Source: a virus. Taken from it: a stretch of DNA of 64,000 nucleotides. Below, in pieces: positions 1 to 64,000 of this stretch. A program made the position numbers and the translations under genes. The notes under the pieces are model-generated. The model saw only the letters and a program-made list of their open reading frames with translations, was not told the DNA's origin and searched no databases. The first letter of the stretch is position 1. The number at the start of each line of letters is the position of its first letter. The stretch lies in IMG/VR virus record IMGVR_UViG_3300029319_009270, positions 1 through 64,000 of that record; one strand, 5' to 3'.

Positions 1-427
1 GCTCTTCAACAACTTCTTTAACGTAATCTTCGTATGGTTGAATTTGGATGACATCATAAACAGTAATTTCATCTTTGTTGTGATACATCCAATTCATGCA
101 TGCGTCTTTGATTACTGTATCCAACTCTTTAAAATCATTCAAGATGTCTATGTCTAATTCATAGGCTACAACTTGCTTTGGAAAATCATCAGCACCAAAT
201 CGGTCAGTCGGTTCGAAACCACCAAGTTCTGCAAATTCTCCAGCTGAGGCCCGTGCTTCTTCATCGTCTGTCATTGCCAGCATCTTTATGTTCTTTTTTT
301 GTTTTTCATTGTAATATAAGTCTTCAAGCGGGTCACTTAATGGCTCCTCTACAGGGATAACAAACTCACCATCCCTTCTAACTGAAGCTTCTATCAATCT
401 TCTTAATTGTCTTTTTGTTATTTTCAT
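1..427 (-). CDS. capsid-targeting-helix protein, 3' end missing
   Basis: The reading frame is open from the ATG at 427 to the window edge (142 codons), so the C-terminus lies outside. It begins MKITKRQLRRLIEAS, the basic amphipathic helix that opens the next seven genes too; L-I-E fits the T4 prohead protease consensus [LI]-x-E. Residues after the helix (VEEPLSDPLED, later FPKQVVAYELDIDILND) parallel IEEPLEDPRDF and LSKQMRMYDAGLDLINDPE of the upstream neighbour, so the two are paralogs. The start lies one base after that neighbour's stop. Inferred role: internal head protein packaged in the capsid and perhaps injected. No enzymatic motif seen. Confidence 0.75.
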   Translation of the reverse strand, partial: MKITKRQLRRLIEASVRRDGEFVIPVEEPLSDPLEDLYYNEKQKKNIKMLAMTDDEEARASAGEFAELGGFEPTDRFGADDFPKQVVAYELDIDILNDFKELDTVIKDACMNWMYHNKDEITVYDVIQIQPYEDYVKEVVEE

Positions 428-428
428 A

Positions 429-1538
429 CTAGTATCCTAATTTCGCCATATTAACTAAGCCTAAAAGATAATTTACATCACCTGGGTCTGCTTCGTCATA
501 TTCATTATTTTTTAACGCTAATTGTAAATCTTCAAGAATCGGTAATACGCCTCGCGAATCTTTAAAACCTCTTTTTGCACCAGATAACTCATTCAGCAAT
601 AACAGCAACGTGGTATCTGGTTTAGGCAACCAGATTGCATCTTTATACATAACTAATTCTTCTAATGCTCTGCTAATCTCATCAGAATTTGCAACTTCAG
701 CTATTAGCTTTCTCAATTGTCTTTTTGTTATTTTCATTTTGCCTTCTTTTATCATCGACATGTCTTGCTTAGGATTATGCTTCTGAATAGTTGTAGTGAA
801 TATATCGTACATCGGTTGCATCGCTTTGTCGTAAATGTGTTGAGCAATTGCAGGACCAAAATTAATGCGCTCTTCATAGCTTCTTCTCTTGAATAGATTA
901 TAAGCTTTCTTAAGTGTTGCAACACGTTGTTTGTCACTCGATTGAGCAGCTTTAAATTTTTCGTAAATCAGTCCGCGGACTTCGTCCATGATAGAGTTAA
1001 CTATGTCAATGTGAAGAGCAGGTGTGTCTACTGCGATATCAATGTTAAAATTAGCGTCCTTGGGCATTTTGTCGTACCAGTTTGGATCTCCATTTAAATA
1101 TAACTGAAAACCTCCTGGTCCTTCTGGATACTTATAACCAGCTTTTAAAATATCAGCAAGGTCAATTGCAAAAGCTTCTCGACGTCTAGGGTTGAAATAG
1201 CGATCAACTGCTGCATCAATTATCTGATCAATTTCCGGATCATTAATTAAATCCAAACCTGCGTCGTACATTCTCATCTGCTTGCTTAGAGTATCCGCGC
1301 TGAAACGTCCTGAACTGGGGAAACCTAAAGTGTCGGCTATGTTGTCTGCTTGTGCCGACGTCTCCAGATCATCTGATCCCGCTAAACCAAAGAGTTTTTC
1401 TTTGTTTACATCTGATAGGTCAAAATCAAAGTCTCGTGGATCTTCAAGCGGTTCTTCTATAGGAGCAACATAGCCAGGACTTCGTTTTATAACTGAAGAT
1501 TCTAATAATTTTCTTAATTGTCTTCTTGTTAATTTCAT
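429..1538 (-). CDS. double capsid-targeting-helix protein (possible polyprotein)
   Basis: 369 residues. The N-terminus MKLTRRQLRKLLESS is the array's shared helix, and a second complete copy, MKITKRQLRKLIAEV, starts at residue 268. The first part (16-260) is paralogous to the partial downstream gene; the 85 residues after the second copy are unrelated to it. The internal ATG at 737 is preceded by AAGG at short spacing, so it may also be an internal translation start. Either the protein is a fusion of two capsid-targeted proteins with two protease sites, or it makes two products. Function unknown. It overlaps the upstream gene by 4 bases, suggesting translational coupling. Confidence 0.8.
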   Translation of the reverse strand: MKLTRRQLRKLLESSVIKRSPGYVAPIEEPLEDPRDFDFDLSDVNKEKLFGLAGSDDLETSAQADNIADTLGFPSSGRFSADTLSKQMRMYDAGLDLINDPEIDQIIDAAVDRYFNPRRREAFAIDLADILKAGYKYPEGPGGFQLYLNGDPNWYDKMPKDANFNIDIAVDTPALHIDIVNSIMDEVRGLIYEKFKAAQSSDKQRVATLKKAYNLFKRRSYEERINFGPAIAQHIYDKAMQPMYDIFTTTIQKHNPKQDMSMIKEGKMKITKRQLRKLIAEVANSDEISRALEELVMYKDAIWLPKPDTTLLLLLNELSGAKRGFKDSRGVLPILEDLQLALKNNEYDEADPGDVNYLLGLVNMAKLGY

Positions 1539-2053
1539 ATTTCATCGCCGGGATGACGTGCTTGCAAGCCAGGATAATTATTCCAAACATGGTCGTACAT
1601 ATCTACACCATATATTTCGTATGGCTCTACATTTAAAATGTATTGTAATAGTGGCTCTCTTATTTCATTCGGATTTAATGGGTCATAAGGCGGATACGCA
1701 CTGTAGTACAAAATTGTCATTTGCTTAGAGAGTTCCTCATCAGTTATCGGACCCATCGTATCGCCCGGGTCGTCTCGATCAATGTCTAAGCCTAAGTCTC
1801 TGGCTTGCATTATCAAGCTCATAAAATAAGGAATAGCTCGATCCAGTGCCTCTATCATTGACGCCTTAGTAGTGCCACCATAAAACTTTTGAAGAAGATT
1901 ACCATTTTCATTCTTATAAATTTTAATATAGCCTACATCACCGCCACTTGAGTCTCCATGATCGACTGGCGGAAAAGTACCCCCGAGCGATCTGTCACCG
2001 CCCATATAGAATTCACGAATTAGCTTTCTCAACTGGGCACTTGTTAATTTCAT
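1535..2053 (-). CDS. capsid-targeting-helix protein
   Basis: 172 residues starting MKLTSAQLRKLIREF, with I-R-E matching the prohead-protease form. A short central stretch, DEELSKQMTILYY, resembles TLSKQMRMYDA of the 369-residue neighbour, suggesting distant homology within the array. The rest is acidic and rich in Asp, Pro and Tyr, with no catalytic motif or membrane segment. The stop is separated by a single base from the start of the preceding gene's product, and it overlaps the next gene by 4 bases, so the array is probably one operon. Likely an internal virion protein by analogy; function unknown. Confidence 0.75.
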   Translation of the reverse strand: MKLTSAQLRKLIREFYMGGDRSLGGTFPPVDHGDSSGGDVGYIKIYKNENGNLLQKFYGGTTKASMIEALDRAIPYFMSLIMQARDLGLDIDRDDPGDTMGPITDEELSKQMTILYYSAYPPYDPLNPNEIREPLLQYILNVEPYEIYGVDMYDHVWNNYPGLQARHPGDEI

Positions 2054-2054
2054 A

Positions 2055-2810
2055 TCAAACTACCATGTCCGGATCAAGCGTGTAGCCGTTGCGTTCTAAT
2101 CCTATTACGATTATCTTTTTGTTCGGATCCTCGACGCCTTCTGGTGATCTGGCACCTTGATCTTTAAAATATGCTGCGACGGCAGCTGTTTTATTAGGTA
2201 GGTGAATCATCCCATTCTCCAAAGCCTCAGTATAAAACACTGTTGCTGATTTCGACAGATATATTATCGCGTGCAACAGTGCTCTTTCGATCAAATAATA
2301 TTGATTTTTCCTTCCATGTACCTCTTGCATTAATGCATCTAAGTCTTTGACAATTTCAGAAATACTGTTTTCGTTTAACCCAGCTATAGAATTTCCTGCC
2401 ATGACAGAGTCTTCGCCGCGCCAATTTTTTCCGTATCTAGGTGTTGCAATTTGAAGGCCATCGCCCCTGCCTACTGTTATAAATATGTCTTGATCTATTA
2501 CATTCTCCAGTGCTTCATTATGGCCATTTTCACTTAACACATCCGCTACCTTGTCCTTATTCAAATTAACGGGTGTTTTCTGAAATATTTTCAATGCGTT
2601 ATCATAAGCATCAAGATACGTATCAGTAGTGCCTTCTGGGTCTAGCATAGAATCGAGGAGCATATAGTAAGTCGACATGTCGTCAGGATCTTTAAACATT
2701 TCGAGTGTTTCTAGTTGATCAGGTGACAGCCTACTTAAATCTAGACGTGCTCTTGGATCTTCCATTGATTCTCTAATTAATTTTGTCAATTGCCGTCTTG
2801 TTATTTTCAC
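2055..2810 (-). CDS. capsid-targeting-helix protein (GTG start)
   Basis: An upstream ATG at 2828 is in frame, but AAGGAG lies 6 bases before a GTG at 2810, and starting there gives MKITRRQLTKLIRESM, exactly the array motif. I therefore choose 2810 (251 residues). The segment LDLSRLSPDQLETLEMF followed by YYMLLDSMLD parallels IASLSNEQQEMLYGI and FFSLLDTLTLD in the gene at 3680-4345, and C-terminal helices also align, so these two are paralogs. Predicted internal head protein; no enzyme motif seen. Confidence 0.75.
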   Translation of the reverse strand: MKITRRQLTKLIRESMEDPRARLDLSRLSPDQLETLEMFKDPDDMSTYYMLLDSMLDPEGTTDTYLDAYDNALKIFQKTPVNLNKDKVADVLSENGHNEALENVIDQDIFITVGRGDGLQIATPRYGKNWRGEDSVMAGNSIAGLNENSISEIVKDLDALMQEVHGRKNQYYLIERALLHAIIYLSKSATVFYTEALENGMIHLPNKTAAVAAYFKDQGARSPEGVEDPNKKIIVIGLERNGYTLDPDMVV

Positions 2811-2829
2811 AAGAAACTCCTTGCTCATT

Positions 2830-3612
2830 TTACGCGAGATCGTTCATGATTTCTACATACATGTGTTGAATATACTTACCTAACCCTTCCCTCGCATTAT
2901 CTTCAATGCCTTGAAGATTGGCTAAATTTGTCAAGGACCACTCCATATCTTCAATCAATCCATCCATAAATCTATTGTTGGTGATCAGTGATTCCTTGTT
3001 GTCACGGTAGGCAGCAAGGTTCTGTAATGTTGCTTTGAACTTTAAAAGATCTTCACCAGCTGAACTTAAGAATTCATCGCCATCTTCATCATACTCCACA
3101 TATCTATAGGGATCTGGAACGTGCACAAATTCTGTTCCTCTTCCTCTTAGTATTGCATCAAGCAGACTCTGTGGTGTATGTGATTTACCCATCGCTTCTG
3201 CCACTAGTGAACGCAGATTGCTTCTAGTAATAATGCTTTCATTAGTAAGATTTTCATCTCCGCTAACAGGCATCTCGCTAAAACCCCAGCTTTCTTCTAA
3301 CTCTTGCTTAAGTGACTGCAATCTTTCAATTTCTTCAAGAGTTTTTAAATAAGTCTCGAAAGCTTCTGCTTCTACAAGTCGACCTTCCTCTTCCTCTTCA
3401 TTTCTGATATCGTGTTCATATCGACCATATGTCATTGGTTCAAAGTCTTCAATCCCTATTCCACTGGACGGATCTCCAAAATCTGAACCTGCTAATGATC
3501 GAACTTCGCCAGGAGACTTGTATTCCTTGTCGTATCTGTCACGCATCGGATCTCGCTTGTGAGCCATTTCTTTTAGAACTAGATGTGTTAATTGTTTTTT
3601 TGTTATTTTCAT
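2830..3612 (-). CDS. capsid-targeting-helix protein with second internal copy
   Basis: 260 residues. Starts MKITKKQLTHLVLKEM; L-K-E fits the protease form. A second, degenerate copy, IITRSNLRSLVAEAM, lies at residues 127-141 and has no ATG of its own, so it is part of the same polypeptide. Between them is a charged, Glu-rich segment; after the second copy comes a different, mostly helical domain of about 120 residues. This repeats the two-module layout of the genes at 429-1538 and 38728-39447. AAGGTGAAACA precedes the start, and it is the first gene of its block, after a 67-base AT-rich gap. Confidence 0.75.
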   Translation of the reverse strand: MKITKKQLTHLVLKEMAHKRDPMRDRYDKEYKSPGEVRSLAGSDFGDPSSGIGIEDFEPMTYGRYEHDIRNEEEEEGRLVEAEAFETYLKTLEEIERLQSLKQELEESWGFSEMPVSGDENLTNESIITRSNLRSLVAEAMGKSHTPQSLLDAILRGRGTEFVHVPDPYRYVEYDEDGDEFLSSAGEDLLKFKATLQNLAAYRDNKESLITNNRFMDGLIEDMEWSLTNLANLQGIEDNAREGLGKYIQHMYVEIMNDLA

Positions 3613-3679
3613 TGTTTCACCTTAAAGTATCTGTAATATATAATTATCTAAATAGTAAATATATTCTAATAAATTACCT

Positions 3680-4345
3680 TTAACTAGTTTTTAATTCTAC
3701 GTAGTAATTTGGGTTGTAATCACTGTATTCCCTTACATATTCTAATATTTTACGTTCTATCTCAATTGTGCTCTTATTAGAATATTCAGCCAGTTTATTC
3801 ATTATGTCTTCAAGTTCTTCTTGGTCCGGCCCCATAGTGCTAAAAGGTCCTCTTCGGCCGGTTACAGTGATAGGACGACGTGCTCTTAGCGAGTAAATAG
3901 ACAACAACTGCGGATTGTCAAGGGCGTCAATCTGGTTTGCCTGTATCTTATCATAAAGAGCATTATGATCTTCTCTAGATATGTTATCATCTATCTTCAA
4001 AAACAATACAATTCCTTGCTCTGCTAAGAGAGTTGTGATTAAGACATCATACATAAAAACGTCTTCTTTCTTAAGCATGCTCATACCAGGTATAGAATTC
4101 TCAAAACCAGCGGGTGACATGAAATATTCATAAGAATCAAAACTGTCATCATCTAACGTTAACGTGTCTAGTAACGAGAAAAACTGGGGAATATCACCTG
4201 ACGCTCTAATTCCATACAACATCTCTTGCTGTTCGTTACTAAGGGAAGCTATTCGCGCATCGATATCTTTAGACAAACTATCACCTACTTGGTCTTCAAT
4301 GGCTTCTCTAATCAATCTTCTTAATTGCTGGCTCTCTATTTTCAT
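3680..4345 (-). CDS. capsid-targeting-helix protein
   Basis: 221 residues opening MKIESQQLRRLIREAI. Paralogous to the gene at 2055-2810: both have a short helix-rich domain centred on a Gln-Leu-(Glu/Met)-x-Leu segment, followed by (F/Y)xxLLDxxLD and similar C-terminal helices with ITV and IERxxLxxxxxY. No catalytic or membrane motif. It starts 2 bases after the stop of the preceding gene. Predicted internal virion protein. Confidence 0.75.
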   Translation of the reverse strand: MKIESQQLRRLIREAIEDQVGDSLSKDIDARIASLSNEQQEMLYGIRASGDIPQFFSLLDTLTLDDDSFDSYEYFMSPAGFENSIPGMSMLKKEDVFMYDVLITTLLAEQGIVLFLKIDDNISREDHNALYDKIQANQIDALDNPQLLSIYSLRARRPITVTGRRGPFSTMGPDQEELEDIMNKLAEYSNKSTIEIERKILEYVREYSDYNPNYYVELKTS

Positions 4346-4347
4346 AT

Positions 4348-4968
4348 TTAATTGTTTCCAAATAAATTTTCAATTTCATCAGAAAGATCTCCAAAGTCCG
4401 GACCTAGCATATTTTTAATCTGCACTAATTTTAACAGATACAGACCAATAAGCCACTCCTCTAAGACATAACCCATACCTCCGGAATGTTCCCCTGCCAA
4501 AGCAGAAGAATATGACATTCCTAATCCGCCCTCAGCTGTCTGGTATATTTCCTCACCTTGCATACCTTCATTGCTTATTAGATTGACAATCTCTCCGCTA
4601 CTCATTCCTAAAGAAAGGGACGGATAATTTGGTAACTGATCTAATAATGCAGGGAAAAATGACATACACGGCTTCTCTTTTGTCCCACCGTACATAGAAT
4701 TGTCAGCGATTGCATATATCAAATTCTGTATGTCACCACCTTCTCCCCGGTGTCTTGCTACAAAAGGACCAAGCACAGCATCAACTGCTGAATGGCTTGA
4801 GGCAAAGATATTGAAAATATCTAAATCTGCGGCAAAAGCAAGCTCTTGTGCTTGTATCAAACCTTCAATTCCGGATGCCATCAACCCGGCGATTTTTTGC
4901 TCAGCGGTTCTAGGTTCATCAATAGCCTCAGCAATTATCTGCCTTAATTGTTTTTTTGTTATTTTCAT
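4348..4968 (-). CDS. capsid-targeting-helix protein, Ala/Gly-rich
   Basis: 206 residues opening MKITKKQLRQIIAEAI, with I-A-E then Ala, a textbook match to the T4 gp21 site form. The body is hydrophobic and rich in Ala, Gly, Ser and Met, unlike its acidic neighbours, with several potential amphipathic helices (residues about 25-60 and 150-195). That composition would suit a protein that contacts membrane or coats other proteins, but this is speculation. It overlaps the preceding gene by 4 bases (ATGA). Confidence 0.75.
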   Translation of the reverse strand: MKITKKQLRQIIAEAIDEPRTAEQKIAGLMASGIEGLIQAQELAFAADLDIFNIFASSHSAVDAVLGPFVARHRGEGGDIQNLIYAIADNSMYGGTKEKPCMSFFPALLDQLPNYPSLSLGMSSGEIVNLISNEGMQGEEIYQTAEGGLGMSYSSALAGEHSGGMGYVLEEWLIGLYLLKLVQIKNMLGPDFGDLSDEIENLFGNN

Positions 4969-5417
4969 TTTTGCCTCATCATCGCGATTACATTTTGCAC
5001 CTGGTTTTGCATCGCAGTAGCATTTTCTAAACTATCAAGTGGTAGCGGTGTAACGTTTTGGTTTAGTAAATTTAAGAAGCGTATACCTTCTGCCTCTTTT
5101 GCAATAATCAAAGACGGAGGATTAACTAAAATCGCTTCGCCATCAGGCAAGATCATGTAAAAATCGATAAACTTTTTTAATCCACTATACCCTCTGGGTG
5201 TCTTATAGGGCACACCTTTGGTCATAAAAAAGTTACCCACCCTATGTTTGTCTTTTTTAATTGTTGCACTTGTTTCTTGTCCTGTAGCGAGAGCTTGCAT
5301 TGATGGTGGTAAAGATGCCACATCCTCTTCGTACTGTTCATCAGAAACAGTCTTAACCCTAAACTCGTGTGCAGCTTCTGCGATTAATTGTCTTAATTGT
5401 CTTCTTGTTATTTTCAT
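4965..5417 (-). CDS. capsid-targeting-helix protein
   Basis: 150 residues from the ATG at 5417, chosen over an in-frame TTG two codons upstream because AGAGGG lies about 7 bases before the ATG and the product then begins MKITRRQLRQLIAEAA. After the helix comes a small alpha/beta-looking domain (residues 50-130) containing VGNFFMTKGVPYKT and MILPDGEAILVNPPSL. It is the first gene of the array in transcription order. No function recognised; inferred head protein. Confidence 0.75.
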   Translation of the reverse strand: MKITRRQLRQLIAEAAHEFRVKTVSDEQYEEDVASLPPSMQALATGQETSATIKKDKHRVGNFFMTKGVPYKTPRGYSGLKKFIDFYMILPDGEAILVNPPSLIIAKEAEGIRFLNLLNQNVTPLPLDSLENATAMQNQVQNVIAMMRQK

Positions 5418-5436
5418 TGTCAACCCTCTTATGTAA

Positions 5437-6408
5437 TTATCGCTTTAAACCTAAAACTTCTAAACCATTTTGAGTTGCTATGTTAAATAAAACATTTTCA
5501 TCATATATTTTACAAGATTCTAAGAGCATTCTTAATTCAAACATCATGTTACCGTCTGAATAAGGTTTGTATACATCATTTATATTGTCACTTCCAATTG
5601 CGACAATTAAATCGTGTTGAATTAATTCGTCAACAGGCGTAACTGCATTATGAAAAGGCATAAGTGTTTCACTTCTTTGATGATCAATCCAAGCAGAGGG
5701 GCATGTTATGAAGCTTAAACCCGCATCTTTTGAGATCCTGTAAACTTCTTCTCTGTAACTTTTTTGATGACAGGCTAGCGAAATTGAATGGACAGCTGTT
5801 ACTTTCCCTTCAAGCCCATGTTGAATTGTTTTTCTTGCTAGCAGTTCTGTTTCCTTTTCTGTTGGTATGTTTAACTGATCAACATGAACATGAACTCTCT
5901 TATCATACTCTTTTGCCCAATTCATTATCTTATCTAAATGTTCTGATTCCTGACCTTTGTCAGCTCCTGGTAAAGATCCTATAATATCAATGTAAGGTAA
6001 AAAATTTCTTATTAAAACTTCTTGAGTTTGTCCTAATACGCCTTTTAAAGTTTGACTTGCAATTACTAACCTAATATCATCTACCTCTTTAGCCAATTCT
6101 CTTGCAGATATTATGGCTTTCGATGAAACAATGTCGTCTATGTCAATGAATGAGCAGACATGGCTAACGCCTTTACCAGATTGATCATGGAGAGCTTTTC
6201 TGATTCTTTCCTTATATTCCCTATAAGAAGTAATTCTTTTAATCTGATCAACTAACTGCCACTTTTCTTTTAAGTGTTTGTATTGATCATTCAAACAAAA
6301 AAAATGAGCTGTATTAGCTCTATCTAAGTGTGCATGTGCATTAACGAATCCGCCTGATCCAACTATTCTCTTTCTTAAGTCTTCAACTGACACAGTATAA
6401 ATCTCCAT
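5437..6408 (-). CDS. amidohydrolase, cytosine-deaminase-like
   Basis: 323 residues with the amidohydrolase-superfamily pattern of CodA/AtzC-type deaminases: HAHLD at 25-29 (metal ligands), HVHVDQ ending near 178, AVHS with His near 207, and GSDN with Asp near 274, followed by a DVYKPYSDGNMM segment like the DPWYPLGTANML of E. coli CodA. These enzymes hydrolyse an amino group from a heterocyclic ring such as cytosine. One oddity is that CodA's catalytic Glu in HCDE is Gln here (HVDQ), so substrate or activity may differ. It is shorter than CodA (about 427), lacking the flanking beta-sandwich. Located between the virion-gene array and the tail-fibre-like gene. Confidence 0.75.
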   Translation of the reverse strand: MEIYTVSVEDLRKRIVGSGGFVNAHAHLDRANTAHFFCLNDQYKHLKEKWQLVDQIKRITSYREYKERIRKALHDQSGKGVSHVCSFIDIDDIVSSKAIISARELAKEVDDIRLVIASQTLKGVLGQTQEVLIRNFLPYIDIIGSLPGADKGQESEHLDKIMNWAKEYDKRVHVHVDQLNIPTEKETELLARKTIQHGLEGKVTAVHSISLACHQKSYREEVYRISKDAGLSFITCPSAWIDHQRSETLMPFHNAVTPVDELIQHDLIVAIGSDNINDVYKPYSDGNMMFELRMLLESCKIYDENVLFNIATQNGLEVLGLKR

Positions 6409-6465
6409 TAAAATTGTTTAATTTGATATAATTATAAACAAGCAAATCAAAATTATGGAGAAGTT

Positions 6466-8430
6466 ATGCCAAGAATAAGAAATATGGGGACAGCAACCAT
6501 GAAATTCGGCGAAGGAATCGTCGTGTCAGGAAGTGCTGCGAACAAGAACAATACATCTTCTGATTTCACACTAATCGTCTCGGGCAGTTCTCTCTTAGAG
6601 GACGACTTAAGACTTAGAGACACGTTTGGCAGATTATATTTTGGCCAGACAAACAACGACATCTACCTGCGGACCACCGACGGTGACACGCTTGGCATTA
6701 ATGCACCCGCGACAGCATGGTCAATTGGTGATAGCAGTGGAAACACAAAGGATTCCGATCAGATTAGAATAAACAAAGGCGGGCAAGAAATATTTAAAAT
6801 TGGAAAAGACGGATTTGAGTGGAATAGGGTTGGGCTTATAGTTGGTACGACAGGAAGCTTTAATGTTAACGGTCTCTCAAAATTTAAAAAGGGTCTTGTT
6901 GCAACAGGAAGTGCCGGTGAAATGTCTTCTGCAGATTCAGAGTATGCAGCATTTCATTCAAGCGGTTCAATAATGCTTTCATCAGAATCTGACACTACGG
7001 GCATGGATATTGAAATTCAAACAAAAAGACCTAGACTTGTTCTAAAAAGTCATGCAGGCAGTTCGTACAATTCAGCAGTTGTTTTTGACAAGTTCAATGA
7101 TTCTGGTGACGGTAGTATATCAGCTGTTGCTTCTGGCATGACGTTAAGTCAAATTGATGCTAACGGTTTTGACGGTTCAGCGTTAAGAAATGCTACAAGT
7201 ATAAAATCAGTAGTCGATGGGACACCAGGTAGTGGTGACATGCCCGGACGTCTAGAATTTAGAACTTCACCTGACGGATCTGCATCTGTTGTTACGAGAA
7301 TGACAATTAAGAATGATGGAAAAGTTGGGATTGGAACTACTGATCCGGACTATGAACTGGATGTTGCGGGTGATATTGGGCTAGCTGAATACATTTATCA
7401 TAGAAATGATGATAACACTTATATAAGATTTCAAGATGATGATATCAATCTGCAAGTTGGTGGCAGATCTATGATCAAAATGAGTGAAGGTTCAATAGAT
7501 CAGGTTTTAATAATGTCTGGCGGATCCGCAGCTAGTCCCGATGTTAAGACTTCTACAGACACTAACTTTTTTGTATCAGGATCTATCGATTCAATAGATT
7601 CATCTACTCAAGGCACATCTGTTTTTGGTGGTGATGTTGTCATTAGTGGGAGCACAAAAATAAAAGATGTGCTACGAATCAGTGAATACATTACACATGA
7701 AACTGACACGAACACTTACATTAGATTTAACGGTGGTGACACTATTCAAATGTATGCTGGTGGGATAGACTTTATACAATTAAGAGAGCACAGTGAGGAT
7801 CTCTTGATGTTAAACCCTAGTTCTAGAGAGATGGATCTACACTTTTTTCATGATGACACAAGTAACAACGCGCGTGTATTCTTGCTAAGTGAAGGAGCTA
7901 GCTCAACCCCTACAAACGCGACAGATCTTAGTTTTTTCGTTTCGGGATCAATTGGTTCAAGGGGTGGGTCTGCAAAGGGAACAGCAGTATTTGATGGTGA
8001 TGTTGTAATTTCAGGAAGTCTTTACACAAAACAACGTCATGTTAACAGCGCAAAATTTAGCAGCACAGATAATTCACAACGATACGTCCGATGGGATGCA
8101 GCAGGTAGTAATGGTTCTCCAGGTGTAAATAATAAGTTTATAGCTCCGGCTGATGGGCGTCTTTTATTTGTTACAGTACGTTGTACTTCAGCTGCTAACG
8201 GCACTAATGTCGCATTTCATAAAGCATCAGATGGAACTGCTAATTTAAACACAACTGCAATAGAAACAGTAGGCGTTGATATTGATTCAAGTAACACTTC
8301 TTTTCAAGTACAATTCACGTCAACATCTAATTTTAGTGCCGGTGATATTTTAGGAATATCTATAAATCCAACCAGCACACCTAATGATGTCAACATAACT
8401 TGCGTTTGGGAACTAGACTTTGTTAGTTAA
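6466..8430 (+). CDS. tail fibre or spike-like virion protein
   Basis: 654 residues on the plus strand, with GGAGAAGTT before the ATG. The sequence is rich in Ser, Gly, Asp and beta-strand repeats. VGIGTTDPDYELDVAGD near residues 285-303 is the motif common in phage tail-fibre and spike proteins, often near an intramolecular chaperone. Two internal repeats run about 306-400 and 405-520, each with NTYIRF, then FFVSGSI and GTxVFxGDVVISGS. The last 100 residues look like a compact beta-sandwich and could bind the receptor. It is convergent with the metalloprotease gene, the two stop codons overlapping. Confidence 0.7.
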   Translation: MPRIRNMGTATMKFGEGIVVSGSAANKNNTSSDFTLIVSGSSLLEDDLRLRDTFGRLYFGQTNNDIYLRTTDGDTLGINAPATAWSIGDSSGNTKDSDQIRINKGGQEIFKIGKDGFEWNRVGLIVGTTGSFNVNGLSKFKKGLVATGSAGEMSSADSEYAAFHSSGSIMLSSESDTTGMDIEIQTKRPRLVLKSHAGSSYNSAVVFDKFNDSGDGSISAVASGMTLSQIDANGFDGSALRNATSIKSVVDGTPGSGDMPGRLEFRTSPDGSASVVTRMTIKNDGKVGIGTTDPDYELDVAGDIGLAEYIYHRNDDNTYIRFQDDDINLQVGGRSMIKMSEGSIDQVLIMSGGSAASPDVKTSTDTNFFVSGSIDSIDSSTQGTSVFGGDVVISGSTKIKDVLRISEYITHETDTNTYIRFNGGDTIQMYAGGIDFIQLREHSEDLLMLNPSSREMDLHFFHDDTSNNARVFLLSEGASSTPTNATDLSFFVSGSIGSRGGSAKGTAVFDGDVVISGSLYTKQRHVNSAKFSSTDNSQRYVRWDAAGSNGSPGVNNKFIAPADGRLLFVTVRCTSAANGTNVAFHKASDGTANLNTTAIETVGVDIDSSNTSFQVQFTSTSNFSAGDILGISINPTSTPNDVNITCVWELDFVS

Positions 8431-8945
8431 GGTAGCCAAAATTCCCTTCCCATCTTATGATAGAGGGGATGCATGATATGACCCGGTTCATCAATGTGGG
8501 TAAACCCTAGGGCATGCCCTAATTCATGCTCGTTGATTAAATCTAAATTAAACGAACCTGATTGATAATAAATGATTGCGCCTTTCATCTCGAAATATCT
8601 AGAATATCTTTTGGTGCTAGCAATTGTATTAGCAGGTAGAGAACGAGTTCGCCTCAATATTATGAAACCTTCAAGCCAGCTGTTATCACAAACAGAATTT
8701 GGCGGATTATGCTCATAAAAACCTATTGGGTAACCGTTGTCTTCCCAATAATTTATAGCTCTTTTAATTTGATATTCATTAAAGTCAGGGCCATAACAAT
8801 TAATAATCGCCGGTGGGTGCTTCCACGTATAGGGCTCAAACATTGAAGCTTCATATCGATACTTCATTGCCAGTCCTAAAAGAAAACCTATTATTAAACT
8901 AGCTAAAAGTATAAGAAGTACTCGCGAGACTTTCACGTCCCGCAT
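8427..8945 (-). CDS. membrane-anchored matrixin-like zinc metalloprotease
   Basis: About 172 residues. A hydrophobic segment near the N-terminus (about 8-27) is probably a signal anchor. The zinc motif HELGHALGFTH, 11 residues, matches metzincin HExxHxxGxxH, and IMHP eight residues later is the Met-turn, so this is a matrixin-type peptidase. In such enzymes the Glu is the catalytic base. There is no obvious propeptide. The start is uncertain: a GTG at 8951 and an ATG at 8945 are both in frame, overlapping the end of the lipoprotein gene. Likely exported; possible roles are envelope protein cleavage or lysis. A second member lies at 59454-59900. Confidence 0.75.
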   Translation of the reverse strand: MRDVKVSRVLLILLASLIIGFLLGLAMKYRYEASMFEPYTWKHPPAIINCYGPDFNEYQIKRAINYWEDNGYPIGFYEHNPPNSVCDNSWLEGFIILRRTRSLPANTIASTKRYSRYFEMKGAIIYYQSGSFNLDLINEHELGHALGFTHIDEPGHIMHPLYHKMGREFWLP

Positions 8946-10492
8946 CCCCACGATGCATATTCGATATCAATGGTTTGTCCTTCTGATGGTTCATATCCGT
9001 GTTCAAAAATAACAGCATTTTGATCTTCATCATACTCCCAATCTGTTGTTTGTTGTCCGTTAACATAAACCTCGATTGTATTTTCAATGGGATCGTCCTC
9101 AGTGAGTTTAAACACTCTTCTTGCTGTTACCTCCCCGGCTAAGTCTTGCAACTGTACACCCCAATCAGATGCACAAATCGAGTACCAGTTTCCGCCATAG
9201 TGATCTATTAGATCCCAATATCCTTCCCCAGCCTGGGCTGTTCTAAAGTATCCGTTATGTTGATATTGACATCCGGCTGGATAATCACCTATGACACCAT
9301 ACGGAATGAAATCACCAGCTGGTTTAACTGCATCAAAAAAAGTAAGATAAGATGACCACCCGGGAGATGAATGATCAGGTTCATCTGAAACAAAAATTAC
9401 TATAAGTTTTGCTGATTCTCTAAAGAAGCTACCCCCAGGGCCAGCAGCATTCGGGTCACTAAGACTGTTATATGCCATCTGAATTCCTTTTTCAATTCCG
9501 GAACCGTAAGTTCCTAACAAAACTAAACTTGATAAAGCAGCTTCAGGATCTGGGTGTGTTGTATCAATTATTGTTGAAAATGTAGATCGGTCTGTAGTGA
9601 TTACAGACATTCTATAATCTGCTCCTGTCGTGGAAAAAGCATTCATAAAAGAACCAATATTTGTCGATAGATTTGTCTGAAACGGCATCATCGATCCAGA
9701 GTTATCAATGACCCACAAAACATCTAAAACAGGTATTTCATCTTGCTGCCATTGATCTGTATGCCATTGTTCAACGTCACCGTCGCCATACTGCACAACT
9801 GTCTGTTCAGGATTTAAAGGGTCATCTCCTTTTATTGTTATTGAACTTTCATCTCTCCCAATATCTGATGGAATATATGAAACTAAAAAGTCTATTTCTT
9901 GTCCTGGAATTAAGACCCAAGGAGGCTCAGGAAGACTCCCGTATTCCATTGCAATATCAGCAGGTTGTGAAACCATCTGAATTACTGATTCTACAGTTAA
10001 ATCCAAATTTCCTTCGTTTCTTATTGTTACTCTTTCTTCATTGTCACAGCCAATTGATATATCTCCATAATCAAAAATGTCTGGGTCGACGGTCATAACT
10101 GGCGCATCCCCATATCCTTCAAGCGTAATAACTGACACCGGTTCATCTTCGTCATCTGATATTATTTCTATATAAGCACCATTTGACTCATATGTCGCAG
10201 GGGTATACCCAACTTCAAATTCTAATAACTCGCCTGGTTCAACGACATACAATTCTTCACTAGCGTTTAAAGTAAACCTAGAATTACCAGAAACTAATTC
10301 GGGAGAAAAGATTTTAAGTTCTTTGTCTCCCGTATTAATAATTTGAAAAGTATCTTGTCCTGATTCATGGCCTGATTTTAAGTGGCCAAAATTAATATGT
10401 TCAGGATGAACCAATATTTCTTGTTGTCGTTTTTCTATGCCCGCAACTAAGTAATCATTGCAAGCTAGTAAACTTAATAAAAATAAAACCAT
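8933..10492 (-). CDS. lipoprotein with ASH-type repeats and VWA domain
   Basis: 519 residues from the ATG at 10492, preceded by AAGGGGG. A signal peptide ends in LLAC (Cys 11), a type II lipobox. Residues about 28-230 hold two immunoglobulin-like modules of the choice-of-anchor-D/ASH type (FGHLKSG...NTGDKEL; YGDISIG...NEGNLDL). A von Willebrand factor A domain follows, with the MIDAS motif DNSGSM near 263 and further acidic loops. This layout is common in surface proteins of myxobacteria-like organisms and unusual in a phage. It may have come from a host and act at the infected-cell envelope; virion attachment is an alternative. Confidence 0.75.
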   Translation of the reverse strand: MVLFLLSLLACNDYLVAGIEKRQQEILVHPEHINFGHLKSGHESGQDTFQIINTGDKELKIFSPELVSGNSRFTLNASEELYVVEPGELLEFEVGYTPATYESNGAYIEIISDDEDEPVSVITLEGYGDAPVMTVDPDIFDYGDISIGCDNEERVTIRNEGNLDLTVESVIQMVSQPADIAMEYGSLPEPPWVLIPGQEIDFLVSYIPSDIGRDESSITIKGDDPLNPEQTVVQYGDGDVEQWHTDQWQQDEIPVLDVLWVIDNSGSMMPFQTNLSTNIGSFMNAFSTTGADYRMSVITTDRSTFSTIIDTTHPDPEAALSSLVLLGTYGSGIEKGIQMAYNSLSDPNAAGPGGSFFRESAKLIVIFVSDEPDHSSPGWSSYLTFFDAVKPAGDFIPYGVIGDYPAGCQYQHNGYFRTAQAGEGYWDLIDHYGGNWYSICASDWGVQLQDLAGEVTARRVFKLTEDDPIENTIEVYVNGQQTTDWEYDEDQNAVIFEHGYEPSEGQTIDIEYASWGCGT

Positions 10493-10498
10493 CAAACA

Positions 10499-10521
10499 CC
10501 CCCTTATAATAAATAAAAGGG
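10499..10521 (-). promoter_or_regulatory. hairpin overlapping ribosome binding site
   Basis: On the minus strand CCCTTTTA and TATAAGGG form a stem (one T-T mismatch) around a short AT loop. The 3' arm runs into the AAGGGGG ribosome binding site of the VWA lipoprotein gene, so folding would hide that site. It could also be a weak terminator of the gene at 10543-10839, but there is no T-run. Confidence 0.35.
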
Positions 10522-10542
10522 ATTCGGGGTTTTATCTAAATT

Positions 10543-10839
10543 TTATTGATTCGACAATCTTTTTGCAGCTTTAATGTATCCCAGTGCTTGATCAAGTGAT
10601 GCTGACTGTTGTTTTATTTCTTTAACATTTCTCGCAATTCCAGCAGAACGTTCTTCGATGTTAGCTAATCTTGAAAGCGGAGCATCTATTCCTCGTGCTT
10701 CTAATTCATTAACTGACACGTCTATCATCTCCTTTAGCGTCATTAGTTGCGATTTGAGATTGACCATGGTCGACTCAACACGCCCCCTTGTGTGGCTAAG
10801 TTCTTCTGCGATTTGCATTATTTTATCTAAGTGATCCAT
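10543..10839 (-). CDS. coiled-coil protein
   Basis: 98 residues, almost wholly alpha-helical with heptad-like hydrophobic spacing and no Cys, membrane segment or catalytic motif. AGGC lies about 7 bases before the ATG. It is divergent from thyX, with 60 bases between the two starts. No family recognised; the length and composition would fit a small oligomerising or methyl-accepting-like helix, but nothing more can be said. Confidence 0.55.
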   Translation of the reverse strand: MDHLDKIMQIAEELSHTRGRVESTMVNLKSQLMTLKEMIDVSVNELEARGIDAPLSRLANIEERSAGIARNVKEIKQQSASLDQALGYIKAAKRLSNQ

Positions 10840-10853
10840 ACTTGCGCCTATAT

Positions 10854-10883
10854 TTGTAATTGTTTTGTTGTATTATATACAAT
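10854..10883 (+). promoter_or_regulatory. candidate sigma70-like promoter for thyX
   Basis: TTGTAA at 10854-10859 and TACAAT at 10878-10883 are separated by 18 bases, in the divergent gap upstream of thyX and about 17 bases before its ATG. The region is AT-rich, so chance similarity is possible. Confidence 0.35.
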
Positions 10884-10899
10884 ACGTTCAGAGGTGTTT

Positions 10900-11604
10900 A
10901 TGGAAAAGAAAATCTATTTATATGCAGACAATATTGGATCTGTTGAATATGTAAGTCACATGGGTAAAGATATTACCATCGTCAATAGTGCAAGAGTTTC
11001 GTTTGGAAAGCATAAGGAGAGTATGGATGAAAAAGACAGAAAACTTATTAAATACCTCATCAAACATAGACACACGTCCACGCTGGAACACAATCTTGTT
11101 ACATATCGTTTTGTGGTACCTTTGTTTGTGCGTAGTCAGCACCACCGTCATAGAACTTGGTCTTATAATGAAATTAGTCGTAGATATACTGATGAAAATT
11201 TACGATTTTATGAGCCAGTAAGTTTTAGAACACAACACAAATCAAATCGACAAGCAAGTAATTTAGATAAAATTAATCCTGTCATATACCCAGACTGGGA
11301 TGATCCAGAAAGCGGTTACAAAGCAGATCAAATTATACAAATGCATCACAAAACATCTGTCACGTTATACAATGATTTGATGAAACAAGGCGTTTGTAGG
11401 GAACAAGCGCGTGGAGTTTTACCTCAAAATCTATACACAGAATATTATGGGACCGTCAATCTTAACAACTTGCTTAAATTTATTGACTTAAGAACCCATG
11501 AGGGTGCACAGTGGGAAATACAAAAAGTTGCAGAAGCTTGCTTAGAAATAGCTACTGACTTATGGCCTGAAACTGTTAATGCATATAAATTAATTAGACA
11601 ATAA
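10900..11604 (+). CDS. thyX: flavin-dependent thymidylate synthase ThyX
   Basis: 234 residues from the ATG at 10900, preceded by GAGGTGTTT; an upstream in-frame ATG at 10831 gives an unlikely leader. The ThyX signature RHRTWSYNEISRRY lies at 83-96, including the substrate-binding RHR and the conserved Ser and Tyr. The C-terminal half carries CREQARGVLPQNLYTEYYGT and RTHEGAQWEI, also typical. The enzyme makes dTMP from dUMP using methylene-tetrahydrofolate, FAD and NADPH. One of only two sizable plus-strand genes here; it converges on the next gene with an 11-base overlap. It should supply dTMP for the AT-rich genome together with the dCMP deaminase. Confidence 0.93.
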   Translation: MEKKIYLYADNIGSVEYVSHMGKDITIVNSARVSFGKHKESMDEKDRKLIKYLIKHRHTSTLEHNLVTYRFVVPLFVRSQHHRHRTWSYNEISRRYTDENLRFYEPVSFRTQHKSNRQASNLDKINPVIYPDWDDPESGYKADQIIQMHHKTSVTLYNDLMKQGVCREQARGVLPQNLYTEYYGTVNLNNLLKFIDLRTHEGAQWEIQKVAEACLEIATDLWPETVNAYKLIRQ

Positions 11605-12856
11605 TTAATCTTTCTATTAAAGCCTTCAATTGTCTTAACGTAATACTTACGATTCCTTCGTTAACTGATTCTGCCCTGGGTTTTGCTCTCCGAGCTCTAC
11701 CAATGATCTGATTTGCCATAGCAAAAGCACCGGTTATTTTATATATCTTACCGCCCTTTTCAAAAACAACGCCTTCAAGAGACGATGCTACATTTTCTAT
11801 ATTGCCAAGTTTTGCTAACTGCCTATCAACGAGCTTGCCCATTTTTTCATCACCTGATTCTGCTAATGATTCTAGATATGAAATACTTTCTTCTAACTCT
11901 TCTCGTATGCTCTGAACAGCAGCATCATGATCGACAACAAAAAAGCTCTTAATACCTCTAAGCACTTCTATCGCAAAATCGTTAATAATGTTTTCAAGAG
12001 GTCTCAGAACTACACCAATTACTTTTTTAGCGTTTACCTTTGTGCAGTATTTTGATATCTTTTTAGACATTTCTTTTGTCTTTCCGTATTCTTTTTTAAT
12101 ATCCCTCAATTCAAGTCCGCCGGGTTCCTTAAAAACATTCCTTATTATTTCATCGCATGCATTAGCTGGGATATCTTCTGACAGCATTAAATTTTTATAA
12201 TATATTTTGCATAGACTCTTAATTGTGCCGTCCATACCCACTGGTTCTGCCAGTTTTTGTATTTTACTAACCACTGCTTGGTGTGCTTTTCCATCCGCGA
12301 TATTATTGAGAGGAATAACTTGGGGCCCATATACGCTCCAAGCTTCTCCGTCAATTTCAACTTGAGCACTGTCCAAAGCAGATCGCAGACGCTCGAAAGA
12401 CTCAGAGGTTTCACCTCCGTCAATTGATATTAAGTTATGAAGCACAACGTACGATGCACCATAAATTATAATATTAGGGTTGCCTGGATACATTATCTCC
12501 ATGTTAACGTAGCTTTTTCCGCCATCAAATATATCAATGACATCTTCCTGATTAAGGGAATTAATTGCTGCACCAATGGCTCTAAATCCTTTCATAAAAG
12601 CATCCTCAGCAGGATGTCCTTTCCACTTCGCCGCATAATCACTAGTCGTCATGCCGCCTTTTTTAATATCTGTTGGATTACGTGCAGTTCTTATTTCTCC
12701 TAAAGAATTAACAGTTAAAAATAGGTTTTGCCCGTCTACCTTTTCAACAACTTCAATGTCTGCTGACGCAACTTGATTTAATATTGACACTAACTCATTA
12801 AAAGTTAAATCTAAATCTTCATGAAGATGTGCCATGTGTCCGGCCGCTCCTCCCAT
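11594..12856 (-). CDS. nucleotidyltransferase/ligase-like protein (DUF6267-like)
   Basis: 420 residues, with GGAG 7 bases before the ATG. Residues 8-50 (HLHEDLDLTF...VVEKVDGQNLFLTV) contain a K-x-D-G-x-N motif resembling motif I of the ATP-dependent ligase/nucleotidyltransferase superfamily. The C-terminal EGVVFEKGGKIYKITGAFAMANQ resembles motifs IV-V. The overall pattern recalls a cyanophage protein family (DUF6267) of unknown function. A helical region (about 250-350) separates the two parts. The last residues, SITLRQLKALIERLI, look like the capsid-targeting helix but at the C-terminus. Role unproven: nucleic acid end repair or a virion enzyme. Confidence 0.6.
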   Translation of the reverse strand: MGGAAGHMAHLHEDLDLTFNELVSILNQVASADIEVVEKVDGQNLFLTVNSLGEIRTARNPTDIKKGGMTTSDYAAKWKGHPAEDAFMKGFRAIGAAINSLNQEDVIDIFDGGKSYVNMEIMYPGNPNIIIYGASYVVLHNLISIDGGETSESFERLRSALDSAQVEIDGEAWSVYGPQVIPLNNIADGKAHQAVVSKIQKLAEPVGMDGTIKSLCKIYYKNLMLSEDIPANACDEIIRNVFKEPGGLELRDIKKEYGKTKEMSKKISKYCTKVNAKKVIGVVLRPLENIINDFAIEVLRGIKSFFVVDHDAAVQSIREELEESISYLESLAESGDEKMGKLVDRQLAKLGNIENVASSLEGVVFEKGGKIYKITGAFAMANQIIGRARRAKPRAESVNEGIVSITLRQLKALIERLIIV

Positions 12857-12857
12857 T

Positions 12858-13124
12858 TTATTCTCCTTTTACTTTAACCAAATAGCATATATTAATTATA
12901 TGCTTACCGTGATTATTACCAATTGTTGCTAGCCAAGCTTTGCAATCACTACCACCATCAGAACCCATGAAATATTCATCGATGCTATATACAAGATAAA
13001 TCTCTTCATCTTCATCATGATCTAAGTCAACAATATTGTGATATTTGACTATATCCCCAACAGATGCTAGTTCCTTATTATAGTAAAACTTTGGTGGGCT
13101 ACTTTGGTTTAAATGAAAGGACAT
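12858..13124 (-). CDS. small hypothetical protein
   Basis: About 88 residues from the ATG at 13124; a longer frame reaches 13193 but would overlap the upstream gene by about 95 bases and has a Lys/Arg/Asn-rich leader typical of noncoding translation. The body has SH3-barrel-like strands (SVGDIVKYHNIVD, EIYLVYSIDEYFM) as in several other short proteins in this window. Function unknown. Confidence 0.5.
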   Translation of the reverse strand: MSFHLNQSSPPKFYYNKELASVGDIVKYHNIVDLDHDEDEEIYLVYSIDEYFMGSDGGSDCKAWLATIGNNHGKHIINICYLVKVKGE

Positions 13125-13572
13125 TTTTGTTTTCTTCAGGATATTCCTCGGATTCGCTTTCTTCTTCTCCTTGTGGTTCCTGGGGTTCTTCAACAGTTTC
13201 GCCGTACCTTTCTTTCACTTCGTCTAACCCTACCCCCATCAAAAAACTTTCAATTCGATATAATGCCTCTTTCTCGCTTTCTTCAACAGTCAACTTGTTG
13301 TTGACCATAAACATCTCATCAAAATAAGTCCAAGAATCATTTTTCCAAAACTCAATATAAGGGTTGATAATCAATTCATCATTGTTATCTTGATCGTATA
13401 TTATTCCAATTTTTGCCCTCATTGAGATAGGGTGTGTCATACCCTCAAGCATCCAAGAAAATATCCAAATTGAAGTTTGCGCACTAATTTCAGCATCAAA
13501 CTGTTCTGAATATTGTTTATCGCTTTGCCTATATAGCAACTTTCTATTAAATATCGCTTGCTCCTTTTCCAT
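13099..13572 (-). CDS. hypothetical acidic protein
   Basis: 157 residues from the ATG at 13572, which has AAGG 8 bases upstream; an in-frame ATG at 13674 lacks this and overlaps the previous gene. Residues 1-105 look like an alpha/beta domain; the C-terminus is a Glu/Pro/Ser-rich tail (about 115-150). No family recognised. Confidence 0.55.
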   Translation of the reverse strand: MEKEQAIFNRKLLYRQSDKQYSEQFDAEISAQTSIWIFSWMLEGMTHPISMRAKIGIIYDQDNNDELIINPYIEFWKNDSWTYFDEMFMVNNKLTVEESEKEALYRIESFLMGVGLDEVKERYGETVEEPQEPQGEEESESEEYPEENKNVLSFKPK

Positions 13573-13600
13573 GTCATTACCTTCTTTTTTTATTCTTTTT

Positions 13601-13804
13601 TTATTCGTAAAGTGGAATATTATTGATAATACAGATAAGTAAGTCGCCCTCTTTACCCCATTTCCATGTGTCATTATTTGCTCTGTAAAATATTTTATTG
13701 CCTTGCAACTCTATAACTTTATCACCACGAGTGTTCCAACAATTATAACCATCTGTATGTAAATTGAAACATTCTGCGTACTTTTTAATATAACTTTTTT
13801 GCAT
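13601..13804 (-). CDS. small hypothetical protein
   Basis: 67 residues, with beta-strand-like alternation and several Trp and Asn, overlapping the preceding gene by 20 bases. No membrane segment or known motif. Confidence 0.45.
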   Translation of the reverse strand: MQKSYIKKYAECFNLHTDGYNCWNTRGDKVIELQGNKIFYRANNDTWKWGKEGDLLICIINNIPLYE

Positions 13805-14084
13805 TCTTTACTCGTTCCATAATTCTCTTATAGTATTCATCTGCATCATCATCTTCAAATGCTTTACTTATCTTAACGGGATTCTTGACAATCTCCTCCT
13901 TTTCCTCTTCTTCTGGATACTGATATTCAATTTCAGACTTACCAAGACCCATTAGAGGCTTTCTAGGCTTAATAACATGTCCTGCACCATGACCTTTGTG
14001 ACCACGAACACTCACAACATTTTTTGTTGTTGCCATGTCCATTTCTCTAATTAATTGTCTAAGCAGTTCTATTGTTTTTTTCAT
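13785..14084 (-). CDS. small protein with capsid-targeting-like N-terminus
   Basis: 99 residues opening MKKTIELLRQLIREM, a variant of the capsid-targeting helix ending in I-R-E. A His/Gly/Lys-rich stretch follows (RGHKGHGAGH at about 27-36), then an acidic middle and a basic C-terminus. AGAGGTATGTT precedes the ATG. A second ATG near residue 18 (MATTKNVV) would remove the helix; the upstream one is favoured by its ribosome binding site. Possibly another packaged protein. Confidence 0.55.
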   Translation of the reverse strand: MKKTIELLRQLIREMDMATTKNVVSVRGHKGHGAGHVIKPRKPLMGLGKSEIEYQYPEEEEKEEIVKNPVKISKAFEDDDADEYYKRIMERVKNAKKLY

Positions 14085-14098
14085 AACATACCTCTTTA

Positions 14099-14179
14099 TT
14101 AAGTATGTGCTTTATGATTTGATATCCCACAACAATTCATAAAAAAAGCAACGTAAATTAAAATCACCATGAATATCAT
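14099..14179 (-). CDS. possible 26-residue membrane peptide
   Basis: The ATG is one base after the stop of the nuclease-like gene (TAATATG), suggesting reinitiation. The product is hydrophobic for about 15 residues then Cys-Cys and a short polar tail. No clear ribosome binding site, so this could be chance. Confidence 0.3.
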   Translation of the reverse strand: MIFMVILIYVAFFMNCCGISNHKAHT

Positions 14180-14180
14180 A

Positions 14181-14963
14181 TTAGCTAGTAAGTTCGGATC
14201 GTCCCTTAAAACTTTCAAGCTTGTAAGAATATCTTGGGTCTGCTTCTTCCCACTTTTTAATTTTGTTTTTAAGCTCTTTAATCTTCTTATCATAAAAATC
14301 CTCAATTTTCTTTACACGAGAACCTGCCTCCTGTATTGTTCTATCAAAACATTTACTTATCATAACACTTGTGTCATAAGCACATTTTTCTTCAAATCCA
14401 GCTATTCGTTCTTTGTAACGTTCTATGTAAGTTTGATTCAGTGTAGTAAAGTCACCGTACAAAACATTACATTTTTTCATTGCATTCTTTTTATTCATTC
14501 TTGACTTTCCTCTAGATCCAGAGGCTGGCGGGTAATAGTCTTCTGGTGTCAATCCTTTAAAAAATAAAACACAGAATTCATCAAAAGAATCATTAGTCAA
14601 TATGAAAACATAATCTAAACTTTCCTTCTTACAAATCGTTTCCCAGTCTGTTTGAAGACTAAAAGATCTTTTCTTGCTTTTTGTCCTGCTGCCACTTGTT
14701 ATTTTGCATTCAAGCTCTGTTTCAATATCACCTATGTATATGTCAGGTTTTCCTGGCGCACCATCTTCAACAACCACATTATAAACTTTTCTCAAGGCAT
14801 TGGCTGTAGCTTTTTCTTGTGCAGTTGAAACTAAAGCGTTGCGTCTCCCTAAATTATCTCTTAAGTTTAAATCATGATTATTAAAAACTGTAGCCAAGTC
14901 GTTTTCAAATTTCTGGATATCGCCAAGAATGTTTTTAACAATTTTTCTGTTTAAATAAGTCAT
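14181..14963 (-). CDS. putative PD-(D/E)XK nuclease
   Basis: 260 residues. At about 70-92 the sequence GKPDIYIGDIETELECKIT fits the PD...(D/E)xK nuclease core: Pro-Asp, a short turn, then E-L-E-C-K ahead of a strand. The segment before it (ALRKVYNVVVEDGAPG) and DYVFILTND after it fit the alternating helix/strand fold of restriction-like endonucleases. The C-terminus (190-250) is a Lys/Glu-rich coiled coil. Start supported by AAAGGGAGC 6 bases upstream. It could degrade host DNA, act as a homing-like nuclease or process phage DNA. Confidence 0.5.
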   Translation of the reverse strand: MTYLNRKIVKNILGDIQKFENDLATVFNNHDLNLRDNLGRRNALVSTAQEKATANALRKVYNVVVEDGAPGKPDIYIGDIETELECKITSGSRTKSKKRSFSLQTDWETICKKESLDYVFILTNDSFDEFCVLFFKGLTPEDYYPPASGSRGKSRMNKKNAMKKCNVLYGDFTTLNQTYIERYKERIAGFEEKCAYDTSVMISKCFDRTIQEAGSRVKKIEDFYDKKIKELKNKIKKWEEADPRYSYKLESFKGRSELTS

Positions 14964-14997
14964 ATAGCTCCCTTTATATAATTTTATTATATTACAC

Positions 14998-15204
14998 TTA
15001 ATTTAAAATTGCATGAGTTATAAAAAAGTAAACACAGCCTGCACCAAAAATAACGTAAAGAAAAATTAGTGTATTGATTACGTAATCTAAAAACTTAAGA
15101 AATGTTACGACTTCTAGCTTATCCTCTTCAAGACCCATAGATTTAATCGTTAAAGCTTTCCAGATTCTCGCTGTGTAATTTTTAATGTTAGTATATGTTT
15201 TCAT
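14998..15204 (-). CDS. small membrane protein
   Basis: 68 residues: a basic N-terminal half and one or two hydrophobic segments (about 41-66). No family recognised; it might be a small inner-membrane protein used in lysis or exclusion. Confidence 0.5.
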   Translation of the reverse strand: MKTYTNIKNYTARIWKALTIKSMGLEEDKLEVVTFLKFLDYVINTLIFLYVIFGAGCVYFFITHAILN

Positions 15205-15207
15205 ATA

Positions 15208-15444
15208 TCATTGACTCCCTGTTAAAATCTGGATCATCCTCAGATCATCTAGAAAAGTTCCAAAACGAGCGCCATGGTTGTAGTATACCATGTATCTGCA
15301 ATTTATATCATCTAATTCTTCATCTATTTTATAGATTATAATTCCGTATTTTTCTCTATACATGAACTGAACTAGTGATCCGACATATGATCCTGAATTA
15401 TGATATTTATTTTGGCCAGAAGAGCCACTCAATAATTGTGCCAT
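15208..15444 (-). CDS. small hypothetical protein
   Basis: 78 residues with SH3-like strand pattern (GSYVGSLVQFMYREKYGIIIYKI). It overlaps the VOC gene by 38 bases. Similar short beta proteins recur at 20105, 54776 and 54955. Confidence 0.5.
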   Translation of the reverse strand: MAQLLSGSSGQNKYHNSGSYVGSLVQFMYREKYGIIIYKIDEELDDINCRYMVYYNHGARFGTFLDDLRMIQILTGSQ

Positions 15445-15712
15445 CGGGAACTTCCTGATAATAGTAGAAGCTTCCGTCTCTATGACTTTTTATTTCACTG
15501 GGTTCGCAAGGGAATTTACTAACTGAATCAACCTCAAAAGCAATATGAGGAGGATGTTTACCGGGCATTGTTAAAGCTAAAACCAAATTATCAATAAGAA
15601 TCATGCCCCAGTCATCATGTTCTTTTAATATTTTAGCACTTAAGTTTTCGACATACCAGCTTATACTTTCTTTTATGTCTTCAACTTGTATTGCGATATG
15701 ATGGAATTTCAT
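15407..15712 (-). CDS. VOC (glyoxalase/bleomycin-resistance) family protein
   Basis: 101 residues, about the size of one VOC subunit made of two beta-alpha-beta-beta-beta modules. It opens MKFHHIAIQVEDIKESISWY and has HIAFEVDSV midway and PDGTIIEWLF near the end, the classic positions of the metal ligands (His 5, His or Glu in the second strand, Glu in the last strand). Family members act as glyoxalases, dioxygenases, isomerases or ligand binders; the substrate cannot be told. Start overlaps the next gene's stop by one base. Confidence 0.75.
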   Translation of the reverse strand: MKFHHIAIQVEDIKESISWYVENLSAKILKEHDDWGMILIDNLVLALTMPGKHPPHIAFEVDSVSKFPCEPSEIKSHRDGSFYYYQEVPDGTIIEWLFWPK

Positions 15713-16062
15713 TAGTTCCAGTCTCCAGTGGCGATATATTTTTTAGGTATTTTGAATAAATTTTGCCCTATTAAACAATCTATCGAGTCTGATTCATCGC
15801 AGCTACTAAATAATTCTTCGTCTAAAACAAAAACCTCAGATTGCGGCCAGACTCTAACCAGTTGCATCTTAACAGAACAATATGACCAAAGAGGTTTTGG
15901 AGCATCATTTTTAATTGTATACATTTTTTTTGTAAAGTTATCAATTAAATCTTGCTCAAATTGTTTGTTTTGCAGTAACATTTCAATATCTAAATCAAAA
16001 TCACTTGGCAAATCAAAACTCCCAGTCACCATTATAACGCTTCCGCTAGCGTGATTCTCCAT
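15712..16062 (-). CDS. hypothetical protein
   Basis: 116 residues, acidic, with mixed predicted helix and strand and a CDESDSIDC segment near 87-95. AGGAGG lies about 15 bases before the ATG, which is far; no better start is seen. Upstream the minus strand reads ACATATTATTGTA, like the shared element at 37827 and 58411. Function unknown. Confidence 0.5.
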   Translation of the reverse strand: MENHASGSVIMVTGSFDLPSDFDLDIEMLLQNKQFEQDLIDNFTKKMYTIKNDAPKPLWSYCSVKMQLVRVWPQSEVFVLDEELFSSCDESDSIDCLIGQNLFKIPKKYIATGDWN

Positions 16063-16123
16063 ACCCTATATCTTCCTCCTACAATAATATGTATCATAAA
16101 AGTAAAAAAAGTAAAGGTGTATA

Positions 16124-16306
16124 TCAACGACTTATTTTCTGCCAGTAGCTAAAAGTATGCGTGGAATCTGCATAACCCCTACATGTCACGGTCACATATA
16201 CGTGAGGCTCTCCCCCAAAGTATCTTATCTCCTTGTTTGCTGGATACTGGGATGTCCCTTTCTGATCTCCAGGTAAATTCTTTTTCGATGTATCTTTCGT
16301 ACTCAT
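16124..16306 (-). CDS. small hypothetical protein
   Basis: 60 residues from the ATG at 16306, the likelier of two in-frame starts (the other, at 16336, adds a short basic leader). Polar N-terminus, then beta-like EPHVYVTVTCRGYAD. No family recognised. Confidence 0.4.
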   Translation of the reverse strand: MSTKDTSKKNLPGDQKGTSQYPANKEIRYFGGEPHVYVTVTCRGYADSTHTFSYWQKISR

Positions 16307-16351
16307 GATTTTTTTTGCCTTTATTAACTTGTGCATCAGACATTTTTTATC

Positions 16352-16645
16352 CTAGTGTTCTATGTCGTTATTTGGATTATTAAATATAAGGGTCGGGGAT
16401 GCCGGAGTTTTCTTCTTTTCACCCGGTTCAGACACCATAAGATGATGTATCGATTGCTTCAACAATTCATTAGCTCTTTTAAGCTCAGACTTTTTTTCTT
16501 GTTCTTCACTATACTTTATAGAATAAGTGACACCTTTTGCCAATAGCGATATCGACAACAAAATAACACCAATCCACCAAGACTGTTGAAAAAAGAAAAG
16601 TGAAGTAACTAAGGCAACTTCACTAAAACCAATTTTAATATTCAT
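16352..16645 (-). CDS. membrane protein, two helices
   Basis: 97 residues with two hydrophobic stretches (about 8-22 and 24-40), then a Lys/Glu-rich cytoplasmic-type helix and a Pro/Asn-rich tail. AAGGAGAGTGCTAT precedes the ATG. Might be a holin or membrane-remodelling protein; not identifiable. Confidence 0.55.
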   Translation of the reverse strand: MNIKIGFSEVALVTSLFFFQQSWWIGVILLSISLLAKGVTYSIKYSEEQEKKSELKRANELLKQSIHHLMVSEPGEKKKTPASPTLIFNNPNNDIEH

Positions 16646-16670
16646 ATAGCACTCTCCTTACAGGAAAATA

Positions 16671-19121
16671 CTACTGTTTTTTCTTGGCAGAGTACAATAA
16701 ATTTTTAATTATATTTTCATAAGATGACTCAGACATTGAATCCAATTGCAACTGATTATCAAATAATGATCGCGTTGGTTGTGCTTGTGACAACACACCA
16801 GGTGCAACAACAGACTGCTGACTAGGGCCTCGCCCCTTCAAAGACCCTATTGTCTGGGCGAGCGAGCTGTTTAAAGCGACTAAGCTGTCATTTATTTTAT
16901 CAATAATAATCTTAAAAGAACTGTAACTGTCAACAATGCTTTCACTCGTTGTAGTCACAGCGTCCATCACACCCAATACATGTTGTAATACTGAATTTGT
17001 TTGAGTGTCGAGTTGTTGATAATATGTTTCAAGAGCAGACACAATCTTATCAAGTGCTGCCCCTCTTTCAATATCTGTCTTACTATCATCGTTAACTGTT
17101 TCAACTAAGGCAAGGAATTCTGTTGAATCTAATAAATTACTTAATTGCGTTGGATAAAACCTATCAAGAAGCAGTATTAACTCTTGTAATTTGTTTCTGT
17201 TGTCCTCATCTAATCTAGCTGTATCATAAATTTTCTGTAGTTCTGATTGATTTCGAGACAATCTATCTAATTCGGCTTTTACTTTATTTAATTCTGTCAG
17301 CAAGTCCTTTTCAATTAATCCACCTCCCGGAGAAGATGCAGCAGCTGAACTGGGCGTATACGTTGCTCCGGTTCGTAATTCAGGAGAATCTGGTGATATT
17401 CCTGCCAACAATATTACAACTTCGTAAGTATCATAAGCTCCACCATATTGTTGTTTGAAAACGTTGACTGAGTTTGGTTTTGCTACAGGTACCCCTGTCT
17501 GCATTGACAGCCCAACATATATATTTGCTCTCCTTGTGATCCCCGATAAATTTGTCTTCGTGCCCACCTGGGTGAGACTTTGGGGCTCTGTAGTTCCTGG
17601 ATTATTCAATCCTAACACTTCAAATCTCTTGCCTAAGAAGCATCGCATAGCTGCTGTAACATATTCGCCAATAGTACTTTTCGGATCTTTCCTGGGCAAC
17701 TTTGCAATTACAAGCTTTCCGGCGCTGGGGTATCTTGCATTGAGATCCAGACTATTGAGCCGAGCTGCTATTTGACCTTTTTGTGCATTAGTAATTGTTG
17801 CGGTATTATTATATATCGTTTTTAAAGAATTAGCTGTGGCGGGTGCAGTTGGACTTTCTGTGCCCATGGTTCCTAAATATTTTATTCGAAATGCTTTATA
17901 ACCGTCAACGCTAAATTCATACTTAAGATCATAAAAAGTTCCAGCGTCAGAAGTTTTTGTAAAAGAACCGTAACCCATTAATTCGTCAATATATTCTTCT
18001 AGCTTTTCCTTCTTTCGGACTGAGCTTGAGAATGCTCCGGTAAAATCACCAACTTTTTTCGGAGGCTTGGTGGTAAAAACTGTTTTAAAAAGAAAAGCTA
18101 AAGCATCTGATTTGTCATTGTCGTTTGCTATTGATAGTCCCCTAAAATTTAAATCATTAGCAATGTCTGTATTTGTAACTTTAAAGTTAGCTGGTAATTC
18201 ATCTTTAAAGTCATCAAACAACAACTTAAGTGTGCTGCCGTTAAATACATTACGTGAAAAGTTAACAATTCCCAAAGAACTAGCAAACGATTCTGACTTT
18301 TTTACAGACACGTCATAAGGTGAAGGTCTTTCATAGTTATTTTGGTGTGATATTCTGATGTTATGATTTTGAGGAACTACATATTGCATCAGGATAGGTG
18401 TCGTTCTTGCTAACACTGCTTCAGGAGCGGTATTTGGAAATTCTAATTCTAACGCTTTTCTGACTAAAGATGAATAACGTTGATCAAGAATATTGGCTGT
18501 ATTTGTACCTGACCCCTCAACAAACATTGGTTTAAAAGCAGCGACCCCACATTTAAGTAGTAGATCATCATAGTTTGCTAAAATAGCACCATTATTCTCA
18601 AGGTGTACAGCAATCGCCTTTGCCATTTCGACAAGGTTGTCTTGCTTAGGTTGATTTCCATCTAGAGGATCTTTGTTTTTAACCAGGGTAGCTTTTGCGC
18701 TTACCATTGTCGAACCAAACTTATAGATTCTATTGCTATTATCAAGACTATCTGTGCCGGCAGAGAAGATGTCAGCCCAAACAAAGTTATTGCCGCCTAA
18801 GGCTCCGTTGTTCCCAGTGTTCAAATTGTCGACTAAACCTTGAAACGGTCCGCGTGCGTTTAGAACGTCTATACCTAAACCCTCTAATTGTTGCCCAAAA
18901 CTAGTGCCTTCTCCTTTAAGTAATTTCAACATAGAGTCAACATCATCGGGATTGCTAAAATAAAAAACCCCTGGAGATGTCGAGGTAGCCTCATCGAGAT
19001 ATTTATTGCCCGAACCGCCAGGAACATTCTCTCGTGATATCTGGGGTTGAAGTGTTGGTTTATTGGTTTCCGCTAGTATTTTTTCTAAAATTGATACTAA
19101 AGTTTTTTCTTTTAAAATCAT
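16671..19121 (-). CDS. large virion-protein candidate with capsid-targeting-like helix
   Basis: 816 residues. The N-terminus MILKEKTLVSILEKILAETN ends in L-A-E before Thr, which fits the protease-cleaved capsid-targeting form though divergent from the 1-5 kb array. The middle is Asn/Ser/Thr-rich with many strands; residues about 585-760 are long coiled coils with Gln, Ser and Asp. No enzymatic motif found. Followed by a coiled-coil membrane protein. Best guess: internal head or tail structural protein. Confidence 0.6.
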   Translation of the reverse strand: MILKEKTLVSILEKILAETNKPTLQPQISRENVPGGSGNKYLDEATSTSPGVFYFSNPDDVDSMLKLLKGEGTSFGQQLEGLGIDVLNARGPFQGLVDNLNTGNNGALGGNNFVWADIFSAGTDSLDNSNRIYKFGSTMVSAKATLVKNKDPLDGNQPKQDNLVEMAKAIAVHLENNGAILANYDDLLLKCGVAAFKPMFVEGSGTNTANILDQRYSSLVRKALELEFPNTAPEAVLARTTPILMQYVVPQNHNIRISHQNNYERPSPYDVSVKKSESFASSLGIVNFSRNVFNGSTLKLLFDDFKDELPANFKVTNTDIANDLNFRGLSIANDNDKSDALAFLFKTVFTTKPPKKVGDFTGAFSSSVRKKEKLEEYIDELMGYGSFTKTSDAGTFYDLKYEFSVDGYKAFRIKYLGTMGTESPTAPATANSLKTIYNNTATITNAQKGQIAARLNSLDLNARYPSAGKLVIAKLPRKDPKSTIGEYVTAAMRCFLGKRFEVLGLNNPGTTEPQSLTQVGTKTNLSGITRRANIYVGLSMQTGVPVAKPNSVNVFKQQYGGAYDTYEVVILLAGISPDSPELRTGATYTPSSAAASSPGGGLIEKDLLTELNKVKAELDRLSRNQSELQKIYDTARLDEDNRNKLQELILLLDRFYPTQLSNLLDSTEFLALVETVNDDSKTDIERGAALDKIVSALETYYQQLDTQTNSVLQHVLGVMDAVTTTSESIVDSYSSFKIIIDKINDSLVALNSSLAQTIGSLKGRGPSQQSVVAPGVLSQAQPTRSLFDNQLQLDSMSESSYENIIKNLLYSAKKKQ

Positions 19122-19129
19122 GTATTCCC

Positions 19130-19456
19130 CTATCTCAGAATATTCATTGCAAAAACTATTGCTGCCATAGCAAACTGAACGACTGCAAAAACTGTAATTG
19201 CTTTTGTCTTGAATAGTTTAAGCTCTTCAACTTCATCTTTTAAAGTTTTTAATTGTGTTGGGGAAGCGACTTCATCGATTCTTTCTTTCCACTTGACCAA
19301 TCCCGTTACCTTATCTTCTCTGACTTGCATTTTTGCTAACTCTTGTTTTACTTCTTGCAGTTCACTACGAAGAGAATCGATACCGCTTGCAAGTGTCTCT
19401 AGTTCTTTTAAAACTAATTTAGAATATTCTCCCCAACCATTTTCTCCGCTACTCAT
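19130..19456 (-). CDS. coiled-coil protein with C-terminal membrane anchor
   Basis: 108 residues from the second of two adjacent ATGs (19456), 5 bases after GGAGG. Residues 12-85 form a heptad-rich coiled coil; 86-106 are hydrophobic and end in LR. The layout resembles XhlA-type or spanin-like lysis accessory proteins: coil in one compartment, tail in the membrane. Similarity is architectural only. Confidence 0.55.
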   Translation of the reverse strand: MSSGENGWGEYSKLVLKELETLASGIDSLRSELQEVKQELAKMQVREDKVTGLVKWKERIDEVASPTQLKTLKDEVEELKLFKTKAITVFAVVQFAMAAIVFAMNILR

Positions 19457-19685
19457 CATCCCCTCCGTATCCCGGATCTAAAACACAAAGTATATCTTCA
19501 ATTCTTTCTAAGACATCTTCTTTTTTTGTTTCTGGCTTAAGCCCGAGTTTATGTAGCCACCTAAGTTGATCAACCAGCCAGTCCCTTGCCTTGAAAGCAT
19601 CAGACCAGTTGGTTTCTTGTTTGCATAGTTTTTCTCTCAGAGATCGAAGCTTTGCAAAACGATCAGACCCACAATTTGTACTCAT
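19449..19685 (-). CDS. small hypothetical protein
   Basis: 78 residues, helical, with conserved-looking RFAKLRSLREKL, Trp-rich KARDWLVDQLRWLHKLG and an acidic C-terminus. It overlaps the next gene by 8 bases, so the two are probably coupled. Function unknown. Confidence 0.55.
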   Translation of the reverse strand: MSTNCGSDRFAKLRSLREKLCKQETNWSDAFKARDWLVDQLRWLHKLGLKPETKKEDVLERIEDILCVLDPGYGGDDE

Positions 19686-19700
19686 GTTTCCCCCATGATT

Positions 19701-19940
19701 TTAACCATTGCTGTCTAAAAGCACTTCTCTAATTATCTTCCTTATGTGAGACTCGCTTAAAGTCGCATGAGGAACATCGTCTGCTAACCCCATAGACTCA
19801 AGCCAATTAGCTATCTGGACGTTAACAGGGGTAGGATCATTCCAACTCCCAACACCCTCTGGCCAGCCGCCGTGTGATGTTGGCTTATCAAGATGAAGAT
19901 CCTTGATTAATTTAGATTTTGCTTTTTTCTTTTTGGACAT
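19701..19940 (-). CDS. small protein with C-terminal targeting-like helix
   Basis: 79 residues from MSKKKKAKSK (ATG at 19940). The middle LIKDLHLDKPTSHGGWPEG looks conserved. The C-terminus LSESHIRKIIREVLLD resembles the capsid-targeting helix (I-R-E after a basic amphipathic turn), but at the end of the protein. A minus-strand TGATAATTATATC lies 14 bases upstream of the ATG, like the candidate promoter motif elsewhere. Confidence 0.55.
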   Translation of the reverse strand: MSKKKKAKSKLIKDLHLDKPTSHGGWPEGVGSWNDPTPVNVQIANWLESMGLADDVPHATLSESHIRKIIREVLLDSNG

Positions 19941-19976
19941 AATAACTCTCGATATAATTATCAAGAAAACAGTGTT

Positions 19977-20108
19977 TTATCTATAACTCCAAGCAAAAAG
20001 AAGTGCACAGATAAAATTTATTATGGACCCATAATAATTTTCAATGCTTAAATTAAAAGCAAATAAAAATATATTGATTAGAACACCGGCAATAATAAAA
20101 TATCTCAA
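19977..20108 (-). CDS. 43-residue membrane protein (TTG start)
   Basis: A TTG at 20108 overlaps the TGA of the preceding gene (AATTGAG) and opens a 43-codon frame with two hydrophobic segments (about 3-18 and 27-40). Translational coupling would explain the lack of a ribosome binding site. It accounts for the otherwise empty gap. Function unknown. Confidence 0.45.
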   Translation of the reverse strand: MRYFIIAGVLINIFLFAFNLSIENYYGSIINFICALLFAWSYR

Positions 20109-20308
20109 TTGTCTTTTACCACATCTTCGATTTTAAAATCATATATCTTGCCGTCTAATTCGCTTAAAAACTTAACACGTCTAGATTTGACAAAAGTTCC
20201 TGCGCTGTTTGAGTAGAATGTTTTTACATTATAAACTTCTTGTACAATACCCCTATTACTCATTTGATAATTGTGATATACGGTATCTCCTACTTTTATA
20301 TTTTTCAT
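20105..20308 (-). CDS. small SH3-barrel-like protein
   Basis: 67 residues, KVGDTVYHNYQMSNRGIVQEVYN, a pattern of short strands and a Gly-Ile-Val core typical of KOW/SH3-like nucleic-acid-binding barrels. It lies 4 bases downstream of the helicase start side and overlaps the micro-ORF after it. Confidence 0.5.
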   Translation of the reverse strand: MKNIKVGDTVYHNYQMSNRGIVQEVYNVKTFYSNSAGTFVKSRRVKFLSELDGKIYDFKIEDVVKDN

Positions 20309-20312
20309 CTTA

Positions 20313-21929
20313 CTAATCCTTTAAACATTTTTTAAAATCAGGCGGGAAAAAGTGTTTATTGTTTCTATAAAAACGTTCCCAATCTGAATCAACAATATAA
20401 GTGATAGCTGAATCATCAGCTGACCGAATACTCCTGCCAACAGATTGTACAATTGTTTTTGCTGTTTGTAAAGGATACCAAGTTTTACGCTTATTCATTC
20501 TTTTCTTAACAATAGCATCACCCAGATAAGGATACGGAACTTTACAGATAACTTGAAACTTACTTAAATCGCCTTTCAAATCAACGCCTTCAGACATCGA
20601 CGGGCTCACAAGTATTGTATCAGACTTTGATTTCATGTGCTTTTCTAAAATCATATCTCTGTTTTCTGAATTATGTGATAATATTCGTTTGCTTCTAATT
20701 TTCTTCTTAATATAATTTGCTATCTTATACGAGTGACAATGTATAATGCCCTTTTGACCTTTATGCTGTTTAATTATTTCTCTAATTAAATTTACTAAAT
20801 GGGGCAAAGTTTTATCAATCTCACTCGCATTCATCTTTCCAGCAGGGAAAAAGTATACCGGACGATTATCAACAGGAAAAGGTGAAGGTATACTCACAAA
20901 CGATGCATCTTCACGTGATATCCCTAAGTTATCACAGAAAGCACCCTTATTGAGAATTGTTGCGCTCAACATCAAAACTTTCTTACCTGTTCTAAAAAGA
21001 TAATCTTCTGCCCACGGAGAAACGTCAATAGGTCGAAATACAAATTTTCTCTTAGCACGCCCTTCTCCCTTTATTTCTTCCATCACCCAGTTGTCTTTGT
21101 CATAAGATCCTAAAAATTTTTGTAGCTTATCAACGTGACCCGATAGCATCTCATAAGATCTCGCAATCGTTTTCATTTTTTCTAACTGTGCACCAATTCC
21201 CAACTTTTCAATTTGAGATTCCATAAATTGCAATTTGATGGCTGCGGCTGGAAAATAATCTTCTTTAATCCACTTGACAGCTTGAAATTGTGTTGATCTA
21301 GCAGGCCACTTCATTTTTAAAATACTTGAAGCAAAGCGCTCAGATACAGATACTTCAACATAACGACTTAATTCATTTTCAATATTATGTGCTTCGTCAA
21401 TGACCAACAAATTGCGCGGTGTAATTTTTCCGCTAGAGTTTGTTTCGGTTAAAAAATATGCAAAGTTTGCTACACTTAATTCAGCTTCTAAAAAAGCTTT
21501 CTTTTCTTTTTTATAAGGACAATCAAAAACACAAGTTTTAAACTGTCTAGATTTTTTATCACAAGTCTTTAGTAACATTTGCCCTTCTTTACAATCATTA
21601 CCACTATGCAGGCAAACATGATTTTTAGAGGACTTAACTGATTTCATCTTTTGCTTAAGACCAAAGTCTTTAATGTACTGAGCTTGTAGTATCTTTTGAG
21701 TTGTCAAAAACCAAGACCCAGGCTCGTAATCTTCATCAAAGCGCATTTTATAATTTACATACTTTGCTAATGTCAGACCAATTGCACTTTTCCCTACACC
21801 AGTACCAGCCTCAATAATAACAAATCGCTTCTTATCTTCCAAAAAACTTTTAATCCCAAAATTGATCGCTTCTTCTTGCTGCTCTCTAATTTTTGGGTAA
21901 GGAAAGTGTTTCTTAAAGTCATGCGACAT
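20313..21929 (-). CDS. DinG/XPD-family DNA helicase
   Basis: 538 residues from the ATG at 21929, preceded by GGGGG. Walker A EAGTGVGKSAIG is near 40-51; the DEAH box is VIDEAHN. Between them lie Cys residues spaced as in the iron-sulphur domain of XPD/DinG helicases (HVC, DCKEG, KTC, FDC). C-terminal motifs include ILVSPSMSEGVDL and QSVGRSIRS (motif VI). These are 5'-3' superfamily 2 helicases that unwind forked DNA, R-loops or DNA-RNA hybrids. Shorter than E. coli DinG (716). Likely in phage replication or recombination. Confidence 0.88.
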   Translation of the reverse strand: MSHDFKKHFPYPKIREQQEEAINFGIKSFLEDKKRFVIIEAGTGVGKSAIGLTLAKYVNYKMRFDEDYEPGSWFLTTQKILQAQYIKDFGLKQKMKSVKSSKNHVCLHSGNDCKEGQMLLKTCDKKSRQFKTCVFDCPYKKEKKAFLEAELSVANFAYFLTETNSSGKITPRNLLVIDEAHNIENELSRYVEVSVSERFASSILKMKWPARSTQFQAVKWIKEDYFPAAAIKLQFMESQIEKLGIGAQLEKMKTIARSYEMLSGHVDKLQKFLGSYDKDNWVMEEIKGEGRAKRKFVFRPIDVSPWAEDYLFRTGKKVLMLSATILNKGAFCDNLGISREDASFVSIPSPFPVDNRPVYFFPAGKMNASEIDKTLPHLVNLIREIIKQHKGQKGIIHCHSYKIANYIKKKIRSKRILSHNSENRDMILEKHMKSKSDTILVSPSMSEGVDLKGDLSKFQVICKVPYPYLGDAIVKKRMNKRKTWYPLQTAKTIVQSVGRSIRSADDSAITYIVDSDWERFYRNNKHFFPPDFKKCLKD

Positions 21930-21971
21930 TAAGACCCCCACTGTGTTATGTTAAAGAATATATTCTATATA

Positions 21972-22307
21972 TTACAATACATCTTTATAATTTACAAGGT
22001 GCGCTTCCTTATTTTTTAAATGAAACAAAAACTCCTCCCATGTAGCTCCGGATTTTTCAATTTCATCAATTGATATTTCTAAAAAAGTAGAATTAAACTT
22101 AGAATGCATAACATTTAATGTCTTTAAAAATTTATTTTTCTGTTCATCCCTTGAATATGTTGGGTAATACAAGATATCGTCATATACAAATTCTTCTTCA
22201 TCAGGTATGTTACACATTTTTTTTAAGTTATCGTGTACGCTATCATTAACAAAATCTTTGAAAAAATCAAATATGTCTATCTGTTCAAGTTTTATAGTAC
22301 CACTCAT
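21972..22307 (-). CDS. hypothetical acidic protein
   Basis: 111 residues, acidic and aromatic, with no membrane segment or known motif. GGAG lies 8 bases before the ATG. It sits between the helicase and an RNase H-like gene, so a role in nucleic acid metabolism is possible but unsupported. Confidence 0.55.
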   Translation of the reverse strand: MSGTIKLEQIDIFDFFKDFVNDSVHDNLKKMCNIPDEEEFVYDDILYYPTYSRDEQKNKFLKTLNVMHSKFNSTFLEISIDEIEKSGATWEEFLFHLKNKEAHLVNYKDVL

Positions 22308-22318
22308 AATAATCTCCT

Positions 22319-22780
22319 TTATTTAGTGTGCCAATCAGCAATGTCTGATGACCATGCATTTGGTTTAACTTTAAAATCAAAACCCGCTCCCTGTATCCAT
22401 CCTTTTACATGACTAAACATTGAGCGCGTTTTGCTTTTACTGCTCGTTCCAATATCTACATGAATTTCAATAACCGCATCTGGGTAATTATCTAAAATAT
22501 ACTGTGCAGTTTCTAATGATAAAGAAACTTCATTCATAATTTTAACTTGTAAATTCTTGTAGATTTTTGAATCTAATTTTTGTTTTTTAAAATAGTATTT
22601 TGCAACATTCAAAACTGGATCATAAAGGGCAATAACGGATGCAAAATTACAATTGGTAGAATATAACATGCTATCCGTACCAACATAAATTATACCATTT
22701 GATGCAATATAATCTTTCAAAGATAAATTAAGATCATGATCAGTTACTGGTTTTCCATCCGCGTCATGCCAATTTATCAT
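22319..22780 (-). CDS. RNase H-like protein, YkuK (DUF458) family
   Basis: 153 residues. VGTDSMLYST near 33-42 supplies the first acidic residue on a strand. EIHVDIGTSSKSKT near 105-118 and the ending KPNAWSSDIADWHTK match the hallmarks of the YkuK/DUF458 family, predicted to have an RNase H fold. B. subtilis YkuK is of similar length. No catalytic function is firmly established for the family. Possibly a nuclease in replication or repair. Confidence 0.7.
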   Translation of the reverse strand: MINWHDADGKPVTDHDLNLSLKDYIASNGIIYVGTDSMLYSTNCNFASVIALYDPVLNVAKYYFKKQKLDSKIYKNLQVKIMNEVSLSLETAQYILDNYPDAVIEIHVDIGTSSKSKTRSMFSHVKGWIQGAGFDFKVKPNAWSSDIADWHTK

Positions 22781-22792
22781 ATTAAACTCTAG

Positions 22793-23065
22793 CTATTTTA
22801 AAAAAGTTTCGATATATCCTTCGGTAACAAAAGATAAAACGACTCTAGAAGATCCCATTAACTTATAAGTATCTTTGCGAAATAGTTTTAAATTGAAATT
22901 TTGTCTAGCCGATTCAGGTAAGTACATATGTAAATGCGCTCCAGCATCATCATTTGCAATTTTTAAATGAAAAGCTGTATCTGTCATATCAACAATCAAC
23001 CCAGACAATAAATCTTTTTTATCTTTCAAAGTTAATTTTTTATTTATTTTTTTCGATGCTGACAT
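22793..23065 (-). CDS. hypothetical protein
   Basis: 90 residues, basic N-terminus, then strands (GLIVDMTDTAFHLKI, RVVLSFVTEGYIETF). Overlaps the upstream gene by 26 bases. Function unknown. Confidence 0.5.
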   Translation of the reverse strand: MSASKKINKKLTLKDKKDLLSGLIVDMTDTAFHLKIANDDAGAHLHMYLPESARQNFNLKLFRKDTYKLMGSSRVVLSFVTEGYIETFLK

Positions 23066-23234
23066 AATTTCTCAACAAACCATCCATTCTTTTGATCGTA
23101 TTTTCTAAAAAAAATGCGACATCTTTCTGCAATATCACAGCAGTTGCTTGATTTGTGCGCCCATCTAAATTTTTATAGCACGTAATAAGATACGCGCGAA
23201 TATCACATAATTCTTGTATTTCATTTTCATTCAT
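23040..23234 (-). CDS. small helical protein
   Basis: 64 residues, predicted helical, with NENEIQELCDIRAYLI and a basic C-terminus. It begins one base from the stop of the phosphomannomutase gene. No family recognised. Confidence 0.5.
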   Translation of the reverse strand: MNENEIQELCDIRAYLITCYKNLDGRTNQATAVILQKDVAFFLENTIKRMDGLLRNYVSIEKNK

Positions 23235-23235
23235 T

Positions 23236-24054
23236 TTAATTTTCCTTATTTTTAATTTTTACAATAATCTCATCAATAATTTTACCAGTATGAATTGGCC
23301 CAGACGTTTCAAAAGCTTGACCATTTTTGTTTTTTACATTCTGATATATCTGGTGATCATTCTGTCCTTCTTTACATGCATCCCCTATAAACCAATGGTC
23401 GTCACTAGAAAAGTGTCTTAAACCATACGTTTTGTCCCAACCAAGTGGGTACATGTCTAAGCTGGTTTGTCCACCTTTTGCGATTTCAATATCGTCAAAT
23501 AATTGTCTGTGTGGCAATAAAAGCGATTGCAAAAGGTTTCGCATGTAATCTCTAATATTTTTTTCTTTATCTAACTCAATAAACTTATTTCGCTGACTAA
23601 TTGTCGCGCTTCTACCTATCGGGCACCAGTTTATTAATGAACCACGATAATCTATAAAATCAGGTGATATTGATACTGCTCCCAAATAGTCGTTCGAAGA
23701 TAAAATCATGTGCTGACATTTTATAATCGCCCTGTAAAGAAATTGCAAATCTAAACGGTTGCTCATGTCAACAACATGCATAGGTAACCACTCTCTTCTG
23801 TCGCTGTGAAAAAAGAACAATTTCGTACCATTACAAGGCATCAAAGATATACGATTTAAATGCATGTCTGAAAGACTAGTAAAAAGTGGTTCCAGTTGGT
23901 AAAAAATATCTTCTGATTTTGAACCAGATATGACATTTATCTTACCATAATCTGAGAGCTTCATTAGCTTTTTGATCATGAACGGTTTAATTTGCATCCT
24001 GTGCCTAGTAAGTGTTCCATCCATGTCAAAATAAAATGATCTATTTTTTTTCAT
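23236..24054 (-). CDS. phosphomannomutase, eukaryotic PMM-type HAD enzyme
   Basis: 272 residues from the ATG at 24054, with AAAGG 6 bases upstream. DMDGTLT at 10-16 is HAD motif I with both Asp residues. CNGTKLF, CPIGRSAT, the RxxFxxxDKEKxIR segment, GGQTSLDMYPLGWDKTYGLRHF and GDACKEGQNDHQIY follow in the order seen in human PMM2, whose length (246) is similar. The enzyme converts mannose 6-phosphate to mannose 1-phosphate for GDP-mannose sugars. A nucleotidyltransferase gene overlaps it upstream, and sugar epimerases occur further on. Confidence 0.85.
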   Translation of the reverse strand: MKKNRSFYFDMDGTLTRHRMQIKPFMIKKLMKLSDYGKINVISGSKSEDIFYQLEPLFTSLSDMHLNRISLMPCNGTKLFFFHSDRREWLPMHVVDMSNRLDLQFLYRAIIKCQHMILSSNDYLGAVSISPDFIDYRGSLINWCPIGRSATISQRNKFIELDKEKNIRDYMRNLLQSLLLPHRQLFDDIEIAKGGQTSLDMYPLGWDKTYGLRHFSSDDHWFIGDACKEGQNDHQIYQNVKNKNGQAFETSGPIHTGKIIDEIIVKIKNKEN

Positions 24055-24475
24055 GAAGACCTTTATGATACCTGCTATTTTCAACTAATTCTGATGATGA
24101 TTGAATTTTACCACCACCTAGATTCCAAACTAGTTCTATTCCGTACTTTTTACAAGTCTGGATTTCAGGTGTGTTTGTATTTATCCTATCGCCACCGTTG
24201 CCGAAGTAATCTGGAACAATTACTTTCAACGATTCACACACTGTGTTGTCATCGTCAAGAGCTTCTACAACTTCACCTACACCTTGAATTGCTTTAATAA
24301 TTTCAGCTCTTTGCTCGAAAGGCATAAACACGTAACCTTTTTTTCTTTTTAGCCACGAATCTGAGTTACATATAACAATCACTCGCCCGTGTTTGGCTGC
24401 GTCTTGTATCATTCTAACATGCCCAACGTGAATTGGATCAAAGCCACCGCTAACTGCTATTGTTTTTTTGCGCAC
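24041..24475 (-). CDS. cytidylyltransferase-family nucleotidyltransferase
   Basis: 144 residues with GGFDPIHVGHVRM (HxGH, nucleotide-binding) at 10-22 and IQSSSELV near 124-131, the equivalent of the family's (I/V)SST motif. The closest pattern is HldE C-terminal domain or glycerol-3-phosphate cytidylyltransferase. It would join a nucleotide to a sugar or alcohol phosphate. Overlap of 14 bases with the phosphomannomutase gene suggests one pathway for an activated sugar. The nucleotide (ATP, CTP) cannot be read off. Confidence 0.75.
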   Translation of the reverse strand: MRKKTIAVSGGFDPIHVGHVRMIQDAAKHGRVIVICNSDSWLKRKKGYVFMPFEQRAEIIKAIQGVGEVVEALDDDNTVCESLKVIVPDYFGNGGDRINTNTPEIQTCKKYGIELVWNLGGGKIQSSSELVENSRYHKGLHEKK

Positions 24476-24719
24476 TAATCACCTCTAAATCAAATTCAAA
24501 TATTGACAAGCAGCCTTTGCTAGTCATAACATAATATAACGCAGCATTGTCAAAGTTTACACTTTTGTCAGGATTTTGTTTTGATTCAAGCTTATACAAA
24601 ACAAGACCATAAATTGAATGGTCTTGATTCAGAGGAATATCTCCAATAATTGCATAAGTAAATGCTGAATTATTAACTAGTACTAAATCGCCCTCACTAA
24701 CCAACACCTTGGAATCCAT
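24450..24719 (-). CDS. small hypothetical protein
   Basis: 89 residues, beta-rich (SEGDLVLVNNSAFTYAIIGDI), SH3-barrel-like in pattern. It overlaps both neighbours by about 25 bases. No function recognised. Confidence 0.5.
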   Translation of the reverse strand: MDSKVLVSEGDLVLVNNSAFTYAIIGDIPLNQDHSIYGLVLYKLESKQNPDKSVNFDNAALYYVMTSKGCLSIFEFDLEVISAQKNNSS

Positions 24720-25236
24720 TGCTTCCAGTGAGAACAGGAAAATGTTCTGCCGGAATGCTAGTTAATCCTGCTAGAATTGAAAAGCTAGTTGATTGTTCTG
24801 CTCCTGGAGATGCTGTCTCCGGAGCGTTTGACAAGAAAAATATACTCTTGCACCTAATATCAAAAGTAAAAGCTGTACTAGCACCATTTCTTTGATCAGG
24901 TGTATTGGATGGACTTGAAGCTGATGGAATGAGAAAATAATTACGACCTCCGTCAGCTGCATTGAGTGTCTTATCAGCGTCTGCTGATGCTAATCTTTCC
25001 CCAGGTGCAACAACTCCGTCTGCTGTAAAGCCTACACGTAACTCATTGTTACCTGTGTTTCTAACTGTTACAAATTTTGTTACGAACGGAAATTTAACTT
25101 CAACAGGTAGACTCCCGGGTGTATTCGAATCAGGACCTGGGACTTCTTCAGAAGCAGAACTAGTTACAAATGGAATTCCGCTTACTTGATAAGCAGGAAC
25201 AAAATTTGGACCTGCCTTCGGATGACTTTGTGACAT
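24697..25236 (-). CDS. virion decoration/structural protein candidate
   Basis: 179 residues rich in Ser, Pro, Thr and Gly, with beta-sandwich features (FVTKFVTVRNTGNNELRVGFT) recalling choice-of-anchor modules. No signal peptide. AGCGAGGTTTCATAT precedes the start, so a strong ribosome binding site exists. The low-complexity polar composition is typical of head decoration or fibre proteins. Inference only. Confidence 0.55.
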   Translation of the reverse strand: MSQSHPKAGPNFVPAYQVSGIPFVTSSASEEVPGPDSNTPGSLPVEVKFPFVTKFVTVRNTGNNELRVGFTADGVVAPGERLASADADKTLNAADGGRNYFLIPSASSPSNTPDQRNGASTAFTFDIRCKSIFFLSNAPETASPGAEQSTSFSILAGLTSIPAEHFPVLTGSNGFQGVG

Positions 25237-25290
25237 ATGAAACCTCGCTATTTTATCTATAAGTATTCATTCAAAAGTGTAATTTATATA

Positions 25291-25674
25291 TTATTTATTA
25301 CTTCCAGATTTGCTATTGCTGAGTACGGACTCCACGTTGTCACTTGCTTTTTTTCTCCTACCACCCCGCCTAGTACTCTGACTTTTACTTGTTCTGGTTT
25401 TTGATCTTCCAGCACTAGTGCTATTACTTCTTTTTCTTGCAGCTGGTTTATTGTCGCCATTATTTTTAGTCGACCTTTTACTAGCTGACCCTTTTTCCAT
25501 AGAATCACTTCCTGCCTGGCTTTCGAATACATATTTAACCTCTTCTTCTGAAGAACATTTAATACCAATTGATTGACAGTGATCAACTAACTCTGAATAT
25601 TCTGATATATTTAGCAAATTAATTAAATGTTCCAATGTAATTCTTTGTCTCTTCAAGTACATATCAAGCTTCAT
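25291..25674 (-). CDS. histone-like basic-tail protein
   Basis: 127 residues: a helical N-terminal domain (1-55, possible helix-turn-helix LEHLINLLNISEYSELVDH), then a Lys/Arg/Ser-rich unstructured tail (60-120) like the C-terminus of histone H1 or bacterial AlgP. It probably binds nucleic acid; could compact phage DNA or package it. Confidence 0.6.
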   Translation of the reverse strand: MKLDMYLKRQRITLEHLINLLNISEYSELVDHCQSIGIKCSSEEEVKYVFESQAGSDSMEKGSASKRSTKNNGDNKPAARKRSNSTSAGRSKTRTSKSQSTRRGGRRKKASDNVESVLSNSKSGSNK

Positions 25675-25936
25675 TATCGTTACCCCTAGTGTTATTATTT
25701 AAAATATCGTCTTTTAAAACATCTATATACTTAAATATAACTATACAGATATTTTCAGAAAAAATAAAACCTAGATCAGCCTTAACTAGATCTAGGTCGT
25801 TTTTTGTACATACAGACAAATATTCTGTTAACTTTTTTACAGTCTTATTTAATTCTTCTTCGTCCCATTCTAGAGATTCTAAAAGCTCTGTTTCAAAATG
25901 TATTGAATTAAGTACGCTGTAAATCTCGTTAATCAT
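25664..25936 (-). CDS. small helical acidic protein
   Basis: 90 residues from the ATG at 25936 (an in-frame GTG is two codons earlier). Helical, acidic, no motif; overlaps the basic-tail gene by 11 bases and follows the sigma-like HTH gene, so it may act on transcription or the basic protein, but that is unproven. Confidence 0.5.
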   Translation of the reverse strand: MINEIYSVLNSIHFETELLESLEWDEEELNKTVKKLTEYLSVCTKNDLDLVKADLGFIFSENICIVIFKYIDVLKDDILNNNTRGNDNEA

Positions 25937-25942
25937 GTTCAC

Positions 25943-26218
25943 TTATAAGTCTTTAATGATATCAGATATTCCATTTTGAAAACGCGGGTCTTTTGCGATT
26001 CTTATAATATCTTTTTCAGTATACTCGATACCGTGAAAATTTGCAACTGTTTCTGCTAGCTTTTTTAGACCATCAACACAAACATTGCGTGCTGTTGAAT
26101 GATTCATTTTAAAACCCTTAGAAGTCATAGCTTCAGCAATCTGATGATAGCTTTTTCCTCCCAGCTCAGTAGCCGTTGCATATCCATTATCACTCTTAAA
26201 TCCTTTAGGCATTGACAT
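25943..26218 (-). CDS. HTH protein resembling sigma region 4.2
   Basis: 91 residues. GKSYHQIAEAMTSKGF followed by MNHSTARNVCVDGLKKLAE has the helix-turn-helix order of sigma70 region 4.2 (TLEEIG..., then RERIRQIEAKALRKLR). It lies in the same frame as the sigma gene before it, separated by TAA plus one codon, with GGAG just ahead of its ATG. It may supply the missing -35 recognition part of that sigma factor, or be an independent small DNA-binding regulator. C-terminal residues have no motif. Confidence 0.65.
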   Translation of the reverse strand: MSMPKGFKSDNGYATATELGGKSYHQIAEAMTSKGFKMNHSTARNVCVDGLKKLAETVANFHGIEYTEKDIIRIAKDPRFQNGISDIIKDL

Positions 26219-26221
26219 AAA

Positions 26222-26959
26222 TTACTCCTCTATTTCAAATATTTCTGTTTCGTCTAAATTATCGGTAATTCCAAAACGAAGTCTAATTACTTGTTCTTCG
26301 CGTTTAGTAAGCGTTTTAAAACAATCTGATATCACTGTTCTTAACACTTGATTATCCATCGCTTCTTCCATAGCAATGTGGTAATTATCCGGAATCATCT
26401 CTCCGATTGTTCTAGTTCCACCGTCTTGATATCCGACTTCCTTATCTAAAGAAACCAAATATCTCATTTTAATAGAATTTAAACTAGCTTGCGCCATTTT
26501 TTCTGATACATTTAGAGAACTGCATATTTCTTCAATTGTAGGCTCATGTCCAAATTCTTCCTCATATTGAAGAATCATTTCTTGAATATTTTTTGCAATG
26601 GATACAGCATGGGAAGGTATCCTAACAGTACTCTTATTTGTACTTATGTGACGTGTGACAGATTGTCTAATCCACCAGCACGCATAAGTTGAAAACTTAT
26701 AACCTTTTCGCCAGTCATACTTTTCAACTGCTTTCATAAGACCAATATTTGACTCTTGAATTAAGTCCTCCATACTACAACCTGACTTGTAATACTTCTT
26801 TGCTATGCTAATAGCCAAACGCAAATTCGCAGTGATCATTTTTTCTCTTGCTTTTTCATCACCCTGCTCAATTCTTTTTGCGAGACTAATTTCCTCTTCA
26901 TGTTTAAGTAGCTTATGTCTACCAACTTGTTTAAAATAATGTGTTAACACATCACTCAT
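26222..26959 (-). CDS. RNA polymerase sigma70-family factor lacking region 4.2
   Basis: 245 residues. Region 1.2-like start (YFKQVGRHKLLKHEEE), region 2 (NLRLAISIAKKYY, DLIQESNIGLMKAVEKYDWRKGYKFSTYACWWIRQSVTR, the first part of which contacts core polymerase and the second melts the -10), region 3 and region 4.1 (LTKREEQVIRLRFGI) are present. The protein stops there with NLDETEIFEIEE; the region 4.2 helix-turn-helix is absent but a similar module follows as a separate ORF. It would redirect host RNA polymerase to phage promoters. Confidence 0.88.
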   Translation of the reverse strand: MSDVLTHYFKQVGRHKLLKHEEEISLAKRIEQGDEKAREKMITANLRLAISIAKKYYKSGCSMEDLIQESNIGLMKAVEKYDWRKGYKFSTYACWWIRQSVTRHISTNKSTVRIPSHAVSIAKNIQEMILQYEEEFGHEPTIEEICSSLNVSEKMAQASLNSIKMRYLVSLDKEVGYQDGGTRTIGEMIPDNYHIAMEEAMDNQVLRTVISDCFKTLTKREEQVIRLRFGITDNLDETEIFEIEE

Positions 26960-27032
26960 ACGTACACCTCTTGTTAAATTTTATTTATTAATATTTAAAT
27001 TATAACTTTTAATTAATTAATTTGCATGTGTA

Positions 27033-27287
27033 TTAAGAATAGATTTTTCTATTCTGAATTTCACGCTGGATATAACAAAGATCAATTTCTCTATGCTTTA
27101 CATTTCGCTTTTGTCTTTTCCCTTTGTTAATAACACCTCTAATATCTAAAAATATTTTTCTTAGATCATCATCGGTCATCTTAGCTAAAGTATCTTCTGT
27201 GATAGGTCTTCTTCTAGACCTTGAAAATCCTTTTCCCTTAAAATTTGATAAACGACTATTGTCAGAATTATTTTCTTGCAATGACAT
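27033..27287 (-). CDS. small basic protein
   Basis: 84 residues, Arg/Lys-rich (GKGFSRSRRRP) N-terminus and a helical second half. Possibly nucleic-acid-binding; no family recognised. Confidence 0.5.
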   Translation of the reverse strand: MSLQENNSDNSRLSNFKGKGFSRSRRRPITEDTLAKMTDDDLRKIFLDIRGVINKGKRQKRNVKHREIDLCYIQREIQNRKIYS

Positions 27288-27290
27288 AAC

Positions 27291-27500
27291 TTATCTCACT
27301 AAATATTTATTTTTAATTATCTTGTTAAGAATTTTTTCCAAAGAGTATTTCTCAATGGATATATCCATTATAACATAAAAAGGACTAGTTTTATCATTTT
27401 TTTCAATTATTTTTTTAATTATTTTTTTTCGATACAAATAATCAATAACAATATCGACATAGTCTGGATCGTCAAATAGTATAGTTACTTTTTTTCTCAA
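27291..27500 (-). CDS. small hypothetical protein
   Basis: 69 residues, Lys/Ile-rich, alpha/beta pattern (KKVTILFDDPDYVDIVIDYLY). Very AT-rich codon use. Nothing recognised. Confidence 0.45.
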   Translation of the reverse strand: MRKKVTILFDDPDYVDIVIDYLYRKKIIKKIIEKNDKTSPFYVIMDISIEKYSLEKILNKIIKNKYLVR

Positions 27501-27512
27501 TGAATACTCTAA

Positions 27513-27875
27513 CTAATATAAAATAGGTTTTCCATTTTTAAGTATCGGACGCTTGTTGTACGAAATAACCTTAATTGTTTTTACACCGGGCAGCTGTTTA
27601 ATTGCTTTAGACATTTCATCTAAATTAGCATAAAGATCTGACGATTCCGGTAAGTACTTAATACTTAAACCAATTCTTGCGCCTCCGCCTTGCAACCTAT
27701 CAACTTTTTCTGTCTGCCCTACAACAGCAAACCCGGGTAATGCTCTCATTCGAGTCATTAGATCAGGTACATGTGTATCATAATCTAATGCAATATAAAC
27801 TTCGGTCTTAAATAACTTGTACTTAAGGCGATAAATATTTTCTACAAATATATCTAAATCTTTTTTATTGCTCAT
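27513..27875 (-). CDS. small alpha/beta protein
   Basis: 120 residues with two beta-alpha-beta-like repeats (VYIALDYDTHVPDLMTRMRALPGF; LSIKYLPESSDLYANLDEMSKAI then VKTIKVISY), suggesting a ferredoxin-like fold. It lies downstream of groEL; a chaperone partner role is speculative. Confidence 0.55.
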   Translation of the reverse strand: MSNKKDLDIFVENIYRLKYKLFKTEVYIALDYDTHVPDLMTRMRALPGFAVVGQTEKVDRLQGGGARIGLSIKYLPESSDLYANLDEMSKAIKQLPGVKTIKVISYNKRPILKNGKPILY

Positions 27876-27895
27876 GCATATAAATATCTTTTAGC

Positions 27896-29485
27896 TTAGA
27901 AACTTTCTGTTTCTTTTGAAATTTCTTCCACCATTGCGCATTCTGATGTTAGGAGCAATGTTGCAGCTGAACATGCATTTTGGATCGCGCAACGAACAAC
28001 TTTAACAGGATCAACAACACCTAAGTCAAACATATCTCCAAATTCTTCTTTTCTAGCATCATACCCATAAGACACATGATTTTTTTCCGCAATTTTTTCT
28101 ATAACCATATCAGGAGATCTACCTGTATTTTTAACTATTTGTTTTATCGGGGATAAACATGCTTGCTTTACGATTGAATATCCTGGATCATCTGTGATGT
28201 CACTAGAGCTTATATTATGTGATGCTCTAACTAAAGCGACGCCACCACCTGGAACAATTCCTTCCTGCAAAGCAGCACGTGTTGCATGCAAAGCGTCATC
28301 TACCCTGTCTCGTCTTTCAATCATCTCAGCTTCTGTGCTAGCTCCAACTCGTAATAATGCAACTCCACCGTTTAGCTGATGTGCTCTATATTTTAATGTT
28401 TCATACTCGTTTGTTTCCAAATCAGGTGATTCCATTCTTTGCTTAATACTTTCTAATCTTTCTTTGACGCGTTCATCAACAGACTTGTTAGCAACAAATA
28501 ACGTTGAAGATCTCTTAACAATTACTTTCTTGCAAGTCCCAAGATCATCAACAGTAAAATCATCAATAGAGTTTGAATTGTCAAATACTTTTGCTCCAGT
28601 TAGACATGCTAGGTCATGAAGCATGTCGTACCTAGCACTTCCAAAACCAGGAGACTTAATTGCACAAACTTTTAAATTACCTTTGACTCTGTTAACTACC
28701 AACCCTTGAAGCGCTTCATTGTCAATATCATTTGCAACAACGAGTATAGGCTTCCCAGTTTCCAGCACTGATTCTAGAGGCTTAATGATATCCTTCATTG
28801 TATCTAACTTTTTATTGCATAAAAATACAAAACAATTTTCTAGGAGCGCATGCATCTTATCTTGGTCAGTGATAAAGTATGGGGACAAATATCCTCTATT
28901 TAATTGTACACCTTCCACGATTGTAAGCTCGCTTTTGTAACCTTTGGCTTCTTCGACCAAGACACTCCCGTCAACACCAACCCTAGATATTGCGTTAGTT
29001 ATTAGTTCAGCAATTTCTTCCTCTCCATTAGAAGATATTAGCGCAATCTGTTTAAGCGACTGCTTATTTTCTATAGGCTTGGCTGATTCTTTTAACTGAT
29101 CAACAATATCACTAACAGCACTTTCCATACTTTTTCTCAGTAATACTGAATCTTGTCCTGATGATATCATTCTCAAACCTTGCTCATATAAAGCTTGAGT
29201 CAACACTGTCGCAGTTGTCGTTCCATCTCCTGCTTCCTCAGCAGATCTAGAAGCTGCTTCTTTAACAACTTGAACGCCTAAGTTTTGAAACTGATTTGAA
29301 AGATTAATTGCTTTTGCAACTGTAACACCATCTTTTGTAACAATTGGATGTTGACCAGGTCTTTCAATTAGAACTGTCTTGCCACGTGGTCCCATTGTTG
29401 TTCTAACTGCACTGGCTAATATATCAACACCTTGTCGAATACTTTCCCTTACCTCATGGTCAAATTTAACTACTTTTCTTGTCAT
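27896..29485 (-). CDS. groEL: chaperonin GroEL (phage-encoded)
   Basis: 529 residues, near the usual 548. DGVTVAKAI and GDGTTTATVLTQAL near 84-97 are the ATP-binding signatures; the apical part (VEGVQLNRGYLSPYFITDQ, FGSARYDML) and C-terminal GIVPGGGVAL also match. It lacks the Gly-Gly-Met tail. No GroES gene is found next to it; it may use the host GroES or work alone, as proposed for other jumbo-phage chaperonins. Needed for folding of capsid or other phage proteins. Overlaps the small upstream gene by 4 bases. Confidence 0.94.
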   Translation of the reverse strand: MTRKVVKFDHEVRESIRQGVDILASAVRTTMGPRGKTVLIERPGQHPIVTKDGVTVAKAINLSNQFQNLGVQVVKEAASRSAEEAGDGTTTATVLTQALYEQGLRMISSGQDSVLLRKSMESAVSDIVDQLKESAKPIENKQSLKQIALISSNGEEEIAELITNAISRVGVDGSVLVEEAKGYKSELTIVEGVQLNRGYLSPYFITDQDKMHALLENCFVFLCNKKLDTMKDIIKPLESVLETGKPILVVANDIDNEALQGLVVNRVKGNLKVCAIKSPGFGSARYDMLHDLACLTGAKVFDNSNSIDDFTVDDLGTCKKVIVKRSSTLFVANKSVDERVKERLESIKQRMESPDLETNEYETLKYRAHQLNGGVALLRVGASTEAEMIERRDRVDDALHATRAALQEGIVPGGGVALVRASHNISSSDITDDPGYSIVKQACLSPIKQIVKNTGRSPDMVIEKIAEKNHVSYGYDARKEEFGDMFDLGVVDPVKVVRCAIQNACSAATLLLTSECAMVEEISKETESF

Positions 29486-29673
29486 CCCTTTAAAACCCTT
29501 CTATTTGTAGAACTTTCAATTAATCTTTGGGGTACGTGAATGACTCTTCTAGTTTTTGTCAATATATTTTCTGCAACATACTTATCGCCAACACTAATGG
29601 CAACCTCTGTGTCGGTAATTATTTTTTCTTCCCTTAACAACTCTTGGGTTTGATTACTCAAAGTTTCATTCAT
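29482..29673 (-). CDS. small protein upstream of groEL
   Basis: 63 residues from the ATG at 29673, with GAGAGG 7 bases before. It occupies the position where groES usually lies and overlaps groEL by 4 bases, but it is too short and lacks the GroES mobile loop. No family recognised. Confidence 0.55.
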   Translation of the reverse strand: MNETLSNQTQELLREEKIITDTEVAISVGDKYVAENILTKTRRVIHVPQRLIESSTNRRVLKG

Positions 29674-29674
29674 A

Positions 29675-30475
29675 CTAAAGCCTCTCAAATGTCTTAATAT
29701 AATTGTTCCATGTTTTTTCTTTTAACATTGAATCAAATCCTAACTCGAGAAAATAATCTTGTAAACTTTGAGAATCTAATTTAGATGTTATAATTTCCAT
29801 TTCATTTTCAGCATTACTAAGATCAACCAATCTAATCAAATTTATATTTCTATCAAATATTTCTCGCTTTACAGGGTCTTTTAAGAATTCCATAAGCAAG
29901 TCAGGATTACGCATAAGTTTGTCTGCAGTTTTATCTCCCACTTTGGGAATTCCTTTAATGTTGTCAGTCGGATCGCCTCTCAAGGCTTTCCATGTAACAT
30001 AATCATACGCTGGCTTTTCAATCTCTTTTTTCTTAACGGGATTGTAAAGTGTCACATTGCAAACGTTGTGAAGTTGAATAAAATCAGAATCACTGCTGAT
30101 TACAAAACAATCGTCGCCGTTTTTTGCGTGTTTATAAACATATGTTGCAATAACATCATCGCATTCAAAATCAGGATGTCGAACTGTTATAAAAGGCATG
30201 TATGTTTTAACTGCTTCAATTATTGAAGCCTTCTGTTCATGAAAATGTTTCCCGGGATTTTTTCTATTAGATTTATATTGGCCTTCGCTTAATGTGCTTC
30301 TGTGTTTTGGTTTACCTTCAAGAACAAAATAAACCAAATCAACCTTATACTTGTCAACAAGTGGTCGCACGCCTCTAAAAAAATTATAAATTACGTAATT
30401 ATCTCCCTTGGTAAAACCTGACCTAGCTCTGTAAATTAAGTTATAAGCATCAAGAAACAGTACTCTCTTTTTCAT
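29675..30475 (-). CDS. 5'-3' exonuclease (FEN/RNase H-like)
   Basis: 266 residues. VLFLDAYNLIYRAR supplies the first metal-binding Asp; DFECDDVIATY and VISSDSDFIQL supply the acidic clusters; GDPTDNIKGIPKVGDKTADKL is the helix-hairpin-helix DNA-binding motif of the FEN-1/T4 RNase H family. It removes RNA primers and 5' flaps on the lagging strand. Starts inside the end of the previous gene (26-base overlap), and runs up to the groEL operon. Confidence 0.9.
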   Translation of the reverse strand: MKKRVLFLDAYNLIYRARSGFTKGDNYVIYNFFRGVRPLVDKYKVDLVYFVLEGKPKHRSTLSEGQYKSNRKNPGKHFHEQKASIIEAVKTYMPFITVRHPDFECDDVIATYVYKHAKNGDDCFVISSDSDFIQLHNVCNVTLYNPVKKKEIEKPAYDYVTWKALRGDPTDNIKGIPKVGDKTADKLMRNPDLLMEFLKDPVKREIFDRNINLIRLVDLSNAENEMEIITSKLDSQSLQDYFLELGFDSMLKEKTWNNYIKTFERL

Positions 30476-30989
30476 TAATCACCTCTTCAGCATTATTGCT
30501 TTTATTAGCACCATTTATTATAACACTTTTTATATCTTTTTGCACGTGATTATCATTTTCATTAATTTTTTTACTATCACTACTCTTTGAAAGAACTCTA
30601 GCTTTATCTTTTATCTTGTTGATTGTTTTCTTTTTTTCTACAAACAAGTCCATGACTTCATCAGCTCGAGCTTCTGATGATATGTCAACATATGAATCTC
30701 CAAAGATTTGATCTTTCATTGTTATGGCATTGTTAATTAACTGTTCTACGCTATTCCTAGTGTTATCAAGCATAAAATTTCTAAGTAAAGATATATCATT
30801 AAAAACTCTCGCGGATACCTCGTTAAGTGTTACTGTCGTACCAGCTTTGTCAGGCATTTTTAAAACAAACTGCGTCGATACATCGTTAACAGTTTTTCTT
30901 GTTATCTCTTCCACTATTAAAGCAGGCATAATTTTCAAAGTTTTAGGACTAAGCAAATAAACTACTTGACCCACTTTATAATCTATCAT
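30450..30989 (-). CDS. hypothetical protein
   Basis: 179 residues. N-terminus has an SH3/KOW-like start (YKVGQVVYLLSPKTLKIMPALIVEEI); middle is helical; the C-terminal 60 are disordered, Lys/Asn-rich. Possibly nucleic-acid-binding. No family recognised. Confidence 0.5.
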   Translation of the reverse strand: MIDYKVGQVVYLLSPKTLKIMPALIVEEITRKTVNDVSTQFVLKMPDKAGTTVTLNEVSARVFNDISLLRNFMLDNTRNSVEQLINNAITMKDQIFGDSYVDISSEARADEVMDLFVEKKKTINKIKDKARVLSKSSDSKKINENDNHVQKDIKSVIINGANKSNNAEEVINEKESTVS

Positions 30990-31000
30990 ATTGTCACCAT

Positions 31001-31026
31001 AAAAAAAGCTACCCTAAGGTAGCTTC
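31001..31026 (-). terminator. Rho-independent terminator
   Basis: On the minus strand AAGCTACC, loop TTAG and GGTAGCTT form an eight-pair stem followed by a run of seven T, just below the gene at 31052-31243. Confidence 0.8.
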
Positions 31027-31051
31027 ATTATAACAAGGAAACATGAAAAGT

Positions 31052-31243
31052 TTAATGATTCATTCTGTTTATTTCTTTTTGTAATTGCTCAGTTTCAACT
31101 AAAACTTCTTTTCCTGACGACTGTTTGTAAATTGTTAAATTAAGGTTATTCAATTCTCTCATTAATCTAACTTCACTTCTATGTCCGCCGTAAGTTTGAA
31201 ACAGCCTTATCAACCTTTCAATTGTTTTCTGATGTAATTTCAT
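31052..31243 (-). CDS. small helical protein
   Basis: 63 residues, helical, opening MKLHQKTIERLIRLF, faintly like the targeting helix but without the [LIV]-x-E end. It overlaps the next gene by 4 bases and is followed by a strong terminator. Function unknown. Confidence 0.5.
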   Translation of the reverse strand: MKLHQKTIERLIRLFQTYGGHRSEVRLMRELNNLNLTIYKQSSGKEVLVETEQLQKEINRMNH

Positions 31244-31869
31244 TCGTATCCAAATCCAAGACCAGGAATTAATCTTCCTTGATTAGTGTAACCTTTTCTA
31301 GAGTACTTAGGCTTTTTATTGCCGTACAACCAAGAACTATCGCTTTCATACTCATCAATTTGATCGATTTCACTTAAAATGTTTTGAACCTCTTGAGCAA
31401 CAATTCTTTTTAAATGATTTTCTTGCAATGCTCTTTTACGTCTATCATTATTTTGTTTTCTTGCATTGTCGATTTTCATCAGCTTTTTAGCTCTTCTGAT
31501 TTCACTCATAAGGACTGCTATGTCGACTTCAACCATTTCATTCATAGGATCCATTCCATGGCCCTCGTCATAGTGTCCCATGCCTTCACCATAGTTACCC
31601 TCGTTCTGCTCCTTCGCCTTTTCATCTTCATCATCTTCTCTAGCTTTTTTCATAGCGGCTTTAGCATCATCATGGGCTTTTTTACCGGCGCCGGGTTCTT
31701 TCTTGTCGCCGCCTTCTGATTTCTCATTGAGTTGATTACCGTAATAGAAGTCTGTAACATCACTAAGACCTGGATCTTCAAGATGACTTCTGTTACTTGC
31801 CTCATTTAAGGTTCGTGTGGTGTTTTGAACACCTGCTAATTTACAAATTCTATCAAAGTTAATATGCAT
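31240..31869 (-). CDS. acidic virion/scaffold-like protein
   Basis: 209 residues. N-terminus INFDRICKLAGV, then a long acidic, Lys/Glu/Asp/Gly-rich low-complexity region (45-105) and a basic helical part with HLKRIVAQEVQNILSEID. The composition suits a prohead core or scaffold component. GCAGGAGGAATATG gives a strong start. Function inferred from composition and the surrounding virion candidates. Confidence 0.5.
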   Translation of the reverse strand: MHINFDRICKLAGVQNTTRTLNEASNRSHLEDPGLSDVTDFYYGNQLNEKSEGGDKKEPGAGKKAHDDAKAAMKKAREDDEDEKAKEQNEGNYGEGMGHYDEGHGMDPMNEMVEVDIAVLMSEIRRAKKLMKIDNARKQNNDRRKRALQENHLKRIVAQEVQNILSEIDQIDEYESDSSWLYGNKKPKYSRKGYTNQGRLIPGLGFGYE

Positions 31870-31922
31870 TTCATATTCCTCCTGCGAATAAATATGTAAG
31901 ATAATCTGTTTTTTCTAATTTA

Positions 31923-32273
31923 TTATTCTAAATTATTTCTTACATTCTGACCGATCTTGAGACCTTTTTCTGCAGCAACCTGCAACGGTTCCAGACCCAA
32001 TGCATTTCTGACTTTGTCGTATGTTTGCACATCAAGCTTATTTTTGAGAACAAGCATGTCAGCATACTGGTGTAAATCCCATTCAAAAACGGGTACCTCT
32101 TCACCATTCAACCCGGGTTCTGTTGAGTCTGTCTGCCTACTTTCAAATATAAAAAGCATTCTAGGCATTTCTTCATTTTGCGGAACCATTATAAAAGGTA
32201 TATGCGATGACGTCCCTTCCTCAGATTCCTCGTACATTATTTCTGGTATCCAGTTTGATTTTTTATTTTTCAT
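31923..32273 (-). CDS. hypothetical virion-associated protein
   Basis: 116 residues, with RMLFIFESRQTDSTEPGLNGEEVPVFEWDLHQYADMLVLK in the middle (described, not a known motif) and a helical C-terminus. It lies among virion candidates. No signal peptide. Confidence 0.5.
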   Translation of the reverse strand: MKNKKSNWIPEIMYEESEEGTSSHIPFIMVPQNEEMPRMLFIFESRQTDSTEPGLNGEEVPVFEWDLHQYADMLVLKNKLDVQTYDKVRNALGLEPLQVAAEKGLKIGQNVRNNLE

Positions 32274-32325
32274 TTCATAACCTCTTTGATATCATTATAA
32301 AGAAATAAAAAATTAATGTTAAATT

Positions 32326-33576
32326 TTATTTAAATCGAATTTCTTGTAAATTGTTTGCAACTATATCGATTCCTTTTACAATTTTTTCAATATCAGGCGA
32401 TGCTAATATCGGAGCAGAATATTCTGGTGGTAACACTTTTTTAGCTGGGCCATCCCAATAATGTGATGGATAAATAAATGGATCATGAGTTCTGCTTAAG
32501 AAATATTGAAGCTGCTTTCTTGCATACTTTAATTGTATTACAAAATATTTTAATAAATTTCTAGCAATTCTTTTCGCTAATTTTTTTAACGATTCTTCAG
32601 GAGCCTTTACGCTAGTATTCCTTTCGAAAGGATTTAAAGAGGAAGTTTTATAATCCATATTTAAAGCTAAAGATCTTTGAATTAATTCGCTATTAATATT
32701 GTAGCCATGTGGATTAATTATCAAAGATATGTCAGTAAAAAGCTGATTGACAGCATAATTTGAATATGTAGCTGTTTCAGGAATGTCAGATATTCCTTTG
32801 AAAAGTTGATTAAAACCACGAATTATTTGATTTAAAGTTGTATTAACTTTTGAAGCCATGTAATTAACTGTACTAGCTGATGGTGCTTCACCAAATTTCA
32901 CTGCTTCTGTTATGTAGTAAGGAACCCCTGGCTTTTCTAAGTCTGGCGGAACAGGAGATCCCGGGAGGTTAGGTGGCTGGAATGTTGAAAACAAACCTTT
33001 TGATAAATTTAAAACATCATAAAAATAATAGACCATAAAATTTGATTTAATTTCATTAGTGTAAGTGATAAGTTCAGGTACAATTTTTCCAGATGTTCCT
33101 AAAACTTTATTAGCGATATCGTTTTTAAGCTCTGCGCCCTTACTGTTAATTTCAATTTTAATGACTTCATCAATTTCAGATGTTGTTTCAACATCCTTTG
33201 ATCGATCTAGTAATTTACTAATTTGTCTTCTAACAAACCCAGACTCATCAATTCTTTGAACTTTTACAATTCCACGCTTAGAAACAATGTCTAAAATTTC
33301 AGATTCTGACATCATGATCTGTGAACTATTTTTTTGAGCTAATCGATCTGATTTCTTCTTTAAGAATTTTAAAGTCTGAATAGCACTTTGGAGTCTTGCT
33401 GCTTCTTTTCTATAGAATTTTTTATTTTCAGATTTTTTAATCGTATCTTTGACTAGTTTCAAGTCGTTTATTAATTCGTCAATTTTTGTGCTATAATCTG
33501 GCGTGCCCAATGTTAAAAGCTTTTCTTGAGCAGCAGCTTCTTTTATCATGTTATCAATATTTTTTGATATACTCAT
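32326..33576 (-). CDS. hypothetical helical protein
   Basis: 416 residues. Coiled coil in the first 100, then a Pro-rich stretch near 200 (QPPNLPGSPVPP) and a long helical C-terminal half with basic patches. No catalytic motif. Probably structural, given position between virion candidates. Confidence 0.55.
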   Translation of the reverse strand: MSISKNIDNMIKEAAAQEKLLTLGTPDYSTKIDELINDLKLVKDTIKKSENKKFYRKEAARLQSAIQTLKFLKKKSDRLAQKNSSQIMMSESEILDIVSKRGIVKVQRIDESGFVRRQISKLLDRSKDVETTSEIDEVIKIEINSKGAELKNDIANKVLGTSGKIVPELITYTNEIKSNFMVYYFYDVLNLSKGLFSTFQPPNLPGSPVPPDLEKPGVPYYITEAVKFGEAPSASTVNYMASKVNTTLNQIIRGFNQLFKGISDIPETATYSNYAVNQLFTDISLIINPHGYNINSELIQRSLALNMDYKTSSLNPFERNTSVKAPEESLKKLAKRIARNLLKYFVIQLKYARKQLQYFLSRTHDPFIYPSHYWDGPAKKVLPPEYSAPILASPDIEKIVKGIDIVANNLQEIRFK

Positions 33577-33582
33577 TGCTGT

Positions 33583-34284
33583 TTATCTCGCCATTAAAAC
33601 TCTTATCTTTCTTCTTAGATCTTCTTTTCTTTGATTTTCATTGACTGCTATCGGAGGAGATGTGTCTTCTTCTTCACCTTCCCCTTCTGGCTCTGCTTCA
33701 GCTTTAGGTTCCTCAACATCTGCAGCAGCTTTTTCATCAGCCTTCTCATCTCCCGTAACAAAATCAATTGAAACAGGTGGGTCACCAGGATCTTGTGCAT
33801 CATTACCGCTAACAGATCTATTTAATATTTTTGATAATTCATCTAAGAAAGTATACAAGACTTGTCGTTCATTCTCATCTAATCTTTCATAATAAACATT
33901 TAAACTACCCTCAACTTCGTCATCTTTTAAAGAATGACCAGCCCTTAAATTATTGATAGCTTTTTTAATTGCACCAAAAGAAACTTTTTCAACCGGCTCT
34001 GATTCAGCTTTAGTATCATCAGGTGCATCAGCTGCAGCGCCTTCATCATCTTCAGGCGGTAGTAGATCACCTTCAGCTTCTGCTGCTGCATCACCTTCAT
34101 CTTCAAGAGGTTCGAAAGGTTGATCTTCATCAACCTCTTCAAGTGTGTATACATCCATATCTTTGCGTCTTAGTTCTTGATATTGTCTTGCATAAGGATC
34201 TCTTGATTTCTTGTAAGCTTCTTCTGCTACTAGCTTTAAGAACATATTTAATTGTTTCTCATTTTTAATATTAAAGTTCGACAT
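33583..34284 (-). CDS. acidic virion/prohead-core-like protein
   Basis: 233 residues. MSNFNIKNEKQLNMFLKLVAEEA resembles the targeting helix and ends in V-A-E. Two very acidic Ala/Glu/Asp/Pro stretches (60-110, 175-215) flank a compact helical domain. The C-terminus (RKEDLRRKIRVLMAR) is basic. The pattern is like scaffold/core proteins that are degraded during maturation. Confidence 0.55.
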   Translation of the reverse strand: MSNFNIKNEKQLNMFLKLVAEEAYKKSRDPYARQYQELRRKDMDVYTLEEVDEDQPFEPLEDEGDAAAEAEGDLLPPEDDEGAAADAPDDTKAESEPVEKVSFGAIKKAINNLRAGHSLKDDEVEGSLNVYYERLDENERQVLYTFLDELSKILNRSVSGNDAQDPGDPPVSIDFVTGDEKADEKAAADVEEPKAEAEPEGEGEEEDTSPPIAVNENQRKEDLRRKIRVLMAR

Positions 34285-34618
34285 GTTTCAGTGCTCTCCA
34301 AAATAATTCTTCATCTATAACTATCGTACATAAATCATTTTTTTTATCATTGTCATGATATAATCTAACTAATTTAAATTTCAAAGGAGTGTTAAATTCA
34401 ATTATTTTTTCCCTATAAGTGATATCGTTTAAAACAACTGTTTCTCTTAAATCATCTATAAAATTATTAAATGTTAAATAAGCCTTTTTATTTTCTACAA
34501 GCAATTCCCTAAGTATGTTTACATTGTTATTTTCATTCTTTACATAATTAGTATCGAATAATTTTTCTTTTGTCAAAATATTTTTAAGTGAGTCACTAAT
34601 TAAAAAATTTTCTGACAT
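34271..34618 (-). CDS. hypothetical protein
   Basis: 115 residues, Asn/Leu/Ile-rich; strands in the second half (FKLVRLYHDNDKKNDLCTIVIDEELF). Overlaps the previous gene by 14 bases. Function unknown. Confidence 0.5.
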   Translation of the reverse strand: MSENFLISDSLKNILTKEKLFDTNYVKNENNNVNILRELLVENKKAYLTFNNFIDDLRETVVLNDITYREKIIEFNTPLKFKLVRLYHDNDKKNDLCTIVIDEELFWRALKHVEL

Positions 34619-34620
34619 TT

Positions 34621-35025
34621 TTAATTCTCAATAAAATAATTGACATCTGAATAAAGTTCATCACTTATTTTTTTAATTTTTTTATCTTGTATTGTAATTC
34701 CATCAAAACCATGTGTATAAGTTTCTACTATAACCTCTAAATTATCAACAACAATTTTGCAATGGTGATTAATTTCAAATTGATATTTGTATAATTCGTT
34801 AACAAAATACATGACATGTTTCTTATCTTTAAAAGTATAAGTACGAACTAATCTTTCGGGATTAGTCGCAATAACCCACTCAGAATTATCCTCAATACTT
34901 ATTGGAATATCACCTTGCGGATTCGAATCAAAATGCTTCATCCCTAAAAGAGCATTGCTAATTTTTGCTAAATCAACTGTATCGTTAACATCATTGCTTT
35001 CCCTTAAATATCTTATTAAACTCAC
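34621..35025 (-). CDS. pterin-4a-carbinolamine-dehydratase-like protein
   Basis: 134 residues. Residues about 60-130 (LVRTYTFKDKKHVMYFV...INHHCKIVVDNLEVIVETYTHGFDGIT) match the PCD/DCoH pattern: a strand-helix start, then the catalytic-type E(I/L)NHHP(x)hhh segment, with NHH retained but Pro replaced by Cys, and a T-H-x-x-x-G-I/L-T end. The enzyme dehydrates 4a-hydroxytetrahydropterins; family members also act as dimerisation factors. The N-terminus MSLIRYLRES, L-R-E then Ser, suggests packaging in the capsid. Confidence 0.55.
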   Translation of the reverse strand: MSLIRYLRESNDVNDTVDLAKISNALLGMKHFDSNPQGDIPISIEDNSEWVIATNPERLVRTYTFKDKKHVMYFVNELYKYQFEINHHCKIVVDNLEVIVETYTHGFDGITIQDKKIKKISDELYSDVNYFIEN

Positions 35026-37811
35026 AGCATGTCCTCTACTAACTTACTAATTAATCTTATTTCATTTAATTCTTGCTTTAAGCGCTCAGCTTCGTCTGAT
35101 GCAATTTTTTGCTGATGTTCCATGTGTTGTACGTCAGCATATTCCTTGATTCCCCTTACTAATACATAAGGATATATATCGAAAGCAGCGTCTATTGCTT
35201 TTTTTCTTTTTTGTTCTGCTGTTGATTTTTCATCATCTTTCATGCGTTGTAAACTAACTAAATCAGCTTGCTGAACTTTATTCAGCAAAGACTTAATATC
35301 TGCTTCCTTTTCAGGTATGTATTCTGAAATAATCTTATCATACAACCCAATACTTTCAGCATAGATTTTATAAAATTCATTTTCATCAACACCTAAAACT
35401 AAAAATTTCTGTGTACCTTTTTTGTTGGGCGAAGAAAAGTCAGGAACATTCTTTTTGCCCATAAAATGTTCTGCTAAACTAAAAGCTTCCTTGTAATCAA
35501 TATCTTCATACGCAGCATCTAATTTTTCAGCAATTGATACACGCCACTTTTTATCTGTTTTTTGTATCACATCATCAAGAATATCGCCTAAAATACTCCT
35601 AGCTATAATACCTCCTAATCCGTGAATACCGGATCTATATCCTTCAACAATACCAGTTAACTCTTCTTCATTGAATGAATCACGAACCCAGTCTGTTAAA
35701 GCAAAAACAGGTATATCTTTATTATGCTCAATAGCACCCGACACAAGAGCAATGTCTCGAAGCGGTAATTCCTGATATGCTTCGTCAATCATTTCGAAAT
35801 CTTTATTTGCAATATTTATTGCATTTCTAAATTCTTCTGACTGTGTTGCTATAACTTCTGGATTGTTAATATCAATATTATCTTTTGTTTCTTCATTTTT
35901 AATTTTCAAAAATTGTTTTGATAAATCATCTATTTGTTCTTGTCTGTTATATATTTTTAAAAAGACAGGTAAATTTTGAATAACTTTTTCTATAACTTGA
36001 GAAGCAATCTCTGCAAACTTTTTTGCGCCAGGATGATTATCAGTCTCATTTTTCGATAGTTGTAATAATCGTAATTTTCTTTCAGGGAATTTTAAAACCC
36101 ACTGCCTCAAACCTGATTCTCCTCTAAATCCGTACAAAGGCGCAATGTGCGTATACCTTTGAGGATTTGCTTGCTTTTCTAAAGTTTTAATTAATTTCTC
36201 TGTTTCGCCAGACTCAGCATCATCAAGTTTTTGTTGTTGCTTTTCTAATTCAATCCTTTCCTTTTCTTTTTGTGCTGACTCATGAGAATCTACTGCATAA
36301 GCAACTGTTGAATCAACAAAAACTGTAATAGCCTCAAGCAATTCAGTTTTTGTCATTGTTACTGTTAACTCTGGAATATCTGGATTTTGTATTTTAAAGT
36401 TCCCATCTTTGGTATAATACTTTGACTTTTCCATCAAAGCATATATCGCAGGCGGATAAGTTTTTCTAATTTCATCAGCAAACTGGTGGGCATGAAAATT
36501 GAAATTTCTCATTGTGTAATATTCTGTAGCTCTATGAATTGAAAAGTACTTGTGGATAATTCGATCTATATTTACACCTTCTTCTTCAATATCGTACTTG
36601 TATGCCATTGTTATTAATTTAGCCATTTCTTTGTTAGCATCATTTGTGTTGTACTTAAAATGCGTTGCATAAATATCTAAATTTCTTTGATACGTCGGAT
36701 TAAACTCATACAACCCTTTTAAGATTTTAAAAATTTGTGCCTCTATTTGATCGTTTGTTAAATTAAAAATGGCTCTAGACCTAATAGCATTGTTATAAAC
36801 TAAACCGTATTTTGAACTAATATCCTTCATAATTCCTGCGCTATATTCAACACTACCTACTGACCCAGGCTTTTTCCTTGTAATTGTCATTGCCTTTCCG
36901 AACCCTGTTTCTCTAGGTGCTATTTGTGAACCTCCGTATGTCAAACTATGATTGGCAGAAATTAATTGATAGTTAACTTCATAAACTGCTTGCATTGCAA
37001 CAAAAACAACATCCATATGAGGCGTTTCAGGATTATCAAACGACCATGTTTTTGCTGCATCAACAATTGATTGTAATTCTTCCGGGACTTCTTCTTCATT
37101 AACTATGATTGCAGCGGCTCGCTCTGCTGCTCTTAGTCTTGGTTCAATAATTTTTGATGCATCAACATTAGCGGGTACTACAACTATGTCTTTAAATTGC
37201 TTCATCATGTCTTCGATATCTTTAATATCTTGAACATTTTGATCACCTTGCTGTTTAATTTGTTGAGATATTAATTGTGCATACTCACCTGTCGTTATCT
37301 CACCGCCACCAAAATCGTCAGCGATATCTTCATCATCGATCTCTTTATCATCATCGTCCGCGCCCTGCTGTTTAAGCCACTGTGCTGCTGCATCATCTTT
37401 ATCACCGAATGGATCATCATCATCATGATAAGATTCAATTAATCTTCTAAATGATTCTAAGAGCTCGTCACTCATTTTTTTATCTTGATGACTATCTAAA
37501 GAGTTGTCCAACATTCTATGAAGTTGTCTATAAAATTTTTCTATCTGATCTTCAGGGACTTCTGCCGCTATTAATTGTGCAGCTCGACCTAATTCTCCTT
37601 TTGTCCCTGGGACATATTCTGCGTCATCGACAGGGGGAGCTTCTACTGCCAGCTGTGATGACATCATCTCAACAGGTTTAGTAGGTAAATCTTCTGATTC
37701 CATTCCACTATCAAACATTGTACTTGTCATATCACCGTAGCTAGGTGTTCTATTTTCAACTATTTTTTTAATAAAATTTTCAAGTACTGTCTTCTTTATT
37801 GTTATGCTCAT
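35022..37811 (-). CDS. very large virion-protein candidate
   Basis: 929 residues from the ATG at 37811, preceded by GAGG; an in-frame TTG two codons upstream is unlikely. The N-terminus SITIKKTVLENFIKKIVEN is a targeting-like helix. Then a very acidic region (130-180, several Asp runs), then a long helical body with SLTYGGSQIAPRETGF and several coiled-coil stretches (500-560). No enzyme motif is evident. The size and composition suit an internal head protein or large structural protein. Confidence 0.6.
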   Translation of the reverse strand: MSITIKKTVLENFIKKIVENRTPSYGDMTSTMFDSGMESEDLPTKPVEMMSSQLAVEAPPVDDAEYVPGTKGELGRAAQLIAAEVPEDQIEKFYRQLHRMLDNSLDSHQDKKMSDELLESFRRLIESYHDDDDPFGDKDDAAAQWLKQQGADDDDKEIDDEDIADDFGGGEITTGEYAQLISQQIKQQGDQNVQDIKDIEDMMKQFKDIVVVPANVDASKIIEPRLRAAERAAAIIVNEEEVPEELQSIVDAAKTWSFDNPETPHMDVVFVAMQAVYEVNYQLISANHSLTYGGSQIAPRETGFGKAMTITRKKPGSVGSVEYSAGIMKDISSKYGLVYNNAIRSRAIFNLTNDQIEAQIFKILKGLYEFNPTYQRNLDIYATHFKYNTNDANKEMAKLITMAYKYDIEEEGVNIDRIIHKYFSIHRATEYYTMRNFNFHAHQFADEIRKTYPPAIYALMEKSKYYTKDGNFKIQNPDIPELTVTMTKTELLEAITVFVDSTVAYAVDSHESAQKEKERIELEKQQQKLDDAESGETEKLIKTLEKQANPQRYTHIAPLYGFRGESGLRQWVLKFPERKLRLLQLSKNETDNHPGAKKFAEIASQVIEKVIQNLPVFLKIYNRQEQIDDLSKQFLKIKNEETKDNIDINNPEVIATQSEEFRNAINIANKDFEMIDEAYQELPLRDIALVSGAIEHNKDIPVFALTDWVRDSFNEEELTGIVEGYRSGIHGLGGIIARSILGDILDDVIQKTDKKWRVSIAEKLDAAYEDIDYKEAFSLAEHFMGKKNVPDFSSPNKKGTQKFLVLGVDENEFYKIYAESIGLYDKIISEYIPEKEADIKSLLNKVQQADLVSLQRMKDDEKSTAEQKRKKAIDAAFDIYPYVLVRGIKEYADVQHMEHQQKIASDEAERLKQELNEIRLISKLVEDML

Positions 37812-37826
37812 GTGCAACCTCGCTTA

Positions 37827-37841
37827 CACAATAATTATGTT
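37827..37841 (-). promoter_or_regulatory. shared upstream element AACATAATTATTGTG
   Basis: A 15-base exact match occurs 16 bases upstream of this gene and again at 58411-58425 upstream of another large capsid-targeting candidate. Candidate late promoter -10 region. Confidence 0.4.
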
Positions 37842-37857
37842 TGTATTTTATAAAATA

Positions 37858-38250
37858 CTAATAAACTGCGTAAAGAATGCTAATAGTAGTTGCTGTACCT
37901 AGCAGAAAGCCTCCTGCAGCATATGATATAGGTTTCAATGGTTTACTAAGATTTTCAATTTCCTTAATCCTCTCATCCCTCAGAGAAACTTTTTCATTTA
38001 AAATTTTTATTTGTGAATTTAATTCTATGGTAGTTTTTTGCAAATTTAATTCATTAAGTTCTTTCAGCTTTTGCTTTTCATATTCTATTTGCAAATCGCA
38101 CTGCTGGACTTTAAATTTATCCTCTATCGATAATTTTACAATTGCTTCATCATTTAAAAGCCTGCCATCAAAAGGCGCGACATCACCCTCTTTAAGTTGC
38201 GTAAACTGTGGATCTGCATGTGCCAATGACAATAATAAAAAACCCAACAT
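37858..38250 (-). CDS. exported coiled-coil membrane protein (spanin-like)
   Basis: 130 residues. N-terminal hydrophobic signal ending AHA before Asp (signal peptidase I-type), a coiled coil (60-100), and a C-terminal hydrophobic helix (110-128). Residues 14-45 are DPQFTQLKEGDVAPFDGRLL. An N-out, C-membrane coil of this shape could be a spanin or a holin accessory. Located next to the holin candidate. Confidence 0.5.
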   Translation of the reverse strand: MLGFLLLSLAHADPQFTQLKEGDVAPFDGRLLNDEAIVKLSIEDKFKVQQCDLQIEYEKQKLKELNELNLQKTTIELNSQIKILNEKVSLRDERIKEIENLSKPLKPISYAAGGFLLGTATTISILYAVY

Positions 38251-38322
38251 AACCTCTCCTTTTTTGAGATTATACTGGGTAAATTTACAAATTAAAATGA
38301 ATTAATAGTCTTAATTATTGTC

Positions 38323-38727
38323 TTACGACTTTTTCACTTTCTTAATGCCCATATCAATTAGTAGTTTATCTAATTCTTCTGGGTCGTTTCGCACAGCATC
38401 AATTTGTCTTCTATACTCTAGATCTTTTTCTTTTTGCAAATGACTGTTAGCATCTTCATATTTTTTATCTAATTCTCGCATAGCTGTTTGATATTGTATT
38501 TCTGCTTTAATTAGTTTTCTTCTCTTTGCTTTCTTTTCTTTTTCAATCATTTCAACTTCGCGCTTGTATTGATCACGTGCTAACTCTGCATTTATTTTTA
38601 AACTTCTTTGTTTTTTTGAACCTGCCATATAAGCTAAAAAAGCACCTAGTGTAAGAACTAACCAACGCCAGTGTTGTATACACCAAGCAGTTATTTTTTT
38701 TAGTTGTGCTTTTACTTTTAAAAACAT
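38323..38727 (-). CDS. inner-membrane coiled-coil protein (i-spanin-like)
   Basis: 134 residues. One transmembrane helix at about 19-40, then a long Lys/Glu/Arg-rich coiled coil. This is the topology of an inner-membrane spanin (Rz). No lipoprotein partner is seen beside it, though the gene at 37858 might pair with it. Confidence 0.5.
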   Translation of the reverse strand: MFLKVKAQLKKITAWCIQHWRWLVLTLGAFLAYMAGSKKQRSLKINAELARDQYKREVEMIEKEKKAKRRKLIKAEIQYQTAMRELDKKYEDANSHLQKEKDLEYRRQIDAVRNDPEELDKLLIDMGIKKVKKS

Positions 38728-39447
38728 TTAATAACCATCATCTTGCGAAATTATTTCATCATAAAGGTCGTATAATCTGTCGGGAATATCAATTTCACTA
38801 TAATATTTTCTAATGATATCTTCAGCAGCTTTTTGATCAACAATAACTAAATCTGCATACATTGTCATAGGTCCGGGAACATTCTCATACATTGCAACTA
38901 CAATTCCGTCTTTATTAACAAAAGCGTCATCAGATTCAATATAGTTTAAATAACCAGAGTCACTATCCGCTATATCTTCTAACACGTAAACTGTGTTATG
39001 TGCCAAAAGAGTATCAAGAATAGCTTCATCAGAAACATTAGCAGAAGGCGGATCTCGGTCTGATTCGTGTGGAGTCATAGCATCATAACTGGCTTGTGCT
39101 CTACTAAAAGCGGCATTTCGCCTACTATGATACATTTCTTTAATTAGTTTTCTTAACTGTGTTCTTGTGATTTTCATAAGATCGCTAGGTGTTCGTCTTA
39201 TGCGTGGACGAGGTCTATTGGCTCTTTGTTTGACATCACGATCTACCCGATCTCGCCAAGCATCATCAGGGCTAACGTATTCATAATCCGGAGGAGCTAA
39301 TTCAGGATCGCCCAGCAAACCTTCGTACCCGCCTGGAGCACTTATTTCCTCCTCGCCAAACTCATAAGGAAGATCATGATTAGTGTATATGTCTTTAGGC
39401 ATCTCTTTCAAGATTATCTTTCTAAGCAACTTCCTATTAAGCTTCAT
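38728..39447 (-). CDS. double capsid-targeting-helix protein
   Basis: 239 residues with MKLNRKLLRKIILKEM at the start and MKITRTQLRKLIKEM beginning at residue 91. The first piece (17-90) is acidic then Arg-rich; the second (106-239) is acidic and helical. No ribosome binding site precedes the internal ATG, so two protease sites in one polypeptide is the better reading. It lies inside the lysis-like cluster, away from the main array. Confidence 0.75.
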   Translation of the reverse strand: MKLNRKLLRKIILKEMPKDIYTNHDLPYEFGEEEISAPGGYEGLLGDPELAPPDYEYVSPDDAWRDRVDRDVKQRANRPRPRIRRTPSDLMKITRTQLRKLIKEMYHSRRNAAFSRAQASYDAMTPHESDRDPPSANVSDEAILDTLLAHNTVYVLEDIADSDSGYLNYIESDDAFVNKDGIVVAMYENVPGPMTMYADLVIVDQKAAEDIIRKYYSEIDIPDRLYDLYDEIISQDDGY

Positions 39448-39719
39448 TACCCTCTCCAGATCTTTGCAAAATCAATAGCCGATTGACCTCCAATGTAGCA
39501 CATTGCAATCATTCCCCAAGTTTCTGGATCTAATCCTGCCCAGACAAACAAACTTGTAGCAACTAAAAATACTAAAAGTTTTCTAGATACAACTTTTTCT
39601 TGTACCGCGTCTAAAACACCCTTTGACTTAGAATTAATATACCATTTATTCAGCGCTTCTTCACTCATCTCTTTATTTGCTAATTCTTTAGCTTTGTCTA
39701 GTATTTCCCCTTTATTCAT
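39447..39719 (-). CDS. holin candidate
   Basis: 90 residues. A charged N-terminal half, then two close hydrophobic segments (about 47-63 and 66-80) joined by LDPETWGMIAM and ending in a short basic tail. This resembles small phage holins of the two-helix type. The neighbours are spanin-like. It is followed after a 1-base overlap by the capsid-targeting gene. Confidence 0.55.
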   Translation of the reverse strand: MNKGEILDKAKELANKEMSEEALNKWYINSKSKGVLDAVQEKVVSRKLLVFLVATSLFVWAGLDPETWGMIAMCYIGGQSAIDFAKIWRG

Positions 39720-39991
39720 TTGTCTCCTCCTTTAAACGGATCATTATCCTCTAACATCGCATAAATATCTTCAACGTCTGTTTTTGTATATTTTTTTACT
39801 GCCTTTACTTGTTTATCCTTAACAAGTTGATCCATTATTCTTATAACATCATTTGATTGCTGACCTACTCGTCTAGCAAACTCTTGTAAAACTTCTTGCA
39901 TAGATAGATCTCTCTTGAAACACTGAATTCTAAATTCGGAATGGACTTCGTGTGTCATGTTAATATGTAAAGATTTTTTACCTCTTATCAT
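39716..39991 (-). CDS. ribbon-helix-helix-like protein
   Basis: 91 residues. KSLHINMTHEVHSEFRIQCFKRDLSMQEVLQEFARRV fits a ribbon (strand) followed by two helices, as in Arc/ParG/CopG regulators. The C-terminus is acidic. It may bind DNA or regulate the adjacent genes. Confidence 0.55.
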   Translation of the reverse strand: MIRGKKSLHINMTHEVHSEFRIQCFKRDLSMQEVLQEFARRVGQQSNDVIRIMDQLVKDKQVKAVKKYTKTDVEDIYAMLEDNDPFKGGDK

Positions 39992-40578
39992 TAACCGCCT
40001 CCAGTTCCGGTACCACCTGCGTACGCGCCTAATCCTTGAGGTGCTGCTCTTCCTTCTTCTTCTGCAAAATCATCCTCTATTTCTATATCGTACTGGGACT
40101 CTAGAATTGCATCGAAACGTTCAGTATGTTCTTCGTTATAGTTTTCTTTCAAAAAAGCTTTAGCTCGATTGTATATTGCAGCTTCAACTTTCAAAAGCTT
40201 GTCAAAATTCATTATCAGTCTAGCGACCTTAGATCCAAATTGGTCTATATCAATTTTAGATTTATTAGGTTCTGCTTCGTCTTCTTCTGTTTGTTCTTCT
40301 GATCCCGTTGTAGCACCTTCTGCATCAGCAGCAGGATCTAAAGTTTCTTGCTCTTGTAGTAATATTTCAATTTTTTTTGTAAGAAAAGATTCTGATAGAT
40401 TGTCTAGCTCGCTCTCTTTTAACGCAGACTCCGATTCAAACTTTATAAGTAGAGAGTCAATTTGATCGTCGACGGAACCTCGTGCTAATCTAGATTTTTT
40501 ACCGACTTTTACGTCTTCATCTTCTTTTTCCGGGATTTCTCCGAGATCTGCTTCAAATATCAATTTATATAAATTCAT
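39991..40578 (-). CDS. acidic virion-protein candidate
   Basis: 195 residues. MNLYKLIFEAD ends in I-F-E then Ala, a targeting-like end. The rest is acidic (Glu/Asp/Ala-rich, 85-110) with a helical middle (115-155) and a Gly/Thr/Ala-rich tail. It could be a prohead core component or internal protein. Confidence 0.55.
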   Translation of the reverse strand: MNLYKLIFEADLGEIPEKEDEDVKVGKKSRLARGSVDDQIDSLLIKFESESALKESELDNLSESFLTKKIEILLQEQETLDPAADAEGATTGSEEQTEEDEAEPNKSKIDIDQFGSKVARLIMNFDKLLKVEAAIYNRAKAFLKENYNEEHTERFDAILESQYDIEIEDDFAEEEGRAAPQGLGAYAGGTGTGGG

Positions 40579-40580
40579 TA

Positions 40581-41273
40581 TTAACCTCTAATAACAGCCA
40601 AAATTCTATCTGCTCTTTCAATTCTTTTTTCTATTACATTCCAATTTAGTTCTTTCATCATAGCTGTCGTGTACAACTTTACATCTTTAAGGTAATCCCT
40701 ATAATAAGCATGTTGCCAAACATCCATTACGATCACCGGATAAAATCCAGCAGGAACTTGCTGAGAATGCAAGTCTATAACACAGTTCATGTATTTTTGT
40801 GTGTATGTATTTAAATATGTAACTGCCCAACCACATCTAGCAGCAGAACAGCATGCGATAAAATCTCTTTGCCAGTCATCAAAAGAACCAAAGTCCCTCT
40901 GCAACCTCATAAAAGAAAGAGAATCCATCGTTATTTCAGAATTAACATCGCTTATGTTTGCAAAATATAATTCATGGAGGTAAGCAGCATTCATATTGTA
41001 AGTCTCATCAATTTTTAATTGACGATAATCAGAATGATTTGAATTAGATTTTGATCGATCAACAGTGTCTAACTTTGCACTAATCTCATTAAAATCTTTA
41101 AGATACTGCTGATACAGTTTTTTGTGATTTTCTTTATTCTTGTTACTAAGAAATTCTGTGTTTAACTTAAATTGTTTTTCTTGAGCAATTAGCGCTTCAT
41201 CTATTCTATCTTCTTTCAATCCTAAGTTGTCTTTAATTAAAGATTTCACTTCATTATTTAACAAGTAATCCAT
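40581..41273 (-). CDS. Fe/Mn superoxide dismutase-like protein
   Basis: 230 residues. The four metal ligands of Fe/Mn SOD can be placed: His 50 (ENHKKLYQQYLKDFNE), His 100 (NMNAAYLHELYF), Asp 184 and His 188 (DVWQHAYYRDYL), followed by the usual NW near the end (ELNWNVIEKR). Length fits the family (about 200). SOD converts superoxide to peroxide and oxygen. The protein could be an active enzyme or a reused structural fold; the spacing around the second half (CGWAVTYL) is typical. Confidence 0.75.
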   Translation of the reverse strand: MDYLLNNEVKSLIKDNLGLKEDRIDEALIAQEKQFKLNTEFLSNKNKENHKKLYQQYLKDFNEISAKLDTVDRSKSNSNHSDYRQLKIDETYNMNAAYLHELYFANISDVNSEITMDSLSFMRLQRDFGSFDDWQRDFIACCSAARCGWAVTYLNTYTQKYMNCVIDLHSQQVPAGFYPVIVMDVWQHAYYRDYLKDVKLYTTAMMKELNWNVIEKRIERADRILAVIRG

Positions 41274-41275
41274 TA

Positions 41276-41524
41276 TTATGCCCTTTTAAAGTATTTTTTT
41301 AACTCATCATAATCTATAACAAAAGAAAAATCACCTCGACGTAGGTTAAAAAAATATTGATTGTCTTTAAAGAAAGCTTTTTCTATTGTATACTTGATTC
41401 GAGTATCCTTGTCCATAACAATAAAATGCTTTCTTAAAGCTGATTTTTCTGGAAGCTCTTTTAATGCGTCATTTGATCCGTCAGATTCCAAAAGCTTTTT
41501 TAAGATATTTTTATATTCTTTCAT
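41276..41524 (-). CDS. small capsid-targeting-helix protein
   Basis: 82 residues from the ATG at 41524 (AGGT about 12 bases upstream; a longer frame starts at 41563 but overlaps the next gene). MKEYKNILKKLLES gives L-L-E then Ser, fitting the targeting form. The rest has a beta-rich C-terminal half (FFKDNQYFFNLRRGDFSFVIDYDEL). Inferred packaged protein. Confidence 0.5.
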   Translation of the reverse strand: MKEYKNILKKLLESDGSNDALKELPEKSALRKHFIVMDKDTRIKYTIEKAFFKDNQYFFNLRRGDFSFVIDYDELKKYFKRA

Positions 41525-41552
41525 TATATGACTACCTAGCTTAATATAAGTA

Positions 41553-41978
41553 TTACGAATCAATCGTTCTTACTATAATTCCAGAGCTTTCTAGTATATC
41601 TATTCCCTTACTGTTAGGATATCTTTCTAAATATATGACTTCTTTAATTCCTGCATTAATAATTGCTTTGGCGCAAACATCACAAGGAGATAATGTCAAG
41701 TACATTTTTTTGTCTTTTGACGTATTGTAGTCACACTTAATTAATGCATTGATTTCAGCGTGTATAAAACCACTCATACCTACCTGATTTGAATCCCTTG
41801 TATTTGGACCGCCTTTTTGATCTCCATTATATCCAACAGCAAAAACCTGAGTGTTGTCTTCTGACACAATAACACAGCCGACTTTGTGTTTTGGGTCGAC
41901 TGATCTACAAGCTATCATTCTAGCAAATTGGGACCAAATATGGTCCCAACTAGGTCTTCCACTTCTGATTGCGTACAT
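41553..41978 (-). CDS. dCMP deaminase
   Basis: 141 residues. The zinc-binding, catalytic motif HAEINAL is at 73-79 and SPCDVC puts the two Cys ligands at 99 and 102. The GYNGDQKGGPNTRD and N-terminal DHIWSQFARMIACRSVDP segments are typical of deoxycytidylate deaminases. It makes dUMP from dCMP, the substrate of ThyX. One in the window's set that directs cytosine nucleotides towards thymine. Confidence 0.93.
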   Translation of the reverse strand: MYAIRSGRPSWDHIWSQFARMIACRSVDPKHKVGCVIVSEDNTQVFAVGYNGDQKGGPNTRDSNQVGMSGFIHAEINALIKCDYNTSKDKKMYLTLSPCDVCAKAIINAGIKEVIYLERYPNSKGIDILESSGIIVRTIDS

Positions 41979-41980
41979 TG

Positions 41981-42832
41981 TTATTCATCCTCTTCTTGAA
42001 TGTCAGAAAATATTTCATCAACATGTTTATCCTTGCTAATTCTAAAACCCGCTGCTTTTCTATGACCCCCGCCTCCAAATTCTTTGGCAATCTCAGAAAC
42101 ATCAATTGTATCATGAAACGATCTTAAACTGACTAGGGTAGTTTTTGCATCGTGGTCGTAATACCAAATTGTTGCAAAATCACAATCAGGAGAAAGTTTA
42201 GCGCCTATTTCTGACATCCAATGTGAAGCATTAACAACATATGTTTTCATACCTTTGTACTCTTTTAAAGTTGCTTTTTCACATATCTTTTTAATAACTG
42301 TCTTTGAATACGCTAATATATAGCTACCTCTTTTAACAGCGTCATCAAAGACAGAATCATCTTCAAATTTTTCAAACTCTTCAAATTCAAACGGAACCAT
42401 GTCAAAAGCTGCACTAAATTCTTTTGAATAAGGTAATTCCCATTTCCACAGATCTCTGTCCATAATGTACTGAATAAACTTAGGTGGTTCCTTTCCTGGA
42501 TGAAACCACTCCCAAGATAACATCGCACCACTTTTGGTCATGTCAAAATGTGTATTACTAATATCGTGTAATTCAACCATAGCAGATTTATGATGATCAA
42601 TAACTAATAAATTATTAGAGTCTTCTATCATCTTTTTTGTTGTTGCGTTATTAAAAGAAAAATCTAATATTACAACATTCTTATTTTTAACATCTGGGGG
42701 TTGGGTACCGTGCTTGCACGCGTGATACTCTGCTCTATTACCAAGTAGCTTCCACGCAGAATATGCAGCACCAAAACCGTCTGTACAATGTGCATGATAT
42801 ATTACACAATCTACGCTGTTCGGATCTAACAT
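41981..42832 (-). CDS. DHH-family phosphoesterase
   Basis: 283 residues. HCTDGFGAAYSAWK, VIDHHKSA and the C-terminal FGGGGHRKAAGF (DHHA1) are the family's motifs; DHH is retained. Relatives are RecJ-type exonucleases, NrnA oligoribonucleases and phosphodiesterases acting on cyclic dinucleotides. Which substrate applies is not clear; a nuclease for short oligonucleotides during host DNA breakdown is likely. It precedes dCMP deaminase by 2 bases. Confidence 0.85.
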   Translation of the reverse strand: MLDPNSVDCVIYHAHCTDGFGAAYSAWKLLGNRAEYHACKHGTQPPDVKNKNVVILDFSFNNATTKKMIEDSNNLLVIDHHKSAMVELHDISNTHFDMTKSGAMLSWEWFHPGKEPPKFIQYIMDRDLWKWELPYSKEFSAAFDMVPFEFEEFEKFEDDSVFDDAVKRGSYILAYSKTVIKKICEKATLKEYKGMKTYVVNASHWMSEIGAKLSPDCDFATIWYYDHDAKTTLVSLRSFHDTIDVSEIAKEFGGGGHRKAAGFRISKDKHVDEIFSDIQEEDE

Positions 42833-42846
42833 ATTATACTCCTAAA

Positions 42847-43422
42847 CTAAATGCGCATATAAGTATGGTGTTCCTGACATCTTGGCTCGTAAAGTTCTGA
42901 CCCACCTACTTGAATTTTTTTATTCGCATTACTTAAACTATGTTGTTGTTTTTTGTGTGTATATCTTGCATCTTTCTGGCATATCGGACAAACAGCTTTA
43001 CATTTTACAATTCTTGTACAAAAAGGCATTATTTTTTGTACTTCTTCAAAAGGCTCTCCTAAAAAATTTAAATCAATTGAAGCAATTACTACATCATAAC
43101 CCATTTTAAAAAGATCGATACACTCTTGTGCACTACCTTCTATTAAAAATAACTCATCTATAATTACACAGTCATAAAAGTCTGCGCCTAGATCATGAGA
43201 TTTCATAATCTCTATAATTTCTTTTCCTGTATTAACAAGATGAGCATCAAGCTTATTGAAATTGTGTGTAACTATTTCGCCCTTACCAGAATATCTGTCA
43301 TCCATTTTGGATTTAAAAGCAATCAAATTCTGTTTCCGGTATTCCCTTTTATCAGCTTCCATTAATAACTTTGTTGTCTTCGAACTGAACATTGGCCCAG
43401 TATACAATATCATTTCTGCCAT
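42847..43422 (-). CDS. tdk: thymidine kinase (TK1 type)
   Basis: 191 residues from the ATG at 43422 (TAATG overlap with the epimerase stop). Walker A GPMFSSKTT near 8-16, the DELFL motif (magnesium-binding Asp), and zinc-type Cys pairs (CPIC, plus Cys near the end) are seen. It phosphorylates thymidine and deoxyuridine for salvage. It follows the epimerase gene, which it overlaps, and precedes the DHH gene. Confidence 0.92.
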   Translation of the reverse strand: MAEMILYTGPMFSSKTTKLLMEADKREYRKQNLIAFKSKMDDRYSGKGEIVTHNFNKLDAHLVNTGKEIIEIMKSHDLGADFYDCVIIDELFLIEGSAQECIDLFKMGYDVVIASIDLNFLGEPFEEVQKIMPFCTRIVKCKAVCPICQKDARYTHKKQQHSLSNANKKIQVGGSELYEPRCQEHHTYMRI

Positions 43423-44402
43423 TACTTCAAACCCCACCACTTAACTGTTTTTTCTAATCCTTCCCAAAATCTTACTTTAGGCGTGTAACCAAAAGCTTCT
43501 TTTGCTCGAGTTATGTCTGCACATGTATGCATAACATCACCTGGTCGCCATGGTGCAGTATGAACTTTTGATCCGAAGTTATCTATAAAATAAGTTAATA
43601 TCTCTCCATTTGTTACAGAATCGCTACACGCAATATTAAAACATTGACCACGCCATCTTTCTTTTACCTTTGAGGAAAGTATATTTGCATCAACAACATT
43701 ATCAACATAACACATGTCTCTACTTTGAGTTCCATCACCATCCGATCGACAGCTAAGACCGTTTTTAGTAGCATGACACCAAGCAGAAACTGCAGTCGAA
43801 TAAGGGCTGTCTCCATACTGACCCGGCCCAAACACGTTAAAATATCGAAGGCAAACAATATCAGAATCATCATAAAGTGAACCATAAACTTTGGCGATAT
43901 CTTCACACGCAGATTTTTGCCAAGCATAAGGTGACTTAGGCTTTTTGATCGTTGATTCAGGCGTAGGCATAATATCTGCGCCACCATAAACTGACGATGA
44001 TGAAGAAAAAATAATTCTTGTTTTTCCAATTCTTGCTGCATCAAATAATTTAACTGTATTCATTAAGTTGACCTCAGTCGTCTCTGCTGGATTCTCAACT
44101 GAAAAACTTACTCGTGGTACCGCAGCAAGATGAAATATGCAGTCATAATTTCCTAATGCAACTTTTTCTAATATTCCGCTGAAAGCGAAATCACAATGAA
44201 AAAACCTAATAAAATCTCTGCCTGTTTCATCTATGCTGTGCATAATCTGTGCCATTGATTTTCTAATTTTATATTCTTCTAACGAATCAAAATTACCGCT
44301 AGATAAATCATCAACAATGTCAATCGTGTAATTTTCTTCATGTAGCTTCTTAACTAAATTAGAACCTATGAAACCGAAACCACCCGTTACTAAAACTTTC
44401 AA
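43422..44402 (-). CDS. NAD-dependent sugar epimerase (UDP-hexose 4-epimerase-like)
   Basis: 326 residues. GGFGFIGSN at 7-15 is the Rossmann NAD-binding loop; SSSSSVYGG and YAWQK supply the Ser and Tyr-x-x-x-Lys catalytic triad. Closest pattern is extended SDR enzymes such as GalE or WbpP. It interconverts a nucleotide sugar. Together with the phosphomannomutase, nucleotidyltransferase and the second epimerase it suggests that the phage makes a sugar for DNA, virion or cell surface. Confidence 0.88.
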   Translation of the reverse strand: MKVLVTGGFGFIGSNLVKKLHEENYTIDIVDDLSSGNFDSLEEYKIRKSMAQIMHSIDETGRDFIRFFHCDFAFSGILEKVALGNYDCIFHLAAVPRVSFSVENPAETTEVNLMNTVKLFDAARIGKTRIIFSSSSSVYGGADIMPTPESTIKKPKSPYAWQKSACEDIAKVYGSLYDDSDIVCLRYFNVFGPGQYGDSPYSTAVSAWCHATKNGLSCRSDGDGTQSRDMCYVDNVVDANILSSKVKERWRGQCFNIACSDSVTNGEILTYFIDNFGSKVHTAPWRPGDVMHTCADITRAKEAFGYTPKVRFWEGLEKTVKWWGLK

Positions 44403-44419
44403 TTTTTACTCCAATTTTA

Positions 44420-45334
44420 CTAAATTATAATATGCGCAGAATTAAAGTTTATTCTTATTCTACATTTCAAATTATTTAATCTTAATTGATTGTATACTTT
44501 ACTACAAAGATAATACAAGAATTGAATATCGTATTTTAAAGTATCTTTTGTATTAGATGATCTAAAAACAAAATTACAGTCAAATATTCTATTTCTTACT
44601 GTGAACTGCCCAAAAGAAATACAAGTATCAGAGCTGTACACAAATCGTCTAGAAGCAGTATTTTCTTTTCTATTATGTTCATTATTCCCATTCAACTCAT
44701 TTTCTATTTTGTTCTGAACTGATTTTAATATGCTTTGATAATAATCTTTTTCGGGCTCGTATTCCAAAACTTTTAAATTAATATCTTTAAAATCGCAGTC
44801 GCTATAATAAGTTAGATTGATATGAGAAGCTTCTAAACTATCATTTGCTGCCGCGAACATATTTACATAACCAGCAACATCTTGAATGCTGATGGCTTCT
44901 ATCGTCATCAACTCTTTAATAACCGGTTCAACGTAAGAAAGCGTATTATCATCTCTAATAACCATCACGTTTGGATACAGTCTTAATTCCTCAGCTGCTT
45001 CTTCAAACAATCTATAAACTTTTTTAAGGGTTGTTATGGTTTGTATATCATCCCCTCTTTTGTTATAACGTCGTTCAATCTCGTCCCACGATGGTAAAAG
45101 TATAATAATACGATTGTTCAAGTTTTTAATTTCTGCATTAAGTCTTTCAACTTCAATAAAAGTATCGCGATCGTAAAGCTTTGCATAAACTAACATTGAC
45201 AAAGCAGATCGATCTTGGATATTCCAACGATACTTAGAAATTTTATGCAGCTGATTATAAAAAGAAGTCTTGCCAGACAAATCAGGGCCTTCTAAAATTA
45301 ACTGACTTGTTGGGAAACAATTTGTTTTATTCAT
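44420..45334 (-). CDS. deoxynucleotide-kinase-like protein fused to a thymidylate-synthase-like domain
   Basis: 304 residues from the ATG at 45334, which has AGGAGG 5 bases upstream. Residues about 11-21 (LILEGPDLSGKTS) are a P-loop of the thymidylate-kinase type, followed by IIILLPSWDEIERRYNKRG (lid-like). The C-terminal ~90 residues (from about 230) align with the catalytic half of ThyA: TCISFGQF (Cys 238 in the place of the catalytic Cys), RSSN, then LKYDI with Asp 269 where ThyA has Asn. That Asn-to-Asp exchange is a mark of dCMP hydroxymethylases. The N-terminal half of the synthase is missing. Product unknown. Confidence 0.55.
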   Translation of the reverse strand: MNKTNCFPTSQLILEGPDLSGKTSFYNQLHKISKYRWNIQDRSALSMLVYAKLYDRDTFIEVERLNAEIKNLNNRIIILLPSWDEIERRYNKRGDDIQTITTLKKVYRLFEEAAEELRLYPNVMVIRDDNTLSYVEPVIKELMTIEAISIQDVAGYVNMFAAANDSLEASHINLTYYSDCDFKDINLKVLEYEPEKDYYQSILKSVQNKIENELNGNNEHNRKENTASRRFVYSSDTCISFGQFTVRNRIFDCNFVFRSSNTKDTLKYDIQFLYYLCSKVYNQLRLNNLKCRIRINFNSAHIII

Positions 45335-45408
45335 GTTACCTCCTAACACGTATTATATAAAATGAATCAATATTATACAACAAAAGATAATATTTTGAAT
45401 CTACAAAG

Positions 45409-46074
45409 CTAGCTCACGTATTTCAATATTAATTCAGGCACTGAATAATTGAACAACTCAAAATCTTTTTGATACAGATTGTAAAAATATTTTGTAACAT
45501 CTGGCGAATATTCCCAGTCAGGTTGTATATCTTTATTAATTCTGGATTTATTCATGTGAGGTAGTTTTTGATTGCTGATGACGTCTTTGTCATTTAAAAA
45601 CTTTATAACATTTTCAATTTCTTCAAATTTAAAAACTTTTGTTTTATCATCAACAAAATAATGTTGAGGCACCCAGTGATTATCGTCGAAACCCATTCCT
45701 AATTTAGGAACAAGATCTGTAAAAACTGCGTGCATATAATGAATAATCCCATGAGGCGTTATTGAGTTTCTAGTAATCGTGGTTGTCTCTAGCTTTTCGT
45801 AACCTTTAATTACATAAAATATTTCTGACAACATTCTTTCTATGGGATTTCTAACGATCGTAAATGTAAATTCAATGTCTAGATCTGAATTCATTTTATT
45901 ATACACGTCTTTCGTATGATGAGGATGCGCCTTAAAATAGTTTGACTCTTTGGTAAAAAACCTTTTCTCATCTTTTTTCCAACCTGCACTTTGTATTAGT
46001 TTTCTTATAGAAGTACCTCCAGTTTTAGGTATGTGCACAAACTGTATTGTTCTGTTGTCTTTATAGAATATCAT
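45409..46074 (-). CDS. sulfotransferase-family protein
   Basis: 221 residues. HIPKTGGTSIRKLI at 14-27 is the PAPS 5'-phosphosulphate-binding motif and TIVRNPIERMLSEIF the 3'-phosphate motif of Sulfotransfer_2-type enzymes. It would move sulphate from PAPS to a sugar or lipid hydroxyl. Overlaps the DnaE start by 4 bases (ATGA). Possible targets are the glycans implied by the epimerase genes. Catalytic His is likely among HPHHTKD. Confidence 0.82.
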   Translation of the reverse strand: MIFYKDNRTIQFVHIPKTGGTSIRKLIQSAGWKKDEKRFFTKESNYFKAHPHHTKDVYNKMNSDLDIEFTFTIVRNPIERMLSEIFYVIKGYEKLETTTITRNSITPHGIIHYMHAVFTDLVPKLGMGFDDNHWVPQHYFVDDKTKVFKFEEIENVIKFLNDKDVISNQKLPHMNKSRINKDIQPDWEYSPDVTKYFYNLYQKDFELFNYSVPELILKYVS

Positions 46075-49000
46075 ACTACAAGCGGCCTAACTTTTGCTAC
46101 GCTAGTGCTAGCACCCCAGTTTGGATCATTGTGTGCTGTACACAGCCATATCGAGTAAGGTTGCATTTCTCTAGGGGCACCACCCCACATTCTAAGCCAG
46201 CCCGTATTACTTTCATGATCAGTAATTTTAATTCTATAAAATGTTTTCTTATTTTTTGTAGTCTTTTTAATCATCTCAACAACACAATACCAGGCAACAC
46301 CTTTTTCGTTAGACTCCATATTAAGAACTGACTTAACTCCGCTTTTCATGATTTTTTCCATTAATTCTTCGGGAAATGCCAGATCATCTCTTGTCGCAGA
46401 ACACATGTCCTGATACATTTGCAATTTTTCAATACGATTCCAATCATCTTGGTCTTTTGTTTCACTGATCAGTATAGGAAGCAAATCAGGTGCATTTTCT
46501 TTTTTTGCTTTCCTTACAGTCATTCCCCAGCGACTCTTTTTAAGTTTTTCATAATTGTCGATAATAATACTGTGTAACTGCTTGTGATGATCGATAGTAC
46601 CATCCCACATCTCTTCTAAACAATCAAGTGCTTCAACTTTACAAAGAGCAGAAAAACCTGTTTTGTTTAATTTACTATGATACCACTTTCCATCTTCATT
46701 AAATAACATGCTATCAACCGATGTATAAGGTCGGTTAGCCATGATTTCTTTTACAGCATTCTTTCCTAAACCTTTGATTGATGTCAAGGGTGGAATAAAA
46801 GCTTGCTTCTGCTCTGACCACGACCATGCTAGACCTGATTCATTGATGTCAGGTGTTGAAACTTCATAGCCCATTGCTTTAATTTCTGAAATTGCTTTTG
46901 AAAGATTTTTAGGATTGTTATTCTCAGATTCTAGAATAGTTCCTAACCAATCTGTTTCATAGTATGTATGAAGCCATGCAGCATAGTAAGATCCAATTGC
47001 ATATGCCACAGCATGAGACTTATTAAATCCATAAACTGAAAAGAATTCAATTCTTTGCCACAATTCTTCGCTTACATGTTCGGGTACGCCATTAATATCT
47101 TTTGCACCCTTAATAAACTTTTGTTTAGCTGCTTCTCGTTCATCACCTTTTTTACCCATTGTATCAAGAGACTTTTTAACCAACGTCTTTCGAAGCTTAT
47201 CAGATTCAGCAGGTGTAAACCCTCCAAGCTTTTGGGCTAAAATCATGAACTGTTCTTGAAATGTTACGTGCCCAAATGTTGGACCAAGAACCTCCTTGAT
47301 GATTGGGTGAGGATATTCAATCTCACTGGCTCGAGCTTTATCCTTTACATATTTCAAGTGAACATTCGCACGAAGAGGGCCAGGGCGATATATCGCTGTT
47401 AACGCTCCAAGCTCTTCAATAGAAGTAGGTTTAGCGTCCTCGCAGAATCGCCGAGCACCTTCTGCAGTAAACTGGAATACACCTACTTTTCTTCTTTGAT
47501 GATAAACATGTTCCCAAACCTTCATATCATCTTGTTCAACGTAACGACAATTTAAATGATCATCAAACCAATCTCGAATCTCGAGAAACGTTGGTTCTTT
47601 ACCGTTTTCTTTTGTTAAAATACGTTTGATGCAATTTTCTACGTCTTTTAATAACGTAAGGCCAAGAAAGTCAAACTTAATAAATCCGTTATCCTCAAGA
47701 TTACGAAAGTTCATGCCTTCTGTCCAGGGAGTTTGCAACTCACCCCGAACACCAATTATAGGCATACCTCGTGCCAGATCATCAGCTGGTCCAATAATCA
47801 CACCACCTGCATGACGCCCAACTGATCTATTCTGCATAAAGAGAGCTTCGATATGATCCTTTACTTTCGGATATTTTTCCATAAACTCTCGATATTTTTT
47901 TGAATACTGCATACAGTCAGAATGCTTGAGCACAAAAACAGACTTTTCAGTATTTTCATCTCTTGCTTGTGCCATTACCTCATCTTGTAGGGGCCCAGTC
48001 ATTTTGTTAACTTCAGCAAAGTCTATGCCGTAAAATTTAGATATATCCTTTACAAGCGACTTAAGTTTGAGCGTGTTAAAATTAGACACAGGAATGACAG
48101 CCTCATCACCGTAAAGATCTCGAGCGGCGTTAATTAATGCGTCACGATCACCAGCATCAGAATCAATATCAGGCCAGGACGTCCTATGTCTACCTAGAAA
48201 ACGTTCCCAAAGCAAATCATATTTCAAAGGATCAATTTGAGTAATCCCTAGTAAGTAGTTGACAAGAGATCCACCACCGGAGCCTCGTGCAGCACCAAAT
48301 AAGGTGTGATCGGCTGCTTTGTGAAACACTTCATACATTACAAGGAAGTAATTTTCAAATCCAAGAAATTTAATATCTTCAAGTTCGTGTTTAGCTCTTT
48401 CAACGTATTCTTTTTTCGTATGCAAATTTTCTTTAATCATTGCATCTTTGACTTTCTTTGCTAGCTGTTGAAAAGCAGTTTCATTAGGCTTGTTAAAATC
48501 AGGTAGTTTAACACTAGTGTCAATCCAGCAATCATCACATTTTTCCCACGCAATATCATATGTTCTTTCGATTGAATCTTTAACAGTTTGTTCATAACCT
48601 TCATAAGTGTCTTTATATTCATCATAGTGACAAACAAACTCATCCCACATTTGTTGTGCATTTTTAGGATACAATTCACACTTTAAATCTTCAAACTCAG
48701 GCAGTGGTGAAGGATCATTACCCATCCAGCCTAACTTCTTATAAAGCTCTCTTGCTTCCCACTTATCAGGAGAATAGTAATGTGAGTCTGGTGTAGAAAT
48801 ACAATTAATTCCTGTTTGCGCTGAATGGCGCAGCAAATGGTGATTTACAAGGTGTTGTTGTTTCAATCTGTTGAATTGCAGTTCAAGATAAAAATTTTCT
48901 TCACCCACTGCGTCAACAAAGCGATCAGAAAGATACATTAGTTCCTGTTGTATCTCCTCATCAGATTTTTTCATTGCATTTCCTCTCATAATCCTATTAG

Positions 49001-49583
49001 AGTAAATACCTCCTAAACACGCAGTTGAAACATTCAATCCACGCCCATGTTGTTTAAGTAAGTCAAAATCAATCCTTGGGTAACGATAGAATCCTTCTGT
49101 ATAAGCTCTTTTAATTAAAGTAAACAGGTTACCTAATCCTTCACGATTTTGTGCTGTTACAACAAGATGGTACCTTCTTTTCCACTCGTCTTTGCCTACA
49201 ACGACAGTCTTTGTTTCTTCTTCATTTTCAATAACATGCCCGCCTTCTTCTTCTTCTTTTATTGCCTTTTGTTTGGCAGCAGCTCTATCTAACTTTGCTT
49301 GCTCGTAATCTGTTTTCCAGTCACTAAGTGAAGGAACAAAATAAAATTCGCAACCATAAATTTGACGATACTTTATTCCTTTCTTTTGCAGTTTTGTTGC
49401 GTGTTTGTGCGCGTGTGCTAACCCGGAACCGTTGCCGTGATCAGTTAAACCCCAAGCGTCCATTCCATTTTCTATAACAAAATCAATATGATCAGAAGGA
49501 TATCCTAATCCATCAAACACAGAAAAACCTGTGTGTCCGTGTAATCCAACAAATCTTTTAGGGGGCTTTATTAATAAACTCAT
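46071..49583 (-). CDS. dnaE: DNA polymerase III alpha subunit (DnaE type)
   Basis: 1170 residues, about the bacterial size (1160). The N-terminal PHP domain has VGLHGHTGFSVFDG and LTDHGNGSG. The palm carries SWPDIDSDAGDR (catalytic Asp pair), with the Gly-rich AARGSGGGSLVNYLLG before it. GYNKSHAVAYA, here FGFNKSHAVAYAIGSYYAAWL-like, lies in the fingers region. It is the replicative polymerase of the phage. Using a DnaE-type polymerase is unusual for phages, most of which have A- or B-family enzymes. No clamp, epsilon or tau genes are seen in the window. Confidence 0.93.
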   Translation of the reverse strand: MSLLIKPPKRFVGLHGHTGFSVFDGLGYPSDHIDFVIENGMDAWGLTDHGNGSGLAHAHKHATKLQKKGIKYRQIYGCEFYFVPSLSDWKTDYEQAKLDRAAAKQKAIKEEEEGGHVIENEEETKTVVVGKDEWKRRYHLVVTAQNREGLGNLFTLIKRAYTEGFYRYPRIDFDLLKQHGRGLNVSTACLGGIYSNRIMRGNAMKKSDEEIQQELMYLSDRFVDAVGEENFYLELQFNRLKQQHLVNHHLLRHSAQTGINCISTPDSHYYSPDKWEARELYKKLGWMGNDPSPLPEFEDLKCELYPKNAQQMWDEFVCHYDEYKDTYEGYEQTVKDSIERTYDIAWEKCDDCWIDTSVKLPDFNKPNETAFQQLAKKVKDAMIKENLHTKKEYVERAKHELEDIKFLGFENYFLVMYEVFHKAADHTLFGAARGSGGGSLVNYLLGITQIDPLKYDLLWERFLGRHRTSWPDIDSDAGDRDALINAARDLYGDEAVIPVSNFNTLKLKSLVKDISKFYGIDFAEVNKMTGPLQDEVMAQARDENTEKSVFVLKHSDCMQYSKKYREFMEKYPKVKDHIEALFMQNRSVGRHAGGVIIGPADDLARGMPIIGVRGELQTPWTEGMNFRNLEDNGFIKFDFLGLTLLKDVENCIKRILTKENGKEPTFLEIRDWFDDHLNCRYVEQDDMKVWEHVYHQRRKVGVFQFTAEGARRFCEDAKPTSIEELGALTAIYRPGPLRANVHLKYVKDKARASEIEYPHPIIKEVLGPTFGHVTFQEQFMILAQKLGGFTPAESDKLRKTLVKKSLDTMGKKGDEREAAKQKFIKGAKDINGVPEHVSEELWQRIEFFSVYGFNKSHAVAYAIGSYYAAWLHTYYETDWLGTILESENNNPKNLSKAISEIKAMGYEVSTPDINESGLAWSWSEQKQAFIPPLTSIKGLGKNAVKEIMANRPYTSVDSMLFNEDGKWYHSKLNKTGFSALCKVEALDCLEEMWDGTIDHHKQLHSIIIDNYEKLKKSRWGMTVRKAKKENAPDLLPILISETKDQDDWNRIEKLQMYQDMCSATRDDLAFPEELMEKIMKSGVKSVLNMESNEKGVAWYCVVEMIKKTTKNKKTFYRIKITDHESNTGWLRMWGGAPREMQPYSIWLCTAHNDPNWGASTSVAKVRPLVV

Positions 49584-49673
49584 GTTACTCCTTGCAAATT
49601 AATTCCTTACACATATTATAATAATAATTTTCAATATTTACATGAGAACAGTAATACTATTAAAAATTGTATA

Positions 49674-50669
49674 TTAAATACTAGTCGGTGAGTTTGAAAA
49701 TTTTATTTTTGTAATTGTTGGACACGACTCAGTTATTCTATCAGTAATATAAGTCGTCATTTCTGTCAAAGAATCAAATACTTTATGTTCATTATGATGC
49801 AATTTAAATAATTTAGCTGATTCGATGACATCTGTTTTTGATAAAACAATATGCGTTGTCCCAGTAAAATTAATTGCTTTTATCAGCTTGTTGAGATTGA
49901 GCCAGTTAACCTTTCTTCTTCTACCCGTTGTAACACCAAACTCATGACCAAGATCTGCAATTTTCAGTAATTCAGGATCATTAAGTAAACTTTCAGGAAA
50001 GTCCGGATCAACTCCTGACCTAGTATCATAAACTTTCGCAGCTCCCCATATATTCCTTATCATCTGAATTGGAAATCCTAAGGAGCATGCTCCGTGTGGT
50101 AAGGTTGTACTAGAAGTAACATAAGGATAATTACCAAAATCTACATCCAGCCATATTCCTTGCGCACCTTCACAAAGAACTTTTCCGGAAAGATTCTCAT
50201 CCCACATCATCCAGTAGGGTATAACGTCTTTAGCAAGAACCCCCTTGCGAGCCATTTTATCAGCGTAGCAAGGGGCTATTCCCTTTGATGTGGTTCCAAG
50301 TTTTTTTGCTAACTTTTCCGCATCTTCATCAATGTGAAGTCTGCTTACAATATGCGCTCTGGGTGAAACCTTAACTTTTGATATATCAAAACCGTTTTTC
50401 TCCAAATATCTAATTTCCGCCATAAGTGAATTCTCATGAACAACGCAACCTGGCCCTATGACTGATGTTACACCATGAAAAACACCACTTGGTACTAAAT
50501 GGGTTTTGTATTTTTTACCATCGACAAAAACAGTGTGTCCTGCATTGTTACCACCAGCCCAACGACAAACAAAATCATATTCACCACTACCGGCTAATTC
50601 TGATGTAATTTTTCCTTTTGCCTCATCGCCCCAAGCTAATCCGCAAACAATATCTGCGTATTCAATCAT
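49674..50669 (-). CDS. adenylosuccinate synthetase, short phage type (PurA/PurZ0-like)
   Basis: 331 residues, against about 430 for E. coli PurA but similar to archaeal and phage forms. WGDEAKGK at 13-20 keeps the catalytic Asp 15; AGGNNAGHT keeps the His 45; GTTSKGIAPCYADK and GVTTGRRRKVNWL match the nucleotide- and aspartate-binding motifs. It joins aspartate to IMP (or to a 2-amino purine in PurZ-type enzymes). Classical PurZ replaces the Asp with Ser; that is not so here, so PurA or PurZ0 types fit better. The window also has GMP reductase, which makes IMP. Confidence 0.85.
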   Translation of the reverse strand: MIEYADIVCGLAWGDEAKGKITSELAGSGEYDFVCRWAGGNNAGHTVFVDGKKYKTHLVPSGVFHGVTSVIGPGCVVHENSLMAEIRYLEKNGFDISKVKVSPRAHIVSRLHIDEDAEKLAKKLGTTSKGIAPCYADKMARKGVLAKDVIPYWMMWDENLSGKVLCEGAQGIWLDVDFGNYPYVTSSTTLPHGACSLGFPIQMIRNIWGAAKVYDTRSGVDPDFPESLLNDPELLKIADLGHEFGVTTGRRRKVNWLNLNKLIKAINFTGTTHIVLSKTDVIESAKLFKLHHNEHKVFDSLTEMTTYITDRITESCPTITKIKFSNSPTSI

Positions 50670-50724
50670 AATATTCCTCTTGTTGGTTGGGGATTATATC
50701 GAATATTAAAAAACTATAAATTTA

Positions 50725-51396
50725 TTATTCGTACTTTCTGAGCCGCAACTCACCATTTTTTATAACAACATACGTACAATTAGAAACCCAATCCCCTGTG
50801 TTAACATATGTTTTTATGTTTTCATTTTTATCAACCCAAATAAGAACTTCAGGATTATGTGTGTGCCCCATAATAAAAACATCGCATTCATCGTTCCACT
50901 TAACTAAATCCCATATTCTTTTTAGCTTTCTTTTTTTAATTTGTTGTTTTGCCCACAACGTTGTTAAGTCTACCTTGAAAACTCTTTCAATTAAGTTCTG
51001 TACGTATGATATTAATTCAATAGTATACCGCCACTTTACAACACCTTTATCGTATTGGTCTCCATGTTGGACTCTATATTTTCGGCCAGAATATTCAAAG
51101 TCATATTTTCTTGTAAAAAAGATACCCGCAACAGTCTTTCCTACAAAATTATCAAAAGCATCGTCATGATTTCCAACTACATATATGATATTTTTACCTG
51201 AATTTAAAACTTCATTAAATATGTCCACAGTGTGCAGTGTAAAGTCGGGCTTTTTTAAAAATTCTAAAATGTCTCCGGCTAATATTAGTTCATCATATTC
51301 AATTGATTTTAAAAATTTTGACAGTTCCTTTTCTTTTGAGTAAGCACTCCCTAAATGCAAATCTGATATTACTAATCTTATGTAATCTTTTTTCAT
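50725..51396 (-). CDS. calcineurin-like metallophosphoesterase
   Basis: 223 residues. SDLHLG near 10-15, AGDILEF near 40, GNHDD near 76-80, HGDQ near 111 and GHTHNP near 177-182 give the complete metal-binding set. It resembles LpxH-type UDP-diacylglucosamine hydrolases and other small phosphoesterases. Substrate unknown. Upstream of DnaE and purA by one gene. Confidence 0.85.
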   Translation of the reverse strand: MKKDYIRLVISDLHLGSAYSKEKELSKFLKSIEYDELILAGDILEFLKKPDFTLHTVDIFNEVLNSGKNIIYVVGNHDDAFDNFVGKTVAGIFFTRKYDFEYSGRKYRVQHGDQYDKGVVKWRYTIELISYVQNLIERVFKVDLTTLWAKQQIKKRKLKRIWDLVKWNDECDVFIMGHTHNPEVLIWVDKNENIKTYVNTGDWVSNCTYVVIKNGELRLRKYE

Positions 51397-51442
51397 TTAA
51401 GTTGTGTACTCAATAATTTTCGATACTGATCCGTTAATTTAA

Positions 51443-51556
51443 TTATTTCATTGATTGAATTAAATCAACGACATATTCATATGCAACTAAAAAAGTACAA
51501 ATAGCAATAGGTATACCTACTACTAGACCTGTAATTATAAACATTAAGTCTAACAT
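51443..51556 (-). CDS. 37-residue membrane protein
   Basis: ATG at 51556 with GAGAGG 9 bases upstream; the frame has 37 codons and ends TAA. Residues 3-30 are hydrophobic (MFIITGLVVGIPIAICTFLVA), then a short polar tail. It overlaps the micro-ORF before it by 7 bases. It fills part of the otherwise empty stretch 51397-51736. Function unknown. Confidence 0.5.
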   Translation of the reverse strand: MLDLMFIITGLVVGIPIAICTFLVAYEYVVDLIQSMK

Positions 51557-51717
51557 CTATTACGCCTCTCACATATAACGATTAAAATACCTAAAATCAA
51601 ACCGACAATTAAAGTCCACGGTTCAGGTTCGACTTGATTTGTTTGGCAACTAAAACCCCCAGATTCTTCTGCTAACTCAGAAGCTAAGTATATTTCGCCT
51701 GTATCGCCTGAATCCAC
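51550..51717 (-). CDS. 55-residue protein with PEP-CTERM-like end
   Basis: GTG at 51717 with AAGGA 8-9 bases upstream; 55 codons to a TAG. Residues 1-28 are polar and acidic with one Cys. Then PEP at 31-33, WTLIVGLILGILIVI, and a basic end with RR. This is the tripartite shape of PEP-CTERM sorting tags (motif, helix, basic tail) seen in exported bacterial proteins. No N-terminal signal is seen, so it may simply be a tail-anchored membrane peptide. Rest of this gap: micro-ORF 51443-51556 and tRNA-Thr. Confidence 0.5.
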   Translation of the reverse strand: MDSGDTGEIYLASELAEESGGFSCQTNQVEPEPWTLIVGLILGILIVICERRNRC

Positions 51718-51736
51718 AGATTCTTCCTTTTAAAAA

Positions 51737-51812
51737 TGGAGCCATTGATAGGATTCGAACCTACGACCGGACGCTTACAAAGCGTCTGCTCTACCAACTG
51801 AGCTACAATGGC
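51737..51812 (-). tRNA. tRNA-Thr(UGU)
   Basis: Cloverleaf with acceptor GCCATTG/CAATGGC, T loop GGTTCGAATCC, anticodon stem GACGC/GCGTC and loop TTTGTAA giving anticodon TGU (reads ACA). The CCA is encoded. 76 bases. Confidence 0.92.
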
Positions 51813-51821
51813 ACAAAAACA

Positions 51822-52133
51822 CTATTTGAAAATATTATTTAATTTATCTTCTAGCTGATCTATTTTTAGCATACCAATTTTTTCTTCTTTCGTAACACCA
51901 TTTTTGATAAAAAATGTATGAGGAATTGATTTAATATTGAACTTTTTTAAAGTGGAGGGATCGCAAGTTTGAATATCTACGTAGAAAAAATTAATATCTG
52001 AATATTTGTTGCTAATACTATCAACTCTTTGCTTCATAACCTTGCAAGGATTACACCAACTAGCTGAAAATTGCAGATATACATTTCCATTTTGTGTATT
52101 TTTTTCAATATTCGCGTCATTAATTTCTTCCAT
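51822..52133 (-). CDS. thioredoxin-like protein
   Basis: 103 residues, the standard thioredoxin size. FSASWCNPCKVM holds the redox-active W-C-x-P-C (Asn replaces Gly); SIPHTFFI has the cis-Pro-containing segment. It could reduce ribonucleotide reductase or other enzymes, or serve as polymerase processivity factor. Flanked by tRNA-Thr upstream in position and a membrane protein. Confidence 0.88.
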   Translation of the reverse strand: MEEINDANIEKNTQNGNVYLQFSASWCNPCKVMKQRVDSISNKYSDINFFYVDIQTCDPSTLKKFNIKSIPHTFFIKNGVTKEEKIGMLKIDQLEDKLNNIFK

Positions 52134-52160
52134 GATTCTCTCCTATTTTAAAGAATAATA

Positions 52161-52481
52161 TTATTTAAGGGTTTCAAATAGAGCCCTAAGCATTCCTGTT
52201 CTTGTTGTAATGTCTAGATCACTTCCTTTTTTAATAAAATATCTTCCCACTGTTAGCGGCCAATAAGCTGTCGCCCAAAGCAACATCATTTTTATTTCAA
52301 AAGAATGTTTTTGTAAAATTTCTTCTATATCTTGATCTTTAAAATAATTACCTGATTTATTATTCAATTCTAAAATAACGCTTCTTTCATAATCCCAATT
52401 ATGATATGACCAATACACTTTGTATTCGACAATCTGATGCATTATTCCTAAACCTAAATAAATTCCTAATCCCAGTAACAT
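52161..52481 (-). CDS. membrane protein
   Basis: 106 residues. N-terminal hydrophobic stretch (1-20) and a second near 66-78 (MMLLWATAYWPLTVG), with a polar acidic loop between them and a basic C-terminus. No family recognised. Confidence 0.5.
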   Translation of the reverse strand: MLLGLGIYLGLGIMHQIVEYKVYWSYHNWDYERSVILELNNKSGNYFKDQDIEEILQKHSFEIKMMLLWATAYWPLTVGRYFIKKGSDLDITTRTGMLRALFETLK

Positions 52482-52504
52482 TTTACAATCCCTTTAAAAA
52501 TAAG

Positions 52505-52581
52505 TGGTGGACCCTCAAGGACTTGAACCTTGGACCTGCCGATTATGAGTCGGATGCTCTAACCAACTGAGCTAAGGGTCC
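52505..52581 (-). tRNA. tRNA with CAU anticodon, Ile2-like (or Met)
   Basis: 77 bases, acceptor GGACCC/GGGTCC, encoded CCA. Anticodon loop CTCATAA gives CAU. The sequence from the acceptor through the D-arm (CCTTAGCTCAG) and GACTCATAATCG resembles E. coli tRNA-Ile2 (CAU, lysidine-modified, reads AUA) more than elongator Met. Which it is depends on the modification enzyme. Confidence 0.85.
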
Positions 52582-52589
52582 TAAAACTA

Positions 52590-52663
<74 letters not shown>

Positions 52664-52737
52664 AAAAGAGTACTCATCGCGTAAAATAAGTTACCATGAG
52701 TTCTGGTATTCACCTGAAGAATTCCAGCAATAATAAC

Positions 52738-53085
52738 TTAGTCAAGATAACAAACAGAGCGTCCAGTACCCCAACCTTTATGGTCGGCGTGTGTTGTATC
52801 GCCTGCCAGTGATGGGTCGGGCTGGAAAACAACTTTCACTTGTCTGTGAAGCGTCTGCTTACTACTAGGAATAAATCCTGTGATTCTGCCACCCATATAA
52901 GCATTACTAGTTCTAAATTCAGTAAGCGTAACTTGTTCGCCTAACAACTCACGTTGTTTATCTTCACTTATTACCCAATCACCCGTTACAAAAGTACCTG
53001 TTGCAACGTTATATTCGTAGTCGTGCTTTTTGCACATTAGTGAAATAGCTGGCTTGTTACGATTTACAAAATTAATACTTGACAT
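52738..53085 (-). CDS. hypothetical protein
   Basis: 115 residues, mostly beta (MCKKHDYEYNVATGTFVTGDWVIS), containing a DAxKG-like DTTHADHKGWGTG near the end. AAAGGAGAAA is just before the ATG. No family recognised; no signal peptide. Confidence 0.5.
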   Translation of the reverse strand: MSSINFVNRNKPAISLMCKKHDYEYNVATGTFVTGDWVISEDKQRELLGEQVTLTEFRTSNAYMGGRITGFIPSSKQTLHRQVKVVFQPDPSLAGDTTHADHKGWGTGRSVCYLD

Positions 53086-53148
53086 AAGTTATTTCTCCTT
53101 TTTAAATTATGTATTATTATTTTAACTTACAATATTGATTTTTACAAA

Positions 53149-53379
53149 TTAAAAAGTATAAGTTTTTTCCAGTTTTTCAACAATTTGATCTAGCTGTGTT
53201 ACAGCATCGCCTAGTTTCAATCGAGCTTTTACAGATCGAACTGCTTCCCGCAAAACTTTCGGATCAAACTGCTCCTTATAATCAGTGAACAAATCTTTCT
53301 TTTCTTCATTGAGAAGCTGAATCTCACCTTCAATGCGTTTCAGTTTCTCGATAAAATCTTGTAGTTGCTTATCATTCAT
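53149..53379 (-). CDS. GapR/DUF2312-like DNA-binding protein
   Basis: 76 residues, all helical. QLQDFIEKLKRIEGEIQLLNEEKKDLFTDY followed by FDPKVLREAVR fits the GapR/DUF2312 pattern (long coiled coil, then FDxKxLRxxIR). GapR in alphaproteobacteria binds AT-rich overtwisted DNA. The phage copy may act on its own AT-rich genome or the host nucleoid. Confidence 0.65.
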   Translation of the reverse strand: MNDKQLQDFIEKLKRIEGEIQLLNEEKKDLFTDYKEQFDPKVLREAVRSVKARLKLGDAVTQLDQIVEKLEKTYTF

Positions 53380-53429
53380 ATTTCCTCCAGCTCTATAAAC
53401 ATAACATATTAACTTTAATTTTACAAAAC

Positions 53430-54323
53430 TTATTCAATATGACCTGTACCAATCACTTCCCACAGCATATGAGACTGCAAAGTACCACCAAGTTCAGGAG
53501 AAACTACTGAATTCATTCTATGCCGTATCAGATGAACAGCAGTCAAACTTCCTGGCGAAAATGATTGTAAATAGGTCGGTGGAATAAAAATTGAACCAGA
53601 ATCATTCTCCAAACAAGAAACAGCCCCTAAGAATCTGCTTCCATCAGGACTATATACAGCAACGATTACTTCAAATTGAGTATTAGCCACAACAGGACTC
53701 CATGTGAAAGTTGTTCCTGATCTATAGATTGGAGCTTCAAATGCATAACTAGGATCAACCCACAATAACGTGTAGGGTTCAATCCAATCAAAGCCTTCAA
53801 CAGTTAAGAATGCATCTTGTATTATAATATTATCAATAGCAATAGAATGTTGTGTTAACCTTTCATACTGATATTCATATAATCCTGAAACTTGCCATTC
53901 GTTTAGACCAACTGAGTAAAGTTGTATTGGTTGACCTAATCCTTTAAACGAAGGGTTTCCGTTGTAATTTGCAGGTTGTGAGCTAACAAAGGTATCGTAT
54001 ATATTAGTAGTACAACCATCGATATACTGTAAATGTTCAAAATAGTCACCCGATGTCGGGTAATGTAATTTCAGATATGCTTGAATGTCAAACTCGCTAG
54101 AAACTCCAACGCAAGCAGGACATGCTATCTGCTTGAAATGGTATCGGGCAAGACCAACAACATTTGTTAAGTCTGGTGATATATCATCATTTCCATCTAA
54201 TACATTGCTTGTATTACTTGTGTCTACTACTATTGATGAATTAGTATCTTTGTCATCATAAACTTTAATAATCGATATATCACCAGAACAGGCCATTAGT
54301 AAAGTTAAAATTGTTAAAAACAT
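53430..54323 (-). CDS. lipoprotein of unknown function
   Basis: 297 residues. The signal ends LLMAC (Cys 12), followed by Ser and Gly: a type II lipobox. A Thr/Ser/Asp-rich linker follows, then a beta-rich body with Cys pairs (ACPAC near 68-71, DGC near 102). No known domain. Like the 8933-10492 lipoprotein, it looks like a host envelope gene; it may alter the surface of the infected cell. Confidence 0.6.
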   Translation of the reverse strand: MFLTILTLLMACSGDISIIKVYDDKDTNSSIVVDTSNTSNVLDGNDDISPDLTNVVGLARYHFKQIACPACVGVSSEFDIQAYLKLHYPTSGDYFEHLQYIDGCTTNIYDTFVSSQPANYNGNPSFKGLGQPIQLYSVGLNEWQVSGLYEYQYERLTQHSIAIDNIIIQDAFLTVEGFDWIEPYTLLWVDPSYAFEAPIYRSGTTFTWSPVVANTQFEVIVAVYSPDGSRFLGAVSCLENDSGSIFIPPTYLQSFSPGSLTAVHLIRHRMNSVVSPELGGTLQSHMLWEVIGTGHIE

Positions 54324-54347
54324 ATCATGCTATCCTTTAAGAGAATA

Positions 54348-54548
54348 TTATGATATTTTTATTGATTGTAAAAGTAATTTCTTGTCGACCTTGATCTGCT
54401 CGTGCCCCAACCACGGTCTAGGCAATAATATCCAATAACAATCATGAGTTTCTGCAAAACAATATATACTCGAACCACTGCTAAGATTACAAAATGGTTT
54501 AATAACCAAATGAACTCTATTTAAAATTTTATTTTCAAGTAATCCCAC
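54348..54548 (-). CDS. possible small protein
   Basis: 66 codons from a GTG with no good ribosome binding site. Contains CYWILLPRPWLGHEQIKV. Coding status uncertain. Confidence 0.35.
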   Translation of the reverse strand: MGLLENKILNRVHLVIKPFCNLSSGSSIYCFAETHDCYWILLPRPWLGHEQIKVDKKLLLQSIKIS

Positions 54549-54566
54549 GACATAAATAAGTATATT

Positions 54567-54809
54567 CTAATTTAACTTTTTTAAATAATTAGAAAACTCT
54601 TCACGTCGTTCTCCTCGTACAAGTATTACAAAACACTTATCTTGTATGTCATCAAAGATATAACCTAAGTCTTTTAAAACTATACCTATTTGCTTTTGAT
54701 TGTCGCAAGAATACATTTGACTTGGTATCCTAATAAAAGACCCTAAGTCATCAATCATGACCAAGTCTCCGACACTTATAGCTTTTGTATTATCTTTAGA
54801 TTCTTGCAC
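54567..54809 (-). CDS. small SH3-like protein (GTG start)
   Basis: 80 residues from the GTG at 54809, 6 bases after AAGGAG. AISVGDLVMIDDLG starts a barrel-like fold like the other short proteins of this cluster. It overlaps the next gene by 34 bases. Function unknown. Confidence 0.5.
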   Translation of the reverse strand: MQESKDNTKAISVGDLVMIDDLGSFIRIPSQMYSCDNQKQIGIVLKDLGYIFDDIQDKCFVILVRGERREEFSNYLKKLN

Positions 54810-54958
54810 CACTGTCTCCTTTGAGATCCATCTTGATACTCTATAAGATAGCAATAACTACCCCACGCTTTATTTGTTACTTTAATAACAATACCGTAAA
54901 GATCTTCTTTTTTATCATAAACTAACTCACCGACAGAAGGCTTCAAAATATTCTTCAT
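54776..54958 (-). CDS. small SH3-like protein
   Basis: 60 residues: KPSVGELVYDKKEDLYGIVIKVTN, then a Trp/Tyr/Cys-rich end. Pattern similar to its neighbours, likely paralogs by duplication. Function unknown. Confidence 0.5.
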   Translation of the reverse strand: MKNILKPSVGELVYDKKEDLYGIVIKVTNKAWGSYCYLIEYQDGSQRRQWCKNLKIIQKL

Positions 54959-55176
54959 GCTAATTCTAGATCCGCTTCCCAGTATTGATACTTTTCAATT
55001 TTATTTGTTTGAATATTTTTTACAACGTAACTGGCAATAAAAGTCGGTGACTTTTGGCATTTAACAATTTCAAAATGGATGTGTTCATCCAAAACGATTT
55101 TTTCCAAATAACATTTAAATTTATCTAATCTAAATATTTGATTTGATTTTACAATATCACCAACCTTATACTTCAT
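54955..55176 (-). CDS. small SH3-like protein
   Basis: 73 residues starting MKYKVGDIVKSNQIFRLDKF; beta-rich. Overlaps the next gene by 4 bases. With 54567 and 54776 it forms a cluster of small barrel-like proteins. Confidence 0.5.
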   Translation of the reverse strand: MKYKVGDIVKSNQIFRLDKFKCYLEKIVLDEHIHFEIVKCQKSPTFIASYVVKNIQTNKIEKYQYWEADLELA

Positions 55177-55179
55177 AAC

Positions 55180-55368
55180 TTACTTCCTTGATTTGTCGTT
55201 AATTTGCTTGCTAAGAATATCCTTTAAAATGCTCATTTCTTTAATCGATATATCGATTTGTTTTCTAACAGCTGTCCCTTCTTCATAAAGGTATTTTTTG
55301 TAATTTAAATCTTTCAACATCTTATTGATCATTAAATAGATTCCAGAGTCTGTATCCCTAACAATCAT
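55180..55368 (-). CDS. small helical protein
   Basis: 62 residues, helical, basic. Starts 8 bases below the GMP reductase stop. No motif. Confidence 0.45.
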   Translation of the reverse strand: MIVRDTDSGIYLMINKMLKDLNYKKYLYEEGTAVRKQIDISIKEMSILKDILSKQINDKSRK

Positions 55369-55376
55369 TATACCTC

Positions 55377-56462
55377 CTAAACAAATACAGAGTTAAACTG
55401 TTGTGTGCATCTAACGAATGTAGCACATTTGCTCAACTGTTTTAAGGTGGGCGCTCCTACGTAAGTACAAGTAGATCTAACCCCACCTAAAATATCTTTG
55501 ATTGTATTTTTGACTTTTCCTTTATAGGGTATTTCTACTGTCCGACCTTCAGAAGATCGGTATTCTGCCACGCCGCCTGAATGTTTTTGCATTGCAGTAT
55601 CAGAGCTCATACCGTAAAACTGTATGTAGTGTTTTTCTTCATAAACTGGACCTAGCTTATCACCATAAATAGAAAGCTCTATCTCACCTGTTTTAAAACA
55701 CTTAGTTATAATTTCACCACCCCCTTCGTCATGACCGGCCAACATTCCGCCTAACATTACAAAGTCAGCACCGGCTGCAAATGCTTTGGCCACGTCTCCC
55801 GGGCAAGTGCATCCACCATCTGCGATGATATGACCGCCTAAACCGTGCGCTGCATCAGCACATTCAATAACAGCTGAAAGCTGTGGGTATCCAACGCCAG
55901 TTTGAATTCTTGTAGTGCATACAGAACCCGGGCCAATACCAACCTTAACAACATCTGCTCCTGCGAGAATAAGCTCTTGTGTCATGTCTGCAGTGACAAC
56001 ATTACCAGCAATGATGTTGCAATGAGGAAAATCACTTCTGACTAGTTTAACAAAATCAGTAAAGTGTTCTGAGTATCCATTCGCTATATCAATACAAATC
56101 CAACTTAGATTACACGTTGAAATTATTTCTTTTGCTTTCTTGTACTCTTCTACGTTTGTGCCCACACTAATAGCAAGATGATCTGTGTCTATTTGTCCGA
56201 ACTGACCATACCAGTCCTCAGGTGTATTTTGCTTTGTTATGCAGGTAAACATCTCACATAACGCTAGCTCGTGTGCTATATTAAACGTGCCTACCCCGTC
56301 CATGTTCGCAGCCATAATTGGGATCCCAGTCCAGAATTTGCCGCTGTTTCTAAACGTATACTTTCGACGCAAGTCGACTTCTTTCCTAGATCGGAGGATA
56401 CTGCGTTTTGGACGAATTAGTACATCTTTATAATCTAATTTTATTTCTTGTTCAATTCTCAC
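55377..56462 (-). CDS. guaC: GMP reductase
   Basis: 361 residues, similar to E. coli GuaC (347). [21 protein letters not shown] matches the family start; [11 protein letters not shown] puts the catalytic Cys at 182; [11 protein letters not shown] and [10 protein letters not shown] are the phosphate- and substrate-binding segments. It reduces GMP to IMP with release of ammonia, using NADPH. This IMP is the substrate for the adenylosuccinate synthetase at 49674. IMP dehydrogenase is unlikely: there is no CBS domain. Confidence 0.93.
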
Positions 56463-56473
56463 AATTTTTCTCC

Positions 56474-56812
56474 TTAATTTTTTTCAACAATTGCTTTCAA
56501 TGGAAAACCAGACTGTCTAGCATAATCAATGACTTGAGCAGATTTTGTATCAGCAATCTCTTTGCTGAAAGGGCCGCCTGCTATACCCTTCCCTTTTTCA
56601 TGAACAGAGCTAGCTATATTCCACGCTGTATCAACATCTTTATAAAAAAAAGTAATTAACACTATAACAACAAATTGAAAATGTGTATAGTCATCATTTA
56701 ACAAGACAACGTTGTATTTACTAGGTTTTACTACTTTATTCTTTTCTTTTTGTCTATCAAGTAGATCTACACCGCTATCACAATCTTTGCTTTCTTTCTT
56801 TTTTTGAGTCAT
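56474..56812 (-). CDS. clpS: ClpS adaptor protein
   Basis: 112 residues, close to bacterial ClpS (106). [20 protein letters not shown] is the core strand-loop motif, [21 protein letters not shown] and [18 protein letters not shown] match the rest. Bacterial ClpS binds N-degron substrates and hands them to ClpAP. A phage copy may redirect host ClpAP to chosen proteins, or block its normal work. Followed directly by guaC. Confidence 0.92.
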
Positions 56813-56866
56813 TGTTGCCTTTTATAAAAGTATAACAAACTTCTTAAGTATTTTCAAATTATTTTT

Positions 56867-58399
56867 TTAATCTTCTGTATACAAATAACCAAAGTATAAA
56901 GCTTGTTTTAAAAGATCAAATATCCCAGGTGGTAAATGATCTACGAAATAAAACAATGATCCTTTATACTCTCCTACAAAAGCTTTTTCTGGGCTTGGTG
57001 GTATACTGGGTGGGACAGCATCCCTTTCCAACGGATAATCGTGCTCCACAACTCCGAAGAATGGGATTAGTGTATCCTCGACTGGCGAATCTGCTTTCTC
57101 TCCGCCGTATGCGGTCATGTCAATCCAATACATAAATCTATCAACATCGTCTAACCACGGAGCAAAATCTACTGAAACTTGCCATAAAAAGTTTTTCTCA
57201 CTTTTTTCATTTTTAAAAAGTTCAGGATTTATTTTTCTGTATATCACAGGTGCGCCGTCTAAGTATTTTTTTATTAAATTATTCTGAGATAACATAATAA
57301 CTTCGCCTTGAGGACCGTAGTAAGGCTTTTCATAGCTACCTTCATTTTCTTCTACTCTGACGTTGCTTTTTTTATTTACATCTATTACGTCTAGTGCTCT
57401 TCCTCGGTCCTTTAAGTCTTTCATTATCTTTTTAATTTGTTCTGATCCAAAAAACTCATACCCAGGATACATGGCGGGTATCACCTTGAATTTAGTTAAA
57501 TTTTTGAATAAGTGTCCTGGGCCAACCATCATAGTTCGACCTATCATTTCTTTTTCACCGGTCAGCGTCTTTATCACTAGATCCTCTTTGCTCTCGCCTC
57601 GCATACTGGCTAAATCACCAGTGATATCTTTGTTTTCTAAATCAACAACAGGAACATTAATGTTAATTAGGGTATTGGCAATATCACCTACTATTGTCTG
57701 AATTGAATTCCCTTCTCTGTCGGCACCAAGTTTATTGATATCTTTTAACAGCCAACTTGTATCAATAATTACTTTTTTGACTTTTGGATTGATCATGATA
57801 AACTCATTGGATGAAAGCCTGTCGGATGGCAAGCCATACGTGTCAGGGCCTAGTATCATATATTTAATGTAGTCAGCTGGATCATCGCTTATCCCGCCCT
57901 GTAACTTGCCAGGCATTTTGGTTTGAAATATTCCACCCCTCTCAGTTTCTGCGTCTCTATCAAATGCCAAAGCAACAGGTCCATCTAAGACTAAACCAAT
58001 CTTTCCGATCAATGTTGATCCTTTTTGTGCTTGAAAATTCATATAACCGACTGATGATACTGCACCAGATATTTTTAGCTGTGACTTGTTAGACCATTTC
58101 TTAAAATCATTTAATAGCGTTACGACACTGCCTTCGTAAAGATTGAACCAATGAATGATTTCAAGATTGTTTGAATTCAAAAAAGAACGATCAGCACATG
58201 TATCGAAAGCTTTATAGTACGCAGTCTGTTCTTCTTGACCTAAGTTTTGAAATTGTTTAAAGTGGCCACTGACACAATCATAAGATGGTTCAACAGTAAC
58301 ACTTGAGTTAGTTGAATTAACAACCTCAATATTTTCTTCATCTTGTTCTCTTAAAACATCTCTAATTATTTTTCGAACAGTCGTTTTGTTTATAAACAT
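56867..58399 (-). CDS. large capsid-targeting-helix protein
   Basis: 510 residues. MFINKTTVRKIIRDVLREQ ends L-R-E then Gln, a targeting-type N-terminus. The body has ISGAVSSVGYMN, LVLDGPVALAFDRDAETE and RLSSNEFIMINPKVKKVII, whose strand pattern faintly suggests an ADP-ribosyltransferase-like fold as in T4 Alt, but no full R-S-E triad can be assigned. The shared element AACATAATTATTGTG lies upstream (58411-58425). Possibly an enzyme injected with the DNA. Confidence 0.6.
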   Translation of the reverse strand: MFINKTTVRKIIRDVLREQDEENIEVVNSTNSSVTVEPSYDCVSGHFKQFQNLGQEEQTAYYKAFDTCADRSFLNSNNLEIIHWFNLYEGSVVTLLNDFKKWSNKSQLKISGAVSSVGYMNFQAQKGSTLIGKIGLVLDGPVALAFDRDAETERGGIFQTKMPGKLQGGISDDPADYIKYMILGPDTYGLPSDRLSSNEFIMINPKVKKVIIDTSWLLKDINKLGADREGNSIQTIVGDIANTLININVPVVDLENKDITGDLASMRGESKEDLVIKTLTGEKEMIGRTMMVGPGHLFKNLTKFKVIPAMYPGYEFFGSEQIKKIMKDLKDRGRALDVIDVNKKSNVRVEENEGSYEKPYYGPQGEVIMLSQNNLIKKYLDGAPVIYRKINPELFKNEKSEKNFLWQVSVDFAPWLDDVDRFMYWIDMTAYGGEKADSPVEDTLIPFFGVVEHDYPLERDAVPPSIPPSPEKAFVGEYKGSLFYFVDHLPPGIFDLLKQALYFGYLYTED

Positions 58400-58410
58400 A
58401 ATTTATTCCT

Positions 58411-58425
58411 CACAATAATTATGTT
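58411..58425 (-). promoter_or_regulatory. shared upstream element, second copy
   Basis: Exact copy of the 15-mer at 37827-37841, here 12 bases above the start of the 510-residue gene. Possible late promoter element. Confidence 0.4.
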
Positions 58426-58432
58426 ATGTAAA

Positions 58433-59410
58433 CTAATAATACTGTGTCAAATCTATATTTTTACCTTTTGCTTCTTCAAGATATCTTAAAGGATTGTAAT
58501 TGTCTGTTTTTGTTATGCTTTCAAAAGACATTCTAATACCTGTTTGTAGATCAATCTTTGGTGACCACCCAGATACATTTCTAAACTTCCAAGATGATAG
58601 CATATGATTACCAAGGTAGTCTGTTTTAGAGTGCCATCTGATTACATTCTCAAGGTCTAGATCAGTAACTTGTTGAATCAACTTTACAATCTCACCTGTC
58701 ATCAAAGGAGTTTCAGCTGCAACATTCCAATCCTGGTACCAAAGATTTTGATTTATTGCTGTTAAAACTGCATCGCAATAATCGTTGACATGCATGTAGT
58801 CTTTAATTTTTGAAGGATCCAGGAACATATCAATCTGTGTCTTTCCGTTAATAGCACCATAGATTGATTTTGCAATAAGAGAATTCATATCTCCAATTCC
58901 TCCATAAGCGAATAGAGGTCGAACAATCATCCATTTTTCAACTTGACTTTTAATAATGTCCTCTGCACAGAGTTTTTGACAGCCATATAAAGTGTGTGGG
59001 CCTCTATCTGATCTTTCTTCAATTTGCTTGCTTTGGTAGTTCTTTGTATCATATATCACTGTCGTACCCATGTAGCAGACAGGTATGTCTAGCTTTCTTG
59101 CAGCCCGGCAAATTGTATACGTACCTTCAACGTTGGTTAAGGTAGATTCTTTAGCATTAAGTGCTACAACGTCTGTACCGACAACTGCAGCATTATGTAT
59201 TATAACATCAATTTTTTCACTTTTGAAAAAGTTTACCCAATGATCAATTGAATTTCCATGAACACAAGGTTCTTTTTTCTCGGACCATTTTGTAAAATAA
59301 TTATCATATTTTGACACGCCTTCATTGACAACTTCTATATCAAATAACTTAGATCTGGCTATTAGATTTCGGCCGATGAAGCCTTTTTCTCCGGTGATGA
59401 ATAATTTCAT
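58433..59410 (-). CDS. NAD-dependent epimerase/dehydratase
   Basis: 325 residues. GEKGFIGRN near 7-15 is the Rossmann loop; the Tyr-x-x-x-Lys motif is YGCQK near 142-146; a Thr-Thr-Val replaces the usual Ser segment (MGTTVIY). It belongs to the extended SDR family, near GDP-fucose synthase or dTDP-rhamnose reductase. It may work with the epimerase at 43422 and phosphomannomutase in sugar synthesis. Confidence 0.8.
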   Translation of the reverse strand: MKLFITGEKGFIGRNLIARSKLFDIEVVNEGVSKYDNYFTKWSEKKEPCVHGNSIDHWVNFFKSEKIDVIIHNAAVVGTDVVALNAKESTLTNVEGTYTICRAARKLDIPVCYMGTTVIYDTKNYQSKQIEERSDRGPHTLYGCQKLCAEDIIKSQVEKWMIVRPLFAYGGIGDMNSLIAKSIYGAINGKTQIDMFLDPSKIKDYMHVNDYCDAVLTAINQNLWYQDWNVAAETPLMTGEIVKLIQQVTDLDLENVIRWHSKTDYLGNHMLSSWKFRNVSGWSPKIDLQTGIRMSFESITKTDNYNPLRYLEEAKGKNIDLTQYY

Positions 59411-59453
59411 TTTTTACTCCTTTTTGATATATTATACAAAGCATTATTGAATA

Positions 59454-59900
59454 TTACATATGTGTATGATAACTTTTGTGACGCTCATACATAATATCAG
59501 TTTTTACATGATAGTGATCAATACCTAATGCATGCCCTGTTTCATGAACAACAACTTCATAATCAGTCACACCTTCGTGTGAAAGCTTTATGACTGCATT
59601 ATCTAAATACCGATAAGTCCAATTGAGTTCAGTGTGTCCGTAAGTACGTACTGTATCAATAGTATCATCAGCAGGTGCAAATTTAATAACATACTTTTCT
59701 GGTTTGCCATCACAATGTGTTCTTGTAGAAATTTCACCAAATTCATGACCTCTTGATTTCCAATATTCGATAGCATCTTGAACGTACTCAATTTTAATAT
59801 TAGAATTTTCACAATAAACAACATCGGGTGCTACACGCCAGGTTGCAAAGTATTCATAGTCTGCAGCAAATGTTGAAGCAATCAAAGCTAGTAGAAACAT
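59454..59900 (-). CDS. secreted matrixin-like metalloprotease
   Basis: 148 residues with a cleavable signal peptide (MFLLALIASTFA, then Ala-Asp). HETGHALGIDH is the zinc motif HExxHxxGxxH, and DIMYE, eight residues on, is the Met-turn. Shorter than the other copy (8427) but same architecture: a YWKSRGHEFG segment corresponds to NYWEDNGYPIG there. Likely paralog. Its ribosome binding site AAAAGGAG lies in the 3' arm of the terminator upstream. Confidence 0.78.
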   Translation of the reverse strand: MFLLALIASTFAADYEYFATWRVAPDVVYCENSNIKIEYVQDAIEYWKSRGHEFGEISTRTHCDGKPEKYVIKFAPADDTIDTVRTYGHTELNWTYRYLDNAVIKLSHEGVTDYEVVVHETGHALGIDHYHVKTDIMYERHKSYHTHM

Positions 59901-59937
59901 AAAAACTCCTTTTATTTTTATTATAAAAGGAGTTTTT
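59901..59937 (-). terminator. terminator hairpin containing the next ribosome binding site
   Basis: Minus strand AAAAAACTCCTTTTAT, loop, ATAAAAGGAGTTTTT: a long stem followed by T-run, ending the gene at 59964. The AAAAGGAG in the 3' arm is the ribosome binding site of the metalloprotease gene, whose ATG follows directly. Confidence 0.75.
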
Positions 59938-59963
59938 TAAATTTGCACGTGTTTTAAATAAAT

Positions 59964-60929
59964 TTAATATCTTCCATGATATCTTCGTCGATACAAACTA
60001 CCTCGACTAAGACCTTCATTAATATCTGTATCGGGTCCTACCATACCACTGGGTGTCTCCGGTTGTCCAGAGGGTGGTACATCTCGAGATGTAACAGACT
60101 CAGGGTTTGACTTGAATTCAATATCATCATCTTTTGTACTAGCAACTTTTGCAGAACCTGACGCGGATGGAATCAATTTACTAGCATAAGTTATAGCTCC
60201 AGCGTCTAACAACATCTGAAGAACCCCGTCGTGAAGCATAGAAGCAGCCGTAGTTGTACCGCATTCTGAACTGAAGACGCGCAGATATCCTCTCTGTTGA
60301 CTGACAAAACTACCTTCGCGCTGGGACGCTCGAACTCTTTCGCCTATCGAAACCAATGCATTTTTATCACCATCTAAAGTGGCAATTGCTGATGCTGCTA
60401 AAACCTCTTTATATTCACCTGCAGCTTCAGGATAAACATCACAATAAAGTTCTGAATCCTCGATAAATTCTAAGATTGCATTTATTGGCGGTTCAGGTTC
60501 AGGTTCTTTAACTTGTGGTTTGAAAGTTTTTCCAACGGACTTACTTACGGGTCCTGAAATTATTCTATAACGATCACCCACTTTTGCATAAGTGTACGGG
60601 TCTCCTCTTCCACTGATACCATAATCAGATCCCGCCTTTCCGAATTCAGGTTTAACGCCTATCTCAGGTGCCCAATATAAATCCCAGTCTAACCAAACGA
60701 AATAATCGCCTTTTGGAACAGGGATATTCATTCTTTTAAGAATTTCAGCAGCTTCGGAAGCGGGAACTTTTACTGCTTTTGGATTGTCTGCTGCTTTCGC
60801 TTTGTCTAAGATGTCTCCTTCTCGAGGATCTAAGTTTTTACCCTTAGGATCAGCGTCAGGTATAGCATGTTCTTCTTCATTTAATAGTGATTCTATCAAT
60901 AAATTCAAATTTCTTTTAGTGATTCTCAT
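59964..60929 (-). CDS. capsid-targeting-helix protein
   Basis: 321 residues. MRITKRNLNLLIESL, with L-I-E then Ser, is the array motif, far from the 1-5 kb cluster. Next come Asp/Pro/Lys-rich linker, a compact domain with YFVWLDWDLYWAPEIG and GDRYRIISGP, and helical parts; the C-terminus (SRGSLYRRRYHGRY) is Arg/Tyr-rich. Predicted head protein. Ended by the hairpin at 59901. Confidence 0.7.
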   Translation of the reverse strand: MRITKRNLNLLIESLLNEEEHAIPDADPKGKNLDPREGDILDKAKAADNPKAVKVPASEAAEILKRMNIPVPKGDYFVWLDWDLYWAPEIGVKPEFGKAGSDYGISGRGDPYTYAKVGDRYRIISGPVSKSVGKTFKPQVKEPEPEPPINAILEFIEDSELYCDVYPEAAGEYKEVLAASAIATLDGDKNALVSIGERVRASQREGSFVSQQRGYLRVFSSECGTTTAASMLHDGVLQMLLDAGAITYASKLIPSASGSAKVASTKDDDIEFKSNPESVTSRDVPPSGQPETPSGMVGPDTDINEGLSRGSLYRRRYHGRY

Positions 60930-60980
60930 ATTAGTTAAACTCCCTGATATAAATCTATGTATAAGTATTAGTTAAACAAT

Positions 60981-61005
60981 AAAAAATCCCAACAATTGTT
61001 GGGAT
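60981..61005 (-). terminator. Rho-independent terminator
   Basis: Palindromic stem TCCCAACAATTGTTGGGA followed by six T on the minus strand. It ends the deoxyribosyltransferase gene; the other strand also has T-rich flank. Confidence 0.8.
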
Positions 61006-61029
61006 CCTTTTTTAATCGTGAAAAAAGAT

Positions 61030-61479
61030 TTATTCTATTTCACCTTCATATCTTAATTCAAGCAAACGTTCAGATGCAGTACAATCTTGCAAGTAAGCAT
61101 CTAATTGTTCCAACGAAGTGCATACTGCAATTCCCGATGCTGCTAACATGAGATTAAATTGTGCACCGGGTGGTAAACCATCGCAAAAATAAACAATTGG
61201 CTTTTCTAAACAATTCATATAACCTGCTTCAAAAATCGACCCCATATCTTTGTTTCTTGTATTGCATAGCATCCAGTCACATTCATGAAGATGCCTAATA
61301 TTTCCTGAAAATATTTGATCTTGTATAGACTCATTAGCATCATTATCACAAAGATTTTCATCCTTCGGTGAAAAATAAGAAATGCCGTGTTTTTCAAAAA
61401 CTGATTTAATATTTTCTACTTCTTCCAACCACTCAGGTGAAAACCACCCGCTTGCTAAATAAACTTTTCCTAAACTCAT
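61030..61479 (-). CDS. nucleoside 2-deoxyribosyltransferase-like protein
   Basis: 149 residues. VYLASGWFSPEWLE near 6-19, YFSPKDE and DMGSIFEAGYMNCLEKPIVYF match the NDT family: the acidic Asp/Glu in SIFE/EAGY is the nucleophile region. It exchanges bases between deoxynucleosides or cuts them, allowing salvage. Ends one base into the ThyX-like gene. Confidence 0.8.
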   Translation of the reverse strand: MSLGKVYLASGWFSPEWLEEVENIKSVFEKHGISYFSPKDENLCDNDANESIQDQIFSGNIRHLHECDWMLCNTRNKDMGSIFEAGYMNCLEKPIVYFCDGLPPGAQFNLMLAASGIAVCTSLEQLDAYLQDCTASERLLELRYEGEIE

Positions 61480-62468
61480 TATTCTCTCCCCATAAATTGA
61501 TTGTATTGATTTGTTAATTGATTAATCTCTTCTAATGTTTCTTCCCAAAGCTGTGTAAAAATTGTTGGTGTACCCGGGACATGATTTTTACCATTAATAT
61601 CCTCACGACGAGACTGATAAATTGTATCATTGGGATGATATTCAAACTTATCGTTCTTTGGTTCTGGCCAATATAGGTTTGTACCTCGTGATGTTTCGCC
61701 ACCTTTACCATCAGGTACGCGAAATGTTTTAATATAGTGCATATCTGGTTTATTAAAATTAATACGCGCGGTTGCTTCAGGCAGAACTTTGATTACTTCT
61801 CTTGCCATGTACGCGGCAAGTAAATTATCAGCTGCCGGTTGAATTTGCATGTCTTGACGTTGAGCGATAAAACCTAACAGATCTTTTAAGTTAAGACGCA
61901 TTAGATAAAATGAAGTCATGCACTTTGGTAAAATCATTCTTGCATCCATCATTGATACAATCTTGGAATCTGTCATGTCAGCATATAATTCCTTAGATTC
62001 GCGAACTAACTTTTTCCAGCGCCTATCAAACTCGGGTGTGTTTTGAACAGCTTCAGGAATTACTGCGGGATCATCCCTTAAGTCACGATCACCAGTACAC
62101 TGTGCGGCAAAACTACCAGCACGATGTCGTATGATGTGTGTAACCTCTTGAAATGATAAGCCACTTAACTTAAATGTAAACCCTAAACATTCCATAGGTG
62201 TTGGAAGTGCACGAAAACAAAGAACATCCTCGAGATTTGCAGACAGTTCTTTTAAACTAGCAGTAGCTGGATTTGTCTCATCGTGATGATCAGCCCATGT
62301 TGCTTTTACATATTGCCAAGCAACATTAAGCGCTTGAGATCTAGTTGGATGATCAACTAGTTCAACTTTCAAATGTGCAAGATTGTTATAAAATGCTGTG
62401 TTGGGTTCTTGACCAAACTTAAGTTCCATTGGCAGATCAACAGGTTTCAAATCATTATTCTGTGGCAT
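61479..62468 (-). CDS. divergent ThyX homolog
   Basis: 329 residues. IIRHRAGSFAAQCTGDRDLR near 112-131 aligns with RHRxxSxNExSxRY of ThyX: R114-H115-R116 and S119 are kept, but the Asn-Glu-x-Ser and Tyr are not. ARMILPKCMTSFYLMRLNLKDLLGFIAQRQDMQIQPAAD matches the C-terminal ThyX pattern. A canonical ThyX is at 10900. It may methylate or otherwise modify a different substrate. Length is larger than usual. Confidence 0.7.
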   Translation of the reverse strand: MPQNNDLKPVDLPMELKFGQEPNTAFYNNLAHLKVELVDHPTRSQALNVAWQYVKATWADHHDETNPATASLKELSANLEDVLCFRALPTPMECLGFTFKLSGLSFQEVTHIIRHRAGSFAAQCTGDRDLRDDPAVIPEAVQNTPEFDRRWKKLVRESKELYADMTDSKIVSMMDARMILPKCMTSFYLMRLNLKDLLGFIAQRQDMQIQPAADNLLAAYMAREVIKVLPEATARINFNKPDMHYIKTFRVPDGKGGETSRGTNLYWPEPKNDKFEYHPNDTIYQSRREDINGKNHVPGTPTIFTQLWEETLEEINQLTNQYNQFMGRE

Positions 62469-62532
62469 GCAAAGCCTCCTTGTTTAAAGTTTACTTATTT
62501 ATTATAAATAAAAATACTAATCTTTACAACTT

Positions 62533-63453
62533 TTATTTTATTATTAACTTATTAGGATTCGTATAGACAAATGTATTATCACGACCATCAACTTCTAAAT
62601 TATAATTTTTTCTAGGATAATAACAAACTATTCCGTGCTTTGCATAATCCACAATATGTTTGGGAGCATCGTCAATTGCAGCAACTATTTTATCTTTATC
62701 ATAGTACTTTGACCTAGCACACCATCGAAATTTTTCTGTGCTAAAGTCAACTGCATCAAACGGAATACTGTTATTTTTTAGCCAATAAAACGTATCATAA
62801 AAACATTTTAAATTTTCTTTAGGTCTAGCTGTCAATAGCTGGATCCAGTAGCCTTGCTTTTTTAAATTATTTAGCATCTCAATCGATCCATCAACGACAT
62901 CTAAATTCCTAAACCCACCCTTATTAACAAATTCGTAAAATACAGCTTCAGGATTTAAATCTAATTTATTCAATGCAGTTATAAAATAGTATTCTTTACT
63001 ATAGACATCAATTTCTAAATTGTAATTTACACCTAGCCAATCTGCAAAACCTTGTCTAAATTCAGTCAAAACATCATCCATATCAACAATAACGACAGGT
63101 TGAGACCCATCCCAACTATCTTGTGTCTTGTGAAGAAAATTTAAATATGAATCTTTATCATAAAAAGCTTCAATAAAATTTTCACTAGATATTTGATTAA
63201 TATTAAGGATAGCTAAGATATATCGAAATATATCCACAGATTCATAGAGCATTTTTGTTTTGTCTACAGAATCTGTTTGTGCATGATGATCTTTAAAATC
63301 AACAGATTGCATTAGCTCACTAACTTCTGAATGTAAGCAAAGTGATAAAGTTTTTGTAATATCTACAATTTCTCTATCACTTAAGTTTTTTTCGCTTAGA
63401 TTATATAAGCTAGAATTGAATTTTGCTTGTAAATTGAACAGGTTTTTCAGCAT
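62533..63453 (-). CDS. MazG/dUTPase-like domain fused to HAD nucleotidase
   Basis: 306 residues from the ATG at 63453 (GAGG 6 bases upstream). Residues 1-110: HSEVSELM and ESVDIFRY carry the ExxE...ExxD metal motif of all-alpha NTP pyrophosphatases such as dimeric dUTPase. Residues 125-300: VDMDDVL and LTARP and a late DDAPKH are motifs of the 5'(3')-deoxyribonucleotidase HAD family. It may turn a dNTP into dNMP then nucleoside. Unusual fusion. Confidence 0.72.
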   Translation of the reverse strand: MLKNLFNLQAKFNSSLYNLSEKNLSDREIVDITKTLSLCLHSEVSELMQSVDFKDHHAQTDSVDKTKMLYESVDIFRYILAILNINQISSENFIEAFYDKDSYLNFLHKTQDSWDGSQPVVIVDMDDVLTEFRQGFADWLGVNYNLEIDVYSKEYYFITALNKLDLNPEAVFYEFVNKGGFRNLDVVDGSIEMLNNLKKQGYWIQLLTARPKENLKCFYDTFYWLKNNSIPFDAVDFSTEKFRWCARSKYYDKDKIVAAIDDAPKHIVDYAKHGIVCYYPRKNYNLEVDGRDNTFVYTNPNKLIIK

Positions 63454-63676
63454 TTTTGACCTCACTAATTTTGCCTCCTGCAATTGCAAAGGCGTCTGTT
63501 AAACAATCAGGCTCTATTTTTTCAAAAAATATTGAGCTATGATCTGATAAGCGAATAATTCCTGATAAAAAATCTTTATTTATATTTGTAATAATACACT
63601 GCAATTCATCCTTATTACAAAAACTAAAAGAATTAATTATTTTATCATTACTAGCAGTCAAAATTAGTTTGTGCAT
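63410..63676 (-). CDS. hypothetical protein
   Basis: 88 residues from the ATG at 63676 (TGATG overlap with the preceding stop). Mixed strands and helices, one Cys pair. It overlaps the fusion gene by 44 bases. Function unknown. Confidence 0.5.
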   Translation of the reverse strand: MHKLILTASNDKIINSFSFCNKDELQCIITNINKDFLSGIIRLSDHSSIFFEKIEPDCLTDAFAIAGGKISEVKNAEKPVQFTSKIQF

Positions 63677-64000
63677 CAATAACCATTTTTAAGTCTATCA
63701 TTAATTATTATGTCTTTATTCAAATATGCCTTAAAAAATTCATCTGAGTCTATGTTTAGATGTATCATTAACGAAAAGAAATAGTTAAAAGCATCAACCA
63801 TCTCTTCTAAAAATTCTTCCTTATTAAATGTTCCACCAACATCAGTTTGACGATGAGACTTCCAATTTTTCAAGTGTTGGAGAGCTTCAAACATCTCCTC
63901 GACGCCGTGCAATGCTAAGTCTCTTAGATATTTTTGACCATCTTTTGATGCAGGATTAATTTCTTTTGGTTGCGCTTTCGGAACTGTTTTACTTAAATTA
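63676..64000 (-). CDS. MazG/dUTPase-like protein, 5' end missing
   Basis: The frame stays open to the window edge, with a C-terminus at 63676. GVEEMFEAL and LEEMVDAFNYFFSLMIHLNIDSDEFFKAYL carry the ExxxE...ExxD motif and helix pattern of dimeric dUTPase/MazG. It ends in NGY, common in that family. It lies next to the other MazG-like fusion, so the pair may form a heteromer or act on different nucleotides. Confidence 0.65.
   Translation of the reverse strand, partial: NLSKTVPKAQPKEINPASKDGQKYLRDLALHGVEEMFEALQHLKNWKSHRQTDVGGTFNKEEFLEEMVDAFNYFFSLMIHLNIDSDEFFKAYLNKDIIINDRLKNGY

Follow-up and report, generated by a model that had tools for sequence, protein, structure and literature searches.

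Organization of the leader gene array

The window, a 64,000-nucleotide stretch of viral DNA, opens with eight tightly packed genes on the minus strand (positions 2-5417). They share the start MK[IL]T(R/K)xQLRxLIxE and then have divergent bodies. The earlier note had described eight adjacent genes with one N-terminal start followed by divergence, and these were confirmed as consecutive minus-strand open reading frames. Gene 1 (2-427) is cut by the contig end; its leader, MKITKRQLRRLIE, lies at 389-427 with a predicted cut after Glu13. Gene 2 (429-1538, 369 aa) begins with MKLTRRQLRKLLE (1500-1538) and has a second complete leader, MKITKRQLRKLIAE, at 696-737 (aa 268), and therefore resembles two cargo proteins fused in frame. 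The leader of gene 3 (1535-2053, 172 aa) is MKLTSAQLRKLIRE at 2012-2053, while that of gene 4 (2055-2828), VKITRRQLTKLIRE, starts from a GTG at 2810 (2769-2810). Gene 5 (2830-3612, 260 aa) has the leader MKITKKQLTHLVLKE at 3568-3612, in which the register is Glu15 with leucine at position 13, and a weaker second leader, SIITRSNLRSLVAE, lies internally at 3196-3237 (aa 126). The last three genes are 3680-4345 (221 aa; leader MKIESQQLRRLIRE at 4304-4345), 4348-4968 (206 aa; MKITKKQLRQIIAE at 4927-4968) and 4965-5417 (150 aa; MKITRRQLRQLIAE at 5376-5417). An amidohydrolase-like gene (5437-6408, minus strand) flanks the array, and in the related phage G011 a leader array has this gene as its neighbour too. 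No T4 late-promoter-like TATAAATA was found upstream of the leader genes.

Bodies were compared with the leader removed. The earlier proposal of at least three paralog pairs found no support, as a relationship is detectable only between the bodies of 2-427 and 429-1538 (N-terminal part; 34% over 109 aa, E about 1e-12). Apart from this pair, the window has a single body match, a marginal one between 429-1538 and the gene at 38728-39447 (34 aa, E 0.016). The third gene has a leader-bearing relative in phage G018 (32% identity) and the eighth has a relative in phage G001 (45% identity). Scans gave no relative of 429-1538 and, with a pattern scan of IMG/VR, none of 4348-4968.

Further leader genes on the same contig

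The window belongs to a longer phage fragment of 90.5 kb (G000), which has five more leader genes beyond the array. Four are on the minus strand of the window: 13785-14084 (99 aa; MKKTIELLRQLIRE), 38728-39447 (239 aa; MKLNRKLLRKIILKE), 56867-58399 (510 aa; MFINKTTVRKIIRDVLRE, Glu18 register) and 59964-60929 (321 aa; MRITKRNLNLLIE, Glu13 register). The fifth lies outside the window (G000:80427-81191). In gene 38728-39447 the leader occurs in full a second time, as MKITRTQLRKLIKE at 39136-39177 (aa 91), and gene 59964-60929 has leader-bearing relatives in G004 and G018. A candidate C-terminal version of the tag occurs at 19701-19964 (minus strand), where the protein ends in ...ATLSE followed by SHIRKIIREVLLDSNG and the stop codon. 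This placement of the same helix at the C-terminal end, with [LI]-x-E just ahead of it, is suggestive only, as few such cases were seen.

The leader in related phages

A genome-wide search for the motif, proposed in the earlier note, showed that it recurs in relatives, including in their head module. Nine related contigs contain 127 leader genes whose bodies form 101 families. The leader thus appears modular, with about 100 different bodies behind it and two copies in some genes. The share reaches 12% in the top contig, where 30/254 genes bear the leader; in the two largest leader-bearing contigs, shuffling leads one to expect about 0.2 such genes per genome or less. Across seven contigs 69/788 genes exceeded the score threshold, compared with 0.4 in shuffled genes. 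The 9-residue core of the leader was found in 108 IMG/VR stretches, compared with 2 for a control of permuted order. The leader is a basic, amphipathic peptide of 13-19 residues and is longer in some phages. The viruses that carry it are large marine viruses of bacteria.

Four genomes have leader genes grouped behind the capsid gene, where a phage lysozyme with a leader is also encoded. Other leader genes are distant from the head module. Phage G016 (289 kb) has the amidohydrolase and lacks both T4-type head genes and leaders. Phage G001 has the head module and only one recognised leader gene.

Megablast of window positions 1-20000 against phage records gave no match to cultured relatives, and tblastn with a 25-aa leader gave no match. 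Flavobacterium phage immuto, Microcystis phage Mel-JY01 and Synechococcus phage S-SM2 were also checked, and their head regions contain no leader of this kind. Six frequent spellings of it were likewise absent from the literature searched.

Prohead protease and capsid protein

The presence of a prohead protease gene, which the earlier note had named as a check, was established in relatives, where a T4 gp21-type protease (Pfam Peptidase_S77, PF03420) was identified with E values of 1e-24 to 1e-30. Fifteen contigs were chosen for bearing the leader, and each of the seven among them that reach 150 kb encodes this protease, as do further relatives. In the protease alignment the columns of the T4 catalytic residues His85, Ser140 and Asp168 are invariant. 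In G011 the gp21 homologue lies at 14595-15194 and the scaffold protein at 17151-18632. A relative of this protease occurs in 452 IMG/VR stretches. The cleavage-site residues of T4 gp23, L63 and E65, are invariant in the capsid proteins of five relatives, so that their gp23-type capsid protein keeps a T4-like L-x-E site at which cleavage is predicted.

A search of the 90.5-kb fragment that holds the window gave no gp21-type protease. Because that contig is a fragment with no head genes, the protease of the window's phage was deduced from relatives. The DnaE of the window's phage is 83% identical in G006 and G011.

Statistics of the predicted cleavage site

The resemblance of the leader end to the T4 prohead protease consensus, pointed out earlier, is nearly universal: [LI]-x-E is present in 122/125 leaders, with the glutamate at positions 13-19. 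Leucine or isoleucine moves together with the glutamate when the register changes. Where glutamate occurs only at position 15, position 13 is leucine in 12/12 leaders; where it is at 14, leucine or isoleucine occupies position 13 in 12/75 (p=1.5e-8). Leaders with no Glu13 or Glu14 have [LI]-x-E further on in 26/29 cases, compared with 2.9 when shuffled. A further 125 leaders were found without reference to the site, and 121/125 of these have [LI]-x-E, the other four having V/M-x-E.

Cargo bodies were examined for the same site. [LI]-x-E is depleted in them, with a ratio of 0.75 when other spacings serve as the reference (95% CI 0.64-0.86), and LxE, IxE and VxE are the most depleted classes among those tested. 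Site avoidance in cargo is absent in genome G015. A repeat protein, G018:232227-234350, consists of four units with L-x-E at the inter-unit junctions and none within the units.

As an alternative to cleavage, the helix could dock uncut to the head core, the scaffold or another virion part, with the glutamate forming part of a binding surface. Conservation of the whole helix, and a hydrophobic moment somewhat above that of shuffled leaders, would agree with docking. We consider it unlikely, since leucine or isoleucine tracks the glutamate on a register shift, cargo avoids [LI]-x-E, and the repeat protein has its sites at unit joints.

Two other explanations are very improbable. The shared start might be a DNA-level element, such as a translation enhancer or recombination site, or the product of plain duplication, with no function in the protein. 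In the window's phage, codons for the shared residues are somewhat more alike than if independent (0.42 differ, 0.58 expected), and leader DNA was therefore probably copied between genes. Yet the codons still vary widely while the protein pattern holds, leaders also occur inside genes where a start is not needed, and the pattern is kept across many other contigs. Equally hard to sustain is targeting to a different site built by the phage, for instance the tail or a replication compartment, with an incidental link to the head. It would suit those leader genes that sit amid replication or metabolism genes, at a distance from the head module, but not the grouping behind the capsid gene, the agreement with protease specificity, or the lack of leaders in the phage that has no T4-type head module. 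A signal for secretion or for the membrane, such as a twin-arginine-like one (some leaders read TRRQLR), was rejected as extremely improbable: the leader-bearing lysozyme and a single match to Pfam TAT_signal in 121 proteins would fit it, but Arg-Arg is at positions 5-6 in only 26/125 leaders, there is no hydrophobic h-region, and 15-aa hydropathy reaches at least 1.6 in 2/125.

A proposed role in head packaging

The leader is very probably a cleavable head-packaging tag that is cut by the gp21-type prohead protease and whose cargo is retained in the head. This capsid-targeting role, suggested in the earlier note, is supported by the genome-wide motif, the gp21-type protease, the site statistics and the conserved capsid-protein site, and by the grouping of leader genes behind the capsid gene and the lack of leaders in G016. 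Points against it are the absence of head genes from the window's own fragment, the basic leader with its sequence unlike the T4 capsid-targeting sequence, the leader genes remote from the head module, the missing site avoidance in G015 and the single recognised leader gene of G001. From the motif, the gene context, the protease and the site statistics, all observed in sequence, we infer packaging and cleavage. The leader would bind the prohead core or scaffold during head assembly and would take the protein behind it into the prohead. Next, the protease would cut after the [LI]-x-E of the leader, releasing the cargo, which would stay in the head beside the DNA. At least one gene may encode four cargo units that are linked through protease sites and separated inside the head. 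T4 offers an analogy for the next step, in which at least some cargo proteins may be delivered into the host cell; their injection and host-directed activity are proposed on that analogy. Because the peptide apparently directs proteins into the head, the virus probably brings its host varied and mostly unknown cargo.

A broader form of this model is plausible but tentative. It holds that packaging is general-purpose, with an exchangeable tag on ~10% of genes, polyproteins cut in the head, a mirrored C-terminal tag and dozens of host-directed proteins delivered per virion. In that case the tag would allow an injected proteome that is otherwise invisible to be read from sequence.

Cargo proteins

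Searches of Pfam and PHROG gave no notable match for cargo in the window. Matches of cargo to HNH and TseH-like families fell below the family cut-offs and were not relied on. AlphaFold cargo models were weak (two-sequence alignments; mean pLDDT 51 and 63), and Foldseek against the PDB returned no match below E 0.1.

Phage proteins injected along with the DNA are the first to counter host defences, but the lack of a common sequence makes them difficult to recognise. If the leader is a packaging tag, sequence alone is enough to list the packaged proteins of a group of large phages that is widespread. Most tagged proteins have no known domain and are therefore candidates for new counter-defence and takeover functions.

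Comparison with known systems

In T4, gp21 cuts after L/I-X-E and the capsid-targeting sequence (CTS) is 10-20 residues long; among T-even internal proteins the CTS alone is conserved (PMC9026906, PMC5694885, PMC3012670). T4 IPI, IPII, IPIII and Alt have a CTS cut by gp21 and, as here, a short N-terminal propeptide ending in [LI]-x-E is followed by unrelated, diverse mature parts. The likeness extends to the gp21-type protease of the relatives and to their gp23-type capsid protein, whose cleavage site matches. The leader itself is unrelated in sequence to the T4 CTS, is basic (mean charge +3.9, compared with -1 for IPIII) and is several residues longer. According to the T4 record IPII and IPIII start MKTYQEFIAE|A, and no similarity to the leader was recognisable beyond MK...IAE|A. 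The claim is therefore that the leader works like the T4 CTS, not that they share descent. Family searches recognised no cargo as a T4 internal protein. There are up to about 30 leader genes per genome here and a handful in T4, and the repetition of leaders inside genes and the multi-unit cargo gene also differ from T4. If our reading is correct, this is a second kind of CTS, unlike that of T4 in sequence, that loads proteins into T4-type heads.

Giant phages of the phiKZ/SPN3US type also have many head and ejected proteins with propeptides cut after glutamate (PMC5694885, PMC9026906). Their prohead protease belongs to MEROPS S80, is only distantly related to gp21 and recognises A/S-x-E, and their propeptides are mostly much longer (often >100 residues) with no common short motif. 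In contrast, in the relatives studied here the protease is of the gp21 type (S77) and the leader is short and uniform.

The polymorphic internal proteins of T-even phages, with variable cargo behind a conserved CTS, offer a further parallel, and they have been interpreted as counter-defence (PMC3012670, PMC9026906). Compared with that repertoire, the arrays described here are larger, lie beside an amidohydrolase gene and behind the capsid gene, and belong to uncultured phages.

A shared leader and its distribution

Eight ORFs, nearly gapless, occupy the minus strand at 2–5417 (gene calls are simple ORF calls). As the earlier note had described, all begin with a common N-terminal sequence and diverge downstream of it; this basic leader reads MK[IL]T(R/K)xQLRxLIxE. 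Since the contig end truncates the first ORF (2–427) and the window covers bases 1–64000 of the 90,544-base IMG/VR virus record, the array may continue beyond this end. Of the three or more paralog pairs previously proposed within the array, one was recovered when leaders were removed before comparison: 2–427 and 429–1538 (34% identity, E about 1e-12). A marginal 34-aa match links 429–1538 to 38728–39447 (E 0.016).

The leader recurs outside the array, with matches at 13785–14084, 38728–39447, 56867–58399 and 59964–60929, and at 80427–81191 of the complete record, outside the window. A second full leader lies within the reading frames of 429–1538 and 38728–39447, and a weaker one within 2830–3612; across all contigs 13 proteins have an internal match, compared with 0.7 matches in shuffled sequences. 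A gene that by eye looks like a ClpP-like (S14-type) protease sits immediately downstream of a leader gene, from 80374 down to about 79.8 kb of the record (L015:3–374 and the end of L014).

Relatives were gathered using the DnaE-type polymerase, the last array gene (4965–5417), the flanking amidohydrolase and the protease. A position-specific matrix of the leader detected 127 leader genes in nine contigs, their bodies forming 101 families. Leaders are carried by 30/254 genes of the 237-kb contig G018, 28/328 genes of G015 (273 kb) and 21/154 genes of G011 (141 kb), and shuffling predicts 0.0–0.2 per genome in G015 and G018. A degenerate DNA pattern for MKITRxQLR found 108 stretches in IMG/VR versus 2 for a permuted-order pattern. 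The kind of contigs gives the impression that these phages are marine.

The leader ends at a predicted cleavage site

The T4 prohead protease gp21 cuts after L/I-X-E (PMC9026906). This motif, with Glu at position 13–19, is present in 122/125 distinct leaders. Leaders with Glu13 or Glu14 are little informative because positions 11 and 12 are hydrophobic in any case, and those with Glu further on were used as the informative set. Leaders whose only Glu is at 15 all have Leu at position 13 (12/12); Glu14 leaders have Leu or Ile there in 12/75 (Fisher p=1.5e-8, a guide rather than an exact value, since the leaders share some of their ancestry). Of those without Glu13 or Glu14, 26/29 carry [LI]-x-E at 15–20, versus 2.9 after residue shuffling. 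Among 125 further leaders picked by their first nine residues alone, 121 have the site, including 7/7 informative ones, and the remaining four have V/M-x-E. A longer class found in G015, KEEYxxLxxxGL[IL]xE, terminates in a second [LI]-x-E whose Glu is residue 27.

Relatives encode a T4-type protease and head

The earlier note had proposed looking for a prohead protease gene, and Peptidase_S77, the gp21 family, was found in G001, G006 and G011 (E about 1e-27) and in six more relatives. It is present in 9/15 contigs selected for the leader alone, including 7/7 that reach 150 kb or more; the other six, where it was not found, are all fragments shorter than 135 kb. The columns of T4 His85, Ser140 and Asp168, the catalytic triad, are invariant. 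Gene order is T4-like: terminase, portal, protease, small core genes, scaffold, capsid protein. L63 and E65 of T4 gp23, whose propeptide is 65 residues (PMC9026906), are invariant in alignment with the relatives' capsid proteins. Leader genes are enriched in the 11 kb that follow the capsid gene (p 0.009 in G006, 0.014 in G011, 0.0017 in G015 and 0.021 in G018). The window's own contig has no head genes.

An amidohydrolase (deaminase-like) at 5437–6408 (minus strand) flanks the array and is kept in several large phages, and in G011 an amidohydrolase at 123188–124141 is followed by a leader array at 124163–128718. The site beside this gene is thus a conserved place for leader arrays. The 289-kb phage G016 has the amidohydrolase but lacks leader genes, along with every one of the T4-type genes for terminase, portal, protease and capsid, so the leader tracks the head module, not the amidohydrolase.

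Cargo bodies avoid the site

Two features suggest that cargo meets the protease: a shortage of its site in cargo bodies, and the layout of one repeat protein. [LI]-x-E density in cargo bodies is 0.69 times that of other genes of the same phages, while other spacings give 0.80–1.05 (ratio of ratios 0.75, 95% CI 0.64–0.86). Depletion is strongest for LxE (0.68), IxE (0.71) and VxE (0.76), with none for FxE, AxE or YxE; G015 is an exception to site avoidance (1.14).

One G018 gene, 232227–234350 (L164), contains four units of about 130–155 residues related to a single cargo, 231363–231884. Its leader has [LI]-x-E at Glu 14 and 20, and further sites fall at the unit joints (Glu 165, 296, 452 and 597: LFE|H, LSE|H, LNE|H and LNE|H), at 612 in a second leader-like stretch and at 642 and 691 in the tail. 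A scan of the whole protein found none within the four units. The leader end of the single cargo, VLSE|HRIKP, matches these joints. This protein is a candidate polyprotein, its site pattern being that expected under prohead-protease processing.

A leader-like helix also lies at the extreme C-terminus, right after [LI]-x-E, in four proteins: 19701–19964 (minus strand) and G011:133008–133232, both after LSE, G004:25811–26929, after LNE, and G011:139695–140975, after ITE. C-terminal leader matches number 6 versus 0.8 in shuffles, a handful of proteins. Since both termini of T4 Alt are cleaved (PMC5694885), this form merits attention as a possible mirrored cleavable tag.

Cargo and neighboring genes

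Most cargo matched no known domain in family searches. The clear case is G011 24664–25887, a leader-bearing phage lysozyme gene located in that contig's head module. G018 38789–39460 is a probable HAD-type deoxyribonucleotidase; its Pfam score is below cut-off, and the gene's sequence was used to assign a PHROG match to it. Matches resembling HNH and TseH were under cut-off. T4 IPI is an injected restriction-enzyme inhibitor and Alt an ADP-ribosyltransferase (PMC9026906); by analogy, roles in counter-defence and takeover are expected.

Other minus-strand genes include a phage-encoded GroEL-type chaperonin (27896–29485; phrog_5725, E 1e-150) and an adenylosuccinate-synthetase-like gene (49674–50669; phrog_1211, annotated 2-aminooxy adenylosuccinate synthetase, E 7.7e-68). 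The latter could be PurZ-type, which would hint that the phage's DNA contains modified adenine. By eye, 8933–10495 and 8427–8951 encode abnormal-spindle-like repeats with a von Willebrand A-like part and an adjoining small metalloprotease-like protein (NEHELGHALGFTH); this locus looks host-derived or adhesive.

Comparison with T4 capsid targeting

The best-supported reading is that the leader is a capsid-targeting propeptide, which would dock cargo onto the prohead core and then be removed by a cut after [LI]-x-E. The earlier note's interpretation is right at its core, and site statistics, protease and head context in relatives make the case stronger than first stated. In the T4 IPIII capsid-targeting sequence, residues 4 and 7 weigh most in targeting and 8 and 10 in processing (PMC9026906). 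On this basis the leader can fairly be modelled as a segment for docking ahead of one for cleavage. A DnaE-type (Pol III alpha) replicative polymerase is encoded at 46071–49583 (minus strand); unlike T4 itself, this phage group combines such a polymerase with T4-type head genes. The leader differs from the T4 capsid-targeting sequence in residues and charge, averaging +3.9, whereas IPII and IPIII begin MKTYQEFIAE|A, with a charge of −1. It is as if the basic leader had a different, acidic partner. The scaffold G011:17151–18632 has long acidic stretches (by eye), and we infer that the leader docks there. The likeness to T4 delivery is therefore one of kind, with an unrelated leader, far more genes and multi-cargo genes.

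Follow-up and report, generated by a model that had tools for sequence, protein, structure and literature searches.

A 369-aa reading frame with two leaders

How does one open reading frame (ORF) come to carry two complete copies of a short leader, and is it translated into one protein or into two? The question is raised by a 369-aa ORF (429..1538, minus strand) in the window, i.e., the 64,000-nt stretch of DNA that was analyzed, which belongs to a virus record of 90,544 bases. The ORF opens with MKLTRRQLRKLLESS (residues 1–15; 1494..1538, minus strand), and a second copy, MKITKRQLRKLIAEVA, starts at Met268. The internal leader comprises residues 268–282 (MKITKRQLRKLIAEV; 693..737, minus strand) and has the start codon ATG 737–735. 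On a position-specific scoring matrix (PSSM) of 14 columns, built from 294 leaders, the internal copy scored 35.3 and the N-terminal copy 10.0, while the top score among 290,722 positions of shuffled ORFs was −2.1. Because both scores far exceed the shuffled maximum, neither copy is due to chance, and the second full motif copy that the sequence-only reading had placed at Met268 is confirmed. The same is true for the AAGG that it had noticed just before the internal ATG (742..745, minus strand): this Shine-Dalgarno (SD)-like motif ends 4 nt upstream of ATG 737–735, which is a short spacing.

A sequencing or assembly error, by which a stop codon was lost or the frame was shifted, could also have produced a long ORF. 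The sequence is a metagenomic contig, and no second copy of the locus was found for comparison. However, codon usage of the ORF was positive for its own frame in 17 of 17 sliding windows and negative for the other two minus-strand frames. As one frame fits throughout, no frame break is visible, and the double-leader architecture recurs in other contigs. An artifact is therefore regarded as very improbable.

Searches for relatives of the 369-aa protein yielded little. No close relative was found in viral_contigs or genome_contigs, searches did not yield a homologue of the second half, and PHROGs and Pfam contained no family for the ORF. A search for relatives via the 816-aa protein encoded at 16671..19121 was also negative. 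The AlphaFold model, based on a 2-row alignment, had a mean pLDDT of 41, and its quality did not suffice for a fold search.

The ORF is one of eight minus-strand ORFs that follow one another between 2 and 5417, each of which is headed by a leader. The next gene downstream (2..427) is cut by the record end and is a paralogue of residues 1–126 of the 369-aa ORF, with 39% identity. The remaining leader genes of the array, all on the minus strand, are located at 1535..2053 (MKLTSAQLRKLIREF), 2055..2810 (VKITRRQLTKLIRES, start GTG 2810), 2830..3612, 3680..4345 (MKIESQQLRRLIREA), 4348..4968 (MKITKKQLRQIIAEA), and 4965..5417 (MKITRRQLRQLIAEA). The gene at 2830..3612 has a weak second, internal copy (SIITRSNLRSLVAEA, about 3193–3237) that is not preceded by a start codon. 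Elsewhere in the window, a second double-leader ORF was found (38728..39447, minus strand), in which the N-terminal copy (MKLNRKLLRKIILKE) scored 4.4 and the internal copy (MKITRTQLRKLIKEM), from ATG 39177 and without an SD motif, scored 33.8. With this ORF and the weaker internal copy in 2830..3612, the sequence-only reading understates the pattern.

Ten scanned proteins, seven of which are encoded in the array, had no Pfam match above the cut-off. The ORF at 11594..12856 (minus strand) carries a leader-like helix, VSITLRQLKALIERLIIV, at its extreme C-terminus, with a score of −5.2, and resembling C-terminal copies occur at loci L009, L055, and L061. Among other genes of the window, 46071..49583 resembles a DnaE polymerase (checked), and inspection by eye suggested resemblances to GroEL (27896..29485), adenylosuccinate synthetase (49674..50669), and ClpS (56474..56812) as well as HExxH zinc-protease motifs at 8427..8951 and 59454..59900 (minus strand), namely HELGHALGFTH and HETGHALGIDHYH.

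A leader family in environmental phages

The leader has the consensus KITKxQL+xII+E, is strongly basic, and heads hundreds of ORFs in environmental phages. At least 119 viral-contig stretches contained the leader preceded by ATG; as this first scan demanded ATG, the ATG counts are biased. A second, complete scan searched for the leader behind any codon not beginning with A, which excludes ATG and permits more than 40 other sense codons. The leader was found in 32 stretches. Once duplicates had been removed, all strict leaders (31 of 31) stood behind GTG (28) or TTG (3), including four internal ones.

In 148 loci, 582 frames contained at least one leader copy with a score of 5 or higher, and in 573 of them a start codon preceded the first copy. 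Two or more copies were present in 23 of the 582 frames, which together had 24 second copies. The median ORF length was 227 aa for double-leader frames vs. 104 aa for frames with a single copy. The proteins have little in common beyond the leader, with a mean column identity of 11% among the 35 longest. In this alignment, one member matched a YkuD L,D-transpeptidase and another an HD domain; as judged from these matches, both are possible candidates for cargo enzymes.

The family was not recovered from named phages in the searches performed. A tblastn search with a 39-aa leader consensus gave no match, which may be due to masking, and a protein of a head module (L171:7393–7839) did not match named phages either. 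The leader pattern occurred in none of five genomes (T4, RM378, a Flavobacterium phage, a Microcystis phage, and an uncultured 484-kb phage), and leader-motif strings of eight to ten residues were found in no paper among the open PMC full texts.

A probable link to the capsid

The sequence-only reading had called the two helices capsid-targeting. In T4, the capsid targeting sequences (CTS; the propeptides of IPI, IPII, IPIII, and Alt) are short, N-terminal, start with MK, and are found on unrelated small proteins, and the leader is similar in all these respects. As described in PMC9026906, T4 IP propeptides have 10–19 residues, and the gp21 protease cleaves after L/I-x-E, a rule that fits the end of the leader. 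Glu13 is present in 288 of the 294 seed leaders, in a column that was not used in selection. An [LI]xE ending at residue 13–15 was found in 12 of 12 window leaders examined. Of the other window ORFs, 5 of 53 have one that ends at residue 12–16, and one of these five (59964) is itself leader-like.

The genomic context points in the same direction. Among 25 leader-bearing records, chosen from the available loci and mostly the largest, 19 encoded a Peptidase S77 (T4 gp21) and 18 encoded gp23, i.e., the T4-type protease and capsid genes are present in the majority of the larger records tested. Of the six records lacking gp21, five are at most 112 kb in size and the sixth has 147 kb. G000 lacks both genes; in the 90.5-kb window record, neither a gp21-type protease nor gp23 was found. 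The co-occurrence may merely mark T4-like phages, as the comparison covered leader-bearing records only. In five of six protease neighborhoods (L169, L170, L171, L173, and L174), gp21 is adjoined by small proteins whose N-terminal helix resembles the leader; the sixth (L172) has a weaker leader look-alike next to gp21. In L171, a typical leader protein follows gp23. Near gp21 of L169, L170, L171, and L174, a conserved protein of 137–148 aa was observed that has an N-terminus like MAKxxRxxLKxLVKECLVEIL and a neighbor of 91–97 aa, and these two proteins are likely prohead core components.

The leader differs from the T4 CTS in its sequence. The T4 ipI, ipII, and ipIII leaders scored −49.6 to −59.5 on the motif, far below even the shuffled 99.9th percentile of about −25. 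Further differences are that leader genes are numerous, are arranged in tandem arrays, and have internal and C-terminal copies, and that the role of their leader is an inferred one. The leader may thus act like a CTS, but it is not classed as one because the T4 leaders fail the motif. This mismatch and the strongly basic character speak for another kind of signal, e.g., a helix that binds nucleic acid, a membrane, or a host factor and is never cleaved. Such a role is, however, rather unlikely in view of the conserved Glu at the L/I-x-E position, the co-occurrence with gp21 and gp23, and the leader-like proteins within the head gene module. In summary, the capsid-targeting reading is indirectly supported by the context and the putative cleavage point and finds no counterpart in the T4 internal-protein leaders; judged from sequence, a capsid-targeting role is likely. 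In the 369-aa protein, cleavage is plausible after Glu13 (L-L-E|S; 1500..1502, minus strand) according to the gp21-type rule (PMC9026906), and, by the same reasoning, a second predicted cleavage point follows Glu281 (I-A-E|V; 696..698, minus strand).

Start signals of internal leader copies

The internal copies were analyzed for signals of translation initiation. Of the second copies scoring at least 25, 12 of 17 were located behind ATG, GTG, or TTG, compared with a background of 5.2%. All 12 start-bearing strong copies had an SD motif of at least four bases at a spacing of 3–12 nt, and 10 of the 12 had it at a spacing of 5–12 nt. Among 2020 ordinary internal Met codons, 208 had an SD motif at the latter spacing (Fisher p about 9e-9), as did 408 of 573 first leader copies. 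The double ORFs of L148, L155, L159, and L166 stem from the ATG-free scan, to which the ATG bias of the other scan does not apply. The two sites that fail the spacing of 5–12 nt are that of L155 and the internal site of the 369-aa ORF itself; a 4-nt spacing like that of its AAGG was seen in one of the 48 first copies to which an AAGG had been assigned.

The remaining five strong second copies have no start codon, being preceded by ATA (three times), AGG, and GGT, and two of the five have kept an SD motif. C-terminal copies without a start codon also exist, e.g., in L009, L055, and L061. The motif can therefore persist inside a chain. This bears on the possibility that the ORF encodes a true polyprotein, which would be translated from Met1 only and cut by the prohead protease after Glu13 and Glu281 into two cargo proteins, the internal leader acting solely at the protein level. 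Both sites fit L/I-x-E, the motif has been kept without a start codon in internal or C-terminal copies of L075, L164, L120, L076, and L009, the internal ATG of 38728..39447 has no SD motif, and PMC9026906 describes processing of T4 Alt at both of its ends, including the C-terminus. On the other hand, a start codon is missing before just 3 of 276 strict leaders, each of which is preceded by a codon that differs from ATG by one substitution. Start-less internal copies also mostly score lower, as if they were under less selection. The strict form of the leader is thus nearly always behind a start codon, and a polyprotein made from Met1 only is considered unlikely.

Taken together, the start signals favor internal initiation for the leader family, and it would be the better supported part of the proposal outlined below. 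Of the two options named in the sequence-only reading, a polyprotein cut twice and two products from one frame, the latter is accordingly favored at the level of the family, with an SD motif in 10 of 12 cases, but it is weakened for ORF 429..1538 by the poor SD spacing. Because of this short spacing, the chances that ATG 737 is used in the window phage appear about even.

Evidence for a fusion of neighboring leader genes

For at least seven double-leader ORFs, halves are also present as separate ORFs. The modules of the L055 ORF occur alone in L042 and L061, and those of the L155 ORF in L037 and L054/L052. The first half of the L164 ORF resembles L034, and its second half resembles an ORF that is truncated at the edge of L017. 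For L006, L159, and two L157 ORFs, at least one half is encoded separately elsewhere. No separate full homologue was found in the set for other double ORFs, e.g., those of L017, L060, L075, and L166, and for the second half of the window ORF. A search of viral_contigs with an L157 double ORF returned the ORF itself and two weak matches.

A single upstream module is joined to a leader with differing downstream sequence in L157, L089, and L148, and the same module ends without a leader in L147 and L050. A related observation concerns a 460-aa ORF of L157 (4336) as well as L063, L088, and L032: a C-terminal helix of the KIKKIIREVL type ends the stand-alone homologues and sits where the fused ORF has the next leader.

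Leader genes lie close together. Tandem leader-gene pairs within 60 nt numbered 324, with a median gap of +1 nt; 123 of them overlap, and 39 are in frame with a stop codon still between the genes. In the case of L055, the fusion is absent in relatives that are 91% identical over residues 89–308, i.e., the second module. In these relatives, the second module has its own GTG and an SD motif that lies within the last codons of the upstream gene.

The L055 case shows that some fusions are recent and perhaps neutral, and therefore the retention of start codon and SD motif could reflect recency. A recent neutral fusion, in which the intergenic stop codon was lost, the start and SD motif are undecayed leftovers, and the fused precursor as such is without a role, is thus a serious rival explanation, which we regard as possible but short of probable. 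It would agree with the overlapping or nearly abutting adjacent leader genes, and no close relative was found in which the fusion of the window ORF is conserved. Arguments against it are that fusions recur in many contigs, that one upstream module has been joined to differing downstream sequences (see above), and that the window record contains a second double ORF.

The in-frame fusion of two leader genes is itself well supported as the origin of ORF 429..1538. Since a start codon and an SD motif have been retained by most internal copies, we favor an in-frame fusion that can probably still give rise to the second product separately. This explanation and a neutral fusion share a common origin and differ only with respect to function, so that the confidence placed in one overlaps with that placed in the other.

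Discussion

The explanation that we consider fairly probable is that two neighbors in a tandem array of small genes, probably for head cargo and each with a leader helix of about 14 residues, were fused in frame to form ORF 429..1538, which would yield a two-leader precursor and/or a separate second product. We infer that the leader serves to dock its protein to the core of the prohead and that a protease of the T4 gp21 type cuts it off behind the conserved Glu. Translation from Met1 would then produce a two-leader precursor that could be cut after Glu13 and Glu281, whereas translation from the retained ATG 737 would yield just the second protein, of 102 aa, headed by its leader.

In-frame internal starts are known from phage head genes. 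In the nested lambda genes C and Nu3, an in-frame internal start leads to a fused and a short product. C and Nu3 are a protease and a scaffold, unlike two leader-tagged modules. For T4, a second in-frame start at Met45 has been described for the head-assembly gene 21, giving gp21s (PMC9026906). As far as described there, gene 21 and ORF 429..1538 both have two in-frame starts, the second one being putative in the latter; the gp21s start truncates one protein, whereas the internal leader start would open a separate module with a leader of its own.

A wider proposal, which is made tentatively, is that in environmental T4-like phages head-cargo proteins encoded in large arrays are tagged by a leader family not described before. 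The start of the gene, with SD motif, start codon, and leader, would serve as a standard joint for the fusion and re-pairing of modules, so that one frame could give rise to a two-cargo precursor that is cut in the prohead as well as to a separately started second cargo. If these readings are right, a leader that can be recognized from its sequence alone marks, among the many small genes of unknown function in environmental T4-like phages, those whose products are probably head cargo that is delivered to the host, and the fused ORFs would constitute a natural test of leader function inside a chain.

Follow-up and report, generated by a model that had tools for sequence, protein, structure and literature searches.

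The locus and its two C-terminally tagged genes

The window, that is, the whole stretch of DNA analysed here, comprised bases 1-64000 of the record of an uncultured virus, which has 90,544 bases in total. An ORF at 11594-12856 (-) encoded a ligase-like protein of 420 aa with the C-terminal end ...VNEGIVSITLRQLKALIERLIIV, and a small protein whose ORF ended at 19701 (-) had the C-terminal end ...HATLSESHIRKIIREVLLDSNG. The original prediction had named these two peptides, and both were found where it placed them. The ligase-like gene had AAGGAG, a good ribosome-binding site, upstream of its start, and its last codons and stop overlapped a convergent ThyX-like gene (by eye; 10900-11604, +) by 11 nt. 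For the 19701 protein, the ATG at 19940 was the better start, giving 79 aa, and was preferred to the TTG at 19964. Inspection by eye also pointed to a GroEL-like chaperonin (27896-29485, -), a sigma-factor-like protein (26222-26959, -), and HExxHxxGxxH metalloprotease-like proteins (8427-8867, -, and 59454-59900, -) in the window. The features that bear on the terminal peptide, hereafter the tag, are collected in Table 1.

Table 1. Coordinates of the tags and tag-associated genes in the window.
Feature	Position	Strand	Basis or gene
C-terminal tag helix of the ligase-like protein (residues 405-420, ITLRQLKALIERLIIV)	11597..11644	-	profile 17.3 bits; AF2 helix
Disordered linker from core to tag (residues 392-404)	11645..11683	-	pLDDT <50 at 395-404; varies among orthologues
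Ligase-like core (residues 1-391), KxDG at K39-G42	11684..12856	-	invariant residues; Foldseek; VIA-align
99-aa protein with weaker N-terminal tag MKKTIELLRQLIREM	13785..14084	-	same cassette in G001, G002
816-aa slot protein between the two C-tagged genes	16671..19121	-	helical-looking ends; middle unlike positional counterparts in G001/G002
Small C-tagged protein, DKPTSHGGWP...WLESMGL module	19701..19940	-	ORF and start choice
C-terminal tag of the 79-aa protein (LSESHIRKIIREVL, then LDSNG)	19704..19760	-	profile 26.0 bits; kept in orthologues
N-tag MKLTRRQLRKLLESSV	1491..1538	-	gene 429-1538
N-tag MKLTSAQLRKLIREFY	2006..2053	-	gene 1535-2053
N-tag MKITRRQLTKLIRESM	2763..2810	-	gene 2055-2810
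N-tag MKITKKQLTHLVLKEM	3565..3612	-	gene 2830-3612
N-tag MKIESQQLRRLIREAI	4298..4345	-	gene 3680-4345
N-tag MKITKKQLRQIIAEAI	4921..4968	-	gene 4348-4968
N-tag MKITRRQLRQLIAEAA	5370..5417	-	gene 4965-5417
N-tag MKLNRKLLRKIILKEM	39400..39447	-	gene 38728-39447
N-tag MFINKTTVRKIIRDVL	58352..58399	-	gene 56867-58399
N-tag MRITKRNLNLLIESLL	60882..60929	-	gene 59964-60929

The two C-tagged genes belonged to a cassette with the same order in the record of the window (G000) and in G001 and G002: a small C-tagged protein, a ~108-aa protein, a very large protein, a nuclease-like protein (by eye), and the ligase, with other small genes interspersed. The tag of the 19701 protein was kept in orthologues of 74, 85, and 287 aa; the longest of these, from G001, had ~200 extra residues, and its tag still stood at the extreme C-terminus. 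The large proteins (816, 913, and 934 aa) had unrelated middles, for which 140, 191, and 172 of 300 shuffles were as good. Some of the ends were related: 4 of 2,000 shuffles were as good for the last 40 residues of the window and G001 proteins and 24 of 2,000 for the first 30 residues of the G001 and G002 proteins; the remaining comparisons were weak or null (141 and 77 of 2,000 for the last 40 residues, 1,189 and 1,885 of 2,000 for the first 30). With this limited support, the large proteins could be interchangeable cargo between constant ends. The ends of the 816-aa protein did not score as the motif described below (type I tag), and the N-terminal tag of the 99-aa protein reached 12.6 bits with the seed profile and less than 13 bits with the final one. 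In addition, the DKPTSHGGWPEG module known from the 19701 protein formed the end of 404-aa proteins with HEYIHARQ in L130 and L131. This module may itself be a terminal signal.

Distribution of the motif at protein ends

The N-terminal tag was described by a 14-position profile with the consensus MK[IL][TS][RK]xQLRx[IL]IxE, which was trained on N-termini only and iterated over 17 records, namely the window's own and 16 chosen for the ligase gene, not for the tag. Among the 1,925 proteins scanned (each of at least 60 aa, threshold at least 14 bits), 110 N-terminal matches were obtained against 0.2 expected from local shuffles, a count that is partly circular; the C-terminal count is not. Internal matches numbered 9, against 0.45 in local shuffles. 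In the window's record, 11 genes had a start of the type MKITRRQLRKLIREA, and a run of seven such genes occupied 429-5417. The mutual alignment of the 48 tagged proteins of G001 and G002 was limited to MKITRxxLRxLIxE; a short terminal peptide was thus common to otherwise unrelated proteins, as is characteristic of T4-type capsid targeting sequences. Second, internal copies of the tag followed a Met in the products of 429-1538 (-) (from residue 268, KMKITKRQLRKLIAEV) and 38728-39447 (-) (from residue 91, LMKITRTQLRKLIKEM); such copies are possibly fused tagged genes or internal starts. A search with the consensus peptide gave no match among named phages, a result of little weight since the 21-aa query was near the limit of the tool. 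Neither this motif nor the RMQKLAGI/RWQKLAGI type considered below was found described in the available text of the literature searched; a 2006 paper on the Sargasso Sea (PMC1513258), which had come up in connection with N-terminal motifs, proved unrelated as far as its available text goes.

Both C-terminal tails scored on this N-terminus-trained profile (Table 1), and local shuffles of their last 40 residues did as well in 8 of 20,000 cases for the ligase tail and in none of 20,000 for the 19701-protein tail. Both tails have the same helix as the starts of many other proteins of this phage, and the "mirror-image placement" of the original prediction is therefore a fair description. The search near the C-termini of related genomes that it had proposed returned 6 of the 1,925 proteins at 14 bits or more, against 0.25 expected (the largest of 20 shuffles gave 1); the C-terminal placement is thus rare. 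These matches were not independent, because they represented two orthologous families, the ligase-like and the 19701 proteins, in G000, G001, and G002. A separate set of 184 loci (1,628 proteins) yielded seven C-terminal matches at 12 bits, against 0.4 expected; among them, L129 and L206 were the same two families in one further phage, fetched by homology, and those of L150 and L226 look, in our judgement, like real tags. So does a weaker one in L161 (10.7 bits), in a protein with a nucleotidyltransferase-like start by eye and no Pfam match. This product of L161:3251-3985 appeared by eye to be a stand-alone nucleotidyltransferase-like protein with its own C-tag-like end. The ends of L144, L162, L218, and L313 were not tag-like by eye, which left five of the nine listed proteins with at least 9 bits. 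The G012 10946 candidate was a conserved domain and its row was dropped from the C-tag count, and the G001 107704 match was weak (572 of 20,000 shuffles as good). A type I C-tag on the ligase was present in three of the six records with at least five N-tags and in none of the other 11, i.e., it is lineage-dependent.

The ligase-like enzyme and its tail

The original prediction described the product of 11594-12856 as enzyme-like, and this was borne out by an invariant KxDG motif and by matches to the RNA-ligase fold. The core was conserved in 19 sequences, with K39, D41, G42, E120, E361, and K373 invariant. The best Foldseek match of the core model was T4 RNA ligase 1 (T4 Rnl1; prob 0.99, overall TM ~0.2), and VIA-align gave Z values of 8.8-9.0 to RNA ligases, including the Naegleria RNA ligase (Z 9.0, 186 residues, rmsd 4.2). 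When the ligase-like protein was compared with the Pfam and PHROGs families, all matches were weak or below threshold. On the basis of sequence and model, the core is RNA-ligase-like, with the motif I lysine of KxDG and the ligase fold, and its ligation activity is predicted. The fold and the KxDG nucleotidyltransferase motif are shared with T4 RNA ligase 1 and the Naegleria enzyme at ~11-18% identity in structural alignments. Unlike these two enzymes, however, the window protein has an added tail, and its relatives are often fused to a cytidylyltransferase-like domain. This fusion was observed in L004, L008, L019, and other relatives, with an order that differed between phages; the domain was PF01467 in L004, the one relative tested.

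In the AF2 model of the window protein, the poorly modelled linker was followed by a helix at residues 407-419 (block pLDDT 59-71), and a helix was modelled at residues 404-422 of the G001 orthologue (pLDDT 70-81). In both models, the tag thus forms a helix of its own, set off from the core by a disordered linker. A helix in this position might instead belong to the enzyme itself, serving folding, dimerisation, or substrate binding, and merely resemble the N-terminal tags; indeed, most orthologues from other phages also have a helix-like end of another sequence, as in all ten records G006-G015 (IDLSLIDEVIELIMKRGI type). We consider this explanation unlikely, however, because the modelled helix is isolated from the core by the linker, the relatives in L205, L238, and the G004/G016 group have no tail beyond the core, a profile built from unrelated N-termini recognises the tail, and in these genomes the 19701 protein, which is unrelated to the ligase, is tagged as well.

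Most ligase relatives were without the tag, and many of them finished with a nucleotidyltransferase domain plus a different helix or basic tail. The proposal that all relatives carry the tag was rejected, since a conserved tail of another kind closes the long forms, and PKVKRAKRQRRR closes others; the long-form tail was common to no other protein end in the ten records scanned. A conserved basic tail of the form PKVKRAKRQRRR was observed in another large group of relatives, from L195, L196, L198, L199, L201, and L202, and the same group included L207, L210, L213, L215, and L221. Four distinct ligases among L185-L193 had a helix-like N-terminal extension of 26 aa, which ended in E before GG; it did not match the tag profile (scores -4.0 to 6.7) and is therefore a possible parallel only. 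Near the long-form ligase, a HELVHH metallopeptidase-like protein was noted at L072:16255-17373 (-), with homologues in nine other records; most members had an amphipathic-looking C-terminal helix of their own.

The prohead link and the proposed role of the tag

The original prediction regarded the C-terminal helices as cargo tags for the prohead. This link was supported indirectly, by the relatives of the window's record; however, that record is fragmentary and had no head module and no match to PF03420 (T4-type prohead protease) or PF07068 (capsid protein). Of the 12 records searched, the same four had both families, the close relatives G001 and G002 among them. An unbiased DNA scan with one tag pattern returned 36 contigs, and the reversed-pattern control returned four. 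The pattern lay near an N-terminus in 34 of the 36 and 72 aa from the end in two homologues; none had the tag at a C-terminus. PF03420 was present in 14 and PF07068 in 13 of these contigs. Among contigs of at least 20 kb, PF03420 was detected in 12 of 25 tag contigs versus 3 of 25 random-pattern contigs (Fisher one-sided 0.006), the latter being those of sufficient length among 58; at a length of at least 100 kb, the values were 7 of 8 versus 2 of 6 (0.06), with two of the seven, L145 and L157, apparently the same virus in the tag region. No N-tag was found in the 472 kb of random-pattern loci. Lineage confounds all of these results, this absence and the PF03420 enrichment included. Small genes shortly after the protease gene had tag-like N-termini in G001 (18.2 bits) and G002 (18.7 bits); their G005 counterpart had no profile match, and the gene directly after the protease reached only -0.2 to 9.5 bits in four records. 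The clustering of tagged genes after the capsid gene was weak, with 18 of 254, 15 of 153, and 41 of 324 rotations as good.

The composition of the tag also allows another reading. Amphipathic membrane-targeting helices are known at either protein end, as in MinD and FtsA, and the tag is a basic amphipathic helix (moments of 0.38-0.67 for five tags versus a background mean of 0.26). The tagged proteins include lysozyme-like, LysM-like, and YkuD-like (L,D-transpeptidase-like) ones, and the lysozyme-like and YkuD-like proteins could fit a role at the cell envelope. Targeting to a membrane or envelope is nevertheless improbable in view of the glutamate conserved at positions 12-13, the few bulky aromatics, the link to the T4-type protease, and the tag-like starts on head-module genes. 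Recruitment to another phage structure or a host partner (replication site, RNA polymerase, or chaperone) would suit the weak clustering near the capsid gene and the lack of a known function for most tagged proteins, but it has the lowest probability of the readings given the protease enrichment and the tag-free random-pattern loci, with the confounding by lineage noted above.

The tag is shared by both protein ends, has the architecture of a separate helix, persists at the extreme end of orthologues, and is statistically linked to the T4-type protease. The reading that we favour, with a probability of about 0.6, is that the helix is a portable capsid-targeting sequence that would carry the ligase-like enzyme and the 19701 protein into the head. 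Most likely, the tag would thereby load the enzyme into the head of a marine phage for delivery to the host. The tag, which mostly heads a protein and is sometimes joined to its C-terminus through a flexible linker, would attach to the scaffolding core or to the inner face of the shell during prohead formation and take the RNA-ligase-like enzyme and the small 19701 protein inside. Trimming at [LI]xE sites by the T4-type protease would then release the cargo from its tag, to be passed into the next cell along with the DNA, where the enzyme might serve, e.g., early repair of RNA cut by host defences. Evidence that weighs against this reading includes the lack of C-terminal placements in the unbiased scan, the missing protease and capsid matches in the window's record, the weak clustering after the capsid gene, and the many untagged ligase relatives.

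By analogy, the tag likely works like the T4 capsid targeting sequence (CTS) of IPI-IPIII and Alt, which is also a short terminal propeptide common to unrelated proteins. The T4 CTS ends in an [LI]xE site for gp21, and a T4-type protease and Gp23 were found in some relatives, among them G001 and G002. However, the tag is longer (~16 aa), has another sequence, and is found on up to dozens of genes per genome, also at C-termini; the tags of the ligase and the 19701 protein thus depart from the N-terminal placement of the T4 CTS, to which the 110 other tags conform. In T4 Alt, gp21 cleaves at ITE-6 and LTE-619 (PMC5694885; PMC9026906), and the second cut removes a C-terminal propeptide of 63 aa (PMC5694885). 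Like the C-tag, this is a C-terminal piece, in Alt that of an ejected head protein and preceded by an LxE site, but it is longer than the tag and has no type I motif by eye. The propeptide is a partial precedent, known from the available text as a cleaved piece and not as a targeting signal. The claim that the C-terminal placement would be new is therefore partly wrong, a cleaved C-terminal piece as such being known. All identified gp245 propeptides of SPN3US except the protease's own are N-terminal (PMC10052503), and in phage P1, for which no separate scaffold system is reported in the available text, the capsid targeting signal of DarB is also N-terminal and is sufficient to load a reporter (PMC9024508). 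The DarB signal is a terminal loading peptide like the tag and differs in placement from the C-tags. Since these signals are N-terminal as far as the cited accounts go, a tag that targets from the C-terminus would represent a novel variant. The encapsulation peptides of bacterial microcompartments are amphipathic helices of 15-20 aa that a linker joins to one or the other end of their cargo (PMC11157265), and the tag has the same form. The shell is different, however, and protease trimming does not appear in the available text of that account.

The glutamates of the tags were compared with these cleavage sites. All 110 N-tags ended in [LIVMF]xE, a count that is partly circular. C-tags in the 17 records had E at position 3 in 9 of 11 cases (9 of 10 without the dropped row) versus 6 of 108 N-tags, and this residue mostly gave [LIV]xE at the front of the tag, like ITE-6 and LTE-619 of Alt. 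A cut there would free the enzyme. The ligase tag of the window itself lacked E at position 3 and had just VNE a few residues upstream. In the N-tags of other phages, E occupied position 3 in 30 of 44, most of these loci having been fetched by that pattern. Because it is common there, the glutamate may mark the start of the helix and not a cut site, and a helix-start preference explains it equally well. A strict tie of the C-tags to this residue as a cut site was also weakened by the many ITE/ISE N-tags of the unbiased scan.

If the targeting reading is correct, the tag is a marker of virion cargo that can be read from sequence, and dozens of unknown proteins per uncultured phage could be called as head-carried. 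The role of the C-terminal propeptide of T4 Alt, a question raised in the available text of PMC5694885, would become testable, and enzymes harmed by an N-terminal tag could be given a C-terminal loading tag.

A second peptide was examined in the head modules, where the gene before the capsid gene (the scaffold by position) had RWxKLAGI-like C-terminal peptides. A scan for this type, in which 80 of at least 120 stretches were examined, gave 68 distinct matches. Of these, 58 lay within 15 aa of the C-terminus, mostly in proteins that were scaffold-like by eye, one was internal, and nine stood near the N-termini of other proteins as RMQKLAGI, followed by TE in several. From this placement, it seems that scaffold ends can be copied to serve as cargo tags. 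A broader reading, which we hold as tentative and rather doubtful, is that marine T4-type phages use a single head-loading code readable at either protein end, in which the protease site lies on the tag's inner side (the end of the N-tag, the front of the C-tag) and many unrelated, interchangeable enzymes, including an RNA-repair enzyme, are loaded per virion as a delivery kit; RMQKLAGI would be its second dialect, the scaffold's own C-terminal peptide moved to the N-terminus of cargo. One G003 protein combined an N-terminal type I tag with a C-terminal RWQKLAGI. The loci with RMQKLAGI or RWQKLAGI at scaffold-like C-termini and unrelated N-termini were L249-L328 and L082:4442-5965 (-).
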